From Actinomadura harenae (lineage in GTDB: Bacteria > Actinomycetota > Actinomycetes > Streptosporangiales > Streptosporangiaceae), in the NCBI RefSeq assembly GCF_003696215.1, contig NZ_RFFG01000003.1, positions 141,024 to 205,023 on the forward strand: a stretch of 64,000 nt of DNA. Direction: 5' to 3'. This document shows positions 1 to 64,000 of this stretch, piece after piece (within the stretch, counting starts at the first letter, position 1; every line of letters begins with the position of its first letter). Made by a program: the position numbers and the translations under genes. Under the pieces are notes generated by a model. The model worked only from the letters and a program-made list of their open reading frames with translations. It was not told the origin of the DNA and did not search any database.

Positions 1-368
1 AGCCGGGCGTAACCGCCGTCCCGCACGAAACCGCCGCCCCCAGCGATTCGCGACAACCGAGCGCGCTGGCAAATAAGCACCCGGTCGACGCTCGCGGAAC
101 TTCACCGCGGGGCGTCGAGCCAAGGCGACGGCGAGAGCCGGAGGTGGATGGCAACGGGCCGGCCACCTCACGGCTCAGCAGGTCGCCCATCCTTCTTGGG
201 CGACCTGCTGCACCCCCGGGCTGGCCGTGTCACCACGAGCCTGAGGCCAACTTGGAAATCAGGCGTGGCCGTCCCGCCGGAGTCGCTTGGCCGCGTTCGC
301 GACGGCTGCCCAGCTGTGATCGGGCCGCTGCAGCGTGACCGCCATCCGAAGCTCCTGGAGCAGGCTGA
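1..368. other. no supported gene (probable element interior)
   Basis: No reading frame here has a ribosome binding site, recognisable motif or plausible start. The stretch lies upstream of, and out of frame with, the integrase remnant. It may be the eroded 5' part of that gene or an adjacent element gene. Nothing further can be supported. Confidence 0.5.
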
Positions 369-1121
369 CCAGGGCATCCCCGTTTCCGCGTCGCCAAGCT
401 CGTCCGGGTCTCCGCCCCCAAGTACCGGATCAACCGGGGCCTCACGATCGACCAGGTGCGCGCCGTTCTCCGGGCCGCGCAGGATGAGGGGCTCCACGCT
501 CTGTACGTCCTGGCGCTGTGCCTTGGCCTGCGGCGCGGGGAGTTGCTTGGCCTGCGCTGGGATGACGTGACCTGGATCTCCTGCCGTGCCTGCGACGGCG
601 AGGGTGGTGAGATCGATGGCCTGGACTGCGAGATCTGCTCTGGGCAGGGAGTCGAAGGTGGCACCCTCGAAGTGGTCCAGACGCTTCAGCGGGTCGGGGG
701 CGAGTTGCGGTTCGTCTCACCCAAGAGCGAGGACTCCGAGCGGACCATTCCGCTGCCTCTGTTCTGCGCTGTCAGTCTGGCGAAGCACAAGGCTCGCCAG
801 TTGGAGGAGCGCGCGGACGCCTGGCCGAACTGGCAGGAACAGGGGCTCGTCTTCCCGTCTCGGGTCGGAACGCCGATGGAGCCGGACAACCTGCGTCGGA
901 GCTGGGGCCGTGTCCGCGAGGCGGCAGGCCTGGACGGCGTCCGGCTTCATGACATGCGGCACACCTGCGTCTCGCTGCTGCTCCACCTCGGGGTGGCCCC
1001 GGATGTCGTCCGTGAGATCGTGGGGCACTCGGACATCGAGGTCACGATGACGATCTATGCCCACACCTCGCTCGACGAGAAGCGGGCGGCGCTTGGGAAG
1101 CTGGGGGAGGCGCTCGGCTGA
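369..1121 (+). pseudogene. tyrosine-recombinase integrase, 5'-truncated
   Basis: Phage/ICE-type site-specific integrase, catalytic domain only. The frame is open from just after a stop at 366-368, and the first usable start is GTG at 456, giving about 221 residues; family members usually have 370-420. The catalytic set is visible: Arg in GLRRGE (near residue 26 from the GTG), HDMRH, GHSDIEVT, and the nucleophile Tyr in TIYAH near the end. The core-binding and arm-binding domains are missing. Codons before the GTG still read as integrase (RVAKLVRV), so a frameshift or truncation lies near position 385. An unusual insert after the first catalytic block carries two CxxCxGxG-like knuckles (CRACDGEG and CEICSGQG). 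The gene points at the 3' end of tRNA-Phe, the usual arrangement for actinomycete integrative elements. Probably not functional as it stands. Confidence 0.8.
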
Positions 1122-1156
1122 GGCTGTAGCCGGACGTTGCCGTCAGGGTTGCCGTC

Positions 1157-1191
1157 AAAAAGCCCGGACACGATCACGTGTCCGGGCCTTT
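1157..1191. terminator. bidirectional intrinsic terminator
   Basis: A perfect 11-bp stem (1162-1172 with 1177-1187) has a 4-nt loop and is flanked by an A-run on the left and CTTTT on the right. It lies between the integrase remnant and the convergent tRNA genes and could stop transcription from both sides. Confidence 0.85.
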
Positions 1192-1207
1192 TGGCTGTTC
1201 AGAAGTG

Positions 1208-1281
1208 TGGGCAGGGGCGGGGTCGAACCGCCGACCTTCCGCTTTTCAGGCGGACGCTCGTACCGACTGAGCTACCTACCC
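1208..1281 (-). tRNA. tRNA-Phe (GAA)
   Basis: The reverse strand folds as a full cloverleaf. The 7-bp acceptor stem is GGGTAGG with CCTGCCC and one G-T pair. The D-loop contains AGCTCAGTCGG, the anticodon loop CTGAAAA gives GAA, and the T-arm contains GGTTCGA. The discriminator base is at 1208. Its 3' end faces the integrase remnant, so this half of the gene is the likely attachment site. Confidence 0.95.
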
Positions 1282-1304
1282 ATGACGCGCGTCCGCGCGT
1301 CTTG

Positions 1305-1379
1305 CGGTCCTGACGGGATTTGAACCCGCGGCCTCCACCTTGACAGGGTGGCGAGCACTCCTAGCTGCTCCACAGGACC
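1305..1379 (-). tRNA. tRNA-Asp (GTC)
   Basis: Reverse-strand cloverleaf with acceptor stem GGTCCTG paired to CAGGACC, anticodon loop CTGTCAA (anticodon GTC) and T-arm GGTTCAA. It lies 23 bp upstream of tRNA-Phe on the same strand, so the two are probably cotranscribed. Confidence 0.95.
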
Positions 1380-1582
1380 TTGCGTGCTCCGAGTCTAGCT
1401 GGTTCGGAGGTGTTCCGTGACCGGGGCTTTTGGGGCCCTCGCTCTCGGCGACAGGCATGAGCTTACGGGATGCTCGAGGTGAGTGCCAACTCGATAAGCC
1501 GGGGTGGGATCGGGTGGGTTTGAACCTTTGCTGGGGAAGTGGCATCTGACGTTCCGGACTCTCGACGAGGAAGGCGGAACGG

Positions 1583-2011
1583 ATGAGGAACCTGGTGAGG
1601 CGGGTGGCCCTGGGCGGGGCGGTCGGGGTCGTCGTGGCGGGGGTCGCGGCGCCGGCGATGGCGGACGAGGGGGCGGCCCGGGTGTCCTGCGGCGGGAAGT
1701 TCTCGCGGGTGATGGAGCTCAACCGGGGGAGCGTCCACGGGGCGAGGCTGAGCGGGCGGTACGCCAAGTGGCACAAGGCGCCGGTGGACGACGGGTACTA
1801 CGTCGCCTACGGGAAGGCGCACGCGAAGAGGTTGTCGGCGCACGCGGTCGTGTGCCTGGTGTCGGAGAAGGGCGGGCGGATCGGGCTACGGCCGGCGAGC
1901 CGGGCGCAGTTGCGGGCCACGGTCGGCAAGCGGGACACGTGGCGGTACTTCGCGGTCTCGTTCAACCGGTACGGGCACGTGAACAAGATCGTCCAGCAGT
2001 ATCACCCGTGA
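1583..2011 (+). CDS. small secreted protein, unknown function
   Basis: Encodes 142 residues. A signal peptide covers about residues 1-27: a short basic N-terminus, the hydrophobic run VALGGAVGVVVAGVAA, then AMA before DEG. The mature part is basic and has two Cys (SCGGK and VVCLV) that could form one disulfide. I recognise no family. The start follows AAGGCGG at a suitable distance. Its stop overlaps the end of the convergent permease gene by 10 bp, so the two transcripts run tail to tail. Confidence 0.7.
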   Translation: MRNLVRRVALGGAVGVVVAGVAAPAMADEGAARVSCGGKFSRVMELNRGSVHGARLSGRYAKWHKAPVDDGYYVAYGKAHAKRLSAHAVVCLVSEKGGRIGLRPASRAQLRATVGKRDTWRYFAVSFNRYGHVNKIVQQYHP

Positions 2012-2772
2012 CCTCGCCATGACAGGACGCGGCGTTCGCAGGTGAGGAACGCCGCGTTCAGGGCGAGGCCGAGGACACCGAGCAGGACGATGCAGGCCCA
2101 GACGCCGGGGACGTCGGTGGTGCTCTGGGCCAGCATCTGCAGGTAGCCGATGCCGTTCACGCTGCCGACGAGCTCCGAGATCACCATGAGGATCAGGGCC
2201 GTGGAGAGGCTGAGGCGGAGTCCGGCGAAGATCTTGGGGGCGGCGGCCGGGAGCAGGACGCGGAGGATCCGGGCGCGGCGGGAGAGGCGGAAGGCCCGCG
2301 CGGTCTCGAGCTTGACCGGGTCGACGTCCCGGGCGCCTTCGACGGAGTTCAGCAGGACGGGCCAGACGACGCCGAAGACGATCGTCGCGACCTGCATCTC
2401 GGTGCCGATCTTGAAGGCGGCGAGGAAGACCGGGACGAGGGCCGGCGGCGGGATCGCGCGGAAGAAGTGGATCAGGGGCGCCAGGTGGTCGGCGACGGCG
2501 GGGGAGCGTCCGGCCAGCAGGCCCACGGACACGCCGAGGACGCAGGCCAGGGCCCAGCCGGTCAGCAGGCGGGCGAGGCTGGGGAGGATGTTGCCCGTCG
2601 CCTGCCCGGTGAGGAACAGGTGGGACGCGGGGCCCGAGAACCAGTCCTTGTGCATCCGGGCGAGGATCTCGGACGGCGGCGGAAAGAACGGGTCGTCCGC
2701 GCGGCGGGCGGCGATCTCCCAGGCGGCGAAGGCGGCCGGGAGGGAGGCCAGGCGGGCCAGGCGGTGGATCAT
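2002..2772 (-). CDS. ABC transporter permease, SsuC/TauC-like
   Basis: Encodes 256 residues with about six membrane segments. It is an inner-membrane permease of the nitrate/sulfonate/taurine-type uptake family. The EAA-like cytoplasmic loop is visible in the middle of the protein (VEGARDVDPVKLETARAF) and is followed by hydrophobic helices. The ATG at 2772 overlaps the stop of the upstream permease (ATGA), which fixes the start. It is the last gene of the operon binding protein > permease > permease. No ATPase gene follows, so the nucleotide-binding subunit must be supplied from elsewhere. The substrate cannot be told from sequence. Confidence 0.88.
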   Translation of the reverse strand: MIHRLARLASLPAAFAAWEIAARRADDPFFPPPSEILARMHKDWFSGPASHLFLTGQATGNILPSLARLLTGWALACVLGVSVGLLAGRSPAVADHLAPLIHFFRAIPPPALVPVFLAAFKIGTEMQVATIVFGVVWPVLLNSVEGARDVDPVKLETARAFRLSRRARILRVLLPAAAPKIFAGLRLSLSTALILMVISELVGSVNGIGYLQMLAQSTTDVPGVWACIVLLGVLGLALNAAFLTCERRVLSWRGHG

Positions 2773-3641
2773 CGGGGCGTCCTCCAGCGGAACAGGCGGC
2801 GTTCCAGGGCGGCGAGGACGCCGTTGCCGAGCAGGCCGAGGACGCCCGCCCAGAGGGCCGCGGCGAGCATCGGCGTGGTGCGGGCGGAGCTTCCGGCGGT
2901 GTTGATGAACGTGCCGAGGCCCGCCGAGCCGCTCGCGAACAGTTCGGCGCTGACCGTGGCGATCAGCGCGATGCCCGCCGACACGCGGACGCCGGCCGCG
3001 ATGAACGGCGCGGTGGACGGCAGGGACACGCGCAGCAGGACGGCGAGCGGCCCGAAGCCGAAGGACGCCAGGGACTCGCGCGCGACCGGGTCGACCTCGC
3101 GCAGGCCGTACACGGTGTTGATCAGCACCGGCCAGCAGGACGCGTAGACCACGATCGTCGTCTTCAGGTCCAGCGGGTCCGGGAGGACGAGCATGGCGAG
3201 CGGGATGATCGCGACGGCCGGGATCGGCCGGAGGAACTCCAGGACCGGGCGGACGACGGCGTCCAGGCGCGGCAGGGAGCCGAGGAGGAGGCCGAGGGGG
3301 ACGGCGAGCGCCACCGCCTCCGCGAGGCCGAGCAGCCAGGCGGTGACGGTGGCGCGCAGGTCGGTCCCGAACGCGGCGTCCCCGGCGAGGCGTCCGGCCT
3401 CGGTCAGGACGGACGAGACGGGCGGCAGCACGGCCCGGTCCACCAGGCCGGTCCGGGAGGCCAGCTCGGCGAGGAGGAGGAACGCGGCGACGCCCTGGAG
3501 GCCCCGCCTCGTCCGCGTCCACGTTCGCGTCGGCGTTCTGTTCCGCCGCGTCCGCGTCCGCGTCGGGCCCCGGGACGCCGTGGGGTGCCGCCGCGCCGGG
3601 GGAGGCGCGGTGGTGTCGGGCGTTCCGGGCGCGGGGGTCAC
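2769..3641 (-). CDS. ABC transporter permease, SsuC/TauC-like, Arg/Thr-rich N-terminus
   Basis: Encodes 290 residues from a GTG that overlaps the binding-protein stop (GTGA). The first 45 or so residues are unusual for the family: a Pro/Thr stretch, then a run of Arg and Thr (RTRTRRNRTPTRTWTRTRRG) just before the first helix. About six membrane segments follow, with the EAA-type loop LREVDPVARESLASFGF. It probably pairs with the next permease as a heterodimeric channel. A later start inside the Arg/Thr region is possible, but translational coupling favours the one given. Confidence 0.85.
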   Translation of the reverse strand: MTPAPGTPDTTAPPPARRHPTASRGPTRTRTRRNRTPTRTWTRTRRGLQGVAAFLLLAELASRTGLVDRAVLPPVSSVLTEAGRLAGDAAFGTDLRATVTAWLLGLAEAVALAVPLGLLLGSLPRLDAVVRPVLEFLRPIPAVAIIPLAMLVLPDPLDLKTTIVVYASCWPVLINTVYGLREVDPVARESLASFGFGPLAVLLRVSLPSTAPFIAAGVRVSAGIALIATVSAELFASGSAGLGTFINTAGSSARTTPMLAAALWAGVLGLLGNGVLAALERRLFRWRTPR

Positions 3642-4612
3642 TTCGGCGAGGCCACGATCATCTTCCGGACGTCCGGGGCCTTCTGGAGGTAGCCGTACTG
3701 CTCCATCAGGGCGGCGACCTTCTGCAGTTTCGCGGCGTCCAGGCTGGTGGGAAACGCGCCGATGGAGATCTTGCCCGCGGTGCCGGCGGGGATCTGGGTG
3801 TAGGTCGGGATGACCTGGGTGACCGCGGCGCGGTTGGCGGCGACCTTGGTCGCGCGGGCGATGGCGCGCTGGAAGGCGGCGATCGTCTTCGGGTGCTTCT
3901 GGGCGAACGTGGCCGTCCCGCCCCAGCCGGAGATGGGGAACTCGTCGGTGGGGCCGGTGACCAGGTCGGCGAGCAGGTACCCGCCCTGGTTCGCCTGGAT
4001 GTCGGTGACGAACGGCTCGACGGCGGCGACCGCGTCGACCACGCCCTGCTTGAGGGCGGCGCCCATGTTCGGCAGCGGGATCGGCACGACCGTCACGTCC
4101 TTGCCGGGGTCGAGGCCCGCGTGCTTGAGCTGGACGGCGAGCAGCAGGTCGGTGATGCTCTTGACGGCCGGGACGGCGATCTTGCGTCCCTTCAGCCCGG
4201 CGAGGCCCTGGACGTCGGAGTCCTGGGCGGTGAGGACCGCGAACGAGCCGTTGGTGCCCTGGTAGGAGTCGGCGGCGAGGCGGAAGTCGACCGCGCCCTT
4301 GTCCTGGGCGGTGAACGTGGAGACGTAGTTCAGCAGGGCCAGGTCGAGGGATCCGTTGAGCAGCATCGGCGTGGCCTCGGGGGACGCCTTGATGGGCCTG
4401 GTCCGGACGGTCAGGCCCTCGTCCTTGAAGAAGCCCTTCTGCTGCGCGATGGCGAGGGGCGCCGAGTCGGGGACGGGCACGACGCCGATGTTCAGGACGG
4501 GTTTCTCGAGCCCTTGGGGGTTGTCCGCGCCGGAGCCGGAGGATCCGCAGGCGGTGGCGGACAGCACGAGGCCCGCGGCGACGGCCGCGAGCCCGAGGAG
4601 GGAGCGCTTCAT
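3638..4612 (-). CDS. ABC transporter substrate-binding lipoprotein, SsuA/NMT1-like
   Basis: Encodes 324 residues. The lipoprotein signal ends in SATACG with the lipidated Cys near residue 22. The rest is a periplasmic-binding type 2 fold of the nitrate/sulfonate/thiamine-precursor group, seen in the typical stretches GVVPVPDSAPLAIAQQKGFF, LLNGSLDLALLNY and LKGRKIAVPAVKSITDL. It delivers an organic anion or precursor to the two downstream permeases at the outer face of the membrane. First gene of a tightly overlapped three-gene operon. The ATG follows AGGAAA by about ten bases. Confidence 0.9.
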   Translation of the reverse strand: MKRSLLGLAAVAAGLVLSATACGSSGSGADNPQGLEKPVLNIGVVPVPDSAPLAIAQQKGFFKDEGLTVRTRPIKASPEATPMLLNGSLDLALLNYVSTFTAQDKGAVDFRLAADSYQGTNGSFAVLTAQDSDVQGLAGLKGRKIAVPAVKSITDLLLAVQLKHAGLDPGKDVTVVPIPLPNMGAALKQGVVDAVAAVEPFVTDIQANQGGYLLADLVTGPTDEFPISGWGGTATFAQKHPKTIAAFQRAIARATKVAANRAAVTQVIPTYTQIPAGTAGKISIGAFPTSLDAAKLQKVAALMEQYGYLQKAPDVRKMIVASPK

Positions 4613-5062
4613 TTGGGGGGATTTCCTCGTCGAGGGAGCTGCGAAGAGGCGTCAGTGTACGGAAGATCATCTGTCCGTGACAGAGAGCTTCGAAACATCC
4701 GATTCGCCGTCCCTGTAGGGGTTTCCGCCGGGCCTGGAGAAACGTCGCCGAAGGGGTGTGACGGGTCCCCCGAAACCTTCGGAAGGTGCCTGCCGAAACC
4801 CCCGTCCGGGACCCTTGGGGGACGCCCGCGACCCCGAGGGGCGATGTGCGGTGAGTCGTCCGGGACAGCCGCGATGGGTGTTTGGAACCGGATTCGGGGG
4901 AGATAGAACGACACCAGGTAACGGGCCGATCGCGGTCGGGTACCGGGTTCGGCGACGGGTGTGGCGCTTAAAGCATGTTCTTCGCTTTTGTAGCCTTCTG
5001 CACCAGCTCCCGTCGTGGCGCGCGGCTCCCACCCGGCGCGTCCGGATCGAGAAAGGCGGCTC
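4613..5062. other. divergent intergenic region (450 bp)
   Basis: It separates the leftward ABC importer operon from the rightward amino-acid permease and must carry both promoters. The Shine-Dalgarno GAAAGGCGG of the permease lies near 5050. I see no open frame with coding character, no RNA fold I can name, and no clear -35/-10 pair. Confidence 0.5.
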
Positions 5063-6478
5063 ATGGCTGAATCTGAATCCACCCCGGCGGAGGGGTATCA
5101 GCGGGGCCTCGGCACCCGGCAGATCCAGATGCTCGCCATCGGCGGGACGATCGGCACGGGCCTGTTCCTCGGCGCCGGCAAGAACATCGCCAAGGCCGGT
5201 CCGGGCCTCATCGTCACGTACCTGGTCGCCGGGATCATGCTGTTCTTCGTCGTCCGGGCGCTGGGCGAGCTGCTCATGTACCGCCGCGCGGAGGGCGGGT
5301 TCGCCGGGTACGCGCGCGAGTTCCTCGGCCCGTTCTGGGGCTACGCCACCACCTGGACGTACTGGATCATCTGGGTCACCACCGGCATGGCCGAGCTGAC
5401 CGCGGCCGGCAAGTACATCCAGAAGTGGTTCCCGCACTTCGCGCAGTGGAAGACGGCGCTGATCGCGCTGATCATCCTGTTCGTCGTGAACATGATCTCC
5501 GTCAAGCTCTTCGGCGAGCTGGAGTTCTGGTTCGCGATGATCAAGGTGGTCGCGATCGTCGCGATGATCGCGATCGGCGTCGCGGTGGTCGCGTTCGGCT
5601 TCGGGGACGCGGGCAAGACCGCGTCCGTCGACAACCTGTGGTCGCACGGCGGGTTCTTCCCCGAGGGCGCGACACCGGTGATCATGACGTTGCAGATGGT
5701 GCTGTTCGCCTACCTGGGCGTCGAGCTGGTCGGCGTGACCGCCGCCGAGGCCAAGGACCCGGAGAAGAACATCCCGCGCGCGATCAACGCGCTGCCGATC
5801 CGGTTCGCGCTGTTCTACCTCGGATCGCTGCTGGTCATCCTGTCGGTCGTGCCCTGGTCGGCGTTCACGCCGGACTCCAGCCCGTTCGTCCTCGCCTTCG
5901 ACAAGATCGGCATCGCGCACGGCGGTGACATCGTCAACTTCGTCGTGCTCACCTCGGCGCTGTCGTCCTGCAACGCGGGCGGGCTGTACTCCACGTCCCG
6001 GATGCTGCGCACGGCGGGCGTGAACGGCGACGGCCCGGTGATCCTGAGCCGGCTGAACGGACGCGGCGTCCCGGTGCTGACCGTCGTGATCTCCGCGCTG
6101 GTCATGTGCGTCGGCGTGGTCGTGAACGCGGTCGCGCCGGGCAAGGCGTTCGACTACATCACCTCGGTGTCGACCGGCGGCGCGCTGCTCGTCTGGACGG
6201 TCATCATCGTCTCGCACCTGGTGTACCGGCGGAAGGTCGCGCGCGGTGAGCTCGAGGCGTCGTCCTACCGGATGCCCGGCGCGCCCTACACCAGCTACCT
6301 GGTGCTGGCGTTCTTCGCCTTCGTCACCGTGACGATCGCGTGGGAGGCCGACACCCGCGTCGCGCTGTGGGTGATGCTCGGCTGGGCCGCGATCATGCTG
6401 GTCGGCTGGCGGTTCGTCCGGCGCTCCTCGGCGCGTCGTTCGGCCGAGGCCGGCGAGAAGGCCCCGGCCACCGTCTGA
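5063..6478 (+). CDS. APC-family amino-acid permease
   Basis: Encodes 471 residues with about twelve membrane segments. It is a member of the amino acid/polyamine/organocation family (GabP/CycA/AnsP/ProY branch). Signature stretches include IGGTIGTGLFLGAGKNI in helix 1, RALGELLMYRRAEGGFAGYA, the EAKDPEKNIPRAIN loop, and SALSSCNAGGLYSTSRML. It imports an amino acid with protons; the substrate is not predictable. I chose the ATG after GAAAGGCGG; an in-frame upstream GTG would add 16 unlikely residues. Monocistronic, with a strong terminator 60 bp downstream. Confidence 0.93.
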   Translation: MAESESTPAEGYQRGLGTRQIQMLAIGGTIGTGLFLGAGKNIAKAGPGLIVTYLVAGIMLFFVVRALGELLMYRRAEGGFAGYAREFLGPFWGYATTWTYWIIWVTTGMAELTAAGKYIQKWFPHFAQWKTALIALIILFVVNMISVKLFGELEFWFAMIKVVAIVAMIAIGVAVVAFGFGDAGKTASVDNLWSHGGFFPEGATPVIMTLQMVLFAYLGVELVGVTAAEAKDPEKNIPRAINALPIRFALFYLGSLLVILSVVPWSAFTPDSSPFVLAFDKIGIAHGGDIVNFVVLTSALSSCNAGGLYSTSRMLRTAGVNGDGPVILSRLNGRGVPVLTVVISALVMCVGVVVNAVAPGKAFDYITSVSTGGALLVWTVIIVSHLVYRRKVARGELEASSYRMPGAPYTSYLVLAFFAFVTVTIAWEADTRVALWVMLGWAAIMLVGWRFVRRSSARRSAEAGEKAPATV

Positions 6479-6489
6479 CGCGCGCCCTG

Positions 6490-6532
6490 CCGAAGGACGG
6501 TTCTACCGAAGGACGGTTCTACCGAAGGGCGT
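6490..6532. repeat. 16-bp tandem repeat, about 2.6 copies
   Basis: The unit CCGAAGGACGGTTCTA occurs at 6490-6505 and 6506-6521, followed by a degenerate partial copy. It lies between the permease stop and its terminator. No function is evident. Confidence 0.8.
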
Positions 6533-6541
6533 TCGATCCCC

Positions 6542-6579
6542 GGACGGGGGCTCCCGGCACGTGCCGGGAGCCCCCGTCC
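6542..6579 (+). terminator. strong hairpin terminator
   Basis: A perfect 19-bp inverted repeat (6542-6560 with 6561-6579) followed by TGGTTT. The centre must open a few bases for the loop. It is placed to end the permease transcript. Confidence 0.85.
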
Positions 6580-6718
6580 TGGTTTCGGGTGTTTTCGGCC
6601 AGGTCCGGCCGCCGCGGGAGGAGGATCGCGGGTGAACGCCGTCATAGCGGGGTGAGTCGGACTGGGCCCCCGGCCGGGTGCGGATCTATCGTGGACGCAC
6701 CCGACGGGGGAGGGACCG

Positions 6719-8413
6719 GTGACCGGCAGGACCGTGAGGCGCGGCCTGGCCGCGCGGCTCGACCTCATCCCCGTCGCGCCCCGGACGATGCTGGAGCTGC
6801 GCGTCCGGTGGATGCTGCTGATCGTGGTGGCGACGGCGAACCTGGGCGGCGCGCTGGTGGTGCTGCTGTTCGCCACCGTCGTCATCCCGGACCCGCCGAC
6901 CCACGGGATCACGCATGTCCGGCTCGTGAACACCGCCGCGTTCTTCAGCTACCCGGTGCTCGCCGGGCCGGTCGCGATGGCCACCGGCCTGTACCTGTGG
7001 CGTCCGGTGATCCGGCTGGCGCGCGACGGCGGCGTCCCGGACGAGACGCAGCGCCGGGCCGTCCTGCTCGGGCCGCTCCGGCTGACGCTCCTGGTCGGGA
7101 TGCTGTGGACGGTCGGCGCGATCGGCTGGGCCGTCCTCGACGCGACGCTGTTCAGCGCGCGGATGGCGACCAAGGTCGGGTCGACCTGCCTGCTCGGCGC
7201 GATCACCACCTGCACGATCGTCTACCTGCTGTCGGAGCGGCTGCTGCGGCCCGCCGCGGCGCTCGCGCTGGCGAGCCGGTCCGCGCAGAACGTCCGGCTG
7301 CCGGGGGTGACGACGCGGGTCATGCTCGCCTGGGCGCTCGGCACGGCCGTCCCGGTGTTCGGGCTGCTCGGCGTGGGCATCGCGGCGCTGGTCACGCCCG
7401 GGATCCGCACCACGCAGCTCGCGCTGACCGTCCTCGTGCTCGCCGGGACCGCGATCGGCGTCGGGACGGGCGTGACGTTCCTGGCCGTCCGGGCGATCGC
7501 CGACCCGATCAAGGCGGTGCGCGGCGGGATGACCCGGGTCGCGCGCGGCGACCTGTCGGGCGAGGTCGAGGTGTACGACGCGAGCGAGGTCGGGCAGCTC
7601 CAGGCCGGGTTCAACGACATGGTCGCCGGGCTGCGCGAGCACGAGCGGCTCCGCGACCTGTTCGGACGGCACGTCGGTGAGGAGGTCGCGGGCCTGGCGT
7701 TCGAGCACGACATCGAGCTCGGCGGCGTGACCCGGGACGTCGCGGTGCTGTTCGTCGACCTCACCGGCTCGACCCGGCTCGCCGAGACCCGCTCGCCGGA
7801 CCAGGTCGTCGAGCTGCTCAACGCGTTCTTCGCCGTGGTCGTCCGGGTCGTCGCCGCGCACGCGGGCTGGATCAACAAGTTCGAGGGGGACGCGGCGCTG
7901 GCGATCTTCGGCGCGCCGTCCGCGATGGACGACGCGGCCGGGGCGGCCCTCGGCGCGGCCCGCGAGCTGGGCGGCCGGCTGCGCGCCGAGGTCCCCGAGG
8001 TGGACGCGGGGATCGGCGTCTCCGCGGGCCCGGTCGTCGCCGGGTACATCGGGGCCGAGCAGCGCTTCGAGTACACCGTCATCGGCGACCCGGTGAACGA
8101 GGCCGCACGGCTCAGCGACCTCGCCAAGACCCACGACGAGCGGGTGCTGGCGTCCGGGCGTGTCGTCGAGCGCGCCGCCGAGGCCGAGGCCGGGCAGTGG
8201 CGGTTCGGCGAGACGATCACCCTGCGCGGACGCCGGGGCGCGACCCGCCTCGCCCTCCCCGGCTCCCCGGACGAGGCCCCGGACGCCGCCGCGGCCGAGA
8301 CCGCCGAGCAGGACGAGCAGCGCGACTCCCGCCGGTTCCCGAGGCTGCCGCGCCCGCGCGTCCCGATCCGCCGCCGTCCCGCCGCCGACGGCGAACCCGA
8401 CGTCGTCGGCTGA
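6719..8413 (+). CDS. membrane class III adenylate/guanylate cyclase (6TM-HAMP-CHD)
   Basis: Encodes 564 residues and converts ATP (or GTP) to the cyclic nucleotide at the inner membrane face. Six hydrophobic helices fill roughly residues 25-265. A HAMP linker follows (AIADPIKAVRGGMTRVARGD), then the cyclase domain from about 335 to 500. Metal Asp residues are in LFVDLTGS (near 347) and FEGDAAL (near 391). The purine-site Lys (NKFEGD), the second substrate Asp (VIGDPVNEAARLSD) and the transition-state Asn/Arg are all present, so the enzyme should be active as a homodimer. The layout matches the mycobacterial Rv1318c/Rv1319c/Rv3645 group. The C-terminus is Arg/Pro-rich and disordered. GTG start after GGGGGAGGG. 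Confidence 0.92.
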   Translation: MTGRTVRRGLAARLDLIPVAPRTMLELRVRWMLLIVVATANLGGALVVLLFATVVIPDPPTHGITHVRLVNTAAFFSYPVLAGPVAMATGLYLWRPVIRLARDGGVPDETQRRAVLLGPLRLTLLVGMLWTVGAIGWAVLDATLFSARMATKVGSTCLLGAITTCTIVYLLSERLLRPAAALALASRSAQNVRLPGVTTRVMLAWALGTAVPVFGLLGVGIAALVTPGIRTTQLALTVLVLAGTAIGVGTGVTFLAVRAIADPIKAVRGGMTRVARGDLSGEVEVYDASEVGQLQAGFNDMVAGLREHERLRDLFGRHVGEEVAGLAFEHDIELGGVTRDVAVLFVDLTGSTRLAETRSPDQVVELLNAFFAVVVRVVAAHAGWINKFEGDAALAIFGAPSAMDDAAGAALGAARELGGRLRAEVPEVDAGIGVSAGPVVAGYIGAEQRFEYTVIGDPVNEAARLSDLAKTHDERVLASGRVVERAAEAEAGQWRFGETITLRGRRGATRLALPGSPDEAPDAAAAETAEQDEQRDSRRFPRLPRPRVPIRRRPAADGEPDVVG

Positions 8414-8500
8414 CCGTCCGCGCCGACCGATCCGATCGCGCGGGCTGACCGTCCACGCCGACCGATTCGATCGCTCGGGCTCGCCGTCCAATCCATCGTT
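8409..8500. repeat. 35-bp imperfect tandem repeat
   Basis: Two near-identical 35-bp units at 8409-8443 and 8444-8478 (unit begins GCTGACCGTCC) are followed by a shortened third from 8479. The array begins on the stop codon of the cyclase gene and runs into the leader of the sensor kinase. It could hold regulatory sites, but no inverted symmetry is obvious. Confidence 0.75.
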
Positions 8501-8626
8501 CCGTGGTGGGTTTTGACGCCTCGGCGTCGCGAAATGACCCGGTTTTTGCCCTCTCTTATCGCCGTGTGGCCCACCGTAAGAAGGAAACGGGACGTACGGA
8601 ACGGTCACCTCCGGACGGGAGGCCGG

Positions 8627-9991
8627 TTGCCCAGACTGCGGACTCTGCCGATACGCGTGCGCCTGCCGCTGGTCACCGGAGCGGTGGCGGCGCTGGCCTG
8701 CACGATCATCAGCGTGCTCCTGGTGGGCGGCGTGCACAGCCGGGTGGCCGAGTACGACCGGGAGCGGACCACGACCGCGGCGCTCACCTTCGTCCAGATG
8801 ATCAAGCAGGGCCGGCTGCCCGGCCAGCTCCCGGTCGTGGACGGCGTCCAGGCCGCCCAGGTGCTGGACCCGCGAGGCCGGGTGGTGGCCGCCACGCCCG
8901 ACCTCGTCGGCGGCCCGCCCATGGCCTCGTTCCAGCCGTCCGAGGAGGCCGTCAGCACCTTCCAGGTGCTCTGCCCGCCGCGGGGCCTGCACGGCTGCAT
9001 GGACGTGATCGCCTTCAGCGTGTCCCAGCCCGACGGCGACTGGACGGTGTACGCCGCCGACCCGATCGGCCCCTGGTACGGGAGCGGCGCGCTGCTGATG
9101 TTCGTCCTCGCGGCGAGCCTGTCGCTCACCCTGCTGACCGCGTTCCTCACCCGCAGGACGATCGACCGCACCCTCGCGCCCGTCAACGCGATCCGCTCCG
9201 AGCTGGCCGAGATCACCGCGACCGAGTCCGAGCGCCGGGTGCCGGTGCCGCCCACGCGGGACGAGATCCGCCGCCTCGCCGAGACCGCCAACGCCACCCT
9301 GGACCGGCTGGACGCGGCGCTGGAGCGGCAGCGGCGGTTCACCTCCGACGCGTCCCACGACCTGCGGAGCCCGATCACCGGGGCGCGCGCCCAGCTTGAG
9401 GAGGCGCTGATGCACCCCGACGGGGCCGACTGGCCGCGGGTCGCCCAGAACGTCCTGGTGTCGCTGGACCGCCTCCAGGCGATCGTCGCCGACCTGCTCG
9501 CGCTCGCCCGCCTGGACGCCGCGGCGAACGCCGGGGACGAGGAGGTGGACCTCGCGCGGCTGGTGTCCACCGAGCTCGCCCGCGCCGTCCGGGACACCCA
9601 CACCTCGGTGGACCTCGACCAGGGCGTCGTCGTCCGCGGCGACCGGCTCCAGCTCGCCCGCCTGCTGACCAACCTGCTCACCAACGCCGAACGGCACGCC
9701 GTGTCCCGGGTCTCGGTGTCGGTCGCCGGGGAGGGCGACGAGGCCGTGCTGACCGTCGCCGACGACGGCGCGGGCATCCCGCCGGAGGACCGCGAACTGG
9801 TCTTCCAGCGGTTCGTCCGGCTGCGGGAGAGCCGCGACCGCGACCCCGCCGGCACCGGCCTCGGCCTGCCGATCGCGCGCGAGATCGCCCGCTCCCACGG
9901 CGGGACGCTGACGATCGCCGACAGCGAGACCGGCGCCCGCTTCGTCCTGCGCCTCCCGCGCGCCCCCGGAAAGGGCAGGCCGAAGCGCTAG
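8627..9991 (+). CDS. orphan two-component sensor histidine kinase
   Basis: Encodes 454 residues from a TTG preceded by GGGAGG; in-frame upstream starts lack such a site. Two membrane helices (about 13-35 and 160-182) flank an extracellular sensor of about 125 residues. A HAMP-like segment, the phospho-acceptor box TSDASHDLRSP (His near 244), the N-box LLTNLLTNAERHA, DDGAGIP and GTGLGLPIA complete an EnvZ/BaeS-type (HisKA + HATPase) kinase. It autophosphorylates and passes phosphate to a response regulator. No response-regulator gene is adjacent, so it is an orphan or its partner has been lost or moved. Confidence 0.9.
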   Translation: MPRLRTLPIRVRLPLVTGAVAALACTIISVLLVGGVHSRVAEYDRERTTTAALTFVQMIKQGRLPGQLPVVDGVQAAQVLDPRGRVVAATPDLVGGPPMASFQPSEEAVSTFQVLCPPRGLHGCMDVIAFSVSQPDGDWTVYAADPIGPWYGSGALLMFVLAASLSLTLLTAFLTRRTIDRTLAPVNAIRSELAEITATESERRVPVPPTRDEIRRLAETANATLDRLDAALERQRRFTSDASHDLRSPITGARAQLEEALMHPDGADWPRVAQNVLVSLDRLQAIVADLLALARLDAAANAGDEEVDLARLVSTELARAVRDTHTSVDLDQGVVVRGDRLQLARLLTNLLTNAERHAVSRVSVSVAGEGDEAVLTVADDGAGIPPEDRELVFQRFVRLRESRDRDPAGTGLGLPIAREIARSHGGTLTIADSETGARFVLRLPRAPGKGRPKR

Positions 9992-10028
9992 GTCACCGGA
10001 CCGCGTCGTCCTCCGCCTCCTCGCCGTC

Positions 10029-10058
10029 CCCGTCCCCCGCGTGGTGCCGGGGGACGGG
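10029..10058. terminator. hairpin between convergent genes
   Basis: A perfect 11-bp stem (10029-10039 with 10048-10058) with an 8-nt loop sits between the sensor kinase and the leftward cNMP-binding gene. It lacks a T-run, as is common in high-GC actinomycetes. Confidence 0.6.
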
Positions 10059-10130
10059 CAGGGGTGGTCCGCGAACCGGCCGGCGTGCTCCCGTGCCGCC
10101 GCCCGGCGGGGTCGATCGCGGTGAGGACGG

Positions 10131-11882
10131 TCAGAAGGTGCTCTGGGACAGGTGCATCCACCCCGTGTAGGCGGCGTTCTTCGCGCGGAACCGGATGCGC
10201 TGGAAGGACCGCGGGTTGATGTACCCGGGCCCCTGCGCGAGGACGTACTGGTACACGTAGTCGGACGCGATGAAGCCGACGTCCGCTTCGGTGTCGGCCA
10301 TGCGGTGCCGCAGCTCCGGGGCGTCCAGCAGGCGGGCGGCCTGGATGATCGCCGAGCCGTTCACGCCCTCCCGGTCCGGCATCACCGGGCCGATGTGCAG
10401 CGACATCCGGACGCGCAGCCGCATCGCCTCGCTCGCGGCGTGGTTGTGGCGGCGCAGGCGGGCGGTGAGCAGCGACAACATCGGGTCGACGACCCGCGCG
10501 GGCGGGGCCTGCGGCGGGACGACGATGAGCATGCCGTCCCCGCGGTCCTCGTGGTAGCAGGCCGCCCAGGGGACGTTCGAGCCCTCCAGCGCGTCCGGCA
10601 CGGCCTCGTACAGGACGCGCCGCAGCTCCATGCGGTCCGTGTCGTTGCGGTGCTCGGCCGAGAACCCCACGACGTCGACGAACATGATGGAGCAGACCGT
10701 CCCGGCCCAGTCGAGCGTCGTCGAAGGACGCCGCCGCGCCGGGGGCGGAACCGACCCGCGCGCCGCCGGAACCGGGATCGGGACCGTCGCGGCCCCGGCC
10801 GCGACCTGCCGGTGCCGGTCCTCCTGCGCCGGCGGCTGCGTGAGCCGCGCGTACAGCTGCTGGTCGAGGACGGCCAGCAGGCGCGGGAACGCCGTGAGGA
10901 ACGCGGCGAACTCGCCGACCGGCATCCGCAGGACGGTCAGCCGGTCGAGCGCGACGACCGTCGCCGACCGCCTCGGCACCATCAGCGCGGCCCGCTCCCC
11001 GATCAGGTCGCCCGGCCCCCGCACCGCGACGATCCGCTCACCGCTCTTCTCCCGGACCCGGATCGTCACCTTGCCCGACCAGAGGACCGCGATGTGGCCG
11101 GCGGGCTCGTCCTGGCGCCACAGGACGTGCCCGGCGGGCAGCACCTCGGGCTCGGAGAACCGCAGGAAGCACATCCGCTCGACCGACGTCAGCGCGGACC
11201 AGAAGTCCGCCGAACCCGCCGTCCAGCCCACCGGCTGCGGCAGCGGTGGCTCCTCGAACGGGTTCGGCAGCGCGGGCCCGCCGCCGAATCCGCTCGGGCC
11301 GCGTCCCCCCGGACGCGCCGGTACCGCCGCCGCCCCCGGCACACCGGCCTGGACGGCGGGGACGCCGGGCCGGGCCGCCCCCTCGACGGCTCGGCCCGGC
11401 ACGTGATCGAGCCCCGTCCCGTCGAGCCCGGCCCTGTCGAGCCCGGCCCTGTCGAGCCCGGACGTGCCGAGCCCGGACGTGCCGAGCCCGGACGTGCCGA
11501 ATCGGGAAGTGTCGAGTCGGGAAGTGTCGCATCCGGTCGCGTTGACGGGCGGGCGGCCGCCGCGTCCGCTCCCGTCCGGTTCCGGACGGCGGCCGCTGCC
11601 GGACGCCGTCGGCCGCGTGGGCGCCGCCACCTCGTCCGCCTCGTCCGCGTTGCTCTCGTCGCCCGTGTCGTCCGCGTCGTCCGGGAGCCGGAGCATCGGC
11701 TGGGTCGGCGGGAACAGGTCATCGTCGTCGCACCGCGCGACGGAACGCGCCGGCGCCTTCCCGCGCCGGTCGCCGGTCGGCCGGTCCCGGCGCGTGACCT
11801 CGTCAGGGGGCTGGTCGATGTCGCCGGGGTCAGGGGTCTCGTCGGGGTCGAAGGGGAATTTTCGGTCGGGGAATGTGGTCAT
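10131..11882 (-). CDS. cNMP-binding domain + nucleotide-cyclase-like protein with repeat linker
   Basis: Encodes 583 soluble residues. Residues 1-115 are acidic and disordered. About 117-160 is a run of five-residue repeats (LGTSG, LDRAG types), then a Pro/Gly linker. A CRP-like cyclic-nucleotide-binding fold covers about 235-350 (PAGHVLWRQDEPAGHIAVLW; GDLIGERAALMVPRRSATV, where a phosphate-binding-cassette Arg is expected). A class III cyclase-like domain starts near 390 and keeps two metal-type Asp (MFVDVVGFS, DRGDGML), but the purine-selecting Lys/Asp pattern is not clear. The C-terminal block (ADVGFIASDYVYQYV) is conserved in actinomycete relatives as I recall them. The second ATG is chosen because GAGGG precedes it; the first, 12 bases upstream, has none. 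It may sense cNMP made by the neighbouring cyclase. Confidence 0.8.
   Translation of the reverse strand: MTTFPDRKFPFDPDETPDPGDIDQPPDEVTRRDRPTGDRRGKAPARSVARCDDDDLFPPTQPMLRLPDDADDTGDESNADEADEVAAPTRPTASGSGRRPEPDGSGRGGRPPVNATGCDTSRLDTSRFGTSGLGTSGLGTSGLDRAGLDRAGLDGTGLDHVPGRAVEGAARPGVPAVQAGVPGAAAVPARPGGRGPSGFGGGPALPNPFEEPPLPQPVGWTAGSADFWSALTSVERMCFLRFSEPEVLPAGHVLWRQDEPAGHIAVLWSGKVTIRVREKSGERIVAVRGPGDLIGERAALMVPRRSATVVALDRLTVLRMPVGEFAAFLTAFPRLLAVLDQQLYARLTQPPAQEDRHRQVAAGAATVPIPVPAARGSVPPPARRRPSTTLDWAGTVCSIMFVDVVGFSAEHRNDTDRMELRRVLYEAVPDALEGSNVPWAACYHEDRGDGMLIVVPPQAPPARVVDPMLSLLTARLRRHNHAASEAMRLRVRMSLHIGPVMPDREGVNGSAIIQAARLLDAPELRHRMADTEADVGFIASDYVYQYVLAQGPGYINPRSFQRIRFRAKNAAYTGWMHLSQSTF
11406..11530. 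repeat. 15-bp tandem repeat coding pentapeptide-like repeats
   Basis: About eight 15-bp units (typical GTCGAGCCCGGACGT) at 11406-11530 lie inside the cNMP-binding gene. They encode five-residue repeats of L/F-x-x-x-G/R type on the minus strand. Some adjacent units are identical, suggesting recent slippage expansion. Confidence 0.85.
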
Positions 11883-11894
11883 CAGGACCCTCAT

Positions 11895-12457
11895 AGGGGG
11901 AGAGGGCGGGACGAACCGCCGTCATCGAAGCGCTGGGGCGGGCCCGGCACGGGGAGTGCGGCCCGCGGTGTTCGGCTTCCGGGACCTCTCCCGCACCACC
12001 GGGGCGGTACGGGAACGGAAGCCGATCCGGCCCTGGTAGGAACCGGTCGAGCGTGCTTTGATTGACAAAGACCGTCATCGTTTCCGCTGGTCAAAGAGCC
12101 CACACCCCGGACGTTCGGGTGCGGGTCGCCGTTCGCGGCGGACTCCCTGGCGGTCCCCTGCGGAGCCGCCCCCGTCCCTTCTCGATCTCCCTGGCTGGCA
12201 ACCGGCGGTCGAGACGGATCCGGGGCGGCTCTGTTCGCGTCCCCGTAGGGCGGTCGACTTCCGTCGTCACTGCCTCCCGAGCGTCGGCGCGGTCCTCGGC
12301 GCGCTACCGCCTCCCTGGGCGGAGCCGCAACCCGTCACGCGCGGTAAGGACGATCCCGGGTCGCACCATCCACCTTGGTGTGGAGCATCTGAGCGTCTAC
12401 CGATTTGCTACATTGCATCCTAACACCTGCCTTACCGCAAGGAAGAGGAATGAAACC
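11895..12457. other. intergenic region without clear gene
   Basis: This 563-bp stretch between divergent transcription units has open frames but no start with a ribosome site and no recognisable motif. From about 12370 the base composition turns less GC-rich and probably contains the promoter of the small downstream frame. I see no structured RNA. Confidence 0.45.
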
Positions 12458-12655
12458 ATGACAGAGGTGGACATGGGGATACTTCTTCGGCGGGCCGCCC
12501 GGTGGGCGGCGGCGCGGAGGACGCCCGGTGGCGCGATGCCTACCGTCGGGTGGACGGGTGGCGCCACGGTTGATGCCGACGCGACCGCCAGCAATGTGAC
12601 TTGTTACCAGTTGCCATGTGGCAACCGGCTATATGATTTCAGCTACACAACGTGA
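12458..12655 (+). CDS. small protein / possible peptide precursor (65 aa)
   Basis: The ATG at 12458 follows AAGGAAGAGG at a good distance in a less GC-rich leader, which makes expression credible. The 65-residue product has a basic Arg/Ala helix (LLRRAARWAAARR), a Gly-rich middle (PTVGWTGGATVDADA), and a polar, aromatic C-terminus with two Cys (VTCYQLPCGNRLYDF). A leader plus short Cys/Tyr/Thr-containing tail resembles a RiPP precursor, but no modification enzyme is adjacent. The next gene is an XRE regulator. It is equally possible that the frame is spurious. Confidence 0.4.
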   Translation: MTEVDMGILLRRAARWAAARRTPGGAMPTVGWTGGATVDADATASNVTCYQLPCGNRLYDFSYTT

Positions 12656-12750
12656 GAACGAGCGGATAAGCGGGTGAAGGTGCCGCTCGTTCGGGCTTGG
12701 ACGCCGGACGCGCCCACCTGCGCCCGATTCCTAGTGAGGATGAGGCTGAG

Positions 12751-13623
12751 ATGGCCACGGACCAGGGTCCTGTAGTCGACAGCGCGCTGCTGCGCAGCGA
12801 GCTCGTCAGGCTTCGGAAAGAGAAGGGCCTGACCCAGGAGCAGGTGGCGCGCACCCTGGAGTGGTCGCCGTCCAAACTGATCCGGGTCGAGGGCGGCAAG
12901 AGCTCGATCACCCGGACCGATCTCCAGGCGCTCCTGAGGATGTACGACGTGACGTCCGAGAGCCGCCAGGAGCGTCTGCAGACCCTCGCGCGAGGCGCCC
13001 GCGAGACCCCGTGGTGGAACCGGTACCGCGGTCTCGTCAACGACGACCTGCTGAGTCTCACCGGCTACACCGCCGGAGCCTCCGTGATCCGCCAGTTCCA
13101 CGGCACCCTGGTGCCGGGGCTGCTCCAGATCCGTGAGTACGCGCAGGTGCTGGTGTCGGACCTCAGTGACCCGACGGCGGCGGCGATGAGCATCGAGCTG
13201 CGGCTGGACCGTCAGCGTCGCCTCCTTGAGCGCGCGAAGCCTCCGCGCCAGTACTACCTCCTTGATGAGGCCGTGATCCGCCGTCACGTGGGCGTCGGCG
13301 AAGACCCCGGCATCATGCCCATGCAGCTCAGGCACATCGTCGACCGGGTGGAGAGCGAGGACGAGCTCACCGTGCGGGTCATCCCGTTCACGGCCGGATA
13401 CCACCAGGGCGTCTACGGTCCGTTCGTGCTGCTGGAGTTCGAGGGCGAGCTGTCCGACGTGCTGCACCTCGAGGGGCGCCCCGGCACGGCGGCGACGATC
13501 ACCGGCGACTCCCCGCAGATCGCCGAGTACCGGGACACGTTCGAACGCATGCTCGAGGGCGCGCTGTCGGCCGACGAGACCGTCGAACTCATCCGGCAGG
13601 TCGCGGACGAGCTGGAGAGGTGA
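12751..13623 (+). CDS. XRE-type regulator with DUF5753 domain
   Basis: Encodes 290 residues. An N-terminal helix-turn-helix covers about 12-70 (LRKEKGLTQEQVARTLEWSP, then SKLIRVEGGKSSI), followed by the DUF5753 domain to the end (TPWWNRYRGL, LVPGLLQIREYAQVLV, VRVIPFTAGYHQGVYGPF, LLEFEGELSDVLHLEG). This architecture is one of the most expanded regulator families in actinomycetes (WhiJ-like) and acts together with a small DUF397 partner, which here is encoded 227 bp downstream. It is a DNA-binding regulator; the target promoter is probably its own or the adjacent small gene. The start is the ATG that directly precedes the conserved part. Confidence 0.92.
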   Translation: MATDQGPVVDSALLRSELVRLRKEKGLTQEQVARTLEWSPSKLIRVEGGKSSITRTDLQALLRMYDVTSESRQERLQTLARGARETPWWNRYRGLVNDDLLSLTGYTAGASVIRQFHGTLVPGLLQIREYAQVLVSDLSDPTAAAMSIELRLDRQRRLLERAKPPRQYYLLDEAVIRRHVGVGEDPGIMPMQLRHIVDRVESEDELTVRVIPFTAGYHQGVYGPFVLLEFEGELSDVLHLEGRPGTAATITGDSPQIAEYRDTFERMLEGALSADETVELIRQVADELER

Positions 13624-13849
13624 GGGAGGGATAGCCCGAATCGCACACCTATCGGGCCGTCGGGCCATATAGGACGACCCTTGATCTTGTGGCGGAGTGT
13701 AGGCGGGAAAAGGACGAACGTTTACACTCATGGGCGGAGAGGCCACAAGGTTGTGGTGAGTTGTGCCCTACTCGACCCTGGCTCGGTGGGTGTGCCGGTC
13801 CGTTTACGGGCGAGGTGACCCCTGCCAGCAATGTATGGAGGGTTGCTGG

Positions 13850-14074
13850 ATGGTCGTTCGGTCGGACCGGGGGGACGTGCTCTTCTGGCGGAAGAGCAGT
13901 ATGAGCGGTGACTCGGGCGATTGCGTCGAGGTCGCGCCGTGGCGGACGTCGGTGCTCGTGCGGGATTCTCACGCGCCGGAGCGCGGGGAGATGGAGTTGA
14001 GCCGCGAGCGGTGGCGCGGACTTCTGACGAGTATCCGTGCTGGACGATGTGACGTCGTGCCAAGATCCAGCTGA
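13850..14074 (+). CDS. DUF397-domain protein
   Basis: Encodes 74 residues. The ATG follows GGAGGG. It has the diagnostic DUF397 pattern FWRKSSMSGDSGDCVEVA, then VRDSHAPERG and the terminal WRGLLTSIRAG. Such proteins are the partners of XRE-DUF5753 regulators and may antagonise or modulate them. The gene lies downstream of such a regulator on the same strand, so the two form one module. Confidence 0.92.
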   Translation: MVVRSDRGDVLFWRKSSMSGDSGDCVEVAPWRTSVLVRDSHAPERGEMELSRERWRGLLTSIRAGRCDVVPRSS

Positions 14075-14209
14075 TTTTCGTCCAGCGGAATTCCGTGTGT
14101 TCGAGTGTGGGTTGTGGGGCGCCAGCGCTCGGGCGAGGCGGAGGGCCCGGGGTGGCGTCGTGCTGTGCCGGTCGTCGGGCGGATGGGCGGGGCTGGTTAC
14201 CGTGAGGGG

Positions 14210-17002
14210 ATGCTGGGGTCTCTTACCGGGGAGCTTTCCGGGATCGTCCGCACGGATCTGACGACGCGGACGGCCTACTCGTCGGACGCGTCCCTGTACC
14301 GGCGTGTTCCGGTGGCCGTGGCGGAGCCGCGCTCGGTCGAGGACCTCGAACGGGTCCGGCGGGTGGCGGCCGAGGCCGGGGTGCCGGTGACGGTGCGCGG
14401 CGGTGGGACGTCCGTGGCGGGGAACGCGATCGGGGACGGGCTGGTCGTCGACGTGTCGCGGCACCTGAACGCGATCAGGGCGATCGACCCGGAGGCGCGG
14501 ACGGCGGTGGTCGAGCCGGGTGTCGTCCTGGACGATCTGCGCGCGGCCGCGGCCGGGCACGGGCTGACGTTCGGGCCCGATCCGTCGACGCATTCGCGGT
14601 GCACGCTCGGCGGGATGATCGGGAACAACGCGTGCGGGTCGCACAGCGTCGCGTACGGGACGACCGCGGACGCCGTGGTGGAGCTGCGGCTTCTGCTGCC
14701 GGACGGGCGGCACGTCACCGCGCGGCACGGAGGCGTCGACGATCTCCGGCTGGAGCGCGGGCTGCGTGCCCTGCGGGACGCCTTCCTCGGGCCGTTGCGG
14801 ACCGAGCTCGGCCGGTTCGCGCGGCAGGGCTCCGGTTACGGCCTGCATCATCTGCTCCCCGAGAACGGCTTCGACGTGGCGAAGGCGCTGGTCGGGGCCG
14901 AGGGGACGTGCGGGATCGTCACGGAGGCGACCGTCCGGCTGGTGGAGCCGCCGAAGGCGCGGGCGCTCGCGGTGCTCGGCTTCGCGGACGTGTTCGAGGC
15001 GGCGGAGGCGGCGCCCGCGATCGCGGCGTCCGGGACGGCGCTGACCGTCGAGGGCATGGCGTCCGACCTGCTCGCCGCGCTGCGCGCGCGGCCCGGACGG
15101 CATGACGCGGGCTCCGATCTTCCACCCGGCGGCGGCTGGCTGTACTGCGAGGTCGGCGGGGAGAGTCCGGGGGAGGCGCGCGAGGCCGCGCACGCGCTGG
15201 CGCGGGCGACGGCGGCGCGTTCCGTGGTCGTGGACGATCCGCGCCGGATGCGGGAGTTGTGGTGGATTCGGGAGGCGGGCGCGGGGATCGTGACGCGCCT
15301 TCCGGACGGCGGCGAGGCGTGGCCCGGCTGGGAGGACTCGGCCGTCCCGCCCGACCGCCTGGCCGCCTACCTGCGGGATCTCTACGCACTGATGCGGACG
15401 CACGGATTGCGCGGCGTCCCGTTCGGGCATTTCGGCGAGGGCTGCCTGCATGTGCGGCTCGACTTTCCGCTGGCGACGCGTCCGGGGGTGTACCGGGCGT
15501 TCGCGGAGGACGCGGCCGGACTCGTCGTCGCGCACGGCGGGTCGGTGTCGGGGGAGCACGGCGACGGCCGCGCCCGGTCCGAGCTGCTCGACCGCATGTA
15601 CCCGCCGGAGCTGCGGGTGGCGTTCGCCGCGTTCAAGCGACTCTTCGACCCCCACCGCGCGTTCAACCCGGGCGTGATCACCGATCCGGAGCCGCTGGAC
15701 GAGCGGCTGCGTCCCGGGCCGGGCGCGGACCGGCTCGCGATCACGCCGGTGCACGCGCTGGCGCGGGACGGCGGATCGTTCGCCGCCGCCGTGCAGCGGT
15801 GCGTGGGCGTCGGGGCGTGCCGGACGGTCGAGGGCGGGACGTCCATGTGCCCGTCGTTCAAGGTCACGCGGGACGAGGTGCACTCGACGCGCGGGCGGGC
15901 CCGGGTGCTGGCCGAGCTGCTGCGCGGCGAGTCGCTGCGGGACGGCTGGCGTTCGGCCGAGGCGCGGGACGCGCTCGACCTGTGCCTTTCCTGCAAGGCG
16001 TGCGCGAGTGACTGCCCGGTCAACGTCGATATGGCCACGTACAAGGCGGAGTTCCTGCATCGCCATTACGCGTGGCGCGTCCGGCCGATGACGCACTACT
16101 CGATGGGATGGCTGCCGCTCTGGTCGCGCCTCGCGACGGTCGCGCCGGGCATCGCGGACGCGGCGAACGCGGTGCTGCGGGAACCGCGGATCGCGACCGC
16201 GCTGAAGCGCGCGGCGGGGATCGACACGCGGCGTGACCTGCCGTCCTTCGCCCGCCGTCCGCTGCGGAGGGCCGGCCTGCCCGCACGGACCGCGGGACGG
16301 CCCGTCGTGCTCTGGCCGGACACGTTCACCGCGTTCCACACGCCCGGGATCGGGCGGGCCGCCGTGTCCGTCCTGGCGGCGACCGGGCACCGGGCCGTGC
16401 TGCCGCCGCGCGCGGTCTGCTGCGGCCTGACCTGGCATTCCACCGGGCAGCTCGGGGTCGCGAAGCGCGTGCTGCGGCGGACGCTGGACGTGCTGGGACC
16501 CGCGCTCGACGCCGGGCTCCCGGTGGTCGGGCTCGAACCGTCCTGCACGGTCATGCTGCGCGACGAGGCGCCCGAGCTGCTGCCGGACGATCCCCGCGCG
16601 CACCGGCTGGCCGCGTCCGTGGTCACGCTGGCCGAACTCGTCGCGGACGCCGGCCCCTGGCCCTTCGGGACCGTCGACCAGGACGCCGTCGCGCAGGTCC
16701 ACTGCCACCAGGAGGCCAAGGGCTCCTACGCCCCTGACCTGCGTGTTCTCGAACGGCTCGGGGTCCGGACGGATGTCGTCGGGGCCGGGTGCTGCGGCCT
16801 CGCGGGCGACTTCGGGTTCGCGCGTGGGCACTGGGACGTGTCGCAGGGCTGCGCCGAACGCGAGCTGTACCCGAAGGCGCGCGAGGCGCCGCTCGTCCTG
16901 GCGGACGGGTTCTCGTGCCGCGTCCAGATCGTCCAGGGGACGGGCCGCCGCGCCGTCCACCTGGCCGAACTTCTGGCGGACGCGCTCGAACCGTCCCCCT
17001 GA
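14210..17002 (+). CDS. FAD/Fe-S D-lactate or glycolate-type dehydrogenase (Dld-like fusion)
   Basis: Encodes 930 residues and oxidises a 2-hydroxy acid to the 2-keto acid at the cytoplasmic membrane face. A PCMH-type FAD domain spans about 40-215 (TVRGGGTSVAGNAIGDG, GGMIGNNACGSHS), then the FAD-oxidase C-terminal domain (FGHFGEGCLHVRLDF, SGEHGDGRARSELL). A ferredoxin-like part follows with CVGVGACRTVEGGTSMCP (about 530-547) and CLSCKACASDCP (about 592-603). Last come two CCG cysteine-rich modules (VCCGLTWHS near 736, GCCGLAGDFGF near 860). This single chain joins what other bacteria encode as GlcD plus GlcF. Substrate is D-lactate, glycolate or D-2-hydroxyglutarate; the sequence does not decide. 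Confidence 0.9.
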   Translation: MLGSLTGELSGIVRTDLTTRTAYSSDASLYRRVPVAVAEPRSVEDLERVRRVAAEAGVPVTVRGGGTSVAGNAIGDGLVVDVSRHLNAIRAIDPEARTAVVEPGVVLDDLRAAAAGHGLTFGPDPSTHSRCTLGGMIGNNACGSHSVAYGTTADAVVELRLLLPDGRHVTARHGGVDDLRLERGLRALRDAFLGPLRTELGRFARQGSGYGLHHLLPENGFDVAKALVGAEGTCGIVTEATVRLVEPPKARALAVLGFADVFEAAEAAPAIAASGTALTVEGMASDLLAALRARPGRHDAGSDLPPGGGWLYCEVGGESPGEAREAAHALARATAARSVVVDDPRRMRELWWIREAGAGIVTRLPDGGEAWPGWEDSAVPPDRLAAYLRDLYALMRTHGLRGVPFGHFGEGCLHVRLDFPLATRPGVYRAFAEDAAGLVVAHGGSVSGEHGDGRARSELLDRMYPPELRVAFAAFKRLFDPHRAFNPGVITDPEPLDERLRPGPGADRLAITPVHALARDGGSFAAAVQRCVGVGACRTVEGGTSMCPSFKVTRDEVHSTRGRARVLAELLRGESLRDGWRSAEARDALDLCLSCKACASDCPVNVDMATYKAEFLHRHYAWRVRPMTHYSMGWLPLWSRLATVAPGIADAANAVLREPRIATALKRAAGIDTRRDLPSFARRPLRRAGLPARTAGRPVVLWPDTFTAFHTPGIGRAAVSVLAATGHRAVLPPRAVCCGLTWHSTGQLGVAKRVLRRTLDVLGPALDAGLPVVGLEPSCTVMLRDEAPELLPDDPRAHRLAASVVTLAELVADAGPWPFGTVDQDAVAQVHCHQEAKGSYAPDLRVLERLGVRTDVVGAGCCGLAGDFGFARGHWDVSQGCAERELYPKAREAPLVLADGFSCRVQIVQGTGRRAVHLAELLADALEPSP

Positions 17003-17006
17003 CCGA

Positions 17007-17846
17007 TCAGACGACCACCTTCAGGATCCCTTCGAGGTCCTCGGCGGACGGGACGATCCCGAAATCCGCGAGCACCTTGGCGAACTCGGACCGCTCCAGC
17101 TCGCGGGTCTCGCTGGTGCGGTCCGGCAGGATCGTGATCAGCGTGAGGTTGTCGAGCTGGCGGAGCGTGTCCACGGTGAACTTCTGCGCGAAGACCCGTG
17201 TGACGAAGGGGGAGTGCGTGCTGGTGGCGACGTAGTGGCTGCCGAGGACGAAGTCGATCGGGTACGCCCGGACCTGCGCGAACACGTGCCGCCGCGCCCA
17301 GCCGTCCGGGCCGTGCTGCTCCATGGCCCAGTTCCGCACGCCGAACTCGTCGTCGTCCAGCCGGACGAGCCGGAACCGCCAGCCGTCCTGGTCGGACTCG
17401 GCGCCGTCCTCCAGCGGCAGGGGCTCCAGCGGCCCGCCGCCGAACCCGACGTCGCAGAGCCACGAGCGGTCGTCGTCCTCGGGCCGGACCACCAGCAGCG
17501 CGTGCGTCGCGGGACGGACGGTCCCCTCGGGCGCGTCGAGCACGACGCGTCCGACGATGCCGGTGAGGTCGAAGCCGAGCCGTTCCAGCGCGGCCGCGAA
17601 CAGCGCGGCGTGCTCGAAGCAGTAGCCGCCGCGGTCGGACCGCACCATCTTGTCCTGCAAGGACGGCACGTCCAGCGGGACGGGCCGGTGGAGCACGGGT
17701 TCCAGGTTCTCGAACGGGATCGAGGTGGTGTGCCCGCGGTGCAGCGCGCGCAACGTCGCGAGCGTCGGCGCCCGCTCCCCGTCGAAGCCGATCCGGTCCA
17801 GGTACGCGTCGAGATCCAGGTCGGCTCCGTGCCACATGTCGCTCAT
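17007..17846 (-). CDS. arylamine N-acetyltransferase
   Basis: Encodes 279 residues, the usual length for NAT. It transfers acetyl (or another acyl) from CoA to aromatic amines or hydrazines by a ping-pong mechanism. The triad is complete: Cys76 in RGGYCFEH, His115 in ATHALLV and Asp132 in CDVGFGGGPLEPLPL. The N-terminal typical stretch is TTSIPFENLEP. It ends 4 bp from the convergent dehydrogenase gene. Relatives act in xenobiotic inactivation, and some release or offload amide natural products. Here it stands alone. Confidence 0.95.
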   Translation of the reverse strand: MSDMWHGADLDLDAYLDRIGFDGERAPTLATLRALHRGHTTSIPFENLEPVLHRPVPLDVPSLQDKMVRSDRGGYCFEHAALFAAALERLGFDLTGIVGRVVLDAPEGTVRPATHALLVVRPEDDDRSWLCDVGFGGGPLEPLPLEDGAESDQDGWRFRLVRLDDDEFGVRNWAMEQHGPDGWARRHVFAQVRAYPIDFVLGSHYVATSTHSPFVTRVFAQKFTVDTLRQLDNLTLITILPDRTSETRELERSEFAKVLADFGIVPSAEDLEGILKVVV

Positions 17847-17870
17847 GCGGAGAACGCTACGACCCCAACC

Positions 17871-18377
17871 TCACTTGAGGTCAAGCCGCTCGCCGACCGG
17901 CGCCGCGACGGGAGCCTGCTCGGTGACGGGACGGTCGAAGGCGGCCTCGTCCGTCGGTGTCGCCAGGATCTCGCCGGGGGCCGCCGGGACCTCGCCCGGT
18001 GTCGCCAGGATGGCGCGGAGTGTCAGGGCCTCCTCGCGGCTCAGCGTCGCGACGAAGCGGGCCAGCACCTCGGGCGGGTCGCTCGCGACGCGGAGCCGGT
18101 CGTGCATCTGGTCGGCGACGAGCCGGGACTCGTCCACGGCCAGCTTGTAGAGGAAGTGGCGGCCCTCCCGCATCCGGCTGACCAGGCCCTTGCCCAGCAG
18201 CCGGAACAGGATCGTGTTGACCGTCGTGTAGGCCGGTGCCCCGGACAGCGCGTCGCGCAGTTCCGAGGTCGCGACGGGCCGCTCCGCGGTGGCGAGCGCG
18301 GCCAGCACCTCGGCCTCCAGTTGTCCCAGCCGTCTGCGCGTCACCGGATCAGTCCCCGCTCCGTCCGACGTTTGCAT
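17871..18377 (-). CDS. BlaI/MecI/CopY-family transcriptional repressor
   Basis: Encodes 168 residues. A winged helix covers about 10-90 (LGQLEAEVLAALATAERPVA, YTTVNTILFRLLGKGLVSRM, GRHFLYKLAVDE), typical of BlaI-type repressors, which bind DNA as dimers and are cleaved or released on a signal. The C-terminal tail from about 115 has two short similar motifs (ILATPGEVPAAPGEILATP) and is longer than in the family. No BlaR-type metalloprotease sensor is adjacent. It sits downstream of the L,D-transpeptidase on the same strand, separated by a terminator, so it has its own promoter. Confidence 0.85.
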   Translation of the reverse strand: MQTSDGAGTDPVTRRRLGQLEAEVLAALATAERPVATSELRDALSGAPAYTTVNTILFRLLGKGLVSRMREGRHFLYKLAVDESRLVADQMHDRLRVASDPPEVLARFVATLSREEALTLRAILATPGEVPAAPGEILATPTDEAAFDRPVTEQAPVAAPVGERLDLK

Positions 18378-18595
18378 GATGGGGCAATCGTAGTCCGCGG
18401 CGTCCGGTCTGGTACGCCTCGCCCCACCCGGTTCTCGCACGGGTTCCAGGAGATTCCCATCGCACGGTTAGCGATCATGCTCAAGGGTAATGAAGAGGCT
18501 GCGGAGAGTAATCATTCTCTCTCGCAAGGACGCCTGCCGCGCCAGGTCGGACCTGCCGGAGCCCGTCACCGACCCCCGGGCTCCGGAAGCGGCCC

Positions 18596-18624
18596 GGCGC
18601 GGTGGGCGACCCGCCCACCGCGCC
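18596..18624 (-). terminator. hairpin terminator after L,D-transpeptidase
   Basis: A perfect 13-bp stem (18596-18608 with 18612-18624) with a 3-nt loop lies 33 bp past the stop of the leftward transpeptidase gene. There is no T-run. Confidence 0.7.
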
Positions 18625-18656
18625 GAGTTCCCCGGCGTTCGCCGTGTTTCCCGTGG

Positions 18657-19415
18657 TCAGCGCACGTAGACGGCGGTGCCCACCGGGACGAGCCGGAACA
18701 GCAGATCGGCCGTGTGGTACATCGGGATGCGCGCGCAGCCGTGCGACGCCGGGTACAGCGGAACGCTCGGCTCCCCGTGCAGCGCGTAACCGCCGTGGAA
18801 GTACAGCGGCTTGTAGAGCCCGCCCAGCGGCGCGTGCCGCCAGCCGTTGATCTTCCGCAGTACGTGGAAGTTGCCCGACGGGGTCTTCGCGTACGAGCAG
18901 GAGCCGTTGACGCAGTACCGCTTGCCGGAGCCGGTCGACGTCATGGTGATGAGCTGGACCTTGTTCTGCTTGTAGACCACCACGAGCTGGTGCTTCTTCG
19001 ACACCTCGACGCGGTTCGCGGCCCCGCCCTTGATGATGCGCGGCGGCTGCGCCGGGTGCGCGAGGGCCTTCCAGGTCTTCGGGCCGACGGTGCTGCTCGG
19101 CGTGATCCTGTTGACCCGCTGGAAGGCGTAGACCGCGTACCGCAGGTCCTTGCCGTACTTTCCGTCGGCCGTGCCCGGGTCGTAGTGGAGCGCCCGCAGG
19201 CGCGTCTGGAGGTACTTCACCGTCGCGCCCTTGTCGCCGAAGCGCAGGGTCTTGGCCTGGGCCGCGACGTCGCCCTTCGCGGCGGTGACGGAGTGCGGGA
19301 CGAGGCCCGCCCGATCCGGTGCTCGGTGCACGGCGGCCTCGGCGGTGCCGGGCAGGGCCGTCGAGATCGTCCCGGCGATCGCCAGCGGGACGAGACCAAG
19401 CAGGAGTCGGCGCAT
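18657..19415 (-). CDS. secreted L,D-transpeptidase with peptidoglycan-binding domain
   Basis: Encodes 252 residues. A Sec signal peptide covers about 1-27 (LLLGLVPLAIAGTISTALPG). A PG_binding_1 domain follows at about 55-115 (LRFGDKGATVKYLQTRLRAL, DGKYGKDLRYAVYAFQRVN), then a YkuD catalytic domain from about 135 (NRVEVSKKHQLVVVYKQNK) ending in HGEPSVP and SHGCARIPM, whose Cys (near 226) is the nucleophile. It forms 3-3 cross-links or attaches proteins to peptidoglycan outside the membrane. The ATG follows GAGGAGAG. Two further Cys (YCVNGSC) could form a disulfide. Confidence 0.93.
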   Translation of the reverse strand: MRRLLLGLVPLAIAGTISTALPGTAEAAVHRAPDRAGLVPHSVTAAKGDVAAQAKTLRFGDKGATVKYLQTRLRALHYDPGTADGKYGKDLRYAVYAFQRVNRITPSSTVGPKTWKALAHPAQPPRIIKGGAANRVEVSKKHQLVVVYKQNKVQLITMTSTGSGKRYCVNGSCSYAKTPSGNFHVLRKINGWRHAPLGGLYKPLYFHGGYALHGEPSVPLYPASHGCARIPMYHTADLLFRLVPVGTAVYVR

Positions 19416-19519
19416 GCAACTCTCCTCGGGGGGTGTGAGGGGGAAGGATCTTCTCCCTCTTACTAGTCCTCCCGAAGGCGGGGGACAAGTGGGGCGTGGG
19501 GTGCGAAAAGCCACGAGAA

Positions 19520-19548
19520 GACGGCCGAACCCGAGAGGTCCGGCCGTC
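19520..19548 (-). terminator. hairpin downstream of secreted-protein gene
   Basis: A 12-bp stem with one mismatch (19520-19531 with 19537-19548) lies about 100 bp past the stop of the leftward secreted gene. Nearly the same hairpin occurs at 24808-24836 next to the decayed copy of that gene. Confidence 0.65.
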
Positions 19549-19644
19549 GTCATACTCGAGTTGCGCCGTCCTCCCCGGACGGGCCCCGCGGCCAGGTTCG
19601 GAGCGCGGGGGCGGGGTCAGCGGACGCGGCGCTCAGGAACGAGG

Positions 19645-20160
19645 TCAGCGGACGCGGAACTTCGGGCCGACCAGCGAGGTGTAGAAGATGTGCTTCTTGG
19701 TGTCCAGGCGGCCGACGGCCGCGTAGACGCGGAACTTCTGGCCGCCCTCGAGCGCGCCGGTGAAACGGCTGGTCGTGCCGTTGCCGTTCCGGTTGACCAG
19801 GCACCAGTCGTGGATCGCGGGCTCGGTCTTGCTCGCGGACAGGTCGTAGCAGAACCCGGCGCTCTTGCCGTCGCCGCGCGTGTCCTTGACCTTGATGACC
19901 ACGAAGACGAACGCGGGGGCCTTGCCCTTGCGCGCCCAGTACCAGTGTCCGTAGACCTTGGCGCCGCGGATCTCCTTGGCCTTGTAGTAGTGGATCTTCC
20001 CGGTGCGCACCATCTTGGCGGCGGACGACACGTCCGCGGTGCCCTGGAGGGAGGCGTTCGGGGCGACGCGGTGGCCGGCGTCCGCGGACGCGGGGAGCGC
20101 CGTGGCGAGGGTGGTCGCCAGCGCCGCTCCGCCCACGAGGGCGGCGGTGAGTTTGTTCAT
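19645..20160 (-). CDS. small secreted protein, unknown family
   Basis: Encodes 171 residues with a clear signal peptide (ALVGGAALATTLATALPASA). The mature protein is basic and beta-rich, with two Cys (AGFCYDLS and HDWCLVN) likely disulfide-bonded. Conserved-looking blocks are GHWYWARKGKAPAFVFVV, KVKDTRGDGKSAGFCYDL and FYTSLVGPKFRVR. I do not recognise the family. A partly deleted, frameshifted copy lies at about 24858-25025, so the gene has been duplicated in this genome. The ATG is the one at the signal peptide; upstream in-frame codons are not needed. Confidence 0.75.
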   Translation of the reverse strand: MNKLTAALVGGAALATTLATALPASADAGHRVAPNASLQGTADVSSAAKMVRTGKIHYYKAKEIRGAKVYGHWYWARKGKAPAFVFVVIKVKDTRGDGKSAGFCYDLSASKTEPAIHDWCLVNRNGNGTTSRFTGALEGGQKFRVYAAVGRLDTKKHIFYTSLVGPKFRVR

Positions 20161-20275
20161 GCTGACACCTTTTGTGCGGGGGTGTGATGTGAGTGGTGGG
20201 ATGCTACCCCGCGGGACCGACAACTTGATCATCCTTTTTCGCGCGCAGCCCTTACGCCACAGGGGATGCGGTGCG

Positions 20276-20932
20276 TCAGCGAAGGGGGATCAGGCCCGTC
20301 TGGTAGGCGATGATGACGAGCTGCACGCGGTCGCGCGCGCCGAGTTTGGCGAGCAGCCGGCGGACGTGCGTCTTGGCCGTGCCGGGGCCGATGTAGAGCC
20401 GCTCGGCGATCTCGGCGTTGGTCAGCCCCTTGGCCACGAGGACGAGGACCTCGCGCTCGCGGTCGGTGATGGCGTCGAGCGCCGCAGGCGTCGCGGGGGA
20501 CGGGTCGGGCTCCGGGCGGGCCGCGAACTCCTCGATCAGCCTCCGGGTGATGCCGGGGGCCAGCAGCGCGTCACCGGCCGCGACCACCCGGACGGCGTCC
20601 AGCAGGTCCAGGGGCGGGGTGTCCTTGAGCAGGAAGCCACTGGCCCCGCCGCGCAGCGCCCCGAAGACGTACGCGTCCAGGTCGAAGGTGGTCAGGATCA
20701 GGACGCGCACGTCCGTGGACGACGTGATGAGCCGGGTCGCCTCGATGCCGTCCATCTCGGGCATGCGCACATCCATGAGGACGACGTCGGGCCGTTCGCG
20801 GCGGGCCCGCTCGACGGCGTGGAGCCCGTTCGCCGCCTCGCCCACCACGGTCAGGTCGTCCGCCGAGTCGACGATGCCCACCAGCCCCGCCCGGACAAGG
20901 GCCTGGTCGTCGGCGACCACCACGCGGATCAT
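20276..20932 (-). CDS. NarL/LuxR-type response regulator
   Basis: Encodes 218 residues. The receiver domain covers 1-120 with the acidic pair in VVVADDQALVRAG, the phospho-acceptor Asp in VVLMDVRMPEMDG, Thr in ILTTFD and Lys in GFLLKDTPP. The LuxR helix-turn-helix covers about 150-210 (LTNAEIAERLYIGPGTAKTH). The ATG overlaps the kinase stop (ATGA), so the pair is translationally coupled. It probably controls the divergent ABC-2 exporter. Confidence 0.95.
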   Translation of the reverse strand: MIRVVVADDQALVRAGLVGIVDSADDLTVVGEAANGLHAVERARRERPDVVLMDVRMPEMDGIEATRLITSSTDVRVLILTTFDLDAYVFGALRGGASGFLLKDTPPLDLLDAVRVVAAGDALLAPGITRRLIEEFAARPEPDPSPATPAALDAITDREREVLVLVAKGLTNAEIAERLYIGPGTAKTHVRRLLAKLGARDRVQLVIIAYQTGLIPLR

Positions 20933-22119
20933 GCGGCGTCCTCGGCCAGGGGGAGCCGGGCGGCGACCTGGAAGCCCCGGCCGGGCAGGGGGCCCGCGTG
21001 GAACCGGCCGCCGTAGAGGTGGACGCGTTCCCGCATGCCGTCCAGGCCGTGGCCGTGGACCGGGGGCGCGGTGCCGCCGTCCCCGTGGTCGGTCACCTCG
21101 ATGGACAGCTCGTCCACCCGGTAGTCGATGACGGCGCGCGCCGTGGTGCTCCCGGAGTGCCGCACCACGTTGGTCAGGGCCTCCTGGACGATCCGGTACG
21201 CCGACAGGTCGATCCCGGCGGGCAGGTCGCGGGGCCGTCCGCTGATGACGACGTCGACCTGGACGCCCGCCTGGGCGGTCTGCGTCACGAGCCGTTCCAG
21301 ATCCGCCAGCCCTGGTGCGGGAGCGCGGGTGGGGCCGTCGGTCCCGCCGCTCGGGTCGTCCTCGCGCAGCAGTCCGAGCAGCCGGCGCATCTCGCCCAGC
21401 GTCTCCCGGCCGGTGGACTCGATGATGCCCAGCGCGGTGCGCGCCTCGGCCGGCCGGTCGTCGATCACGAGGTGCCCGAAACCGGCCTGGACGGTGATCA
21501 CGCTCATGCTGTGCGCGACCACGTCGTGCAGCTCGCGGGCGATCCGGATCCGTTCCTCGGTGACCTGGCGCCGGGCCCTCTGCCGCTCGGCCTCCGCCTG
21601 CTCGGCCTGCCGCGCCGCCTGCTGCCGGAGCAGGTTCTCGGTGTGGGCGCGGTGCTGTCCCACCGCGAAGCCGACCGTCCACACGGTGACGAAGACGAAG
21701 ACGAACATGACCATGCCCCGGCTCGGCGAGGCCGCGATCGCCACCACCGGCGCCTGCGCCACCACGAGCGCGGCGACCGCGACGCGCGGCGGGCAGAGGG
21801 ACGCCGCCGAGTAGAGGACGTAGGGCATCGCCACGACCGGCGCCCCCGCACCCCCGCCGCCATGGACGGGAAGCAGCGTCAGGATCGAGGCGGTCATCGC
21901 GAGGACCGCGCCCAGCGGATACCGCCGTCGCAGCGCCACCGCCGCGACGACCAGCGCCGTCCCGGAGAGCACCAGGAGGGCGAGACCCGGCGTGCGCATG
22001 TACTTCCACAACGACATCGGCATCATCAGGGCGCATGCCGCGGCGGCGAGGTGGTCCAGCGCCTGCCAGTGCCCGGCGCGCACCCACCTGAACAGCGGCG
22101 GGCGGAGCTCGGAATGCAT
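20929..22119 (-). CDS. DesK-type sensor histidine kinase (HisKA_3)
   Basis: Encodes 396 residues. About five hydrophobic helices in the first 150 residues form the sensor. The HisKA_3 dimerisation box is RIARELHDVVAHSMSVI with the phosphorylated His. The ATPase domain has EALTNVVRHS (N-box) and a short glycine region HGHGLDGMRERV. It phosphorylates the overlapping response regulator. The start is the ATG at 22119, after which the first helix follows at once; earlier in-frame codons carry no typical features. It lies divergent to an ABC-2 transporter, the usual sign of a cell-envelope or drug-stress module. Confidence 0.92.
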   Translation of the reverse strand: MHSELRPPLFRWVRAGHWQALDHLAAAACALMMPMSLWKYMRTPGLALLVLSGTALVVAAVALRRRYPLGAVLAMTASILTLLPVHGGGGAGAPVVAMPYVLYSAASLCPPRVAVAALVVAQAPVVAIAASPSRGMVMFVFVFVTVWTVGFAVGQHRAHTENLLRQQAARQAEQAEAERQRARRQVTEERIRIARELHDVVAHSMSVITVQAGFGHLVIDDRPAEARTALGIIESTGRETLGEMRRLLGLLREDDPSGGTDGPTRAPAPGLADLERLVTQTAQAGVQVDVVISGRPRDLPAGIDLSAYRIVQEALTNVVRHSGSTTARAVIDYRVDELSIEVTDHGDGGTAPPVHGHGLDGMRERVHLYGGRFHAGPLPGRGFQVAARLPLAEDAA

Positions 22120-22307
22120 GCCCCGACCGTAGAGGCGCTCCCCCGGATACCGCATCGCCCTGCGGACGTATCCCCGCGGGCATACGCGCACCGCTGACCA
22201 TTCCGCTCGTACGCCCGCGTGCAGAGCCGAGAAAGCGCCCGCCGGGGGACGATTCGCCACCACCCGGACCGCCACCGTGGACGGACATCCCCGGTCAAGG
22301 AGATCTG

Positions 22308-23222
22308 ATGATCGAAGTCCACGAGCTCACCAAACGCTACGGCTCCGTCACGGCCGTCGACCGCCTGTCCTTCGCGGTCCGTCCCGGCCGGGTCACCGGC
22401 TTCCTCGGGCCGAACGGCGCGGGCAAGTCCACGACGATGCGCGCGATCCTCGGCCTGGACACCCCCACGTCCGGACGGGCCCTGGTCGACCGCGTCCCCT
22501 ACCGGACGATCGACAGGCCGCTGCGCGTCGTGGGATCCCTCCTGGACGCGGGCGCGGTGCACGGCGGACGGAGCGCCAGGAACCACCTGGAATGGCTGGC
22601 GGCCACCAACGACCTGCCGCGCTCCCGCGTCGGCGAGGTTTTGGAGCGGACCGGGCTTTCCAGCGTGGCCCGCAAGCGCGTCCGGGGCTTCTCGCTCGGG
22701 ATGAGGCAGCGGCTCGGGATCGCCGTGGCCCTCCTCGGCGACCCGCCGATCCTGATGTTCGACGAGCCGGTCAACGGACTCGACCCCGAGGGCATCGTCT
22801 GGATCCGCACCCTCATGAGGTCGCTGGCGTCCGAGGGCCGCACGGTCTTCGTGTCCAGCCACCTGATGAGCGAGATGGCGCTCACCGCCGACCACCTGAT
22901 CGTCATCGGACGCGGGGCCCTGATCGCCGACACCGGGACGGCCGACTTCATCCAGTCGAGCTCACTGAACGACGTCCTCGTCCGGACGCCGCGGACCCGG
23001 CACCTCGCCGACCTCCTCACCGCCAAGGGCGCCCGGGTCGCCGCCGAACCGGACGGCGGGCTCGCGGTCACCGGCCTGACCACCGAGGCCATCAGCGAGG
23101 TGGCCGCCGCCCACGGCGTCGAGGTCCACGAACTGGCCAGGCGGCAGGCGTCGCTGGAGGAGGCGTACATGAAACTCACCGACGCGTCCGTGCAGTACCG
23201 CGCGAAGGACGGCGGCCGATGA
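22308..23222 (+). CDS. ABC transporter ATP-binding protein (drug/peptide exporter type)
   Basis: Encodes 304 residues. Walker A is GPNGAGKSTT, signature FSLGMRQRLG, Walker B ILMFDEP, D-loop NGLDPEG and the H-loop His is in SSHLMSE. The C-terminal 80 residues resemble the regulatory tail of DrrA/BcrA-like ATPases. It energises the two membrane proteins encoded downstream. The start follows AAGGAGAT. First gene of a three-gene operon divergent from the two-component pair; the 188 bp between them hold both promoters. Confidence 0.95.
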   Translation: MIEVHELTKRYGSVTAVDRLSFAVRPGRVTGFLGPNGAGKSTTMRAILGLDTPTSGRALVDRVPYRTIDRPLRVVGSLLDAGAVHGGRSARNHLEWLAATNDLPRSRVGEVLERTGLSSVARKRVRGFSLGMRQRLGIAVALLGDPPILMFDEPVNGLDPEGIVWIRTLMRSLASEGRTVFVSSHLMSEMALTADHLIVIGRGALIADTGTADFIQSSSLNDVLVRTPRTRHLADLLTAKGARVAAEPDGGLAVTGLTTEAISEVAAAHGVEVHELARRQASLEEAYMKLTDASVQYRAKDGGR

Positions 23223-24019
23223 CCGCGCCGTCCTTGGTGCCGGGGCGCGGGGTGCTGCGCTCGGAGTGGATCAAGCTGCGCTCGGTGCGTTCCACCACCG
23301 TGATGGTGCTGTTCGCGACCCTCGTCGCCGTCGTCCTCGGCGTCCTGGCCACCTCGTCGGACGCGAGCGGCGCGGCCACGATGACCGCCCAGGACCGGGC
23401 GCAGCTCGATCCGCTGGGGGACTCGTTCATCGGGCTGATCTTCGGCGAGCTGGCGTTCGGCGTCCTCGGCGTCCTCGCGGTCAGCACCGAGTACCGGACG
23501 GGCCTGATCCGCACGACGTTCTCGGCGGTGCCCCGGCGCGGACGCGTCTACCTCGCGAAGGCGCTGGTGGTCGGCGCGGTCTCGCTGCTCCTCGGGACGC
23601 TGCTCGCCTTCGGCTCCTTCGTCCTGGGGCAGGCGATGCTGTCGCCCGAGCACCTCGAGGTCCACCTGGGAGATCCCGGCGTGCTGCGGGCCGTCCTCTC
23701 CGCCGGGCTGTACCTGTTCGCGGTGACGATGATCGGATTCGGGCTCGGCGCGATCCTGCGGCACGGCGCCGCCGCGATCGCGGCCCTCGTGGCGCTCCTC
23801 TGGCTCACCTACCCGGTCGGACGGATCCTCGACCACCTCTCCTACCTGCCGTCCCGGATGCTCCTGTTCAACATCGCGGACGCCATCACCCGAGCGCACC
23901 CGGCCACCGGGAAACCCGCGCTGCGGATACCGTCCCTCGACCTCGCCTACACCGGCCTCGCGCTCTACCTGGTCGTGTTCCTCGCGCTGGGCGCCTGGAG
24001 GATCTCCCGCGATGCCTGA
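23219..24019 (+). CDS. ABC-2 type permease subunit 1
   Basis: Encodes 266 residues with about six membrane helices. The ATG overlaps the ATPase stop (ATGA). It starts with the cytoplasmic motif LRSEWIKLRSVRSTTVM, the hallmark of actinomycete ABC-2 permeases of this kind, and contains FSAVPRRGRVYLAKA between helices. It is clearly homologous to the next gene (SEWIKLRSVRST, FGVLGVLAV, AVPRRGRV), so the pair arose by duplication and probably forms a heterodimer. Confidence 0.9.
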   Translation: MTAPSLVPGRGVLRSEWIKLRSVRSTTVMVLFATLVAVVLGVLATSSDASGAATMTAQDRAQLDPLGDSFIGLIFGELAFGVLGVLAVSTEYRTGLIRTTFSAVPRRGRVYLAKALVVGAVSLLLGTLLAFGSFVLGQAMLSPEHLEVHLGDPGVLRAVLSAGLYLFAVTMIGFGLGAILRHGAAAIAALVALLWLTYPVGRILDHLSYLPSRMLLFNIADAITRAHPATGKPALRIPSLDLAYTGLALYLVVFLALGAWRISRDA

Positions 24020-24803
24020 ACCCGTGACCCGGGGGATGCTCGCCTCCGAGTGGATCAAGCTGCGCTCGGTCCGCTCCACCTGGCTGACCCTGCTGTGCGC
24101 GCTGCTGTTCGTCCTCGCCTTCGGCCTCTTCGACACCCTGTCGGTCACCGAGTCCTGGAACACCATGTCCATCGAGGACAAGGCGTCCTTCGACCCGCTG
24201 GCGGAGACCTTCGCCGGAATGCAGATCGGCGAACTCGCCTTCGGCGTGCTCGGCGTCCTCGCCGTCAGCGTCGAGTACGAGACAGGGACGATCCGGACCG
24301 CGCTCTCCGCCGTCCCCAGGCGCGGAAGGGTCTTCGCGGCCAAGGCCATCGTGGCGGGCGGCGTCATGCTCGCCGCCGGCCTCGTCCTCGCCGTCGTCAC
24401 CTTCCTCGGCGGCCAGTGGATGCTCTCCGCGAAGCACCTCGCCCCTCGCCCCACCGACCCCGGCGTCCTACGATCCGTGGCCTGCACCGGCCTCTACCTC
24501 GCCGTCGTCGGCCTGATCGGCTACGGCCTCGGCGCCCTCATCCGCCACACCGCCGCCGCGATCTCGGTCATGTTCGCCGTCATCTGGCTCACCTACGCCG
24601 CCACCCACGCCGTCGAGAAATGGACCTACACCCCCGACCGCTGGCTCCTGGTCAGCGCCTACCAGACCCTCTCCAGAACCCACCCGCAATCGGGCCCCAG
24701 CGCCCTCCGAGCCCCCACAACCACCATGGCCCTCATAGAACTGGCCACCTACCTCCTGGTCTTCCTCTCCCTAGGCGCCCACCGCATGTCCCAAGACCCC
24801 TAA
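24012..24803 (+). CDS. ABC-2 type permease subunit 2
   Basis: Encodes 263 residues with about six membrane helices. It overlaps the previous gene by 8 bp. Shared motifs with the partner are SEWIKLRSVRSTWLT, LAFGVLGVLAVSVEYETG and ALSAVPRRGRVFAAKA. Codon use shifts toward A/T at third positions near the 3' end (from about 24680), unlike the rest. A perfect hairpin follows within 5 bp of the stop. It exports an unknown substrate with the upstream ATPase. Confidence 0.9.
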   Translation: MPEPVTRGMLASEWIKLRSVRSTWLTLLCALLFVLAFGLFDTLSVTESWNTMSIEDKASFDPLAETFAGMQIGELAFGVLGVLAVSVEYETGTIRTALSAVPRRGRVFAAKAIVAGGVMLAAGLVLAVVTFLGGQWMLSAKHLAPRPTDPGVLRSVACTGLYLAVVGLIGYGLGALIRHTAAAISVMFAVIWLTYAATHAVEKWTYTPDRWLLVSAYQTLSRTHPQSGPSALRAPTTTMALIELATYLLVFLSLGAHRMSQDP

Positions 24804-24807
24804 AGAG

Positions 24808-24836
24808 GACGGCCGGACCCGAAAGGTCCGGCCGTC
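24808..24836 (+). terminator. hairpin terminator
   Basis: A perfect 12-bp stem (24808-24819 with 24825-24836) with a 5-nt loop starts 4 bp past the permease stop. It is almost identical to the hairpin at 19520-19548 and seems to belong to the duplicated block that includes the adjacent gene remnant. Confidence 0.8.
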
Positions 24837-24857
24837 GTCATCAAGGGCCCTGCCCCC

Positions 24858-25025
24858 CGGACTCGGCGAACGCTGAGCTTGGGGCCGCGGGCCGCGGTGT
24901 AGAAGATGGGTCGCCCCGCGTGTCCTTGACTTTGGTCACCACGAAGACGAGCGCGGCCCCGTGCCTTTGCGGGCCCAGTACCAGTGGCCCCAGACCTTGG
25001 CGCCGCGAATCGTTCTCGCCGAGCA
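24858..25025 (-). pseudogene. decayed copy of the secreted-protein gene at 19645-20160
   Basis: The nucleotide sequence matches the 3' end of the intact gene (GGTGTAGAAGATG near 24896) and then jumps over about 170 bp to its middle (CGTGTCCTTGAC, CACCACGAAGACGA, GCCCAGTACCAGTG, CCTTGGCGCCGCG). Peptide fragments such as VFVV-KVKDTRGD survive, but the frame is broken by the internal deletion and by single-base shifts. The shared downstream hairpin shows that the duplicated segment reached past the stop. Not expected to make protein. Confidence 0.85.
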
Positions 25026-25101
25026 CGTCGTTGTGGGCGGGCTCGGGGGCGGGCCCGGGCCCGTACCCGGGAGAGCTCGGCGTTCATGGCGGCGGCGACG
25101 T

Positions 25102-25452
25102 TCAGTAGCGGTCGATTTCCGGGCGGTGGTGCGGGATGACCTTCCCGACCTCCTTGGCGATCTTGGTCTCGACGCCCTCGTACTGGTCGGCGGTGAGGAA
25201 TATCGCTTCCCGGGCTTCGATGAGGACGCTGACGCCTTCCGCCAGCGTCTGCATCGTGTCCTTCCTCAGTTCCTCGAACTGTGCTCTGACTCCGGACGAT
25301 TCGCCCACCGGGCCGAGCGCGCCCATGACGATGACCGCTTGATCTAGTGCGGAGTTGGCGAAGGACCAGGCGTTGACGGCCTCATTGAGGGCATAGCCAC
25401 CCGAGTTGCGTATCTGGTTAGCTTGGAAATGAATGTCTTTGCCGTTGGACAT
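25102..25452 (-). CDS. ESX/type VII-associated helical protein with YxxxE signal
   Basis: Encodes 116 residues, predicted largely helical, with no signal peptide. The C-terminal half contains TADQYEGVETKIAKEV, which fits the YxxxD/E secretion signal of type VII substrates (EspC/WXG100 partners). It is the last gene of the leftward type VII cluster. It is probably secreted as a helical hairpin with a partner such as the WXG-like protein encoded three genes upstream. No WXG motif of its own, so it may be the LxG- or EspC-like partner. Confidence 0.65.
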   Translation of the reverse strand: MSNGKDIHFQANQIRNSGGYALNEAVNAWSFANSALDQAVIVMGALGPVGESSGVRAQFEELRKDTMQTLAEGVSVLIEAREAIFLTADQYEGVETKIAKEVGKVIPHHRPEIDRY

Positions 25453-25485
25453 TGGTTCTCCTGGGCGATCTCGGGTCTCGATGAT

Positions 25486-26055
25486 CTATTGCAGATGGCT
25501 GCTTATCTGTTCACCGATCCGGCCTGCGAACCCGATCTGCTTGGAGTAGGTGAGATCTGGCCGGTGGAAACGCCAGGTCGCCGTGACGATGGTGTCAGAG
25601 TGGCCGACGTCGATCGAGCCGAGGTTGCCGTAGACACAGTTCTTCATCGGCAGGCTCCGTTTCAAGGTGGCACACCCCCGCCCCTTTTCCTTGCTGGACA
25701 GGATGTCATTTGCCGCAGGCGTCGGGTATTTCTGCACCGTGAGTTGCAGCGAGAAGACCGTGGCGTCATTTGTCCGGGGAGTCCAGCGGCAGGAGGTCCG
25801 GTCGGCGGTGTCCTCGGTGGTCTTCGCCGTGAGGTTCGATTCCTTGAGTTCGGGAATCGCTGTCGTGTCGATGACGTCGCAGGCGGCTAGGATCTTCGAG
25901 GGCTCTGGCGTGCCCGATGTGGTGGTGGGAGAAGAAACCGGTGCGGGGCTCTCCGGGCCACTTCGGCTGCTTTGAGTGTCGTTGCAGCCGACCAGCAGGC
26001 ATCCGGTGGTCAGTGCCAGAGCGAGGGTGGCCACTCGTCTCGTGGGGGACGTCAT
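25486..26055 (-). CDS. lipoprotein, DUF3558-like
   Basis: Encodes 189 residues. The lipobox LLVGC sits near residue 21 after a signal with LALALTTG, then a Ser/Thr/Pro linker. The folded part has four Cys (AACDVI, SCRWTP, GCATLK, NCVYG) in the spacing seen in DUF3558-type actinobacterial lipoproteins. It would be anchored outside the membrane. The ATG overlaps the stop of the upstream WXG-like gene (ATGA). Its role in the secretion cluster is unknown; a chaperone or receptor for the substrates at the cell surface is possible. Confidence 0.75.
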   Translation of the reverse strand: MTSPTRRVATLALALTTGCLLVGCNDTQSSRSGPESPAPVSSPTTTSGTPEPSKILAACDVIDTTAIPELKESNLTAKTTEDTADRTSCRWTPRTNDATVFSLQLTVQKYPTPAANDILSSKEKGRGCATLKRSLPMKNCVYGNLGSIDVGHSDTIVTATWRFHRPDLTYSKQIGFAGRIGEQISSHLQ

Positions 26056-26762
26056 CGGGTGAACTTCCAGCATTGGGGGTCTCTGGCGGCGTCCTGAAGA
26101 TGGGACGGAGGAGTGAGCTTTCCGATCTTCGATCTCAAGGACATCGCGCTGATCTGATAGGTCGCGATCGCGTTCCTCAGGTCCATCTGCGTCTTGAAGA
26201 TGTTGTTGACGAAATCCCGCAAGGCCACGGTGATCGTCATCTTGTCCTCTTTGGACGGGTCGAAGTTTCCGACCAGGCCCTCGACTCGGCTGCTGGCCTC
26301 CATGGTGAAGTCGACTGCCTTGTCGTAGGCCGCCAGGATCTGCTTGGTGACTTCCAGTAGCTGGTCTCCGCCTTCGCGGAGAACCGCGGCGTTGCTGTCG
26401 CTGACCTGACCATTGCGCGTGATGTACTCGGAGAACGACCTGTATGCGGGGCCGTCCCAGAAGCCGCCAAGGTTGTTTGTGGCCTGGAAGAGCGCGGTAT
26501 TCGCCGAGCCCATTTGATCGGCCGCCTCGAACCAGTATCCGGCGGCGCGGAGGACGGCTTTGTAGTCGCCTTTCAGCTTCTTCGCCGTCGCGAGCGCTCG
26601 TTGTGCATCGTAGATCAGGACGACGCCCATCGCGGTATTGAGCACCTGCTCGGAGCGGGACGGCCACGACTTCTCGATGGCATCGGTGGCTTTTTGGTCG
26701 GGGCCGGTTTTTCCTTCGCCGCCACTGGGCTTGGGTTTGATCTCAGGTTTGGGCTTCGTCAC
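26052..26762 (-). CDS. WXG100-superfamily type VII substrate (236 aa)
   Basis: Encodes 236 residues. After a Lys/Pro-rich head of about 30 residues, a long helical region contains NLGGFWDGPAYRSFSEYI, a W-x-G turn between two helices as in WXG100 proteins. A second helical part follows (ILAAYDKAVDFTMEASSRVE). It is longer than classical 100-residue ESX proteins and more like the LXG/PPE-length substrates. Translationally coupled to the lipoprotein gene. No signal peptide is seen, as expected for type VII export. Confidence 0.75.
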   Translation of the reverse strand: MTKPKPEIKPKPSGGEGKTGPDQKATDAIEKSWPSRSEQVLNTAMGVVLIYDAQRALATAKKLKGDYKAVLRAAGYWFEAADQMGSANTALFQATNNLGGFWDGPAYRSFSEYITRNGQVSDSNAAVLREGGDQLLEVTKQILAAYDKAVDFTMEASSRVEGLVGNFDPSKEDKMTITVALRDFVNNIFKTQMDLRNAIATYQISAMSLRSKIGKLTPPSHLQDAARDPQCWKFTR

Positions 26763-26781
26763 GAGATTGTCCTTGCTCGGC

Positions 26782-27156
26782 TCAGTACGTGCGGCGAGAG
26801 ATTTGCTGGACGCCGTCGGCGTAGGCGGCGCTCAGGCGGTCACTTCCTGCTTTGATCGCCTCGAGTATCCGGGGGCCGAGCCGGCCGGCATCGACGTGCG
26901 GCAGTGCCGCCTGGTCCAGCCTGATCTGGACGCCTCCATCACCCCGTACGATCGCGACGCCGAGGCCGGGCCTGATCTCCTGGACGACCTCCGCGTCCCG
27001 CAACCTGCCGCGCAGTGCGGATCTCCGCTCGACCGCGTCCTCACCAGCCTGGACCCTGGCCTCGATGGCACCGGCGAGGGCGAGCACCTCCTCGATCAGA
27101 AGGTTGCTTCGGGCGGCGGACGGAGGGCCGCTCAGGGCCGTGTCGCGTGGGAGCAT
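26782..27156 (-). CDS. YbaB-like small protein (second of tandem pair)
   Basis: Encodes 124 residues. The ATG follows GGGGAGGTGAGG. A helical first half (LIEEVLALAGAIEARVQAGE) is followed by a beta hairpin (GLGVAIVRGDGGVQIRLD) and a C-terminal helix (RLGPRILEAIKAGSDRLS), the order of the YbaB/EbfC fold seen in ESX-linked EspL-type proteins. The beta part is like that of the preceding gene. Possible substrate chaperone or nucleoid-type protein of the secretion cluster. Confidence 0.6.
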   Translation of the reverse strand: MLPRDTALSGPPSAARSNLLIEEVLALAGAIEARVQAGEDAVERRSALRGRLRDAEVVQEIRPGLGVAIVRGDGGVQIRLDQAALPHVDAGRLGPRILEAIKAGSDRLSAAYADGVQQISRRTY

Positions 27157-27161
27157 CGGCC

Positions 27162-27506
27162 TCACCTCCCCTGGCTCTCGATGACCTTGGTCTCGGCCGC
27201 CTCGCGGAGCCGGCGCGACTTCGCGTTCGCCTGGCCGATCACTTCGGTGATGACGGCGTCGAGCCGTCGGCGCGCGTCCGGGTCGGTGATCGCCCGCTGG
27301 TCGATGGTGAGGTCGACGATGTCGCCGTTGCCGGTCACCGTCGCCGCGACCAGGCCGTCGGCGGACCGGCACTCCAGGAGTTTCGCGTCCAGCCTCCGAT
27401 GGAGCTCCTCCAGCTTGCGCCCCAGCCTGGTCAGACGCTCCAGCGTCATCTGAGTTTCGGCCGCGTCAGGCGGTGCTCCGTCGTTAAGGAGCTCCTGATC
27501 GTTCAT
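27162..27506 (-). CDS. YbaB/EbfC-family protein (ESX-linked)
   Basis: Encodes 114 residues. The typical YbaB order is visible: helix (LERLTRLGRKLEELHRRLD), central strands (LVAATVTGNGDIVDLTID), then helix (DARRRLDAVITEVIGQAN). YbaB-like genes (EspL in mycobacterial ESX-1) are recurrent neighbours of mycosin and WXG genes. The ATG overlaps the mycosin stop (ATGA), so it is co-translated. Probably cytoplasmic, assisting substrates. Confidence 0.75.
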   Translation of the reverse strand: MNDQELLNDGAPPDAAETQMTLERLTRLGRKLEELHRRLDAKLLECRSADGLVAATVTGNGDIVDLTIDQRAITDPDARRRLDAVITEVIGQANAKSRRLREAAETKVIESQGR

Positions 27507-28762
27507 CGAACTTCCCCTGCCTGCTTCCTTCTCATCCGGAGAACGCCCCAGAGCGCGAGTCCACCGCCGCCCAACACGACGGGGACGGCCCAGAGGTAGG
27601 TACCGATGCCGGTTCCTTGGTGTTCACGGCCAGGTTCGGGTGCTGCTGGAGCTGCGCTCGGTGCAGCCTTGCCGTCGTTCTGTCTGCCACTCCCGTCCTG
27701 TTTCATGTGGACGTCCCAAGCGCTGAACACCGGATTGTCGGTTCCGGTCACGCCCTGCGGGGCCAGCGCCAGGTAGGGGCGGATCAGGCCGTGACCGGTC
27801 TGCTGATCCGCTCCCTTCTTGCCCGTGTCCCGGGCGCTGTTGATGATCAGCCGGGTGACCTCGCGCGCCGTCATGTCCGGGAACTTCGAGCGGATCAGGG
27901 CGGCCACGCCGGAGGTCAGCGCAGAGGCTTGGCTCGTTCCGCTGAGATCGGGGTCGAACTTCCCGTTCCGCAACAGCGTGCCGACGTACACGCCTGGGGC
28001 GGCCACCGCGACGTAGTCCTGACGGCCGGTGCGAAACCAAGGTTTGTACTTGTTGTCGACCGCCCCCACCGCGAGCACTCCGGCACAGGAGGCCGGCTCC
28101 TCCAAGGGGTTGTCGGCATGCCCGTTGTTGCCGGCGGCCGTGACTACGAGTACTTCATGCTGGAGCGCGTAGTCGACCGCGTCCTGGAGCCAGGGCATGC
28201 ACCGGTACTTGCCGGAGGTCGTCGGTGTGCCAACGGAGATGTTGATGACCTTGGCCCCGTGGTCGGTCGCGTAACGGATGCCCTGCGCCTCCGCCGAGGT
28301 GAAGCCGACCGCGTCGGATCCGTGCAGGACCCGGATGGGCAGGATCCGGGCGTCCGGAGCGACTCCTGCCATCCGCTGATCCCGCCCCTGTCCGGCGATC
28401 AACGCGGCCATACCAGTGCCGTGACCGCCGTTGACGTCGTCGGAATCGGTTCTGGCGTCTCCCTTGCCAGCGGTCGCGTCATAACCGGGGAGGACCGCAC
28501 CGCGCAGGTCGGGCAGCTCGGCGTTCACTCCGGAGTCCAGGACCGCGACGGTGACCCCCCTGCCAGTGCTCACCGGCCAAAGGCGGTCCTGGATGCCCCA
28601 GGTGGAGAACCACCACTCCTCATCCCGAACCGCCGGGGCGGCGCTCGCCGGGCTCATCGGCATCCAGAAGACCATCGAGGAGATCGTCGAGATCGTCGCT
28701 GAGATCCCCAAGGTCTTCCTCAGCAGGTCCGGGCGCTTCCGTTCTCTCCGGCGGCGGTTCAT
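27503..28762 (-). CDS. mycP: mycosin, type VII secretion-associated S8 serine protease
   Basis: Encodes 419 residues. An N-terminal basic segment and hydrophobic signal (ISATISTISSMVFWMPMSPA) leads to AVRDEEWW, the usual mycosin mature start. The catalytic triad is Asp in VAVLDSGVNAELPDLRG, His in DVNGGHGTGMAALIAG and Ser in DLSGTSQASALTSGVAALI; the oxyanion Asn is in VTAAGNNGHADN. A Pro/Ala linker and one C-terminal membrane helix (LWAVPVVLGGGGLALWGVL) anchor it outside. The family processes substrates and stabilises the secretion channel. The ATG lies 143 bp inside the 3' end of the upstream gene in another frame. It is needed to supply the signal peptide, so the overlap seems real. Confidence 0.92.
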   Translation of the reverse strand: MNRRRRERKRPDLLRKTLGISATISTISSMVFWMPMSPASAAPAVRDEEWWFSTWGIQDRLWPVSTGRGVTVAVLDSGVNAELPDLRGAVLPGYDATAGKGDARTDSDDVNGGHGTGMAALIAGQGRDQRMAGVAPDARILPIRVLHGSDAVGFTSAEAQGIRYATDHGAKVINISVGTPTTSGKYRCMPWLQDAVDYALQHEVLVVTAAGNNGHADNPLEEPASCAGVLAVGAVDNKYKPWFRTGRQDYVAVAAPGVYVGTLLRNGKFDPDLSGTSQASALTSGVAALIRSKFPDMTAREVTRLIINSARDTGKKGADQQTGHGLIRPYLALAPQGVTGTDNPVFSAWDVHMKQDGSGRQNDGKAAPSAAPAAPEPGREHQGTGIGTYLWAVPVVLGGGGLALWGVLRMRRKQAGEVR

Positions 28763-30161
28763 TTTCCGGGAACGCGTCGGGAACAGGATCTGCATGGCGG
28801 GCTGGGCTCTCCCCGAGGTCGTCGTCCCTGTCTCCGGCAGGGCTTGTTGACCACCCTGCCGGAGCTTGCGGTCTCCGGACAGCGCTGTCCAGGAGAAGCT
28901 GGAGCTCGTCGATGCCGAGCGGCTCGTTCGCCGCCTGGAGCAGCAGCTCCTCGATACTCCGCTCACCGTTGCCCTGAGGTAGCTCACCGATCAGTGACGG
29001 CGCGACCTCGCCACCGTGATCCCAGAGATCCGCCTCTTCGGCCATCCAGGAGTCACGACGCCGCTCGCGCTCACGTCGCTTCCGGTCCTCAGCCGATTGA
29101 CCGGGAACCGCCGACTCCGAGGCGGTGGCCCTCGCCGCCGCGCTGCCCTGCGCTTGGGAGGCCGCTGCGTCCACGGTGTTCGGCCCCATCGATCCACGCA
29201 TCCCGATCGGATCCCCGCCCGGAGGCGCGAGGAATGGACTGGAGCCGAAGCCTCCCGATCCCGAAGCCGGACCCCCTGGACCGGCCGGGCCCCCGAACTG
29301 ATTCCCACCAGGCCACCCCCACGTGCCTCCGCCTGGCCCACTCCCAGGCGCAGCGGAGGGCGGCATGGCCGACAGGTCAGTCGGAGGCTTGGAGAAGAAC
29401 GGATCAGAGGGAGACCCGGTGCGTGGATCATCACCAGGCCCCGAGGGCGATGTCCCAGAATGCGATCCACCAGGATGCGAACCCCCGCGGTGTGGCGTGC
29501 CCCCGTGAGAGCCGCCCGGACTCTGTGGGGCGTGGCCCGATGGGCCGCCAGGACCGCCCCCGGGAAGCGAACGATGAGGCCCCGAGCCACCGCCTGTTCC
29601 GCCGCCCGGCCCGGACGGTCCAGAGCCGGGGCCTGGCTCTGACACATAGCGTTCGTCCCCCAGGGAGGGGAGATCGTTGGTGACCTTGTCCGGCATCCCC
29701 GCCCAAGCGCTGACGATGTGGTGTGTCACCGTGAGCATCAGGGCCTGTGCTGCGGCGTCTGCCATCGGCTTGGAAGTCGCCGGAATCGGATCGGCGGGCC
29801 ACTGCACAGTCTTGTACTGGGGAAGCACCGCGCTGTATTGCTGCAGCGCCGAGCTCGCGCGATTCGCCGAAGCCGTCATGTTGGAGACCGCCCGGGCCAT
29901 GCGCTTCAGAGAATCGCGCGCTCCGTCCGCAGCGCCACTGTCCCAAGCCGAACCTTCGATCAGCCAGACGGCATGGCCGAGGCTCTCCTCCAGCACCTTG
30001 AGATGCTCTCCGGCCACTCGGTAGGCCGCCGCGGCATCGCTGATCGCCCCGGGATCGGTCTGCTCGAGCAGCCGCTTGACCGTCGCTGCGTCGTAGCCTG
30101 CGGCATTGCCGGAAGGCTGGCCGCCGGCCTTGAGGGAATAGGTCTTCCGCGTGCTGCTCAC
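28620..30161 (-). CDS. PPE/EspB-like type VII substrate, Gly/Pro-rich
   Basis: Encodes 513 residues from GTG after AGGAG. Residues about 25-165 are helical with EGSAWDSGAADGARDSL, a WxG-like turn. About 170-340 is a low-complexity Gly/Pro/Ser linker with GGSHGGTPHRGGSHPGGSHS repeats. The C-terminal part has SAEDRKRRERERRRDSW, then MAEEADLWDHGGEVAPSLIG, a block recurrent at the end of actinomycete PPE-like proteins. An acidic leucine-rich tail (DLGDLSDDLDDLLDGLLDAD) overlaps the mycosin start in another frame. Likely the major secreted substrate of the cluster. Confidence 0.8.
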   Translation of the reverse strand: MSSTRKTYSLKAGGQPSGNAAGYDAATVKRLLEQTDPGAISDAAAAYRVAGEHLKVLEESLGHAVWLIEGSAWDSGAADGARDSLKRMARAVSNMTASANRASSALQQYSAVLPQYKTVQWPADPIPATSKPMADAAAQALMLTVTHHIVSAWAGMPDKVTNDLPSLGDERYVSEPGPGSGPSGPGGGTGGGSGPHRSLPGGGPGGPSGHAPQSPGGSHGGTPHRGGSHPGGSHSGTSPSGPGDDPRTGSPSDPFFSKPPTDLSAMPPSAAPGSGPGGGTWGWPGGNQFGGPAGPGGPASGSGGFGSSPFLAPPGGDPIGMRGSMGPNTVDAAASQAQGSAAARATASESAVPGQSAEDRKRRERERRRDSWMAEEADLWDHGGEVAPSLIGELPQGNGERSIEELLLQAANEPLGIDELQLLLDSAVRRPQAPAGWSTSPAGDRDDDLGESPARHADPVPDAFPENEPPPERTEAPGPAEEDLGDLSDDLDDLLDGLLDADEPGERRPGGSG

Positions 30162-30175
30162 GTCGCTCCTCGCGC

Positions 30176-30526
30176 CTACTCGGCGAACCGGCTCTCTTCC
30201 CTGCGGGGCCGTTCACTCTTGTCCACCCCTCGGGCCGCGGTGAGGGTGTCGCTCTCGGCGTCGCCGTAGTTGCTCGCGGTGCGGCGGAGCGCCTCGACGA
30301 CAGAGCGGTATTCATCGATCAAGTCGGCATAGGCGTGTGCCAGCCCTTGCCGTGCCATGTCGGTCGTCTTGGCCAGGTTGCGCCCAGCGTCCCAGTCGCC
30401 GATCTGTCCGGCGGTGAGGTGGGCACGGTTCTCTAGATCCGCCATGCCGCCTGAACCGCCTCCCCCCAAGGCGTCCTCGAGTTCGATCGCGGCCCTGAGG
30501 ATCTTTTCCCGATCCCATTGCGCCAT
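30176..30526 (-). CDS. small helical ESX-associated protein
   Basis: Encodes 116 residues, mostly helical. It contains HAYADLIDEYRSVVEALRRT, then SNYGDAESDTL, which fits a C-terminal YxxxE-type export signal. No signal peptide. First gene of the leftward cluster and 14 bp upstream of the PPE-like gene, so the two probably form the exported heterodimer. The second ATG of the frame is used because GGGGTG precedes it. Confidence 0.65.
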   Translation of the reverse strand: MAQWDREKILRAAIELEDALGGGGSGGMADLENRAHLTAGQIGDWDAGRNLAKTTDMARQGLAHAYADLIDEYRSVVEALRRTASNYGDAESDTLTAARGVDKSERPRREESRFAE

Positions 30527-31214
30527 GCGGTGCACCCCTCACCAAACGCCGACAAGCAAGGTCCTTACAGGCGGGCAGTCAAGGAAAGATCTTTGAGGGG
30601 TTATGTTGCGAGTTGGTAACGCAACCATCGCGAAGAAGTGACACCGAACTCATGAGAAGGAGTGGAGACACGGTTTGGCTCGGCGGGTGGGGAGTGATAG
30701 CGCGAGCATTCTTGCTGCTCATGGGAGTGGACGCTGCTTGCTCAACCATGAACCGGGCGGACGGCGCTGGCGAACTGGCTCTTGTGGTCAGAGCGCCGGT
30801 CCAGCGATCACCGCACGGCGACAAGCGGCCCAAGCCGCGCCAACGCCCCAAAAGCGAACGCCCCGCCCGCCGACGCGGACGGGGCAATTCCCATCTGTTG
30901 TGTCCCCCCGCTGCCCATGACCCCCAGGGGCAACAAGAATCCGCCCCTGTCGAAGCCTCTGACCAGCGCAAACTCAGAATCGAGGCGTCCTTCCCACTCC
31001 CCGACACCCGCCGAAACCGTCAGAGGGGGAACAAGGACCCGGAGCCCGACCGATGACCCGCCGCGGCGACAGACTCATCCTCATCACGACGACAGCCTCG
31101 GTCACCCTCGTGGCGCTCGTGGCCGCGACGGCCCCTACCGCCACATATACGAGCTCGCACTGCGGCACGGCGAGTTCCGGTGGACGGCCATGCCCGACCG
31201 TCCCCACCAGAGGC
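30527..31214. other. region without supported gene; ESX-cluster promoter side
   Basis: The right flank of the type VII cluster is less GC-rich at 30540-30700, and an inverted repeat (GTTGCG then ACGCAAC, about 30605-30628) may be part of the leftward promoter. A terminator-like hairpin with one mismatch is at 30860-30885. Several overlapping frames exist, but none has a ribosome site together with family-like sequence. The right part probably belongs to the degraded transposon next to it. Confidence 0.4.
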
Positions 31215-31530
31215 CGAGCACTCCCGCCCAGTGCCCAAGCGCTGATGGTGCTGGTCTGCCTTCGCAAGGGCGAGACGTTCGGCGACCTGGGCGCCGGGTT
31301 CGGAGTGACAACATCCCCCGCGTGGCGCTACATCAACGAGACCGTGCAACTGCCGGCCGCCCGCTCACCCAAACTCGCCCAAGCCCTGCGCAAAGCCGCC
31401 CGCGACGGGGTGCTCTATCTGGTGCTGGACGGCACGCTCATCCCGATCGACCGCGCCGCCACCGACCGGCCGTTCTACTCCGGGAAACACCGCAGACACG
31501 GCATGAACCTCCAGGTCATAGCGCACCCGA
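31215..31530 (+). pseudogene. IS5-family (DDE) transposase fragment
   Basis: The translation shows a helix-turn-helix part (QALMVLVCLRKGETFGDLGA, GFGVTTSPAWRYINETV) and the start of the catalytic domain (VLYLVLDGTLIPIDRA, then FYSGKHRRHGMNLQVIAHP). This is the core of IS5-like transposases common in Streptomyces and relatives. The N-terminal helices and everything after the first catalytic Asp block (the TH-D and E motifs) are missing, so it is dead. No terminal inverted repeats could be found. Confidence 0.85.
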
Positions 31531-32240
31531 CGGAACCCGGGAGGCGCGGGCGCCCGCCGGTTAGAGCACGGCCTGGCCGCAGCCAACTGGTGATCAGGCC
31601 CATCCGGACGCGGCCGGTTCTAGCAGTCGAGCTGGCCGCTTCAATGTCCCCCCAGAAAAGGTGAGCGAGCCCGATGTGGGTGAGGTCGGCGGCCGAAGAC
31701 CGAGCCGAGCACTGAGGTGCACGCGCCGTGCTGTACCGCGTTGCGGTACTGGCGAGCGCATACCGTGCCGACCCACGACCGGTGGCCGTGCGTCGAGCTG
31801 GGCGGCGCCCCGTACGCCGCGGCGCCGACGCCGCGGCGTCGGCGCACGCCAGCTGTGGCGTCCGCTGCTGTGGCCTGCGGACCGGACGCGATGGTGAAGT
31901 GGGCGCCGGTCGCCCTGGTGGTGCGGCCGGGGGGCCTGCTCGATGCGGCAACCGCCGACGATCTGCCGCCTGCCGCCCGTGGCGGCCCTGGCCGCCGGTT
32001 CCACCGCCCCTGCCCCACGACCCAGATGTGCGGAGGAGTCCCCTTCCGCCCGAGAACGGCCTCCGGCGATCCCGCTGAGTGACCGGCGAACGCCTTGGTT
32101 CTTCGCGAACCAGGATTCGGAAGGCATCGTTCTCCCACGGGTGCGCGCCGTATCTTCCCACCGGTTGATCGGAAGGGCCGTGTGCGGCTTGAATGCGGGC
32201 GATCATTCAGGAAGAGGCGTACGTCCCAGGAGGCCGACCG
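31531..32240. other. no supported gene; contains 24-bp palindrome
   Basis: Overlapping frames of low quality and no ribosome sites. A perfect 24-bp palindrome lies at 31822-31845 (left arm GCGCCGACGCCG), surrounded by GCC/GGC triplet-rich sequence. Probably transposon debris up to about 31.7 kb and the promoter of the DUF2690 gene near 32.2 kb. Confidence 0.45.
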
Positions 32241-33290
32241 GTGGGCAGACCCGAGCGGCCACTGGACCGTGACGCCGGACCTGTGCCCGCGTTCGCGGAC
32301 GAGCTCCGGAAACTGCGCCGGAAGGCGGGCAGCCCGTCCTACAGGGTGCTCGCCGCGCGAGCGAACTACTCCCACACGGTCCTGTCGGACGCGACCCGTG
32401 GTGAACGCCTGCCCACCCTCGCGGTGACCCTGGCGTTCGTCCGCGCCTGTGGGGGCGATCCCGCCGAATGGGAAGCCCGCTGGCACCTGCACCGCCAGGT
32501 CGCCGAGGGACTTCTCGCGCCGTCCACAACGAACACCGCCGGTCCGGCGGACACGATCGATGTGGCAGCGGCCGACACGGCGGCCTCGGGAACCTCGGTG
32601 CCCGCCAAGGACGCCGCGTCCCCCGAGGACGCGGCGCCACCCACGCACGGGACTCCCGGGCCTCCCGCGCGCACGGCGGCGTCCGTGCCGGGTGGGACGC
32701 CTCCGGGCCGTCCGGCGGGAACACCGCCGATGATCGCCGTGATCGTCCGTCACGCGGCGGTCGCCGCCGTCGTCGCGGTCCTCGCGGGAACGTGCGGTTG
32801 GTGGCTGCGTCCCGCCACCTCGTCCGCGCCCGCCGCCGCGACCGGGCCGTCCACCCTTGCGTCCACTCAGGTCGACGACGGCACCGATCCCAAGTTCGCC
32901 GGATGCACCACGGACTCCTTTCCGCGTGACAACGTCCCGGTGAGGCTCGACCGTCCGGCACGGCTGCACCGCCGCGTCCTGCCCGCCGGGACGCAGGTCG
33001 GGACGGTGTATCTGATCTACTCGGTGAGGTGCGCCGGTGCGTGGGCCAGGTTCGTCCCGACACCCGGGCTCAATCCCGACCCGAACGAGACGTCGGCGGC
33101 GTCGGTATCGGTCCAGGTGGACCGTCCGATCGACGGCACCTCCTCGCTCTGGCGGATGGGACACGTCGACTCCATGTACTCCAACCTGCTGCTGGTCGGC
33201 GTCGGCTGCGTGACGGGCAGCGCCACGGTGCGGATGACGGGTCAGGACGCAGTCGGCAGCGCTCGCACAGGGTGCCTGGGACGTCCCTGA
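32241..33290 (+). CDS. XRE-type HTH protein with one TM helix and DUF2690 domain
   Basis: Encodes 349 residues. The GTG is chosen because AGGAGG lies 7 bases upstream; an upstream ATG lacks a site. The N-terminal cytoplasmic helix-turn-helix is at about 15-80 (FADELRKLRRKAGSPSYRVL, YSHTVLSDATRGERLPTLAV). A long Ala/Pro/Thr linker, one membrane helix near 165-185 (AAVAAVVAVLAGTCGWWL) and an extracellular DUF2690 domain with Cys pairs (AGCTTD, YSVRCAGAWARF, GVGCVTG) follow. Such proteins could couple an outside signal to DNA binding. No obvious target next door. Confidence 0.82.
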   Translation: MGRPERPLDRDAGPVPAFADELRKLRRKAGSPSYRVLAARANYSHTVLSDATRGERLPTLAVTLAFVRACGGDPAEWEARWHLHRQVAEGLLAPSTTNTAGPADTIDVAAADTAASGTSVPAKDAASPEDAAPPTHGTPGPPARTAASVPGGTPPGRPAGTPPMIAVIVRHAAVAAVVAVLAGTCGWWLRPATSSAPAAATGPSTLASTQVDDGTDPKFAGCTTDSFPRDNVPVRLDRPARLHRRVLPAGTQVGTVYLIYSVRCAGAWARFVPTPGLNPDPNETSAASVSVQVDRPIDGTSSLWRMGHVDSMYSNLLLVGVGCVTGSATVRMTGQDAVGSARTGCLGRP

Positions 33291-33321
33291 CCGCGTCACG
33301 TTCCCGACCGCGTCACGGGCC

Positions 33322-34260
33322 TCAGGCGCCCCGCGCGAAGAAGTCGGCCGCCCGCCGCTCTCCCGCCACCGACCACAACACCAGGGCGTCCACCGTCATC
33401 AGGACCAGGGTGAGGACGACCCCGCCGGCGACCGACGGCGGCTTGGAGGCGAACGGCTCGTGCTGGGGCGTGGCGACATCCCACAGCTGAACCAGCACCG
33501 CCACTCCGCCGGCCAGCCCCAGGACGAGCGCTGTGATCGCGTACGCGCGAGCCCACAGCCTGCCCCGGACGAGCCCGACCGCCACCGAGCCCATGAGCGC
33601 GGCCCACGCCGCGGCGGCGGGGAAGACGACGGGTGTGAGGGCCAGCGCTACCAGGCTCCCGAACAGGCCGATCGCGGTCAGCACAGTGAAGTACGCCGCC
33701 GCCAGCCACACCGATCCCGGTGCGGTCGACGGCCGTGCGCGATCCATCGCGTCCAGTGCCTCCGCGCGTGTCTGAGTGTGTCCACCGAAGTACCGTGCGC
33801 CCGCGACCCCGTAAGGCAGACGTGCCATCGCCACGCACGCGCCCGCGCAGATGAACGCGGTGACCTTCGTCCCGGCGCCGGGAGCGTTGAGCAACAGCAG
33901 ACCGCCGATCCCGCCCAGGGCGGCCACGACGACCAGAGCGGCCCGAGCCCGCTGGATCCCCAGATGCACCGCGAGCCCGGCGCCCGCGGTGAACAGGCCC
34001 AGCAGGAGCAACGCGAGCAGTATCCCCGCCGACGCAGCCGACGGGTTCTTCTGGCAGATCCCGTCACTGGTGGTGCCGTAACAGGGCGTCCCGTCGAAGG
34101 TCTGCCCCGTCGGTTCGGAGAAGGTGGACACGCTTCCGGCGACCGCGAAGCCGAACATCGACGCCGCCAGCGTGTAGGCGAGGAACGCCGCGGCGTGGAC
34201 ATGTTCGGGAATGAGGCGGCGACCCGGCTGCGCGGCCGAAAGAGCGGGCCGGTCGTACAT
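33322..34260 (-). CDS. multispanning membrane protein, unknown function
   Basis: Encodes 312 residues from the ATG preceded by GGAG; earlier in-frame starts (34329, 34365) are possible. About eight hydrophobic segments are visible (LLALLLLGLFTAGAGLAV, ALVVVAALGGIGGLLLL, LVALALTPVVFPAAAAWAAL, VVLTLVLMTVDALVLW). An outer loop has two Cys (TPCYGTTSDGICQ). I do not recognise a family. A perfect GTTGTCC/GGACAAC palindrome lies 70 bp upstream of the chosen start. Convergent with the DUF2690 gene. Confidence 0.65.
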   Translation of the reverse strand: MYDRPALSAAQPGRRLIPEHVHAAAFLAYTLAASMFGFAVAGSVSTFSEPTGQTFDGTPCYGTTSDGICQKNPSAASAGILLALLLLGLFTAGAGLAVHLGIQRARAALVVVAALGGIGGLLLLNAPGAGTKVTAFICAGACVAMARLPYGVAGARYFGGHTQTRAEALDAMDRARPSTAPGSVWLAAAYFTVLTAIGLFGSLVALALTPVVFPAAAAWAALMGSVAVGLVRGRLWARAYAITALVLGLAGGVAVLVQLWDVATPQHEPFASKPPSVAGGVVLTLVLMTVDALVLWSVAGERRAADFFARGA

Positions 34261-34330
34261 GGGCGGCTCCAGTCCACAGGGGTCCGGGCCGCTGTTCGGC
34301 CCGGTGGCCCGCCCATTCGGCCAGCTCATC

Positions 34331-34358
34331 CGGTTGTCCGGGCAGTCCCGGACAACCG
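34331..34358. promoter_or_regulatory. perfect 12-bp palindrome, putative operator
   Basis: Arms CGGTTGTCCGGG and CCCGGACAACCG separated by CAGT. Placed just upstream of the membrane-protein gene. It contains the same TTGTCC/GGACAA core as the sites at 35644-35713. It could also be an RNA hairpin. Confidence 0.5.
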
Positions 34359-34785
34359 CTGACAACAGGCCCGCCCGTGACCACGACGTTCACCGGGCGA
34401 TTCCGAACATGGAGAAGCCGTCCGTGACGATGAGCCCCGGCCCGGACCGGGCCGCGTGCCCCCGTGCCCGTGCACCTGCGTGCCCCAGCACGCTCGCACC
34501 TTCCGCCCCCGGTTGGCCGCCGGAGAAGAACCGGCCCGCAAACGGACGACCACCCTCGGGGTGGTCTATGACGCAATACCCGCACCACGCCGGCCACACG
34601 ATGTGATCGCCGTTCCCTGCGGTCGGCGCGGCGACCGGACGGTGCGGCCCGGGCCGCACGCGACGCGCACGCACGCCTTGGCGCTGCTGGCCGGACACCG
34701 ACCAGGTCATCGCCGCTTTCAACACCCAGGGCGCCACGCTCCCGGCGCGCCACCGAGGCCAGATCGACGCCTGCGTCCGCTACTG

Positions 34786-34925
34786 ACCGGCCACGCCGCG
34801 GTCCTGAGACTCCGCACGATCATCGCCAACGGAAACTTCCCGACTACTGGCGCTACCACACCGCACGCGAGCATCACCGCGTCCACCACGCCAGTCACCA
34901 GGCCGAATATGACCTCACACCTGAT
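34786..34925 (+). pseudogene. transposase C-terminal remnant (frameshifted)
   Basis: One frame reads AAVLRLRTIIANGNFP, and the next continues DYWRYHTAREHHRVHHASH. Together they match the C-terminal end I remember for ISKra4-like and related transposases (LR..I.NG.F..YW..H...EH.R.H). A single frameshift lies near 34842. Upstream sequence to about 34390 has no recognisable transposase motifs. Dead fragment. Confidence 0.6.
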
Positions 34926-34977
34926 CGGCGCGCTCCCTCGAAAGGCACCACACCCATCAGACGACATTCCGGAGGCT

Positions 34978-35010
34978 GTGGGTCGGGGCCTCTGACAAGC
35001 CCCGACCCAC
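34978..35010 (-). terminator. hairpin terminator
   Basis: A perfect 12-bp stem (34978-34989 with 34999-35010) with a 9-nt loop lies 39 bp beyond the stop of the leftward secreted-protein gene. Confidence 0.75.
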
Positions 35011-35048
35011 GGCGGTCACCCCTCAGCCTGTTCTGGGTGCCAGGCCGT

Positions 35049-35591
35049 TCAGCAGTCCTTTTCGAGGGTGACGACGGTGAGCGTGTCGTTGGCCAAGTGG
35101 TCCTGCTGCCCGTCGAAGATGCCGGACGGGGCGGAGGGCCCGTCTCCGCCGTCGAAGTACTGCTGCTTGCCGGGGCTCCAGCCGGCGTTCTCGTCGAAGT
35201 GGCCGCTCGAGCAGCCGGCCCGCCACGCGCTTGCCTTGTCGTTCCAGTTACGTCCGTCAGCCTGGTCGCCGTCGGCGAGGTTGAGCCAGCCCTTGCCGAG
35301 AATGCACAGAACCGGACCGCCCGCGCTGATCGGGCTGTCCCAGAACAGTTCCAACTGCCTACTGTTGTCGCACTTCACGACACTGACGTTGGGAGTCACC
35401 GTGCCCTCCTTGCGGAGGCACCGGTGTGTCGCCGGGCGGCTGCCGTGGAGGGTGATTTCGGTGACCTGGCAGTCGCCCTTGGCGGTGGGCGCGGCCTGGG
35501 CGGCGCCGGTGAGCGCGATCGGTCCTGTCAGGCCAGCGAGGATTCCCGCTCCGGCCGCGGCCTGGAGCCGGAAGCGTCGGGTGTTGCGCAT
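35049..35591 (-). CDS. secreted protein with crystallin / inhibitor-I36-like C-terminus
   Basis: Encodes 180 residues. The signal peptide ends near residue 34 (GPIALTGAAQAA). The mature protein has six Cys (GDCQVT, HRCLRK, VKCDNS, VLCILG, AGCSSG, EKDC). The stretch LCILGKGWLNL with WNDKASAWRAGCSSGHFDEN resembles the beta/gamma-crystallin or metalloprotease-inhibitor (I36/SMPI) strand order, but the match is partial. It would act outside the cell. Its promoter region is AT-rich with repeated GGACAA motifs. Confidence 0.65.
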   Translation of the reverse strand: MRNTRRFRLQAAAGAGILAGLTGPIALTGAAQAAPTAKGDCQVTEITLHGSRPATHRCLRKEGTVTPNVSVVKCDNSRQLELFWDSPISAGGPVLCILGKGWLNLADGDQADGRNWNDKASAWRAGCSSGHFDENAGWSPGKQQYFDGGDGPSAPSGIFDGQQDHLANDTLTVVTLEKDC

Positions 35592-35643
35592 TCGTCGAAC
35601 CGTCCTTTCTGTGGTTGTGCTGACCCCTGATTTCTAGCCACCG

Positions 35644-35713
35644 AATTGTCCACTGTGAAGCCATCTGAGCAATCCGAACATTATGGACAACAATCCAAAC
35701 AATCCGGACAATT
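35644..35713. promoter_or_regulatory. AT-rich repeat region upstream of secreted-protein gene
   Basis: Three direct repeats of type CAATCCRRACA begin at 35670, 35691 and 35700. An inverted pair AATTGTCC (35644-35651) and GGACAATT (35706-35713), plus another GGACAA at 35685, are overlaid. The stretch is far more AT-rich than its surroundings. It looks like a promoter with operator copies. Confidence 0.5.
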
Positions 35714-36383
35714 ATCTTTGATTAGAAGTGTCTTGGCAGGTCGGACCGGGCCTCCACCGCGATACAGGTGCGCCACTTTCTGACGGTCAGGACGGCGAGC
35801 ATCTCGGTGACGTCTCTCGCCATGAAGGAGGAGCGCCCGTTTCGCGCGGTAGCCGGTTGCCGACCCGCACGCGCATCCCGGCCTCCTCCAACATCACCCG
35901 GACCGCCGCCTGACCGCGTGCGCCTCAGCGGCACCGGGATGGTGCCGCGGCCCCCTCCGGTGATGGTGAGCGTCTTCAGCGGCAGTTTCAGACCGCCCAT
36001 TTCGGAGCCCGACCTCACGACGGCATGCGCCTGTCGGTCGACCGGTGGCTGACGCACTCAGAGATCCTCCGCAAGCTCGCCGACGATCACGCCGACAAGA
36101 TGTGGATCCACGCAGCCGAGACCCGCGGGCCGGCCGCGCCGAGAGTGAGGATCTGCGCCGCTGGCGCGACAACCTGATCGGTCAGCTCGAGGAGGGTGAC
36201 CCTGGGGACTCCGAGTTCCGTGGGTCGGTGCGGCGGCGGTGATCGTCCAGGTCACCCTGCGGGCGCGGACGGTCCGGGAGATCGAGGCATTGGGAGTCAC
36301 AGGCGCGCCAGAGGAGGACCGGAAACGATCAACTCGGGAAGGAGGAGGAATGAGCGCGCGAACGTTCGTTCCCCCTATGGGAG
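35714..36383. other. no supported gene
   Basis: Several short frames on both strands, none with a ribosome site and a recognisable family. Likely decayed sequence next to the tRNA. I cannot name anything in it. Confidence 0.4.
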
Positions 36384-36456
36384 TACCCCCTACCGGATTC
36401 GAACCGGCGCTACCGCCTTGAAAGGGCGGCGTCCTAGGCCGCTAGACGAAGGGGGC
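36384..36456 (-). tRNA. tRNA-Glu (TTC)
   Basis: Reverse-strand cloverleaf starting GCCCCCTTCGTCTAGCGG, anticodon loop CTTTCAA (anticodon TTC), T-arm GGTTCGA, acceptor end AGGGGGT plus discriminator A. The region just left of its 3' end is decayed, as expected near a tRNA used as an insertion site. Confidence 0.95.
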
Positions 36457-36521
36457 CTATGGCGGGCTGGGCCCACCGTTGTGCCCAGCATAGGGGACAA
36501 CGTCGGGGGACGCACAAACGG

Positions 36522-38135
36522 TTATGGGCGGGACGGTGGTGTTGTGGGCCACTGGGACGGGGGCAGGGACGGGAAGGGGGAGGAGGGGGTGGGGGCGGGG
36601 GACGGGGTGGGCGGGCTGATGGGGCGGTCGGGCTTGGGTTCGAGGTGGCGCTCGATCTGGGCGGAGGTGAGGCCGAGGCCGCCGAGGCGCAGGTCGTCCC
36701 AGCCCTGGAGGCGGTGGGTGGCGCGGCTGAAGTAGAGGACGGAGAGTTCGATCGGGGTGGGCTGCTCGTGTTCGAGGCCGCGCAGGCCCGCGCCGCCGGT
36801 GGAGCCCTGGACGAAGAGGCGGGTGCCGGTGGGGAGGAGGGTGGTCTCGCGTTTGTGGGTGTGGCCTGAGAGGACGAGCGGGGCGAGGCCGGAGAAGGCG
36901 GAGCCCTCGGCGGGGTCGTGGGCGATCACGATGTCGGGGCGGGCGCCGGAGGCGCGGAGCCTCTCGGCCAGGCGGAGGCCCTCGGCGTGGAGCTGGGCGT
37001 CGCCGACATGGTCGTCTCGGGTGGATTTGTCCGGGGTGTAGCGGGGGTCGCCGACGCCGTAGAGGCTCAGGTTCTCGATCTGGAGGGTGGTGTTGTCCAG
37101 GACGACGCCGTTCTTCTGCCGGGCGACGGCCTTCTGGGTGCCGCGGGAGTCGTGGTTGCCGCGGACGTAGACGTAGGGGACGCGGAAGGTCGAGATGTCG
37201 TTCGCGAACTTGTCCTCGGCGCGGGTGCCGTGGTCCATGAGGTCGCCGCTGTCGATGATCAGGTCGGCCTGGAACTGGACGGCGACCGAGCGGATCACGT
37301 CCCAGGCGGCCGGGTTCAGGTGGATGTCGGAGACGTGCACGATCCGCAGCGTGGACGGGTCGGGCTCGTACGTCGGGAGGGTGGACGTCGCCGCGTACAG
37401 CCGGGACATGTTGCCGACGAGGCGGGCCAGCTGCGCCCGGTAGGAGGTGAAGCGCTCGACGAGGTTGCGGGCGTCGCCGACGACGCGGGGGGCGTTGGCG
37501 AGCAGGCCGGTGTAGCGGGGTTCGGCGAGGGACGCCGGGCTGAAGGACAGCCAGGCGGTCAGGGCGACCGCGAGCATGCCCGCGAGCGCGGCGCCGGCCC
37601 CGGCGAGGGCGCGCCGCCACGAGCGGAAGGCGAGCAGCCCGGCGAGGAACGCGCCTCCCAGGGCGGTCAGGACGCCCCGGAGCAGCATGATCCACACGCC
37701 GTGCCAGAGCTGTCCGGCGATCCGGTCGGTCATCTGCCGGTCGGACACGTTGGAGCTCTCGATGAACTCGCGGGCGGCGGCCAGGCGCAGCTGGGTCACC
37801 TGGGCGCGCAGCGCGACCGGGCCCCAGTGGGTGTCCAGGTGGAGAGAACCGAGTGGCGGGATCGCGATGGTCGTCCCGCCGTGCCAGGTCGCCTGGAGGG
37901 TGAGCGAGACGTCCGTGGGGCCGACCGGGGTGTCGACGCGTCCGCCGAGGAGCAGGCCCGCGAGGCCGCCGGACAGGCCCACGAGGACGACCAGCAGGAC
38001 GCGTCCGGCGCGGCGCGCGCGGGGCGCCCCCAGGCGGGACGCCACCCCGGCGCGGACGGCGGTGACGGCCGGGCGGACGCGTTCGGCCGGGGACCGGGAC
38101 GGCAAGGGGCCTCCTTCGTGGCGCACAATGGGCAT
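36522..38135 (-). CDS. membrane-anchored metallophosphoesterase
   Basis: Encodes 537 residues. Hydrophobic helices lie at about 40-65 (VLLVVLVGLSGGLAGLLLGG), near 160-180 and near 185-205. A calcineurin-like phosphoesterase domain runs from about 265: VSDIHLN, DSGDLMDHGT, RGNHDSRG, IVIAHDP and SGHTHKRE carry the expected two-metal ligands (Asp, His, Asp, Asn-His, His, His-x-His). A Pro-rich tail follows. It probably hydrolyses a phosphodiester or phosphomonoester at the membrane. The ATG at 38135 is only 4 bp from the divergent protease gene's start. Confidence 0.88.
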   Translation of the reverse strand: MPIVRHEGGPLPSRSPAERVRPAVTAVRAGVASRLGAPRARRAGRVLLVVLVGLSGGLAGLLLGGRVDTPVGPTDVSLTLQATWHGGTTIAIPPLGSLHLDTHWGPVALRAQVTQLRLAAAREFIESSNVSDRQMTDRIAGQLWHGVWIMLLRGVLTALGGAFLAGLLAFRSWRRALAGAGAALAGMLAVALTAWLSFSPASLAEPRYTGLLANAPRVVGDARNLVERFTSYRAQLARLVGNMSRLYAATSTLPTYEPDPSTLRIVHVSDIHLNPAAWDVIRSVAVQFQADLIIDSGDLMDHGTRAEDKFANDISTFRVPYVYVRGNHDSRGTQKAVARQKNGVVLDNTTLQIENLSLYGVGDPRYTPDKSTRDDHVGDAQLHAEGLRLAERLRASGARPDIVIAHDPAEGSAFSGLAPLVLSGHTHKRETTLLPTGTRLFVQGSTGGAGLRGLEHEQPTPIELSVLYFSRATHRLQGWDDLRLGGLGLTSAQIERHLEPKPDRPISPPTPSPAPTPSSPFPSLPPSQWPTTPPSRP

Positions 38136-38139
38136 TGTG

Positions 38140-38478
38140 ATGGAGATGTCGCGGGAGGCGTTCGAGGACCTGGTCTCCGAGGCCCTCGACTCCATCCCGG
38201 CCGAGCTGACCGCGCACATGCGCAACGTCGTCATCGTCGTCGAGGACGTCGCGCCCCAGCGCGGCCTGCTCGGGCTCTACCAGGGGGTACCCCTCACCGA
38301 GCGCGGCGACTGGTACGCGGGCGTCCTGCCCGACCACATCTCGATCTACCGCGACCAGATCCTCCGCGTCTGCGAGACCGCCGAGCAGGTGGTCGAGGAG
38401 GTCCGGATCACCGTGGTGCACGAGATCGCCCATCATTTCGGCATCGGTGACGCCCGGCTGCACGAGCTCGGCTACTGA
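38140..38478 (+). CDS. small zincin metallopeptidase (DUF1025 / MMP_TTHA0227 type)
   Basis: Encodes 112 residues, the normal length for this family. The conserved C-terminal zinc motif is TVVHEIAHHFGIGD (HExxHxxGxxD-like) near residue 93, with the preceding EDVAP and GLYQGVPLTER blocks typical for the family. Cytosolic, physiological substrate unknown. The start is close to that of the divergent phosphoesterase, leaving no room for a classical leader; one or both transcripts are probably leaderless or begin within the other gene. Confidence 0.9.
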   Translation: MEMSREAFEDLVSEALDSIPAELTAHMRNVVIVVEDVAPQRGLLGLYQGVPLTERGDWYAGVLPDHISIYRDQILRVCETAEQVVEEVRITVVHEIAHHFGIGDARLHELGY

Positions 38479-38627
38479 CCCCGGTCGGCCACAGGGCCGG
38501 ATAAGCGCAGATCACGGGCCGGTCAAGGCGCCGGTGCGGCAAGGGGTTCCATGAATTGGGCACGGTAGGTCACATAACTGCCACGCAGCGTGAGTTAATG
38601 GGAGGAGGAGAGCGGAGTGGAGAGCGC

Positions 38628-40292
38628 GTGGCTGGACGGCAGAGCGGTCGGCACCGGCGGCCGCCGGAGGCGCAGGCCACCTATCGCGAGGTGTTCGCGG
38701 TGGGCGAGTTCCGCGCGCTGTGGCTGGCGCAGGCCCTGTCGTTCATCGGCGACCAGCTCGCCCAGGTGGCGCTGGCCGTCCTGGTCTTCCAGCGCACCGG
38801 ATCGGCGCTCTACACCGCCCTCACCTACGCGCTGACGTACCTGCCGCCGATCGTCGGCGGGCCCGTCCTGTCCGGGCTGGCCGACCTGTTCCCGCGCCGC
38901 ACGGTCATGGTCATGTGCGACGTGGCGCGGACGGTTCTGGTCGCGCTGATGGCGCTGCGGGCGCTGCCGTTCTGGGTGCTGTGCGCGCTGGTCTTCCTCA
39001 GCGTCCTGCTCGGGGCGCCGTTCACCGCCGCGCGCGCCGCCCTGCTCCCGGACGTCCTGGAAGGGGACAGGTATGTCGCCGGGTCGGCCATCAACAACAT
39101 CACCCACCAGGCGACCCAGATGCTCGGGTTCGTCGCGGGCGGCGCGATCGTTGCGGTGGTCGGCACGTACCAGGCGCTCGGGATCGACTCCGTCACGTTC
39201 GCGGTGTCCGCGCTGATCCTGGTGGTGGGGCTGCGCCGGAGACCCGCGCCACGCGAACACGAACGGGCGTCGCGGGCCCTGTGGCGCGGCACGCGGGACG
39301 GCGCGCGCCTGGTGTTCGGCGACCCCGTCCTGCGGTCCCTGGTGTCGTTCGCCTGGCTGTGCGCGTTCTACGTGCTGCCGGAGGGGATCGCCGCGCCCTA
39401 CGCCGCCACCTTCGACCGGAACCCGCTGACGGTGGGGCTGCTGATGTCGGCCATGCCGACCGGGATGGTGTTCGGCGCGTTCGCGTTCAGCCGGTTCGTC
39501 CGGCCCACGAACCGGCTGCGGTCGATGGGCTGGATGGCCATGCTGGCCTGCGCGCCGCTGATCGTCGCGGGCGCGCATCCGCCGCTGTGGGGCGTGGTGA
39601 CGATCTACGCGCTGTCCGGAGTGGGCAGCGCCTACCAGCTCGCCGCGAACGCCGCGTTCGTCGCCGCCGTCCCGCCGGACGGCCGGGCGCAGGCGTTCGG
39701 GCTCGCCCAGTCGGGCATCCTCGCAGGTCAGGGCCTGGGGATCCTGGCGGGAGGCGCCGCCGCGCAGTACCTCGGCCCGGAGACCGTCGTCGCGCTCGCG
39801 GGCGTCCTCGGCCTGTCGGTCGCCGCGATGCTCACCCTCACCTGGAACCAGCTGCGCGGCTCGATGATCAACGGGCCCCGGGAGCGTCCCGGCGTCGGCG
39901 AACCCCGTGAGGTGGCGAACGTCCAGGAGGCCGGCGCGCGGGACGAGCCTCAGCGCGAGCCGCAGGGCGTTCGGGAGGCGCGGGAGAGCCCGGCGGGGCT
40001 CCGGTCGCACGCGGTGCCCGAGGAGTTCGCCGGGACGGGCACACGGGCGGAGATCGAGGAGACCGCGCTTGGTCGGACGGACGCGGGGGCCGAGGAGGGC
40101 GCGCTCGTTCGGCGGGACGCGGGGGCCGACGGGGCCGCGCTCGGTCCGCAGGACGTGGAGGCCGGAGGATCCGTGCTCGGTCAGCGGGGCGTGGACGCCG
40201 GAGGAGGCGCGGCGGCGGCGGAAGGCGGGGCCGGGCAGGGGGCGAGGGGCGGACGGGCCGGGGGCGTCCGGCCGTCCGCTTCGCCGTCCTGA
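38628..40292 (+). CDS. MFS transporter with long repetitive C-terminal tail
   Basis: Encodes 554 residues. The first 410 or so form a 12-helix major-facilitator protein of the EntS/MFS_3 exporter type (LAQALSFIGDQLAQVALAV, SGLADLFPRRTVMVM, NNITHQATQMLGFVAGG). Residues about 415-554 are a hydrophilic tail with four 12-residue repeats (ALGRTDAGAEEG-like). GTG at 38628 is preceded by GTGGAG; the upstream ATG at 38598 has no site. Substrate unknown. Confidence 0.85.
   Translation: MAGRQSGRHRRPPEAQATYREVFAVGEFRALWLAQALSFIGDQLAQVALAVLVFQRTGSALYTALTYALTYLPPIVGGPVLSGLADLFPRRTVMVMCDVARTVLVALMALRALPFWVLCALVFLSVLLGAPFTAARAALLPDVLEGDRYVAGSAINNITHQATQMLGFVAGGAIVAVVGTYQALGIDSVTFAVSALILVVGLRRRPAPREHERASRALWRGTRDGARLVFGDPVLRSLVSFAWLCAFYVLPEGIAAPYAATFDRNPLTVGLLMSAMPTGMVFGAFAFSRFVRPTNRLRSMGWMAMLACAPLIVAGAHPPLWGVVTIYALSGVGSAYQLAANAAFVAAVPPDGRAQAFGLAQSGILAGQGLGILAGGAAAQYLGPETVVALAGVLGLSVAAMLTLTWNQLRGSMINGPRERPGVGEPREVANVQEAGARDEPQREPQGVREARESPAGLRSHAVPEEFAGTGTRAEIEETALGRTDAGAEEGALVRRDAGADGAALGPQDVEAGGSVLGQRGVDAGGGAAAAEGGAGQGARGGRAGGVRPSASPS
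40065..40208 (+). repeat. 36-bp tandem repeat, 4 copies, in MFS tail
   Basis: Units at 40065-40100, 40101-40136, 40137-40172 and 40173-40208 encode four related 12-residue repeats. The copies differ at several positions, so the expansion is not recent. Confidence 0.8.
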
Positions 40293-40305
40293 CGCGGGCG
40301 CGCCG

Positions 40306-40620
40306 TCACGGACGGGGCTTGGTGGTGTTCGCGAAGGTGTCCTTGGCCTTCTGCGTCGCGTCCTGGACCGTGGGGGACTCCTTGGCCTTCTGGAAGAGGT
40401 CCTCGGCGACCGAGGACTCGGCGCCGTCCTCCGGCATGACCAGCCAGGCGATGATGTACAGCGCGATGCCCGCGCCGCCGAACAGGGTGAAGACGCCCAG
40501 GCCCAGACGGACCAGGTTGGGGTCGATGCCCAGGTAGCGGCCGACACCGGAGCACACCCCGGCGATCATCTTGCCGTCGCGGGTCCGGCGGAGCTGCTTG
40601 GTGCTGTTCTGCGTTTCCAT
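40306..40620 (-). CDS. PspC-domain membrane protein
   Basis: Encodes 104 residues. It opens with the PspC core (KMIAGVCSGVGRYLGIDPNL, VRLGLGVFTLFGGAGIALYI, IAWLVMPE), that is an amphipathic part plus one membrane helix, then a Lys/Ala helical tail (FQKAKESPTVQDATQKAKD). PspC proteins sense or stabilise the membrane under stress. The ATG follows GAGAGGGAAG. Stand-alone gene between two rightward genes. Confidence 0.9.
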   Translation of the reverse strand: METQNSTKQLRRTRDGKMIAGVCSGVGRYLGIDPNLVRLGLGVFTLFGGAGIALYIIAWLVMPEDGAESSVAEDLFQKAKESPTVQDATQKAKDTFANTTKPRP

Positions 40621-40785
40621 ACTTAGATCTTCCCTCTCCAGGCCGTCGGGCGGCATCGGGATTCGCCCTGACCCGACCCTGAGAGCATCCCCGAAAAGCG
40701 CGCCGCCGACCCTGGGGAGGGGCCCGGGAAGCGGGCCGTCGTACCCTGGCCGCGTCGTTCTGCCTCCGACGGATGGGATGCCCGG

Positions 40786-43141
<2,356 letters not shown>

Positions 43142-43157
43142 GCCCCAGGGGCGTCCT

Positions 43158-43200
43158 GGGACGGGGGCCGGGCGGCCGGGCACGACCCGGCCCCCGTCCC
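43158..43200. terminator. bidirectional hairpin terminator
   Basis: A perfect 15-bp stem (43158-43172 with 43186-43200) with a 13-nt loop lies between the asd gene and the convergent DUF2277 gene. Confidence 0.8.
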
Positions 43201-43260
43201 GGAGGGTCCGCGTGCGCCTGAGGGCCGATGTCGGGCTGGCGCGCCGCTCCGGCGGGCCGG

Positions 43261-43494
43261 TCAGGCCTTGGCGCCGCGGACCTCCAGGGAGTCGAGCAGG
43301 GCGGCGCTGGCGCGGGTGATCTCCTCGACGGCGCGGTCGAACGCCTCGGCGTTGTGCGCGGCGGGCGCCCGGAATCCCGAGATCTTCCGGACGAACTGGA
43401 GCGCGGCGGCGTGGACGTCGTCCTCGGTGACGTCCTCGGCGTACGGCGGGCGGAGCGTCTTGATGCTGCGGCACATACCTCCATGGTCGCTCAC
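43261..43494 (-). CDS. DUF2277 family protein
   Basis: Encodes 77 residues, the family size. It carries the family signature MCRSIKTLRPPYAEDVTEDD and AALQFVRKISGFRAP. GTG at 43494 follows CAGAGG. The family often starts at the internal Met (MCRS), but the GGAGGT there directly abuts that ATG and is badly spaced. Function unknown; a conserved cytosolic protein of actinomycetes and proteobacteria. Confidence 0.88.
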   Translation of the reverse strand: MSDHGGMCRSIKTLRPPYAEDVTEDDVHAAALQFVRKISGFRAPAAHNAEAFDRAVEEITRASAALLDSLEVRGAKA

Positions 43495-43563
43495 GCCTCT
43501 GACATTCGCTTTCGTGGGTTTTTGCCGAAGCCCGGAGACCTAAACGATCTTTAGGTTGGGCGC

Positions 43564-44268
43564 ATGAGAACGCAGCGCATCCTGCCCGTCCTGACCGCCT
43601 CCACCGCCCTGGCCGGGGCGGCCGTCCTTCTTCCGTCCGCCGCCCACGCCGCGACCCCGGCCAAGGCGCCCGCCTCCAAGGCGCCCGCCTCCCACGCGCG
43701 GACCGCTCACTGCGTCTTCACCCCGACGCCCGACAACCCGGCCGCCAAGCCCGTCCACGCGCCGAAGGCGACGGTCCGCGCGCACGGCACCGTGGACGTC
43801 CGGATCGTCACCAACCACGGTGAGGTCCGGATCAGCATGGACCGGCGGAACGCGCCCTGCGCGGTGGAGAACTTCGCCAGCCTCACCAAGCAGAAGTTCT
43901 ACAACCACACGCAGTGCTGGCGGCTGACGAACTCGGAGCGCCTCGGCGTCCTGCAGTGCGGCGACATCTACCGCGCCGAGGAGGGCGGGCCGGGCTACAA
44001 GTTCGACGACGAGCTGACCGGCAAGGAGACCTACCCGCGCGGCACCGTCGCGATGGGCAACTGGGGGCCGAACACCAACGGCAGCCAGTTCTTCATCGTC
44101 CACACGCACGCGAACATCCCGGCCGCGTTCACGGTGCTCGGGAAGGTCACCAAGGGGATGAAGGTCCTCGACGAGATCGCCGCGGGCGGCATCATCCCGC
44201 AGTCCGGCCCGCTCGACGGCCTGCCCAAGCACCCCGTGAAGATCATCCGCGTGACCGCGCACGGCTGA
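43564..44268 (+). CDS. secreted cyclophilin-type peptidyl-prolyl isomerase
   Basis: Encodes 234 residues. A signal peptide (LTASTALAGAAVLLPSAAHA) and an Ala/Pro/Lys linker precede the cyclophilin domain from about 75. Motifs are APCAVENFASL, FYNHTQCWR, the central GDIYRAEEGGPGYKFDDE, GTVAMGNWGPNTNGSQFFI and FTVLGKVTKGM. It catalyses prolyl cis-trans isomerisation outside the cell. The catalytic Arg expected in the FxR motif appears as QCWRL and is retained. It lies divergent to DUF2277. Confidence 0.93.
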   Translation: MRTQRILPVLTASTALAGAAVLLPSAAHAATPAKAPASKAPASHARTAHCVFTPTPDNPAAKPVHAPKATVRAHGTVDVRIVTNHGEVRISMDRRNAPCAVENFASLTKQKFYNHTQCWRLTNSERLGVLQCGDIYRAEEGGPGYKFDDELTGKETYPRGTVAMGNWGPNTNGSQFFIVHTHANIPAAFTVLGKVTKGMKVLDEIAAGGIIPQSGPLDGLPKHPVKIIRVTAHG

Positions 44269-44359
44269 TCCGCGTGTTCCGGGGCGGGTCAGGGTGTCAC
44301 ATCCGGGCCCGCCCGGGCGTCGTTAGGGTGAGATCCAGGACCTGATCCCGAGGAGTCGG

Positions 44360-45115
44360 ATGACCTCCCACGACGACAAGGCCGCACGGCTGCGCGAACT
44401 GCACCGTCCGGGCGACCCGCTGATCCTGCCCAACGTGTGGGACGCCGCGAGCGCGCGGGTCGTCGCGGACGCCGGATACCCGGCGCTCGCCACCGCCAGC
44501 GCCGCCGTGTCCGCGATGCTCGGCTACGACGACCACCAGGGCGCCCCGGCGGACGAGATGTTCGCGGCGGCCGCCCGGGTCGTCCGGGCCGCCGGGGACC
44601 TCCCGGTCACCGTGGACGCCGAGGCCGGGTACGGCCTCCCGCCCGCCGACCTGGTCGCGCGGCTCGCCGCGATCGGCGCGGTCGGCTGCAACCTGGAGGA
44701 CACCGACCTCGCCGCGGGAGGCGGGCTCGCCGACGCGTCCGCGCAGGCCGAGTACCTGGCGTCCGTCCGGGAGGCGGCCCGTGCGAACGGCACCGACCTG
44801 GTGATCAACGCCCGCGTGGACGTGTTCGCCGGCAAGCCCGAGGCGACCCCCGAGCTGATCGACGCGGCGCTCGACCGGGGACACCGCTACCTGGAGGCCG
44901 GGGCCGACGCGGTCTACCCGATCCTCCTGACCGACGAGAACGCGATCGCGACGCTCACCAAGGAGCTGCCGGGGCCGGTCAACGTCCTGTGCCTGCCCGG
45001 GACGACGGTCTCCCGCCTCGCCGAACTCGGCGTCGCGCGGATCTCCTGGGGCCCGCAGCCGCACCGCCTCGCCATGGCCGCGCTCCAGGACCATGTCACC
45101 GGCCTGCGTCCCTGA
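44360..45115 (+). CDS. isocitrate lyase / PEP mutase family protein
   Basis: Encodes 251 residues. It starts with the family pattern LHRPGDPLILPNVWDAASAR, then TASAAVSAMLGYDD, VTVDAEAGYG (metal ligands Asp-Glu), VGCNLEDTDLA and VINARVDVFA. This is a TIM-barrel C-C or P-C lyase of the oxaloacetate-hydrolase / 2-methylisocitrate-lyase-like group. The catalytic loop KKCGH-type motif of true isocitrate lyases is not seen, so the reaction is open. ATG start after GAGGAGTCGG. Confidence 0.88.
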   Translation: MTSHDDKAARLRELHRPGDPLILPNVWDAASARVVADAGYPALATASAAVSAMLGYDDHQGAPADEMFAAAARVVRAAGDLPVTVDAEAGYGLPPADLVARLAAIGAVGCNLEDTDLAAGGGLADASAQAEYLASVREAARANGTDLVINARVDVFAGKPEATPELIDAALDRGHRYLEAGADAVYPILLTDENAIATLTKELPGPVNVLCLPGTTVSRLAELGVARISWGPQPHRLAMAALQDHVTGLRP

Positions 45116-45129
45116 CCTGGGATGACGTC

Positions 45130-45156
45130 CGCCCGGCCGGGGTGACCGGCCGGGCG
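45130..45156. terminator. hairpin terminator
   Basis: A perfect 11-bp stem (45130-45140 with 45146-45156) with a 5-nt loop, between the lyase-family gene and the convergent lipoprotein gene. Confidence 0.7.
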
Positions 45157-45161
45157 CGCCG

Positions 45162-45641
45162 CTAGGACCGGACGGTCAGCCAGAGGCCCGTCGCGGAGGC
45201 GTCGCGGTGGAACCTGAGGTGCCAGCAGCCCGCGCTCGGGAAGCGGTACACCAGCGTCCACTCGTCGCCGGGACGGTCGTAGGCGATCCCGCCCGGTGAA
45301 GGTCCGGACACCGCCGGGAGGTCGTCCACCCCGGGCCCGCGCGCGCTGAGCCGCAGGCCGCCGTGCCCGGTCACGCGCAGCGTGAGGCGGACGTCGCGGC
45401 CCGCCTTGAAGGGGACCTGGTCGGCGAGGGCCCAGAGGGTCGCGTTCCGGCCCGACCCCTCGACCTCGGGACGGCCATGCCAGGCGCCGACCGCCGACCC
45501 GGGTTTGCAGCCGCGATGCGAGTCGACGGTCACGACCCCGATCGGCTTGATCATCGAGCTCGCGGCCCCGTGCGCGCATCCGCCGAGCACGGCGGCCGAG
45601 CACGCCAGTCCCGCGCCCGCCGCGACGACGCCGCTCCTCAT
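45162..45641 (-). CDS. putative lipoprotein, unknown function
   Basis: Encodes 159 residues. The lipobox VLGGC has its Cys near residue 22. The mature part is a beta-rich domain with two further Cys (HRGCKPGS, SAGCWHLRF); the final block FPSAGCWHLRFHRD resembles carbohydrate- or Ig-like surface proteins. I do not recognise a named family. The Met before RSGVVAAG is the start that gives a proper signal. Adjacent to, but not in the operon of, the hydrazine-type cluster. Confidence 0.65.
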   Translation of the reverse strand: MRSGVVAAGAGLACSAAVLGGCAHGAASSMIKPIGVVTVDSHRGCKPGSAVGAWHGRPEVEGSGRNATLWALADQVPFKAGRDVRLTLRVTGHGGLRLSARGPGVDDLPAVSGPSPGGIAYDRPGDEWTLVYRFPSAGCWHLRFHRDASATGLWLTVRS

Positions 45642-45765
45642 CACGTCTCGCCCCCGCTCGACGCTCCCGACCCTTCTCCTCACTGTCCGCCGCCGGCGCG
45701 CGTCCGTCCACCCTCGCGCCGACCCGGTCTATCCACCGGGCCACACCAGGCCGCCCCCACGGTGA

Positions 45766-45797
45766 CCGGCGCCCCCAGGGCGGGCTGGGGGCGCCGG
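45766..45797 (-). terminator. hairpin terminator of the leftward biosynthetic operon
   Basis: A perfect 13-bp stem (45766-45778 with 45785-45797) with a 6-nt loop lies 12 bp after the stop of the last gene of the leftward operon and marks one boundary of the cluster. Confidence 0.8.
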
Positions 45798-45808
45798 AGC
45801 CCGAGGGG

Positions 45809-46162
45809 CTAGGAGGGGAGTTCCTCGATGACCGAGACGCCCTGGGAGGCGTGGGGGCCGTAGCGTTCCCATTCCTCGCGGAGGCGGACGCGGCCGTCGG
45901 GCAGGAGCTCCGGGGTGGAGCGGACGCGGCCGCTGACCACGGTCGCGTCCGCGAGGACCTGGCAGTAGGCGAGGTCCAGGCTGTCGTCGTCGGAGCGGCG
46001 GCCGACCAGGTAGCCGCGGACGACCTGGCCGCCGTCGAAGTCGGCCCAGACGGTGTCGCCGTCCTGGTGGTAGCGGCCGACGGGGACGCCCCCGGCGGAC
46101 GCGGTCTCGGCGGCGGACGAGCGGAACCGCCGTCCCTCGTAGTCGATGGGCACGCCGCTCAC
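45809..46162 (-). CDS. avidin-like small protein (often labelled N-acetylglutamate synthase)
   Basis: Encodes 117 residues. The GTG overlaps the stop of the N-monooxygenase (GTGA). Beta-rich blocks are IDYEGRRFRSSAAETASAGG, GRYHQDGDTVWADFDGGQVV, RGYLVGRRSDDDSLDLAYC, RVRSTPELLPDGRVRLREEW and SQGVSVIEE. The same order occurs in a widespread family of small proteins annotated as N-acetylglutamate synthase without biochemical support. An avidin-like barrel is my reading. Being the last gene of the hydrazine-type operon, it might bind the product or an intermediate; that is speculation. Confidence 0.8.
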   Translation of the reverse strand: MSGVPIDYEGRRFRSSAAETASAGGVPVGRYHQDGDTVWADFDGGQVVRGYLVGRRSDDDSLDLAYCQVLADATVVSGRVRSTPELLPDGRVRLREEWERYGPHASQGVSVIEELPS

Positions 46163-47427
46163 CCCCACACGACGCTGGGCGCGGCGTCGCGGACGGTGTA
46201 GACGTCCCGCTCGAACAGCGAGTTGATGATCGTCGCGGCGCGGACCGGGAGCAGGGTCAGGTTCGCGTCCGCGACGCCGTGCGTGTACCGGGCCCGGTTC
46301 TGCACGAAGATCTTGTTGCGGTCGGAGCCCTTCCAGCGCAGCGAGTAGTCCGAGTCGACGATCATCTCGCCGGTGTCGTCGTGGTCGATGAGCTCGGTCA
46401 GGGACGGCGCGAGCGGCGGCGGTGTGGCCGTGCGCCCGGTGGCGAGGACGACGTACCGGGCGGGCACCTTCTCGTGGCCGATCGGGGACGTCGCCGACAG
46501 GACGAACCCGTCGCCGTCGCGGTCGGCGGACGTGACGTCCCGGCCGGGCCGCATGGTGAGCGGGTACCGGTCCAGGCGCAGCATCCCGTCGTAGTTGGCC
46601 TGGTAGATGGACTGGAGGGCGCCGGGCGTGATCGCGTCGCCGGTGAGGGTCTGGCCCTCGATGAGCCGCCGCCGGGTCTCCCGCGTGACCTGCTGGAGGA
46701 ACTCGACGTAGGCGGGACGGTAGAAGTCGTTGGCGGGCGGCGAGTCGTCCATGGGCTGGAACCAGGGCCGCCGGCCGAGCCAGGTGACGTCGGTGAAGCC
46801 GTGGCCGAGCAGCTCCAGGACGCATTCGGCGCCGGTCTGGCCGCCGCCGATGACCGAGACGGGCGCCTCGCGGTCCATGTCGGGGAGGCGGCCGGTGAGC
46901 TCCTCGGGGACGAAGGCGTCGTCGCCGACGATCCCGGACAGGCCCGGCGGGACGTACGGGACGCTGCCCAGGCCGAGGACGAGGTGGTCGGAGCGGGCGA
47001 TCGTCCGTCCGCCGCTCTCGTACGAGAACCCGACCCCCTCCTCGAAGCCGATCTCGTCCACCGAGACGCCGTACTCGATCCCCTCGATCTGCTCGCTCGC
47101 CCACGCCAGGTAGCGCTGGTACTCGCGGCGCGGGATGACGTTGAACTGGGCGTTGATGAGCGCGTAGATGCGTCCGGACGAGACGAGGTAGTTGACGAAC
47201 GACAGCCGGTGGGTGGGGTCGACGAGCGAGACCAGGTCCTTGAGCCAGGAGGTCTGCATGCGGACGCCGGACAGCAGCAGCCGCGGGTGCCAGGTGGAGA
47301 CCGGGCGCCGCTCCAGCAGGACGAGCCGGTGCGGCGCGACGGCCTCGAACAGCGCGGCCAGGCTCAGGTTCGCCGGGCCGGCGCCGACGCCGACGGTGTG
47401 GTGGTGGGGGATGTCGATCTCGGACAT
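46159..47427 (-). CDS. flavin N-monooxygenase, lysine/ornithine type (SidA/IucD/Spb38-like)
   Basis: Encodes 422 residues. It hydroxylates a side-chain amine (Lys N6 or Orn N5) with FAD, NADPH and O2. The FAD motif is GVGAGPANLSLA (13-24), the substrate/FAD block MQTSWLKDLVSLVDPT, NADPH motif VIGGGQTGAE (192-201), and the late VVLATGRTATPP motif closes the fold. Length matches the family. The ATG follows AGGAGG. In s56-p1 and triacsin pathways such an enzyme makes N6-hydroxylysine for hydrazine formation; the neighbouring cupin and MetRS-like genes make that role more likely here than siderophore synthesis, for which no NRPS or IucA/C gene is present. Confidence 0.93.
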   Translation of the reverse strand: MSEIDIPHHHTVGVGAGPANLSLAALFEAVAPHRLVLLERRPVSTWHPRLLLSGVRMQTSWLKDLVSLVDPTHRLSFVNYLVSSGRIYALINAQFNVIPRREYQRYLAWASEQIEGIEYGVSVDEIGFEEGVGFSYESGGRTIARSDHLVLGLGSVPYVPPGLSGIVGDDAFVPEELTGRLPDMDREAPVSVIGGGQTGAECVLELLGHGFTDVTWLGRRPWFQPMDDSPPANDFYRPAYVEFLQQVTRETRRRLIEGQTLTGDAITPGALQSIYQANYDGMLRLDRYPLTMRPGRDVTSADRDGDGFVLSATSPIGHEKVPARYVVLATGRTATPPPLAPSLTELIDHDDTGEMIVDSDYSLRWKGSDRNKIFVQNRARYTHGVADANLTLLPVRAATIINSLFERDVYTVRDAAPSVVWG

Positions 47428-47447
47428 GGGCGATGCCTCCTGAAGGG

Positions 47448-48524
47448 TCACGCGGGGGTGCGGAGCCGCAGAAGCTCTTCGGCGGCGGTACGGGACGCGG
47501 CGAGGGCGGTCTTCGCCGCGCCGCCGCTGCCGCCCGTGAAGGTCGACAGCCGCGGGGACGCGCCGGAGACCGGCCGGAGCCGCAGGCCGGGGTCGGGGTG
47601 GTAGCAGTCGGCGGCGACGACCGTCCGGACGGCCGGGCCGAGCCGCAGGCCGGGGAAGGTGACGCGGGCCAGCGCGGACGCGGCGTGCGCGAGCGCGGGC
47701 TCGGGCCAGCGGTCGTCGGGGTCGACGTCGTGGCGGTCGCTGGGCACGCCGAGCAGCAGGCCCTTGGCGTGGGGGCGTCCGTAGAGGCTGGTCGTCTCGT
47801 CCACGAACACGCGCGACGGGGGGTTCTCCGCGGCGTGCACCGTGTACTGGACGCGTTTGGTGCGCAGCCCGTCGCAGGGCAGGCCGAGCAGGGTGAGCAG
47901 GCCCGGCGTCCACGGCCCGGCGGCGAGGACGACCAGGTCGAAGGTGGTGGCGGCCATGGTCCCGGACGCGGTCCCGGCCGCGGCCCCGGCCGTGGTTCTG
48001 GACGTGCCGTGGCGCAGGGTGAGCGCGCCGTCCGGCTCCTCGGTGAGGCCGGTGACGGGCGCGGTCGTGCGGCGTCCGCCGATGCGCAGGAGGTCCGCGA
48101 CGATCTCGCGGCGGAGCGCGCCCGGCGCCACGAACCCGGCGCGCCGTTCGACGACCGCGGGCGGGCGGTCGGGGAAGCCCGGCGCGTCCGCGAGGGAGGC
48201 CGACCCGGGCAGCGCCGCGCAGATCGCGGCCAGGTCGGACGGCAGCGGCGGCGGCCCGGCCTGGATGTACACCGAGCCGGTCTCCCGGTAGGCGGCCCAG
48301 CCGCGCAGCAGGCGGCTGCCGTACAACTCGGCGAGCGACGCGGTCGCCTCGGCGCGCAGCGCGGCGTCGGGCTCGAAGCCGCGGACGATCCCGCCGGACG
48401 CGGCGGTCGCGTCGGCGGGTTCGGGCGGGCCCGCGAGCTCGACCTCGGCGGTCCGGTCGGCGAGCCGCAGCCGCCAGGCGAGGAGCGCGCCCGCCAGGCC
48501 CGCGCCGACCACGCAGATCCTCAT
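47448..48524 (-). CDS. DAO-family FAD amino-acid oxidase (Spb39-like)
   Basis: Encodes 358 residues. The N-terminal GxGxxG is in CVVGAGLAGALLAWRL. The DAO (glycine/sarcosine-oxidase-type) body follows with VVLAAGPWTP, SLYGRPHAKGLLLGVPS and a C-terminal GxSG-like stretch (STFTGGSGGAAKT). It oxidises a secondary amine or C-N bond with O2. By analogy to Spb39 it would cleave N6-(carboxymethylamino)lysine to release hydrazinoacetate. The ATG overlaps the stop of the MetRS-like gene (ATGA). A low-complexity Ala/Thr loop (TAGAAAGTASGTMAA) interrupts the middle. Substrate assignment is inference from context. Confidence 0.85.
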   Translation of the reverse strand: MRICVVGAGLAGALLAWRLRLADRTAEVELAGPPEPADATAASGGIVRGFEPDAALRAEATASLAELYGSRLLRGWAAYRETGSVYIQAGPPPLPSDLAAICAALPGSASLADAPGFPDRPPAVVERRAGFVAPGALRREIVADLLRIGGRRTTAPVTGLTEEPDGALTLRHGTSRTTAGAAAGTASGTMAATTFDLVVLAAGPWTPGLLTLLGLPCDGLRTKRVQYTVHAAENPPSRVFVDETTSLYGRPHAKGLLLGVPSDRHDVDPDDRWPEPALAHAASALARVTFPGLRLGPAVRTVVAADCYHPDPGLRLRPVSGASPRLSTFTGGSGGAAKTALAASRTAAEELLRLRTPA

Positions 48525-49828
48525 GAGGCGTCCCCGGACGGCTCCGCCGTGATCAGGGCGAGGAGGTCGCGCGCCCGCGGGTCGTCCCGCATCGGCAGGA
48601 GCAGGCGCGCGGCGAGCGCCGGGTCGAACCCGGACGGCGCGAGCGCGCGGCGGGCGCGCGTCAGGTCGGCCTCGGCGGACGGGACGCCCGTCTTGAACGC
48701 GTCGACCGTGAAGTCGCTCTCGTACCGGTCGGGACGGTCCTGCGCGAGGAACAGCCGGACGTCGCCCGCGTCCTGCTCGCCGAGGATGTCCAGCGCCCAG
48801 ACGGCATGGTTCCGGCTGGTCGAGAACTTCAGGCCGTCCAGGCGGTAGAACTCGTTGACCGCGAGCCCGCGCAGGACGCCCGGCCTCACCCCGGCCGCCG
48901 CGAACACGGCCGGGATCAGCACGGCGTAGTAGAACGAGTTGTCGACGCCGTGGAAGTGCCACAGCTCGTCCACGCCGTTCCACACGGCGACGCAGTCGGC
49001 GAGCGTGCGGACGGACGGGTCCAGGGCGCGCGCGATCTTGTAGAGGTAGCCGAACGCCATCTCGACCCAGACGTCCAGGCGCAGACCGTGCAAGGGGCCG
49101 TTCGCGGGGCCGTCGAGGTCGACGCCCCAGTCGGTCGGGTAGGCGACGGGGACGGCGGGCAGGCCGTCCGGGAGCATCCGTCGGACGAGGTCGACCACGC
49201 GCGGGTGCATCTCGGCCCCGGCCCACGTGCGGGTCAGCTGGTCGCGGAGGTCTTCGAGGCGCAGCACGGGGACGCGCGCGGTGAACTCCTCCGGGACGGC
49301 GTCGCAGCAGGTCGAACGGGCTTCGCGGAGCGTCGCGGCGGTGTTGTAGGCCATGCACGCCTCGCATCCGCCGCCCGCCGCGCCCGCCCCGCACGTCCCG
49401 CAGAGACCGGCGACGTAGCCGTGGTGCATCGTCCGGCCGCAGTCCGGGCAGCGGTGGAGGACGGTGTCCTCTCCGCAGTCGAACAGCTCCCCGACGAGCC
49501 GCCGCATCGCGTCGCGGTAGTCGGCGTCCTGGAGAGGGTCGAGGAAGACGTCGTACTCGATCCGGGCCTGCGCGAACGCCGCCCGGACCTGGTCCGAATA
49601 GTCGCGCACGGCCTCGTCCACCGGACGGCCCAGCGCCTCGGCCTTGGCCAGGACGTAGTTCTGGTGGCTGTCCAGCCCGGACATCGTCAGGACGTCCGCG
49701 CCGGACGCGCGCAGCGCCCGCGCCGCGATGTCGCCCGCTACGTACGGCCCGCTCAGGTGCCCGACGTGCAGGGGACCGTTCGGCGTGGGCGGGGGCGTGG
49801 TGAGGACGATCCGCGTCGGCCGGGTCAT
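48521..49828 (-). CDS. methionyl-tRNA-synthetase-like protein, hydrazine synthetase half
   Basis: Encodes 435 residues, about 80 shorter than a bacterial MetRS and without an evident anticodon-binding domain. Class I motifs remain: HVGH (21-24, the HIGH box) within PNGPLHVGHLSGPYVAGD, a zinc knuckle with Cys127/130/143/146 and 155/158, and KFSTS (334-338, the KMSKS box). The sequence drifts from true MetRS (GLDSHQNYV for GTDEHG). In the known hydrazine synthetases Spb40/Tri28/PyrN a domain like this is fused behind a cupin and activates an amino acid (glycine) with ATP. Here it follows the cupin gene with an ATGA overlap, in the same order. The housekeeping role in translation is unlikely. 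Confidence 0.9.
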   Translation of the reverse strand: MTRPTRIVLTTPPPTPNGPLHVGHLSGPYVAGDIAARALRASGADVLTMSGLDSHQNYVLAKAEALGRPVDEAVRDYSDQVRAAFAQARIEYDVFLDPLQDADYRDAMRRLVGELFDCGEDTVLHRCPDCGRTMHHGYVAGLCGTCGAGAAGGGCEACMAYNTAATLREARSTCCDAVPEEFTARVPVLRLEDLRDQLTRTWAGAEMHPRVVDLVRRMLPDGLPAVPVAYPTDWGVDLDGPANGPLHGLRLDVWVEMAFGYLYKIARALDPSVRTLADCVAVWNGVDELWHFHGVDNSFYYAVLIPAVFAAAGVRPGVLRGLAVNEFYRLDGLKFSTSRNHAVWALDILGEQDAGDVRLFLAQDRPDRYESDFTVDAFKTGVPSAEADLTRARRALAPSGFDPALAARLLLPMRDDPRARDLLALITAEPSGDAS

Positions 49829-50208
49829 TCGCCGGCCTCCTCGGGAGCGGCCTGCCCGGGCGGGGCGGCCTCCTCGGGCATCCAGTAGATGCTCAGCAGC
49901 ACCAGCGGCTCGCTGTCCGAGCGGTTGTGGATCACGTGCGGCTCCCGGCTCGGCAGCAGGACGGCGGCGCCCTGCCCGGCCTCCGTCCGCTCGCCGGACC
50001 CGGGCGCCTCGTAGTCGGCGCTGCCGGACGCCACCACCGAGAGCTCCACCTCGGGGTGCTGGTCGCGCTCGCTGGACCCGCCCGGCGGGATCACGCACCA
50101 CATGGCGTCGAAGGGCAGCTCGCGGTCGGCCGCGTACTGCGTCCACCGGCCGATGCGGATTCCGTATTCCTCGGTCAACCGGGCCGAGGAATATTGCAAC
50201 TTCTCCAT
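49825..50208 (-). CDS. zinc-cupin, N-N bond forming half of hydrazine synthetase
   Basis: Encodes 127 residues forming one cupin barrel. Candidate metal ligands are His51, Glu53/Glu55 (QHPEVELS) and His91/His94 (REPHVIHN). Cupins of this type are the N-terminal domain of Spb40-like enzymes and catalyse the rearrangement that joins the hydroxylated amine nitrogen to the amino group of the second amino acid. It is the first gene of the leftward operon; the stop overlaps the next start. The context decides the call; alone it would be a generic cupin. Confidence 0.85.
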   Translation of the reverse strand: MEKLQYSSARLTEEYGIRIGRWTQYAADRELPFDAMWCVIPPGGSSERDQHPEVELSVVASGSADYEAPGSGERTEAGQGAAVLLPSREPHVIHNRSDSEPLVLLSIYWMPEEAAPPGQAAPEEAGE

Positions 50209-50512
50209 GCGATCTCCCGTTGAACGTCTTCCGAATCGAGGCGGCCGCCACGGAAGGGATTGTGACCCGGATAAGCCGTTTTCCCGGTGGCAGGAAGATG
50301 ACAGGGGCCCCGCCGCGGCGGGCCTCGGGGATTCCCGCCCGAGCTGAACTGCCGCCATTCGCTTTCCGTGATGCGGACATCGCGAACCGCGACGAAATGA
50401 AACATTGACGGTCTCGATCGCGCCGGGGCACCATGCGGCGCAGTGCCCGGCGGGGCTGTGGCCGAGTCGCCGTGGACGCGTCGTTGATGACCGAGTCGAA
50501 GGGGACCCTGGA
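50209..50512. promoter_or_regulatory. divergent promoter region of the biosynthetic cluster
   Basis: These 304 bp separate the two operons and must hold both promoters. The left part (50215-50410) is clearly less GC-rich than the coding DNA around it. I see no perfect palindrome. The leftward cupin start has GGGAGAT before it. A TTG-initiated frame from 50405 runs into the ATP-grasp gene but is not needed. Confidence 0.6.
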
Positions 50513-51928
50513 ATGGATGTCCGTCCGCATCTGGCGCTGATCGCCACCGGCATGCAGGCGTGGCGCGAGTACCTCGTCGAGTCGATCGCGCGGGAGTACC
50601 GGATCCACCTGTTCGCCAAGTCCCGACCGTCCTGGGAGCTGGAGTACGTGGACGGCGTCACCGTGGTGAACACGCTGGAGCCCGACCTCGCGATCGCCGC
50701 CGCCCGCGCCGTCCACGACACCGATCCGTTCGACGGTGTCCTCTGCTGGGACGAGGCGCGGATCTGGCCCGCCGCCTGCGTCGCCGAGGCGCTCGGGCTG
50801 CCCGGCGTGTCCCCGGACGTCGTCGAGCGCTGCCGCGACAAGCACCTGTCGCGCACCGCGCTCGACGCCGCCGGCGTCCCGCAGCCCGCGTCCGTCGCGG
50901 TCGCGTCGCTGGAGGAGGCCGCGCGGGAGGCCGCCCGGATCGGCTACCCCGTCGTGGTGAAGCCGCGCGCGCTCGCCGCGTCCGTCGCGGTGATCGTGGT
51001 CGAGTCGGCGGACCTGCTCGCGGACGCCTACGAGCGGGTGCGCGGCACCACGCTGCCCGAGGTCGAGGAGTACGAGTACGGCGTCCTCGTCGAGGAGTGC
51101 CTGCGCGGCGAGGAGATCAGCATCGACTCGGCCGTGTTCGGCGGGAAGGTCGTCCCGCTGTACCTGGCGCACAAGCGGAAGGGCTACGAGCCGTTCTGCG
51201 AGGAGATCGGGCACGTCCTGCTCGCGGACGACCCGCTGCTGAGCGACCCCGCGCTGATCAAGGTGCTGGAGGACACGCACGCCGCGCTCGGCTTCCACAC
51301 CGGCATGACCCACACCGAGGTGTTCCTCACCGAGACCGGCCCCCGGGTCGTCGAACTGAACGGCCGGCTCGGCGGCGACTTCATCCCCTACCTGGGCGGA
51401 CGCGTCACCGGCATCGACGCCGGGCTCGCCGCCGCGGCCGTCGCCGTCGGCCGGGGGCCCGCGGTCGAACGCACCCGGACCGGGGCGGCCGCCGTCGAGT
51501 TCTTCTACCCGGAGGTCGCGACGGTGTTCGGCGCGCTCCGCGTGGACGAGGCGCTCCTGCACCCGGCCACCGACAAGGTCGTCCCGATCGCGCAGCCCGG
51601 TGAGCTGGTCGAACGCGCCGAGGACGGGTACATGTGGGCGCGCTACGCCGCCGCCCTGGCGATCGCGGACACCGAGGACGAGTGCCGTGCCGCGTTGGAC
51701 GCCGCCGCCAAGGCGATCACGCTGGAGCCCGCTCCGCCCGGCACCGCGTCCGTCCCGGCGGGGCCCGCGATGTCGGGCGCGCCGTCCGAGCCGACACCCA
51801 TGGCGTCCTGGCGCCGCGCCCCGGACGCGGGCGGACAGGCCGGCCCGGACGCGGGCGGACAGGCCGGTTCGGGCGGCGCCGCAGGGCGGGCCGGTTCGGA
51901 CGGCGGCGGCGCCGGGAGCGCGGGGTGA
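50513..51928 (+). CDS. ATP-grasp carboxylate-amine ligase
   Basis: Encodes 471 residues. The ATP-grasp core covers about 105-320: PVVVKPRALAAS (Lys150 for ATP), EYGVLVEECLRGEEISID, HTGMTHTEVFLTETGPRVVE and ELNGRLGGDFIPYLGG with the Mg ligands Glu281/Asn283 and Arg285. It should form an amide from an acyl phosphate and an amine, as in L-amino-acid ligases or carnosine-synthase-like enzymes. The last 60 residues are low-complexity Ala/Gly/Pro (DAGGQAGPDAGGQAGSGG). It starts the rightward operon of the hydrazine-type cluster, so it may join hydrazinoacetate or a relative to an amino acid. Confidence 0.9.
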   Translation: MDVRPHLALIATGMQAWREYLVESIAREYRIHLFAKSRPSWELEYVDGVTVVNTLEPDLAIAAARAVHDTDPFDGVLCWDEARIWPAACVAEALGLPGVSPDVVERCRDKHLSRTALDAAGVPQPASVAVASLEEAAREAARIGYPVVVKPRALAASVAVIVVESADLLADAYERVRGTTLPEVEEYEYGVLVEECLRGEEISIDSAVFGGKVVPLYLAHKRKGYEPFCEEIGHVLLADDPLLSDPALIKVLEDTHAALGFHTGMTHTEVFLTETGPRVVELNGRLGGDFIPYLGGRVTGIDAGLAAAAVAVGRGPAVERTRTGAAAVEFFYPEVATVFGALRVDEALLHPATDKVVPIAQPGELVERAEDGYMWARYAAALAIADTEDECRAALDAAAKAITLEPAPPGTASVPAGPAMSGAPSEPTPMASWRRAPDAGGQAGPDAGGQAGSGGAAGRAGSDGGGAGSAG

Positions 51929-53259
51929 GCGAGGGCGGGGCACGGCCGCCGGGGGTGTGGGAGACCTGGCGGGAGGCGCCGGTCCCGGTCCGGGCGGTCA
52001 TCGCCGGGCTGCTCGTCAACCGGCTCGGCACGTTCGTGCAGGTCTTCCTCGTCCTGTACCTGACGCACCGGGGCTTCTCGGCGACGCAGGCCGGGATCGG
52101 GCTCGGCGTGTACGGGGCCGGGACGGTGCTCGGGCTGCTCGTCGGCGGCGGCCTCACCGACCGGATCGGGAGCCGCCTGACGATCGTCCTGTCCATGGCC
52201 GGGTCGGCGGTGCTGACGCTCGGCGTGCTGTACGCGCCGCAGTACTGGACGATCCTCGTCGCGCTGGCCCTGCTCGGCGCGGTCGCCCAGGTGTACCGGC
52301 CCGCCTCGGCGAACCTGCTCGCCGAGATGGTCCCGGACGAGCGGCAGGTCATGGTGTTCGCGATGCTGCGGCTCGCGCAGAACGTCGGCGCGACCGCCGC
52401 GCCGCTGTTCGGGTCGCTGCTGCTCGCGGCGTCCTACTCGCTGCTGTTCTGGGGCGAGGCCGTCGCGGCGCTGGTCTACGCGGTGATCGCCTACATGACG
52501 CTGCCGGACGGCCGCTCGTCCGCCGCCTCGGAGGGCGGCGCGGCGGACGGCGCGGAGGAGCCGGCGGCCGAGGTGCCGTCCGGCGGTTACCTCGCCGTGC
52601 TCGGGGACGTCCGCTACCTGCTGTTCCTGCTCGCCTTCCTGCTGAACTCGCTCATCTACGTGCAGTACCTCGCCGTCCTGCCGCTCGCCGTGAAGGCGGC
52701 CGGGCATCCGACCGTCGTGTACGGCTCGCTCGTCGCGCTGAACGGGTTCATCGTCATCGCGTGCGAGCTGCCCCTGACGAAGAAGACGCAGAGCCTGCCC
52801 GCCCGCGCCGTCGGCGTCGCCGGGCTCGCGCTGCTCGCGGGCGGCCTCGCCCTGTACTGGGTGCCGCTCGGCATCGCCGCGCTGGTCCTGGCCACGGTCG
52901 TGTGGTCGATGGGCGAGATCGTCGGCGGCCCGACCATGTTCGCCTACCCGGCCAAGGCCGCCCCGGACGGCCTGCGCGGCCGCTACCTGGGGTCGGCCCA
53001 CGCCATGTTCGGCCTGGGCTCGGCGCTCGGGCCGGTGCTCGGCGTGGAGCTCTGGCACGCGGTCGGACGGCCCGTCTGGCTGTGGTGCGGAGCGATCGGC
53101 CTCGTCGCCGTGCTCGCCGCCCGCGCCGGAATGGTCGAAAAATCAACAGTGTCCGCCCCGGCCGAGAACAAACCTTCACCAAGCAATTCAAGAAATGAAA
53201 ATATCACGGTTACGCATACGGGCGGTGACGCCCCGGTCGCGGCAGAGGACAATGCATAG
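51925..53259 (+). CDS. MFS exporter of the cluster
   Basis: Encodes 444 residues with 12 membrane helices. It starts at the GTG overlapping the ATP-grasp stop (GTGA). The motif-A-like loop GGLTDRIGSRLTIVLSM is present, as is RPASANLLAEMVPDERQ. The last 40 residues (KSTVSAPAENKPSPSN and following) are hydrophilic and use A/T-rich codons quite unlike the rest, suggesting late addition or relaxed constraint. It likely exports the product of the ATP-grasp ligase and confers self-protection. Confidence 0.9.
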   Translation: MSEGGARPPGVWETWREAPVPVRAVIAGLLVNRLGTFVQVFLVLYLTHRGFSATQAGIGLGVYGAGTVLGLLVGGGLTDRIGSRLTIVLSMAGSAVLTLGVLYAPQYWTILVALALLGAVAQVYRPASANLLAEMVPDERQVMVFAMLRLAQNVGATAAPLFGSLLLAASYSLLFWGEAVAALVYAVIAYMTLPDGRSSAASEGGAADGAEEPAAEVPSGGYLAVLGDVRYLLFLLAFLLNSLIYVQYLAVLPLAVKAAGHPTVVYGSLVALNGFIVIACELPLTKKTQSLPARAVGVAGLALLAGGLALYWVPLGIAALVLATVVWSMGEIVGGPTMFAYPAKAAPDGLRGRYLGSAHAMFGLGSALGPVLGVELWHAVGRPVWLWCGAIGLVAVLAARAGMVEKSTVSAPAENKPSPSNSRNENITVTHTGGDAPVAAEDNA

Positions 53260-53263
53260 AGAA

Positions 53264-53956
53264 ATGAGCGTCCGCAGCCAAAGCGGACGGAAATTGTGTC
53301 TTATGGAGGGCATGGCAACCCCACCGCACCGCACGGCCGAGGCGCCCACCGGCGCCGAGGCCGGGACGCCCGGCTCCGGCGTCCTCCCCGACTGCCGGGT
53401 CGAGTACTTCGCCGCCCGGCCGACCGGACCGCCCGACGGCGCCCGCACGCGCCGTGACCTGGCCCTGCTGGACGACGGCATCCGGGTCCGGGTCCTCTAT
53501 CCGCACTCCGTCCGCACCGACCCCGCCTTCCTCGGCTACGCGAGCATGCTCAGCGAGGCCGGGGGAGAGATCCGCACCGTCGACCGGCTGCCCGCGCCGG
53601 TCGCCGTCCTCGACCGCTCCGTGGCACTGCTCCCGGTGGGCCCGCCGGGGAGCGAACCCGTCGAGATCACCGCCGCCCCCGTCGTCGACCAGCTCCTCTG
53701 GACCCTCGCCTTCACCTGGGACCACGGCTGGCGCTGCCCCGACGCGGGCGAACCCGAGGAGCTGCGCACCGCGATCCTCGGCATGCTCGCCAACGGCGAC
53801 AAGGACGAGACGGTCGCGCGGCGGCTCGGGATGTCCGTCCGCACCTGCCGCCGCCACGTCGCGTCCATCATGGCCGACCTCAACGCGGCGAGCCGCTTCC
53901 AGGCGGGGCTGCTCGCCGCCCGGGGCGGACTCCTCGGCCCGCCGCCGGAACCCTGA
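53264..53956 (+). CDS. LuxR-type HTH regulator
   Basis: Encodes 230 residues from the ATG 4 bp past the exporter stop; ATGs at 53303 and 53312 are alternatives. The C-terminal LuxR helix-turn-helix is at about 175-220 (DETVARRLGMSVRTCRRHVA, ADLNAASRFQAGLLA). The front part (VEYFAARPTG, RVRVLYPHSVRTDPAFLGYA) is the effector-type domain found in TrmB-/phospholipase-D-like regulators of actinomycetes. No receiver domain. Most likely the pathway-specific regulator of the divergent operons. Confidence 0.85.
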   Translation: MSVRSQSGRKLCLMEGMATPPHRTAEAPTGAEAGTPGSGVLPDCRVEYFAARPTGPPDGARTRRDLALLDDGIRVRVLYPHSVRTDPAFLGYASMLSEAGGEIRTVDRLPAPVAVLDRSVALLPVGPPGSEPVEITAAPVVDQLLWTLAFTWDHGWRCPDAGEPEELRTAILGMLANGDKDETVARRLGMSVRTCRRHVASIMADLNAASRFQAGLLAARGGLLGPPPEP

Positions 53957-54153
53957 CCGTCCACGGGGAGCACCGGCGCCACCGGTGACCCCGGCTGACC
54001 CCGCGCTCACACCGCTCCACCCCGGACGGACGGGACCGCCTCCGTCCTCGTGAACCCCCGCCCGCGAAGGTCCCGCCCGATTCGTCCGCACCCCGCCGGC
54101 GGTGGCCGCCTCCGTTGCCTCGTGGCCGCCGCTCCCCCGCTCCACCGACAGGG

Positions 54154-54185
54154 GCGCCCGCCGGAACCTCGGTTCCGGCGGGCGC
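54154..54185 (+). terminator. hairpin terminator
   Basis: A perfect 15-bp stem (54154-54168 with 54171-54185) with a minimal loop, followed by TTTCG, about 200 bp past the LuxR gene. It closes the rightward operon. Confidence 0.75.
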
Positions 54186-54254
54186 TTTCGTCCTTCCCGG
54201 AACGTCCCGTATCGGTACGATCTGCGGGGCGGATTTCCCGAGACTGGAGGCGGA

Positions 54255-55850
54255 GTGCCGGACACGACGGCCGCGCTGCCGGGGGACCCGGGCACGGTGG
54301 GCCCCTACCGGCTGGAACGGCGACTCGGCACCGGCGGCCAGGGAACGGTCCACGTCGCGCGGGGTCCCGGCGGGCAGCGGGTGGCGATCAAACTGCTGCA
54401 CCCGCACCTGGTCACCGACGAGCGGGCGCGCGGCCGGTTCCTCGGCGAGGTCGAGATCGCCAAGCGCGTCGCGCCGTTCTGCACCGCGCCGGTGCTCGAC
54501 AGCGGCATCGACGGCGACCGTCCCTACATCGTCAGCGAGTTCGTGGACGGCCCGTCCCTGCACGCGTCGGTCCGGGCGCGCGGCCCGCGCTCGGGGGCCG
54601 CGCTGCACCGCCTCGCCGTCAACACCGCGTCCGCGCTCGCCGCGATCCACGAGGCGGGGGTCGTGCACCGCGACTTCAAGCCCGGCAACGTGCTGCTCGG
54701 CCCGGACGGCCCGGTCGTCATTGACTTCGGCGTCGCCCGCGCCCTGGACCTCAGCCAGTCCCTCACCACCAGCCAGGCCGTCGGCAGCCCCGCCTACATG
54801 GCCCCCGAGCAGATCGCGAACAAGGAGATCGGCCCGGCCGCCGACCTGTTCGCCTGGGCCGCCACCCTGCTCTACGCCGCCACCGGGCGGCGCGCGTTCC
54901 CCGGCGACTCCATCCCGGCCGTCATGCACGCCATCCTCCACGACGAACCCGACCTCCCGGACCTGGACCCGCAGCTCAGCGACCTCGTCCGCGCCTGCCT
55001 CGCCAAGGACCCCGCCGACCGTCCGGGAGCCGATGCCGTCCTGGCGTCCCTCCGCGGCCTGTCCCGCAGCGCGTCCGCACCGGCCCTGGCCCCCGTGCTG
55101 GACGAGTCGCCGATCACCGCGTCGGACGAGTCGTCGGTGACCGTGCAGGACGAGCCGTCCGCGCCCGGCCGGACCGCCGCGGACGCGCCGGTCCAGGAGA
55201 CCGCGGCGGACACGCCCTCCCAGCGGACCGCCGACGCCTCAAGCGCCGAGACCGCCCTGGACGCGAAGCGGCCGAAGCGTTCTCGACGTCGTGCCGTCCT
55301 GCTGGTCGGTGCGGTCGCCGCCCTGGTCGCCGTGACGTCGGGCGCGGCCTACATGGCCGGGACGGCGGGGGACTCGGGAGGCCGCCACCACGCCACGTCC
55401 GGGCAGGCGGGGGCCGGTGCGGTGGGGACCGGGCCGCTCACGAGCGGGACGGCGTCCACGCCCACGACGCCGGGCACGCCGAAGAAGACGCCGTCGGGGG
55501 CCTCGTCCGCGTCCCATGCCCCGGTGTCCTCGCCCGGTTCCCCGGATGGTCGTCCGTCCCAGACGCCGAGAAAGACCGCGCAGCCCACCAAGAGCAGCGG
55601 CAGTGGCGGCGGTGGTGGTGGCGGTTCCAAGCCCAAGGGCGGAACGAAGACGCTGGGAACCGTGAACTCGAACGACATGAACCGCTACTGCAACGCGAAG
55701 GGCATGGCCTACGCGACGCAGCAGGGCGCCTCTTACTACTGCACCATCCCGGGAGCGACCCCGGTCACCTGGGGCGACGTCTGCAAATGGCGGTTCCCGG
55801 GGCATTCGCCGATCTTCGCCGACGGCACGACCTGCAAGACCACGTCCTGA
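54255..55850 (+). CDS. receptor-type Ser/Thr protein kinase (PknB-like)
   Basis: Encodes 531 residues. The kinase domain covers about 15-265: glycine loop RLGTGGQGTVH, VAIKLL (ATP-binding Lys), HRDFKPGN (catalytic Asp), DFGVAR and MAPEQI. Residues 270-345 are a Ser/Thr/Ala-rich juxtamembrane linker. A single membrane helix lies near 350-370 (AVLLVGAVAALVAVTSGA). The extracellular part is a Thr/Pro/Ser stalk, poly-Gly, and a small domain with four Cys (NRYCNAKG, YYCTIPGA, DVCKWRF, TTCKTTS) that probably forms two disulfides and may sense a ligand. GTG start after GGAGGCGGA. Confidence 0.93.
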   Translation: MPDTTAALPGDPGTVGPYRLERRLGTGGQGTVHVARGPGGQRVAIKLLHPHLVTDERARGRFLGEVEIAKRVAPFCTAPVLDSGIDGDRPYIVSEFVDGPSLHASVRARGPRSGAALHRLAVNTASALAAIHEAGVVHRDFKPGNVLLGPDGPVVIDFGVARALDLSQSLTTSQAVGSPAYMAPEQIANKEIGPAADLFAWAATLLYAATGRRAFPGDSIPAVMHAILHDEPDLPDLDPQLSDLVRACLAKDPADRPGADAVLASLRGLSRSASAPALAPVLDESPITASDESSVTVQDEPSAPGRTAADAPVQETAADTPSQRTADASSAETALDAKRPKRSRRRAVLLVGAVAALVAVTSGAAYMAGTAGDSGGRHHATSGQAGAGAVGTGPLTSGTASTPTTPGTPKKTPSGASSASHAPVSSPGSPDGRPSQTPRKTAQPTKSSGSGGGGGGGSKPKGGTKTLGTVNSNDMNRYCNAKGMAYATQQGASYYCTIPGATPVTWGDVCKWRFPGHSPIFADGTTCKTTS

Positions 55851-55861
55851 TCCCGGAACGG

Positions 55862-55899
55862 GGGAACGCCCTCACAGCGGGCACTGTGAGGGCGTTCCC
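55862..55899. terminator. bidirectional hairpin terminator
   Basis: A perfect 16-bp stem (55862-55877 with 55884-55899) with a 6-nt loop between the kinase and the convergent collagenase gene. Confidence 0.85.
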
Positions 55900-55907
55900 G
55901 TCGGGTT

Positions 55908-58151
55908 CTAGTACTTGGTGGAGATGGTCACGCCGCTGAAGCCGGTGTTGGCGTAGAGGCTGACGTAGTTGTAGCCGCCGCCGTTCAGGCCGGTGACGGT
56001 CAGGGACTCGGAGTTCCCCGAATTGGTGGACTTGGAGGTGTAGGCGCCGGTCGTCGCCCAGCTGGTCGGGTTGTAGTAGAGGTCGGCGTTTCCGCTACCG
56101 CCGGACGTCGTGATGGTGAGGCTGCTCGTCCCGGCCGGGACGTACAGGTAGAAGTAGGCGTAGTTCCCGGCGGTCGCGGAGATCCCGGTGCGCTGGCAGT
56201 CCTTGCCGAGGGTGCGCGTGTCGGTCCCGTCGCAGGTCGTGCCGCCGCCGGGCGGGGTGCCGCCACCGCCGGAGAGGGAGTCCAGCCAGGTGGTGAACTC
56301 GCTGTCGTAGTTCAGGGACTTGGTGAAGTTGTAGGCGTCGTCGTACTTTCCGGCGCGGTAGGAACCGAGCAGGCGCGTGACGTCCGCCGGGTGCTTCTCG
56401 AACATGAACCGGACCGCCAGGTAGCCCCAGTGGTAGGTGCGGTTCACATTGGTGTTGTCGTAGGTGGTGTCGAAGAGCGTGCTCAGCGCGTAGGTGTGGT
56501 TCTTGGCCTCGTTGAGCGCGTCGGTGTAGTCGAGCTTCCGGTACGAGTAGGAGACGTACTCCGCGACGCCCTCGACCCACCAGATGTCGGGCTTGACGGT
56601 CGAGGCGTTGAAGTCGCCGTACTGGTCGTAACGTCCGTCGAGGTAGTGCGTGTACTCGTGGTTGAGGTTCCAGATGCGGGCCGCGAAGCCGTTGTCGTCG
56701 GACCGCTGGTAGGCGATGAACCGCGGGGTGTTCGTCTGGGACGACGGGTCGCCCTCGAGGTACATCCCGCCGTTGTTGGTGTCGATGCCGAAGATGACGC
56801 CGGCGTAGGTCTGGTAGTCGTCCGGTGAATGGAAGACGACCACTTCCATGTTGGAGTTGTAGTCGTTGGCGACGGGGTTTCCGCCGTCGTTCACGAGGGT
56901 GTGGAAGTAGGCGTTCTGGTTGAGCATGCTCGTGCAGGCGGCGTTCGCCTCGTCCGAGGTGAGGGCCTGGGCGATGATGTGGAGGACGTTCGCGCTGCAC
57001 GTGTAGCTCTGCGTCAGGACGGCCTGCTTGACGCGGTTGGACAGGTCACAGGTGCCGTAGTACGAGCAGTTCGAGTCGTCGTAACCGCTGGTGACGTCGG
57101 CGACCCGGACCCACAGCGCCGCGGTGGTGCCGGTGATGGAGCTGCTGTCGAGCAGGCTCTTGATGAGCGGCCGCACCTTGCTCTGCAACCCCGCGTACTG
57201 GACGAACCGGGCGGTCTCGCCGCCCGCGTTCGACTCCAGGAACGCCGAGGCGGTGCCGAGCAGGTTCACGTGGTCGCGGGCGAAGCCGTAGACCGCGTCG
57301 ACGATGCTCGGGTCGGCCTGCACGGCCTCCGGGTATCCGGTGACCCACTGGCCGCGGAACAGCACCGTGTAGACGTTGTTCACCGCGTTCCTCATGTACC
57401 AGGACGCGTCGTACGCGCTGTTGTACGCGGCGAGCAGGCGCTTCACCACGTACAGGTAGCGGGCGTTCTCCGAGGAGCTGTCGATCAGGATGACCGCCTC
57501 GCCCAGGATCTCGCCGTTCGCGTCGCTGACCGTGCCCGACGCCGAGTTGGCGTAGAACGCGTCCAGCGCGCCCTCGGTGGCGGTGGCCAGCGTCTTCGTG
57601 TACTGGCCGACCGTTCCGGGGTTGTAGTACTGCACGTAGTAGCCCGCCCGGAGGAACAGGACGAGCTGCTCGGTGCTGGTCGCGTTCGTCCCGTCATAGG
57701 ACGAGGCGTTGCCGCGCAGCGCGTTCGCGATCGTGACCATCTGCGCCTCGCGGAAGGCGCCGTACTGGTCCTGCCCGGTGATCGAGAACAGGCTGTTGAT
57801 GCAGTCGACCGACGCCGCCTTCACGGCGTTGACCAGGGCGGTTCCGGTGTTCCCGGTGAAGTCCGACACCGAGCAGGAGGCCGCGGTGAGGGTCGGTGCG
57901 ACCGGCTTGAGGAGCTTCTTGGGGGCCTTGGCGAGGGACGGCGTGAGCGGGGCGCGGAGCTTGGCGCCCTTCCGCACGTTCATCTCGTCCGGCTTGACCA
58001 GCCTGGTCGCGCCGGAGATCTCGCGGTCGTGGTGGACGGGAGCGGGTTTGGCGGGTGTGGGAGCGGGGGCGGCGAGGGCGGGGGCGCCCATGCCTCCTGC
58101 CGCGATGGCGACGGTGGCCAGGAGCGTGGTCACCCATCGGCGTGCGGACAT
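55908..58151 (-). CDS. secreted M9-like collagenase/metalloprotease with PPC domain
   Basis: Encodes 747 residues. Signal peptide (TLLATVAIAAGGMGAPALA), then a propeptide-like Pro/Lys region. A long activator/collagenase body follows. The zinc site is HEYTHYLDGRYDQYGD (HExxH near 497) with the third ligand Glu in WWVEGVAEYVSYSYR about 28 residues on, a gluzincin arrangement. A Gly linker leads to a C-terminal PPC (pre-peptidase) beta domain (YAYFYLYVPAGTSSLTI). It degrades collagen-like proteins outside the cell. Similar to clostridial and Streptomyces collagenases in layout but with only one accessory domain. ATG at the signal peptide. Confidence 0.93.
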   Translation of the reverse strand: MSARRWVTTLLATVAIAAGGMGAPALAAPAPTPAKPAPVHHDREISGATRLVKPDEMNVRKGAKLRAPLTPSLAKAPKKLLKPVAPTLTAASCSVSDFTGNTGTALVNAVKAASVDCINSLFSITGQDQYGAFREAQMVTIANALRGNASSYDGTNATSTEQLVLFLRAGYYVQYYNPGTVGQYTKTLATATEGALDAFYANSASGTVSDANGEILGEAVILIDSSSENARYLYVVKRLLAAYNSAYDASWYMRNAVNNVYTVLFRGQWVTGYPEAVQADPSIVDAVYGFARDHVNLLGTASAFLESNAGGETARFVQYAGLQSKVRPLIKSLLDSSSITGTTAALWVRVADVTSGYDDSNCSYYGTCDLSNRVKQAVLTQSYTCSANVLHIIAQALTSDEANAACTSMLNQNAYFHTLVNDGGNPVANDYNSNMEVVVFHSPDDYQTYAGVIFGIDTNNGGMYLEGDPSSQTNTPRFIAYQRSDDNGFAARIWNLNHEYTHYLDGRYDQYGDFNASTVKPDIWWVEGVAEYVSYSYRKLDYTDALNEAKNHTYALSTLFDTTYDNTNVNRTYHWGYLAVRFMFEKHPADVTRLLGSYRAGKYDDAYNFTKSLNYDSEFTTWLDSLSGGGGTPPGGGTTCDGTDTRTLGKDCQRTGISATAGNYAYFYLYVPAGTSSLTITTSGGSGNADLYYNPTSWATTGAYTSKSTNSGNSESLTVTGLNGGGYNYVSLYANTGFSGVTISTKY

Positions 58152-58483
58152 GGCCAGCTTCTCCTCTGAACGGGGGGAGTGGAGAGTTGGACGAGACCGG
58201 CCGGTCTTGTGTGGACGGCTGTAAAATGTCACATACGACATGTCCTAACAAGGCCCAATTCATGGGCCGTTCACGGACCTGTGTGCCGGCACCGAGCGTG
58301 AGCGCCCCGGCGCGTCGCGCGAACGCGACATGACGCGTTCCGGGGCGTTCCGTGAGAAGGTCGCCGGATCCCCTCGCGTCAATGGCGAATCTCGCCGAAA
58401 AGTGCGCGCTTTTTGACGGGGACTGTAATTAGGGACGCGATGTATAAGAGAGGAGATCAAACCCCCCGTTTCAGGAGTGCCCC
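58152..58483. promoter_or_regulatory. divergent promoter region collagenase / esterase
   Basis: Holds an inverted repeat ATGTC-ACATAC-GACAT at 58228-58243 in an AT-rich stretch about 77-92 bp upstream of the collagenase start, a possible operator. A large GC hairpin (arms CGCCCCGG and CCGGGGCG, about 58304-58350) sits in the middle. Near the esterase start, TATAAGAGAGGAG (58443-58455) includes a TATA-like element and a purine-rich leader. Confidence 0.5.
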
Positions 58484-59290
58484 ATGCGCGTCCCCCGCCT
58501 GCTCGCGTTCTCCGCCGGTACCGCCGCCATGGTCGGCGCGACCCTGCTCACCTCCGGGACGGCGCACGCCGCCGGCCAGAACTACGTCGCGCTCGGCGAC
58601 TCCTACTCCGCCGGCGTCGGCGCCGGGTCCTACGACTCCTCCAGCGGCTCCTGTTCGCGCAGCACCAAGGCGTACCCGCAGCTCTGGGCCAACGCGAACG
58701 GCCCGTCGTCGTTCAGCTTCGTCGCCTGCTCCGGCGCGACGACCGACACGGTGACCAGCGGCCAGCTGGGGGCCCTGAACTCCTCGACCACGCTCGCCAG
58801 CATCACGGTCGGCGGCAACGACGCCGGGTTCGCCAACGTCATGCAGACGTGCGTGCTGAACTCCGACTCGACCTGTCTGACGGCGGTCAATAACGCGAAG
58901 ACCTACGCGCAGAACACGCTTCCCGGAAAGCTCGACACGCTCTACGGGTCGATGCGTTCCAAGGCCCCGTCCGCGAAATTCGTGGTGCTCGGATACCCGC
59001 ACCTTTACTACATGAACGGCGGGATCTGCATCGGCCTGAGCAACACCAAGCGGACCGCCCTGAACTCCGCCGCGGACGCGCTCGACAGCACGATCTCGGC
59101 CGCCTCGTCCCGCGCCGGGTTCACGTTCTCCGACGTCAGGCCCATCTTCAACACCCACGAGCTCTGCTCGGGCGACGACTGGCTGAACTCGGTCACGATC
59201 CCGATCGGGAACTCCTACCACCCGACCGCGCTCGGCCAGTCCAGCGGCTACCTGCCCGGATTCAAGAACGGCGTCGCCGCGTTCAAGTAG
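58484..59290 (+). CDS. secreted SGNH-hydrolase (GDSL esterase/lipase)
   Basis: Encodes 268 residues. Signal peptide (AMVGATLLTSGTAHA), then block I ALGDSYSAGVGAG with the nucleophile Ser near residue 40, SGATT, block III TVGGNDAGFAN and block V SYHPTALGQ with the catalytic His. It is a single-domain extracellular lipase/esterase of the Streptomyces SCO7513 type, with six Cys that fit three disulfides. It hydrolyses acyl esters; the natural substrate is unknown. A perfect terminator follows. Confidence 0.95.
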   Translation: MRVPRLLAFSAGTAAMVGATLLTSGTAHAAGQNYVALGDSYSAGVGAGSYDSSSGSCSRSTKAYPQLWANANGPSSFSFVACSGATTDTVTSGQLGALNSSTTLASITVGGNDAGFANVMQTCVLNSDSTCLTAVNNAKTYAQNTLPGKLDTLYGSMRSKAPSAKFVVLGYPHLYYMNGGICIGLSNTKRTALNSAADALDSTISAASSRAGFTFSDVRPIFNTHELCSGDDWLNSVTIPIGNSYHPTALGQSSGYLPGFKNGVAAFK

Positions 59291-59370
59291 GCGCCGGCAC
59301 TTTTCGGGCACGCTGAACTGCGCTGACCTGACGTCCGGAAGTGGCGTCCAGGATGCGGCCCCGCGCCTGA

Positions 59371-59408
59371 AGCCGTCAGCCCCTCGGATCCCCGAGGGGC
59401 TGACGGCT
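59371..59408 (+). terminator. intrinsic terminator
   Basis: A perfect 17-bp stem (59371-59387 with 59392-59408) with loop ATCC, followed by TTTC. It ends the esterase transcript and may also serve the convergent aminotransferase gene. Confidence 0.9.
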
Positions 59409-59435
59409 TTCCTGCCCGAACCGTCGATCGGTGGA

Positions 59436-60713
59436 TCAGACGGCGCCCTCGAGGCAGCGGGAGCGGAGATGCGCCAGGGCGGTCTCGACACGGGTCATGG
59501 TCTTGCGGATGTGCGGCAGGTTCACCGGATCGGCGCTCGCCAGCGCGGCCGTCTGGTCCTCGACCGTGGGGCCGTAGAGCATGCTCGTCGCCGCCCGGAA
59601 GCGCAGGGCGTCCGGGTCGTCGCCGAGCAGGTGACCAGAGAAGACGGCGATGTCGTACTCGTCGAAGAGGAACCTCTGGAGCGACCGTGAGTCGGTGACG
59701 CCCAGCGCGGCGAGCGGCGTCCGCATCGGCTCGAAGTCGGGATAGACGTAGAAGGCTCCGGTGGGCGGACGGCACAGCGCTCCCGCGCCGACCATGACGG
59801 AGTGCATCGCGCGGGCGACGGCGCCGTGCAGCCGGGCGCTCGCCTCCAGCCGCTGCCTGACATCGGGCGGGTCACCGAACGCGTAGTCGGCGGCCTCCTG
59901 CATCGGGTGGGCCAGCGTCGACCACACCTCGCTGGCCACCGCCATGACGCCCGCCTGGATCCGGTCGCCGCGTTCGCCCACCGGGAACCGGGCCGCGCCG
60001 ATGCGCCAGCCGCCGAGTGCGAGGCTCTTGGAGAGGCCGGTGGTGACGACCGTCCGGTGCGGGACGATCTCGGCGGGGCTGAGCAGCTCGGTTCCGGGAT
60101 CGTGGATGATGTCGCGGTAGATCTCGTCGGAGACGACGATGAGGTCCTCGTCCTCGGCGATCGCGCACACCGCCCGCACGGTCTCGGGCGAGGCGACCGT
60201 GCCCGTCGGCGTGTCGGGGACGGTGAGGATCATGAGGCGCGGGTCGAGGCCGCGCGCGCGGGCCGTCCGGATCGCGGCCCGCAGCGCGAGCGGATCCGGG
60301 ACGCCGCCGTACCTGCGCGTGATGGGCACGCTGATCGGGGTCTTGCCCGCGAGGCGCGCCTGCGGCGCGTAGCTGTTCCAGCAGGGCTGCGGCAGGATGC
60401 AGTCGCCGGGGACGGCGTGCTGGACGGCCATGAGGAGCGGTTTGCTGCCGGGTGCGACGATGACCCGTTCGGGGTCGGTGGGCAGGCGGCGGCGTCCGAA
60501 GTATCCGGCGGCCGCGTCGCGGACGGCCTGCGTTCCGGCGACCGGTCCGTAGGTGGTCTGGTAGGCCGCGGCCGACAGCAGCTCGGCGAGCGACTCCATG
60601 AGTGGCAGCCGGGACTCCCCGAACGCCAGGTTCAGGATGTCGGCGCCGGCGGCGTTCAGCCGGTCCACGACCTGGTTGAACTTCAGGTTGGGAGCCATGC
60701 GCGAGCGGATCAT
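59436..60713 (-). CDS. PLP-dependent class I/II aminotransferase
   Basis: Encodes 425 residues. It is a fold-type I transaminase of the aspartate-aminotransferase superfamily. Motifs: NLAFGESRLPLM near the N-terminus, YGPVAGTQAVRDAAAGYFGR, VAPGSKPLL, the PLP contact VVSDEIYRDIIHD, and the PLP Lys in TGLSKSLALGGWRIG near residue 230. The C-terminal Arg in FRAATSML should bind the substrate carboxylate. It may act with the upstream ligase gene (134 bp apart, same strand). Substrate unknown. Confidence 0.9.
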   Translation of the reverse strand: MIRSRMAPNLKFNQVVDRLNAAGADILNLAFGESRLPLMESLAELLSAAAYQTTYGPVAGTQAVRDAAAGYFGRRRLPTDPERVIVAPGSKPLLMAVQHAVPGDCILPQPCWNSYAPQARLAGKTPISVPITRRYGGVPDPLALRAAIRTARARGLDPRLMILTVPDTPTGTVASPETVRAVCAIAEDEDLIVVSDEIYRDIIHDPGTELLSPAEIVPHRTVVTTGLSKSLALGGWRIGAARFPVGERGDRIQAGVMAVASEVWSTLAHPMQEAADYAFGDPPDVRQRLEASARLHGAVARAMHSVMVGAGALCRPPTGAFYVYPDFEPMRTPLAALGVTDSRSLQRFLFDEYDIAVFSGHLLGDDPDALRFRAATSMLYGPTVEDQTAALASADPVNLPHIRKTMTRVETALAHLRSRCLEGAV

Positions 60714-60847
60714 CGCTCGGTCTCTCCTTCTGCCGCGGTCAGCCTCGGCGGCTGACGTCAGGGTCGTGAGTCGGCACGGGACATGACCGTGCCGCGACGC
60801 GGGCCCCGGGCGGGTTGTGGACCGCCGCGGCGCGCGCCGCGGGACGG

Positions 60848-61996
60848 TCAGCGCTCCCGGGCCTCGGTGACGTCCGCGAGATAGCGGACGACGTCGGTGA
60901 ACCGGCCGCGCTCCTCGAAGACCTTGCGCTGCCGGTGCGCGCCGCAGCCGTCCCGGCGCAGCCGGGCGAGGGTGGCGTCGACGTAGTCGAGGTCGCCGGC
61001 CTCGCGCAGCTCGTCGTCCAGGTGGACGACGAGGTCGTCGAGCAGGGCGTGGGCCGGGACGAGTTCGGCGGTGCGCGGGTCGAGGGCCTGTCCTTCGAGG
61101 CCGTCCCGCGCGGCGCGCCAGCGGGCCGGCGCGAGGACCTCGTCCCGGACGGCGGGGACCGGCAGTCCCTGCTCGTGCGCCCGCAGCGACGCCTTCACCA
61201 GCGCGCGCGCCAGGACGGCTTGCAGGACGGCCTCCTCGACGCTCATCGCCACGTCGGGCGCGCGGATCTCGAGCGTCGGCCACGTCATGGACGGCCGGGC
61301 GTCCCAGTAGACCATCTTCGCGTCCATGATCGTCCCGGTGGAGATCAGCGTCTCCAGGGACTCCAGGTAGCGCTCGGGCGTGCGCATGCGCGGCGGGATG
61401 CCGGAGCAGGGCCACACCGAGCCCGCGACCGTGCGCCAGCTGGCGTGGCCGGTGTCGGCGCCGTCCTTGAACGGCGAGTTGGCGCCGAGCGCGATGAGCG
61501 TGGGCAGCCAGGGCCGCAGGTGGTCGGCGGCGCGCACCGCCTCGTCCAGGTCGAGCGTCCCGACGTGGACGTGGCAGCCGCAGTCGACGAACGTGTCGGT
61601 CATCTCGCCGAAGCGGGCGCGCTGGACGTGCCGGCGCGGCTCGTCGGCGAGGACGGGCTCGTCGAGCCTGCGGAGCACGGGCGTGCCGCTGGCGACGAGC
61701 CGGCATCCGCGGGCGGCGGCGGCCTCGGTGAAGCCGCGCCGCAGCCGCAGCAGCTGGCCGTGCATCTCGTCGGCGGTGCGGGCGATGGGGCTCGCCGATT
61801 CCACCTGGAACCGGGTGGCCTCCATGTGCATGGTCCCGCTGCCGTCGTCCGCGTCGGCCAGCACCGTCGCCGCCTTGGCGGCCAGTTCGAAGGTGCGGGC
61901 GTCGACGAGAAGGAACTCCTCTTCCACCCCCAAAGTCAGCAGGGATCGTGTCGACGGCGGACTCACGGGCGCGGGTCTGACACCTGGCGTGGCCAC
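60848..61996 (-). CDS. carboxylate-amine ligase, YbdK/GCS2 family
   Basis: Encodes 382 residues. The GTG is chosen because GGAGGAGC lies just upstream; an earlier ATG (62056) is preceded by no site. Family blocks: TLGVEEEFLLVDA, MEATRFQVESAS, DCGCHVHVG, GANSPFKDGADTG and PTLEIRAPDVAMSV. It uses ATP to couple a carboxylate (often Glu gamma-carboxyl) with an amine, as in glutamate-cysteine ligase type 2. Pairs with the downstream aminotransferase, which could supply or remove its amino-acid substrate. Confidence 0.9.
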   Translation of the reverse strand: MATPGVRPAPVSPPSTRSLLTLGVEEEFLLVDARTFELAAKAATVLADADDGSGTMHMEATRFQVESASPIARTADEMHGQLLRLRRGFTEAAAARGCRLVASGTPVLRRLDEPVLADEPRRHVQRARFGEMTDTFVDCGCHVHVGTLDLDEAVRAADHLRPWLPTLIALGANSPFKDGADTGHASWRTVAGSVWPCSGIPPRMRTPERYLESLETLISTGTIMDAKMVYWDARPSMTWPTLEIRAPDVAMSVEEAVLQAVLARALVKASLRAHEQGLPVPAVRDEVLAPARWRAARDGLEGQALDPRTAELVPAHALLDDLVVHLDDELREAGDLDYVDATLARLRRDGCGAHRQRKVFEERGRFTDVVRYLADVTEARER

Positions 61997-62144
61997 TGCT
62001 CCTCCACTTGGGTTCGGAGGGGCCGTGCGGGCCCCGGAGCCCCCTCGCGGGGGCATGGACCGAACTCACACCCCTATTCATCACCAGATGCGCATAAATC
62101 CTCACTTACTGTTATGTGATGCTTTCGCCCATACGGCCGGCCGG

Positions 62145-64000
62145 TCAGTGCCGCGGGGCCTTCCACCAGGGGCTCGTCACGCGCAGGTCCCGCTCGACGT
62201 TGGTGACGCAGTGGATGTCGCCGCCCGCGGTGCCGATGTGGTGGGCGTAGTCCCAGTCCTCGATCCAGCGGACGTGGACGCCGACCTTCCCCAGCGCCCG
62301 CTCGGTGGCCTGCTGGAAGAGATCCGTTCCGTCCTTCCGCGGACCGTGCTGGGCGGGCGCGAGGTAGCCGCGCGCCCCGGTTCCGGTGCCGACGCCGTTG
62401 GCGGCGTCCGGCAGGTAGGTGACCGTGAGGTCGTTACGCGGGTAGCCGTCGGGCAGGGCGAGCTTGGTGAACAGCGCCGGGACGCGGACGATGTCCTTCT
62501 CGGTGATCCCCGCCTTCTCGCGGAGCTGCAGCAGGGCCTTGTCGACGCCCTGGCCCGCGATGCGCGTGCCGTCCACCAGCGACGGTTCGCGCAGCGCCTC
62601 GGACACCGTCATGTTCGGGTGGTCGGTCTTCGACGCGGCGACGCCCTCGACGAGCCGCCGCCCTCCGCCGCCGCTCTTCGCGAGGTCCTTGAGGATGTCC
62701 ATGCCCAGGCGCGGATCGGCGACGACCATGGCCCAGCCCCGGCCGGTGCGCGCGGGGACGAAGTGCATGAACTCGTCGATGTGCCCGACGCCGAGCCACG
62801 TGGTGTCCACGGAGATCGGGTCCTGGTAGCCCTGGGCGGCGAGCATCCTGGTGAACGTCGGGTCGGGGGTGAACTTCCCCTCGCCGCCGTAGACGATCCG
62901 TCCGGTGGGGTACTCGGGGGTCGGCGGGATCGTCCCCATGTTGCCGGTCGAACCGGCCGACCCGTAGTAGAGGTTGTCGTCCGGAGTGTCGACACGCGTC
63001 CCGTCGAACTGCTGGACCCCGGCCACCCCCGGGCCGCGCAGCATCGTGAACACCGGACGGGACGCGTCGCGCAGCGGACGGTCGCGTGAGGGGAAGTTCG
63101 GCGTGACCGCGGGCGACCTGAGCCTCACCGCGATGCGGTGCTCGGCCCCGCCCGGCCCCGGCATCGAGGCGTAGGCGGTCTTGTACATGTCGCCCATCCA
63201 CCGGTCCCCGCCGGACGGCGACTCGACGAACCGGCTCCGCAGGCCGTCCGCGTCGAGGGCGCGCCGCAGGTCACGCCGGTATTCGGCCGACCCCACCATG
63301 GACCTGGAGGGAGCCTTCAGCCCCTCCAGGGTCTCGGGCGCCTTCGGGTTCGCGACGACCGCCCGCTTCAGCGGCATGAGGTCGTTCTCGAAGAGCACCG
63401 GCGCGACGCGCAGCCGCACGCGGTCGGTCCGCGTGGCGCCCCGGTCGGCGACGGTCAGCGTGAGGTCGGTGAACCCCGACCAGACGGCGGGGTCGCGGAC
63501 GATGTCGCGCGCCTCGATCGCGAGCCGCACGCCCCGGCGCAGCTCGTCCGCGTGCAGGACGCCGTCCGCGCCGAGCGCGACGAACCTCCCCTTGCGCTCG
63601 ACGAAGACGCGGACCTTGTCACGGGAACGCGCGTCCGGGAGCAGCGTCCCCTTCGCCGAGCCGGACACGCCGCGGATCGCCGGGATCTCCAGCCGCGCGA
63701 GGTCGGCGAGGTCGGCCGCGCCGTTCACCACGTCGTCGGACGCGTCGTTGCACCCGGCGAGCGCGGCGTCGCTGAGCCGCGCGCCGTCCTTGGCCGAGGA
63801 CGAGCAGCGGGACCGGTCGTCGTCCAGGTTCGGCAGCATGATGGCGCCGCGGGCGGCGGTCCAGGAGCCCCGCCCCTTGTCGTCGGCGGGTGTCAGGCGG
63901 CCGTCGCGGTCGGTGTCGGCGCGCAGCAGGACCCGCGACGGCGTCCCGGTCGGCGCGGGCACGGTCGGCGCGGGCACGGCCAGCGCGGGCGCCGCCGTCC
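62145..64000 (-). CDS. secreted peptidyl-arginine deiminase (PAD), 5' end outside window
   Basis: At least 617 residues are visible and the frame stays open to the window edge. The first visible residues look like the end of a signal peptide (APALAVPAP). A Ca-binding-type loop RADTDRDGRLTPADD is at the start, then the PAD body. The catalytic residues of vertebrate PADs are recognisable: Asp in SVDTTW, His and Asp in VGHIDEFMHFVPA and Cys in GGDIHCVTN near the C-terminus. It would convert protein arginine to citrulline outside the cell, Ca-dependently. Related secreted PADs are known in actinomycetes and cyanobacteria. Confidence 0.92.
   Translation of the reverse strand, partial: TAAPALAVPAPTVPAPTGTPSRVLLRADTDRDGRLTPADDKGRGSWTAARGAIMLPNLDDDRSRCSSSAKDGARLSDAALAGCNDASDDVVNGAADLADLARLEIPAIRGVSGSAKGTLLPDARSRDKVRVFVERKGRFVALGADGVLHADELRRGVRLAIEARDIVRDPAVWSGFTDLTLTVADRGATRTDRVRLRVAPVLFENDLMPLKRAVVANPKAPETLEGLKAPSRSMVGSAEYRRDLRRALDADGLRSRFVESPSGGDRWMGDMYKTAYASMPGPGGAEHRIAVRLRSPAVTPNFPSRDRPLRDASRPVFTMLRGPGVAGVQQFDGTRVDTPDDNLYYGSAGSTGNMGTIPPTPEYPTGRIVYGGEGKFTPDPTFTRMLAAQGYQDPISVDTTWLGVGHIDEFMHFVPARTGRGWAMVVADPRLGMDILKDLAKSGGGGRRLVEGVAASKTDHPNMTVSEALREPSLVDGTRIAGQGVDKALLQLREKAGITEKDIVRVPALFTKLALPDGYPRNDLTVTYLPDAANGVGTGTGARGYLAPAQHGPRKDGTDLFQQATERALGKVGVHVRWIEDWDYAHHIGTAGGDIHCVTNVERDLRVTSPWWKAPRH

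Follow-up and report, generated by a model that had tools for sequence, protein, structure and literature searches.

A conserved eight-gene block of Actinomadura harenae with a split MetRS-like/cupin pair predicted to form an N-N bond

Results

The window analyzed here, a stretch of 64,000 nucleotides from Actinomadura harenae, contains a compact block of eight genes at positions 45809-53956, five read leftward and three rightward from a divergent intergenic region of 304 bp (50209-50512) that separates the two transcription units. The leftward genes encode a stand-alone zinc cupin of 127 amino acids (49825-50208; Cupin_2, 8e-13) and a stand-alone MetRS-like protein of 435 amino acids (48521-49828; tRNA-synt_1g, 4.5e-46), the two halves of a putative hydrazine synthetase, followed by a DAO-family FAD oxidase of 358 amino acids (47448-48524; DAO PF01266, 7.5e-20), a FAD/NADPH-type amine N-monooxygenase (NMO) of 422 amino acids (46159-47427; Lys_Orn_oxgnase PF13434, 1.1e-70) and a protein of 114 amino acids (45809-46153), whose start is the GTG at 46153 or possibly lies at 46168. 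The rightward genes encode an ATP-grasp ligase of 471 amino acids resembling L-amino acid ligases (50513-51928; ATP-grasp_4 PF13535, 2.8e-15), an MFS transporter predicted to be an exporter (51925-53259; MFS_1 PF07690, 1.1e-45) and a LuxR-type regulator with a C-terminal GerE helix-turn-helix (53303-53956; GerE PF00196, 6.4e-07). The leftward genes are tightly packed, with 4-base overlaps at the cupin/MetRS and MetRS/DAO junctions and a spacing of 20 bp between the DAO and NMO genes. On the other side, the GTG of the MFS gene at 51925 overlaps the stop of the ATP-grasp gene, and a further GTG lies downstream at 51955. A scan of 45600-54300 for sigma-70-like promoters returned no site.

This layout agrees with a preliminary description of the same DNA, which had placed the NMO, cupin, MetRS-like and DAO genes in one leftward operon, divergent to an ATP-grasp ligase, an exporter and a LuxR regulator. 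Its statement that NRPS and PKS are absent was checked on nine further window proteins, none of which carried such a domain. The fifth leftward gene (114 amino acids) did not appear in its list. A PEP-mutase-like gene at 44360-45115 was considered as a member of the block and excluded because 34 out of 40 Actinomadura genomes carry it.

Genome comparisons, which the preliminary description had proposed, recovered all eight genes in A. oligospora (L053) and A. rupiterrae (L054), with identical order and orientation and protein identities of 84-94% (91 and 87%, respectively, for the LuxR protein), while a 3.4-kb contig of A. logoneensis (L055) carries the cupin, MetRS and ATP-grasp genes. The MetRS/cupin synthetase is kept with NMO and DAO in relatives, so that neither outcome named beforehand as fatal to the earlier reading, that is, an unrelated phylogenetic grouping of the MetRS-like and cupin proteins or the dispersal of the set in relatives, came about. 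The eight proteins gave no match in a PADLOC search for defence systems, and a plasmid search yielded 95 records, every one below 60% identity.

Membership of the cupin and MetRS-like proteins in the hydrazine synthetase family was indicated by three features: a zinc cupin signature, a MetRS-like catalytic domain with its ATP-motif lysine, and an adjoining amine N-monooxygenase. The cupin satisfies the synthetase-type signature (D/H-x-H-x3-E, a distal H and an invariant Glu), and its residues D49, H51, E55 and H91 align with D63, H65, E69 and H103 of RHS1 (PDB 5uqp; an offset of three residues in the numbering is counted in), for which zinc-binding and catalytic roles have been described (PMC8664883); its best PDB match was 5j7m (3.5e-23). 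The MetRS-like protein contains HVGH at position 21 and KFSTS with K334, which resemble the HIGH and KMSKS motifs, and aligns with solved MetRS over residues 1-382 only, which is the catalytic part. Phylogenetic analysis placed it in the hydrazine synthetase clade, split with 100/100 support from the E. coli enzyme and three housekeeping MetRS of the Actinomadura group; its own clade includes the albofungin enzyme and has as its sister group (96/95) fused synthetases like that of locus L196. Taken together, the assignment of the pair as a split, two-gene member of the MetRS-like/cupin family is well supported by these sequence comparisons, and so, as a prediction, is N-N bond formation. In the amino acid pocket, position 54 is S in the block protein and D in both references, and T13 and H302 of azaserine-type synthetases are replaced by P and Y. 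Given these substitutions and a sister clade that is not azaserine-type, glycine was not accepted as the settled second amino acid. The idea that relatives of about 770 amino acids are AzaE-like, with a C-terminal carrier domain, was also dropped, since none of the four C-termini examined had such a domain.

The predicted substrate of the NMO is an alpha-amino acid, probably lysine, whose side-chain amine it would hydroxylate. Its K63 (QTSWLKDLV) aligns with the lysine of MbtG and KtzI, whereas this position is S or A in 6xbb, 7us3 and 5o8p and A in five diamine-type NMOs from other synthetase loci; the presence of K63 thus favours an alpha-amino acid over a diamine, and both K63 and the DDSPPAN motif follow the amino-acid enzymes. 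A diamine NMO was therefore rejected as first choice, although among solved structures it comes closest to 6xbb and the putrescine hydroxylase 7us3. In a quick tree the NMO fell outside the MbtG/KtzI group, in a clade of 23 rows of its own that includes an enzyme of S. monomycini (L153), and the NMOs of three loci with azaserine-type DAOs (L043, L044, and L046) lay outside this clade. Its identity is 35% to the azaserine-type NMO of L187 and 29% to that of L196; the identity reported between NngK and Spb38 is 58%. Among 29 related cassettes, an NMO gene was found inside the fetched locus in 22, and the other seven genomes carry one elsewhere (49-51% identity).

The DAO oxidase, predicted from its sequence to oxidize one C-N bond of the hydrazine, looks like a lineage separate from the azaserine-type DAOs. 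The azaserine-type DAO of L187 matched none of 32 loci with DAOs of the window type at E<=1e-8, while the L196 DAO matched 26 of 32; the latter count may partly reflect superfamily likeness, because general DAO families also score the L196 protein higher than the azaserine-type DAO (ThiO, 60.8 vs 37.6 bits). Window-type and azaserine-type DAOs formed separate clades, with a joined grouping left unrejected by the AU test (p = 0.301), and the rows nearest to the clade of the block are uncharacterized proteins. No relative of the DAO was found among PDB sequences at E<=0.01. A gene of about 1.1 kb between NMO and synthetase in L043-L046, taken at one point for a saccharopine dehydrogenase, was reassigned, as the azaserine-type DAO matches there.

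The best PDB match of the ATP-grasp protein was the L-amino acid ligase BL00235 (2.4e-23); ATP-grasp_4 scored over its cut-off, and LAL_C2 remained under it (25.5 against 29.4 bits). The predicted role of the ligase is to attach an amino acid to a hydrazine or hydrazino acid. Eight more cassettes, all outside the genus, carry an ATP-grasp protein 43-51% identical to it, and its counterpart in the azaserine-type locus is more distant, at 28% identity. The MFS protein is 48% identical to that of the azaserine-type cluster. Two more ATP-grasp and MFS gene pairs occur elsewhere in the same genome, with no synthetase genes nearby.

The 114-amino acid protein belongs to the PF26421 family and is predicted to fold into an eight-stranded avidin barrel, at identities of only 5-13% in the rows compared. 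Every one of the 29 named cassettes that carry a window-type DAO also has a gene for this small protein; of these cassettes, 11 contain a BBE oxidase and 10 an ATP-grasp ligase, and none has both. The predicted avidin-fold protein thus emerges as a new constant companion of the named cassettes with this DAO. Among the open-licence literature matches listed, no paper treated this Actinomadura block or any avidin-fold partner, nor assigned such a partner a role.

Discussion

The reading we favour, tentatively and at somewhat under an even chance, is that an N-hydroxylated diamino acid, probably N6-hydroxylysine, is joined with a small amino acid, alanine or glycine for example, into a hydrazine, which is then cut at a C-N bond by the DAO, probably coupled by the ATP-grasp ligase and exported by the MFS protein. 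The NMO would hydroxylate the epsilon-amine; the MetRS-like protein would adenylate the second amino acid and esterify it to the hydroxylamine independently of tRNA, and the zinc cupin, through E55, would turn the ester into the N-N bond, as others have demonstrated of tRNA-free esterification and cupin rearrangement for PyrN and RHS1. In the weakest step, the DAO would cut beside the alpha carbon of the second amino acid, so that this amino acid would serve as nitrogen donor and leave as a keto acid, yielding an omega-hydrazino amino acid, 6-hydrazinonorleucine. The ligase would then form a hydrazide or dipeptide for export, the LuxR protein would turn the block on, and the avidin-fold protein, to guess from its fold and co-occurrence, may hold or deliver a reactive N-N intermediate. 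In broader terms, the predicted product, either an omega-hydrazino amino acid or hydrazinoacetate, would be joined to an amino acid before export.

The preliminary description had instead proposed that N6-hydroxylysine and glycine are joined and the DAO cuts on the lysine side to release hydrazinoacetate, from which the ligase would probably make an aminoacyl hydrazide similar to the terminal portion of negamycin. This is somewhat unlikely, though the enzyme types match Spb38/39/40, the AU test does not reject kinship of the DAOs, and the identities of the MFS protein and of the NMO lean toward the azaserine type, whose cluster likewise has ATP-grasp, MFS and LuxR genes (PMC10445470). Against it stand the separate DAO and NMO clades, the failure of the azaserine-type DAO to retrieve any window-type DAO, the P and Y in place of T13 and H302, and the lack of an adenylase, carrier protein, acetyltransferase or C45 peptidase among the eight genes.

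That the hydroxylated amine belongs to a diamine, or to a diamino acid shorter than lysine (ornithine or diaminobutyrate), is improbable: the nearest solved NMOs are consistent with it, MbtG, the sole solved lysine enzyme placed in the NMO tree, falls in the other half, and diaminobutyrate is used for actinopyridazinone (PMC11705231), but K63 and DDSPPAN are those of amino-acid enzymes, and no diaminobutyrate-forming gene is among the eight. Less probable still is a block that ends at the free hydrazino acid, with ATP-grasp and MFS as a portable resistance or export module dispensable for synthesis. The two other such pairs in the genome suit that idea, as does the view of the azaserine authors that AzsJ may be dispensable since some clusters lack it (PMC10445470), whereas the related ligases in eight cassettes outside the genus argue against it.

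A bolder extension of the favoured lysine-based reading, which we consider unlikely, is a distinct N-N branch built on a five-protein module, in which the avidin-fold protein would accompany the reactive species, an ester, hydrazine or hydrazone, on its way from synthetase to oxidase, lysine would become 6-hydrazinonorleucine with the second amino acid as a disposable nitrogen donor, the ATP-grasp version would give undescribed small hydrazino-dipeptides, and the BBE version would feed free hydrazine to aromatic polyketides. If the favoured reading is true, a small molecule bearing a hydrazine needs no NRPS or PKS, eight genes spanning about 8 kb being enough for its synthesis and export, and the block would offer a compact target for heterologous expression and a minimal, stand-alone test case for the albofungin branch of hydrazine synthetases. 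Two downstream options, BBE oxidase or ATP-grasp ligase, could then be compared side by side, and attention would be drawn to the predicted avidin-fold partner.

The combination of NMO, FAD oxidase and cupin/MetRS is shared with Spb38-40, Tri26-28 and AzsLMN, and to that extent the enzyme set was rightly likened to the s56-p1 type. The proposal that it is the set releasing hydrazinoacetate in s56-p1 and triacsin is not supported: the synthetases of the Spb, Tri and Azs systems are fused whereas that of the block is split, its NMO belongs to a different clade and its DAO apparently to a different lineage. The hydrazinoacetate-pathway adenylase, carrier protein, acetyltransferase and peptidase have no counterpart in the block. 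Pyrazomycin, listed earlier among the glycine-using systems, does not belong there, as its synthetase takes glutamate (PMC8664883). The suggestion that no described cluster has exactly this partner set should be qualified, since the larger azaserine cluster contains AzsJ (ATP-grasp), AzsK (MFS), AzsL (monooxygenase), AzsM (FAD oxidoreductase), AzsN (cupin/MetRS) and AzsR (LuxR) (PMC10445470); such a set of partners is therefore not as unusual as was supposed. The general operon type was also predicted in a 2010 survey of operons with MtRS paralogues, cupins and lysine N6-monooxygenases, the consulted portion of which includes FAD oxidoreductases and transporters, expects a Met-Lys dipeptide and does not name the avidin-fold protein (PMC2922099).

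The L196 locus, inferred to be actinopyridazinone-like (Apy9-11) from ectB and its gene order, synthetase-DAO-NMO, rather than from apy sequences, has synthetases sister to the MetRS clade of the block and a DAO that matches the window kind; DAOs of the Apy10 lineage cleave between C-alpha and N. It differs in its fused synthetase, in R instead of K63 in the NMO and in its presumed substrate, diaminobutyrate as against, probably, lysine. The albofungin cassette (abf orfDEF and abf6; afn8/9/18), which sits within a type II PKS cluster (PMC9469721), has no homologue of the ATP-grasp or MFS genes in the 10 kb retrieved to either side, and carries a BBE-like oxidase between the DAO and the small gene, where the block has the NMO; this oxidase would carry the intermediate on to free hydrazine. 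With the block it shares the order cupin-MetRS-DAO with the gene for the predicted avidin-fold protein behind, and in S. monomycini (L075, L153) its MetRS, NMO and DAO each fall in one clade with those of A. harenae.

Organization and conservation of the gene block

Sequence reading revealed two divergent transcription units at window positions 45809-53956, and the genes of the compact divergent cluster claimed in the preliminary description are all present there. The leftward unit (minus strand, from 50208) encodes a cupin of 127 amino acids, a MetRS-like protein of 435, a DAO-family oxidase (DAO) of 358, an amine N-monooxygenase (NMO) of 422 and a 114-aa protein with a predicted avidin fold, with 4-base overlaps in the cupin/MetRS and MetRS/DAO gene pairs. 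The rightward unit (plus strand, from 50513) encodes an ATP-grasp ligase, an MFS transporter and a LuxR regulator. All of these assignments except that of the 114-aa protein were backed by Pfam. The search for the same eight genes in relatives recovered all of them, in identical order and orientation, in A. oligospora and A. rupiterrae (84-94% identity); the immediate flanks were not alike between these two species. The eight-gene block is a real unit. It is patchy within the genus, since a MetRS-like protein with more than 80% identity was found in only 2 of 35 same-genus genomes (G033 and G034), a sample that leaves out A. harenae's own.

The A. harenae genome carries further ATP-grasp/MFS modules. 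At locus L051 (7342-11365), a HemN-like radical SAM protein is followed by ATP-grasp and MFS paralogues sharing, respectively, 43 and 52% identity with those of the window. Another compact cluster, about 2.6 kb ahead of the window start on the same contig (L052:7013-16385), contains an MFS gene between two ATP-grasps, two Haem_oxygenas_2 proteins, Rieske-like and methyltransferase-like proteins (this pair read from sequence) and a 449-aa protein without family assignment, and recalls the parallel system of PMC2922099. Similar-looking proteins of about 440-455 aa accompany several ATP-grasp/MFS modules, whether or not hydrazine genes are present (L052:15036-16385, L086:17764-19089, L082:1663-3027 and L042:3229-6033 among the fetched loci); the two tried gave no Pfam match. 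Elsewhere in the window, a member of the protein-arginine deiminase family (62145-63977, minus strand; PF03068, 2.3e-67) is unexpected in an actinobacterium, and at 27503-30161 (minus strand) a proline/glycine-rich protein adjoins a subtilisin-like protease (read from sequence), an arrangement resembling the mycosin region of a type VII secretion system.

Predicted hydrazine synthetase and probable substrates

In a phmmer alignment, allowing for a 3-residue numbering offset, cupin residues D49, H51, E55 and H91 correspond to D63, H65, E69 and H103 of RHS1 (PDB 5uqp), which bind zinc and whose replacement by alanine abolished activity, according to PMC8664883; the same paper notes that cupin and MetRS may also occur as two distinct proteins. 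The window's MetRS-like protein retains HIGH and KMSKS-like motifs, is matched by solved MetRS structures within residues 1-382 only, and has its five best named homologues (81-86% identity) in Actinomadura and Spirillospora. In a careful 47-row tree it fell in a 23-row clade (100/100) separate from the housekeeping MetRS of E. coli and three of the Actinomadura group. Because of the cupin zinc/catalytic residues, the MetRS motifs and the separate clade, we accept the pair as a predicted member of the hydrazine synthetase family, which supports the N-N machinery predicted for the block.

The MetRS pocket comprises P14, L52, D53, S54, W254, M257, A258, Y261 and Y302 (E. coli gene numbering); its W, M, A and Y are common to many family members, while S54 was observed only in the window protein and those most closely related to it. 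Judged from these residues, the second amino acid is likely small, glycine being one candidate among small amino acids. As for the NMO, K63 aligns with the FLKDL lysine of MbtG (lysine) and KtzI (ornithine), which we take to anchor the substrate carboxylate. This position is S or A in 6xbb, 7us3 and 5o8p (cadaverine presumably being the substrate of the 6xbb and 5o8p enzymes) and A in five NMOs of the locus set (L096, L099, L104, L107 and L131), which group with these three. A quick-method tree placed the window NMO clade (23 rows) in the half shared with NMOs of azaserine-DAO loci and diamine enzymes, not together with MbtG and KtzI.

Cassette family

An alignment of MetRS-like relatives was used to scan named genomes; 341 stretches were confirmed, and the best 80 of them were analysed. 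Among these best 80 of 341, 41 loci belonged to the window's MetRS group (44-86% identity) and 29 of the 41 carried a window-kind DAO, always with the cupin and the 114-aa protein (29/29). An NMO with at least 45% identity lay inside the fetched locus in 22 of these 29 cassettes; the other seven, all with a berberine-bridge-like (BBE) oxidase, had one at 49-51% elsewhere in the genome. The BBE-like FAD oxidase (PF01565 and PF08031 in locus L060) stood between DAO and small gene in 11 cassettes, an ATP-grasp with at least 40% identity was in the locus in 10, neither occurred in eight, and none of the 29 had both.

Variants were also observed. A second A. rupiterrae cluster (L048) has a different MetRS/cupin/NMO set; alongside it are a DAO of the window type, the small gene, an ATP-grasp, an MFS and a gene for a dimethylargininase-like protein. 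In six Kribbella loci (L073, L076, L078, L079, L080 and L089), a predicted avidin-fold gene directly follows the MetRS-like gene, and NMO, cupin and DAO matches are absent from the locus. S. sporangiiformans (L056) is the nearest relative from another genus; an O6-methylguanine-DNA methyltransferase gene (PF01035; L056:14094-14585) comes directly after its cassette, a hint that the product may be an alkylating agent against which the producer protects itself. Locus L057 has an ORF of equal length at that place.

Comparison with known hydrazine pathways

Locus L187, from a Streptomyces-like genome, encodes an ATP-grasp, MFS, NMO and DAO (family check) and, as read from sequence, two dehydrogenase-like proteins, a fused cupin-MetRS that ends in a carrier-like part, and proteins resembling an NRPS, an adenylase, a carrier protein, an acetyltransferase and a C45 peptidase. 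Its gene order is that of azsH-azsT in the azaserine cluster, as given in PMC10445470, and it was therefore used as the azaserine-type reference. The window proteins share with it 35% (NMO), 33% (MetRS), 35% (cupin), 48% (MFS) and 28% (ATP-grasp) identity, and the DAOs gave no match at 1e-3. The diaminobutyrate transaminase encoded at locus L196 is of the ectB type (TIGR02407, 625 bits; cut-off 552). This locus has the order fused synthetase-DAO-NMO, in keeping with apy9-10-11 as numbered in PMC11705231; we infer that it is actinopyridazinone-like.

The preliminary description had proposed an s56-p1-type pathway (Spb38/39/40), in which N6-hydroxylysine and glycine are joined and hydrazinoacetate is released. 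A synthetase of this family is supported for the block, but the oxidase and the tree placement weakly favour another branch. In searches at 1e-8, the L187 DAO matched none of the 32 window-type DAO loci, whereas the L196 DAO matched 26, and in the tree the window MetRS clade had the L196-type synthetases as its sister group (96/95), rather than those from L043, L044 (both with azaserine-type DAOs) and L129. An Apy10-like cut by the DAO is thus weakly favoured from these comparisons. Hydrazinoacetate may still be the product by an azaserine-type route, since a group of window-type and azaserine-type DAOs was not rejected by the AU test (p 0.301), general DAO families also score the L196 DAO above that of L187, and the window NMO is nearer to the azaserine type than to that of L196.

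This operon type was already predicted in 2010 (PMC2922099), and split synthetases are described in PMC8664883. The partner set, for which the preliminary description knew no exact counterpart, resembles part of the azaserine cluster; as far as the open-licence literature searched shows, what is new is the compact eight-gene block, the predicted avidin-fold partner and the either-or occurrence of BBE and ATP-grasp. In S. monomycini (L075), ORFs of 621, 501 and 583 aa, read from sequence as asparagine-synthetase-like, oligopeptide-transporter-like and a third ORF, agree in length with abf2, orfL and orfA of the albofungin cluster. PMC9469721 ascribes the hydrazine of albofungin to abf6 together with the cupin, tRNA synthetase and FAD oxidoreductase of orfDEF; a free hydrazine can be condensed with the polyketide by Afn14, according to PMC11705231. 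The MetRS, NMO and DAO of this S. monomycini strain all fall in the window's clades.
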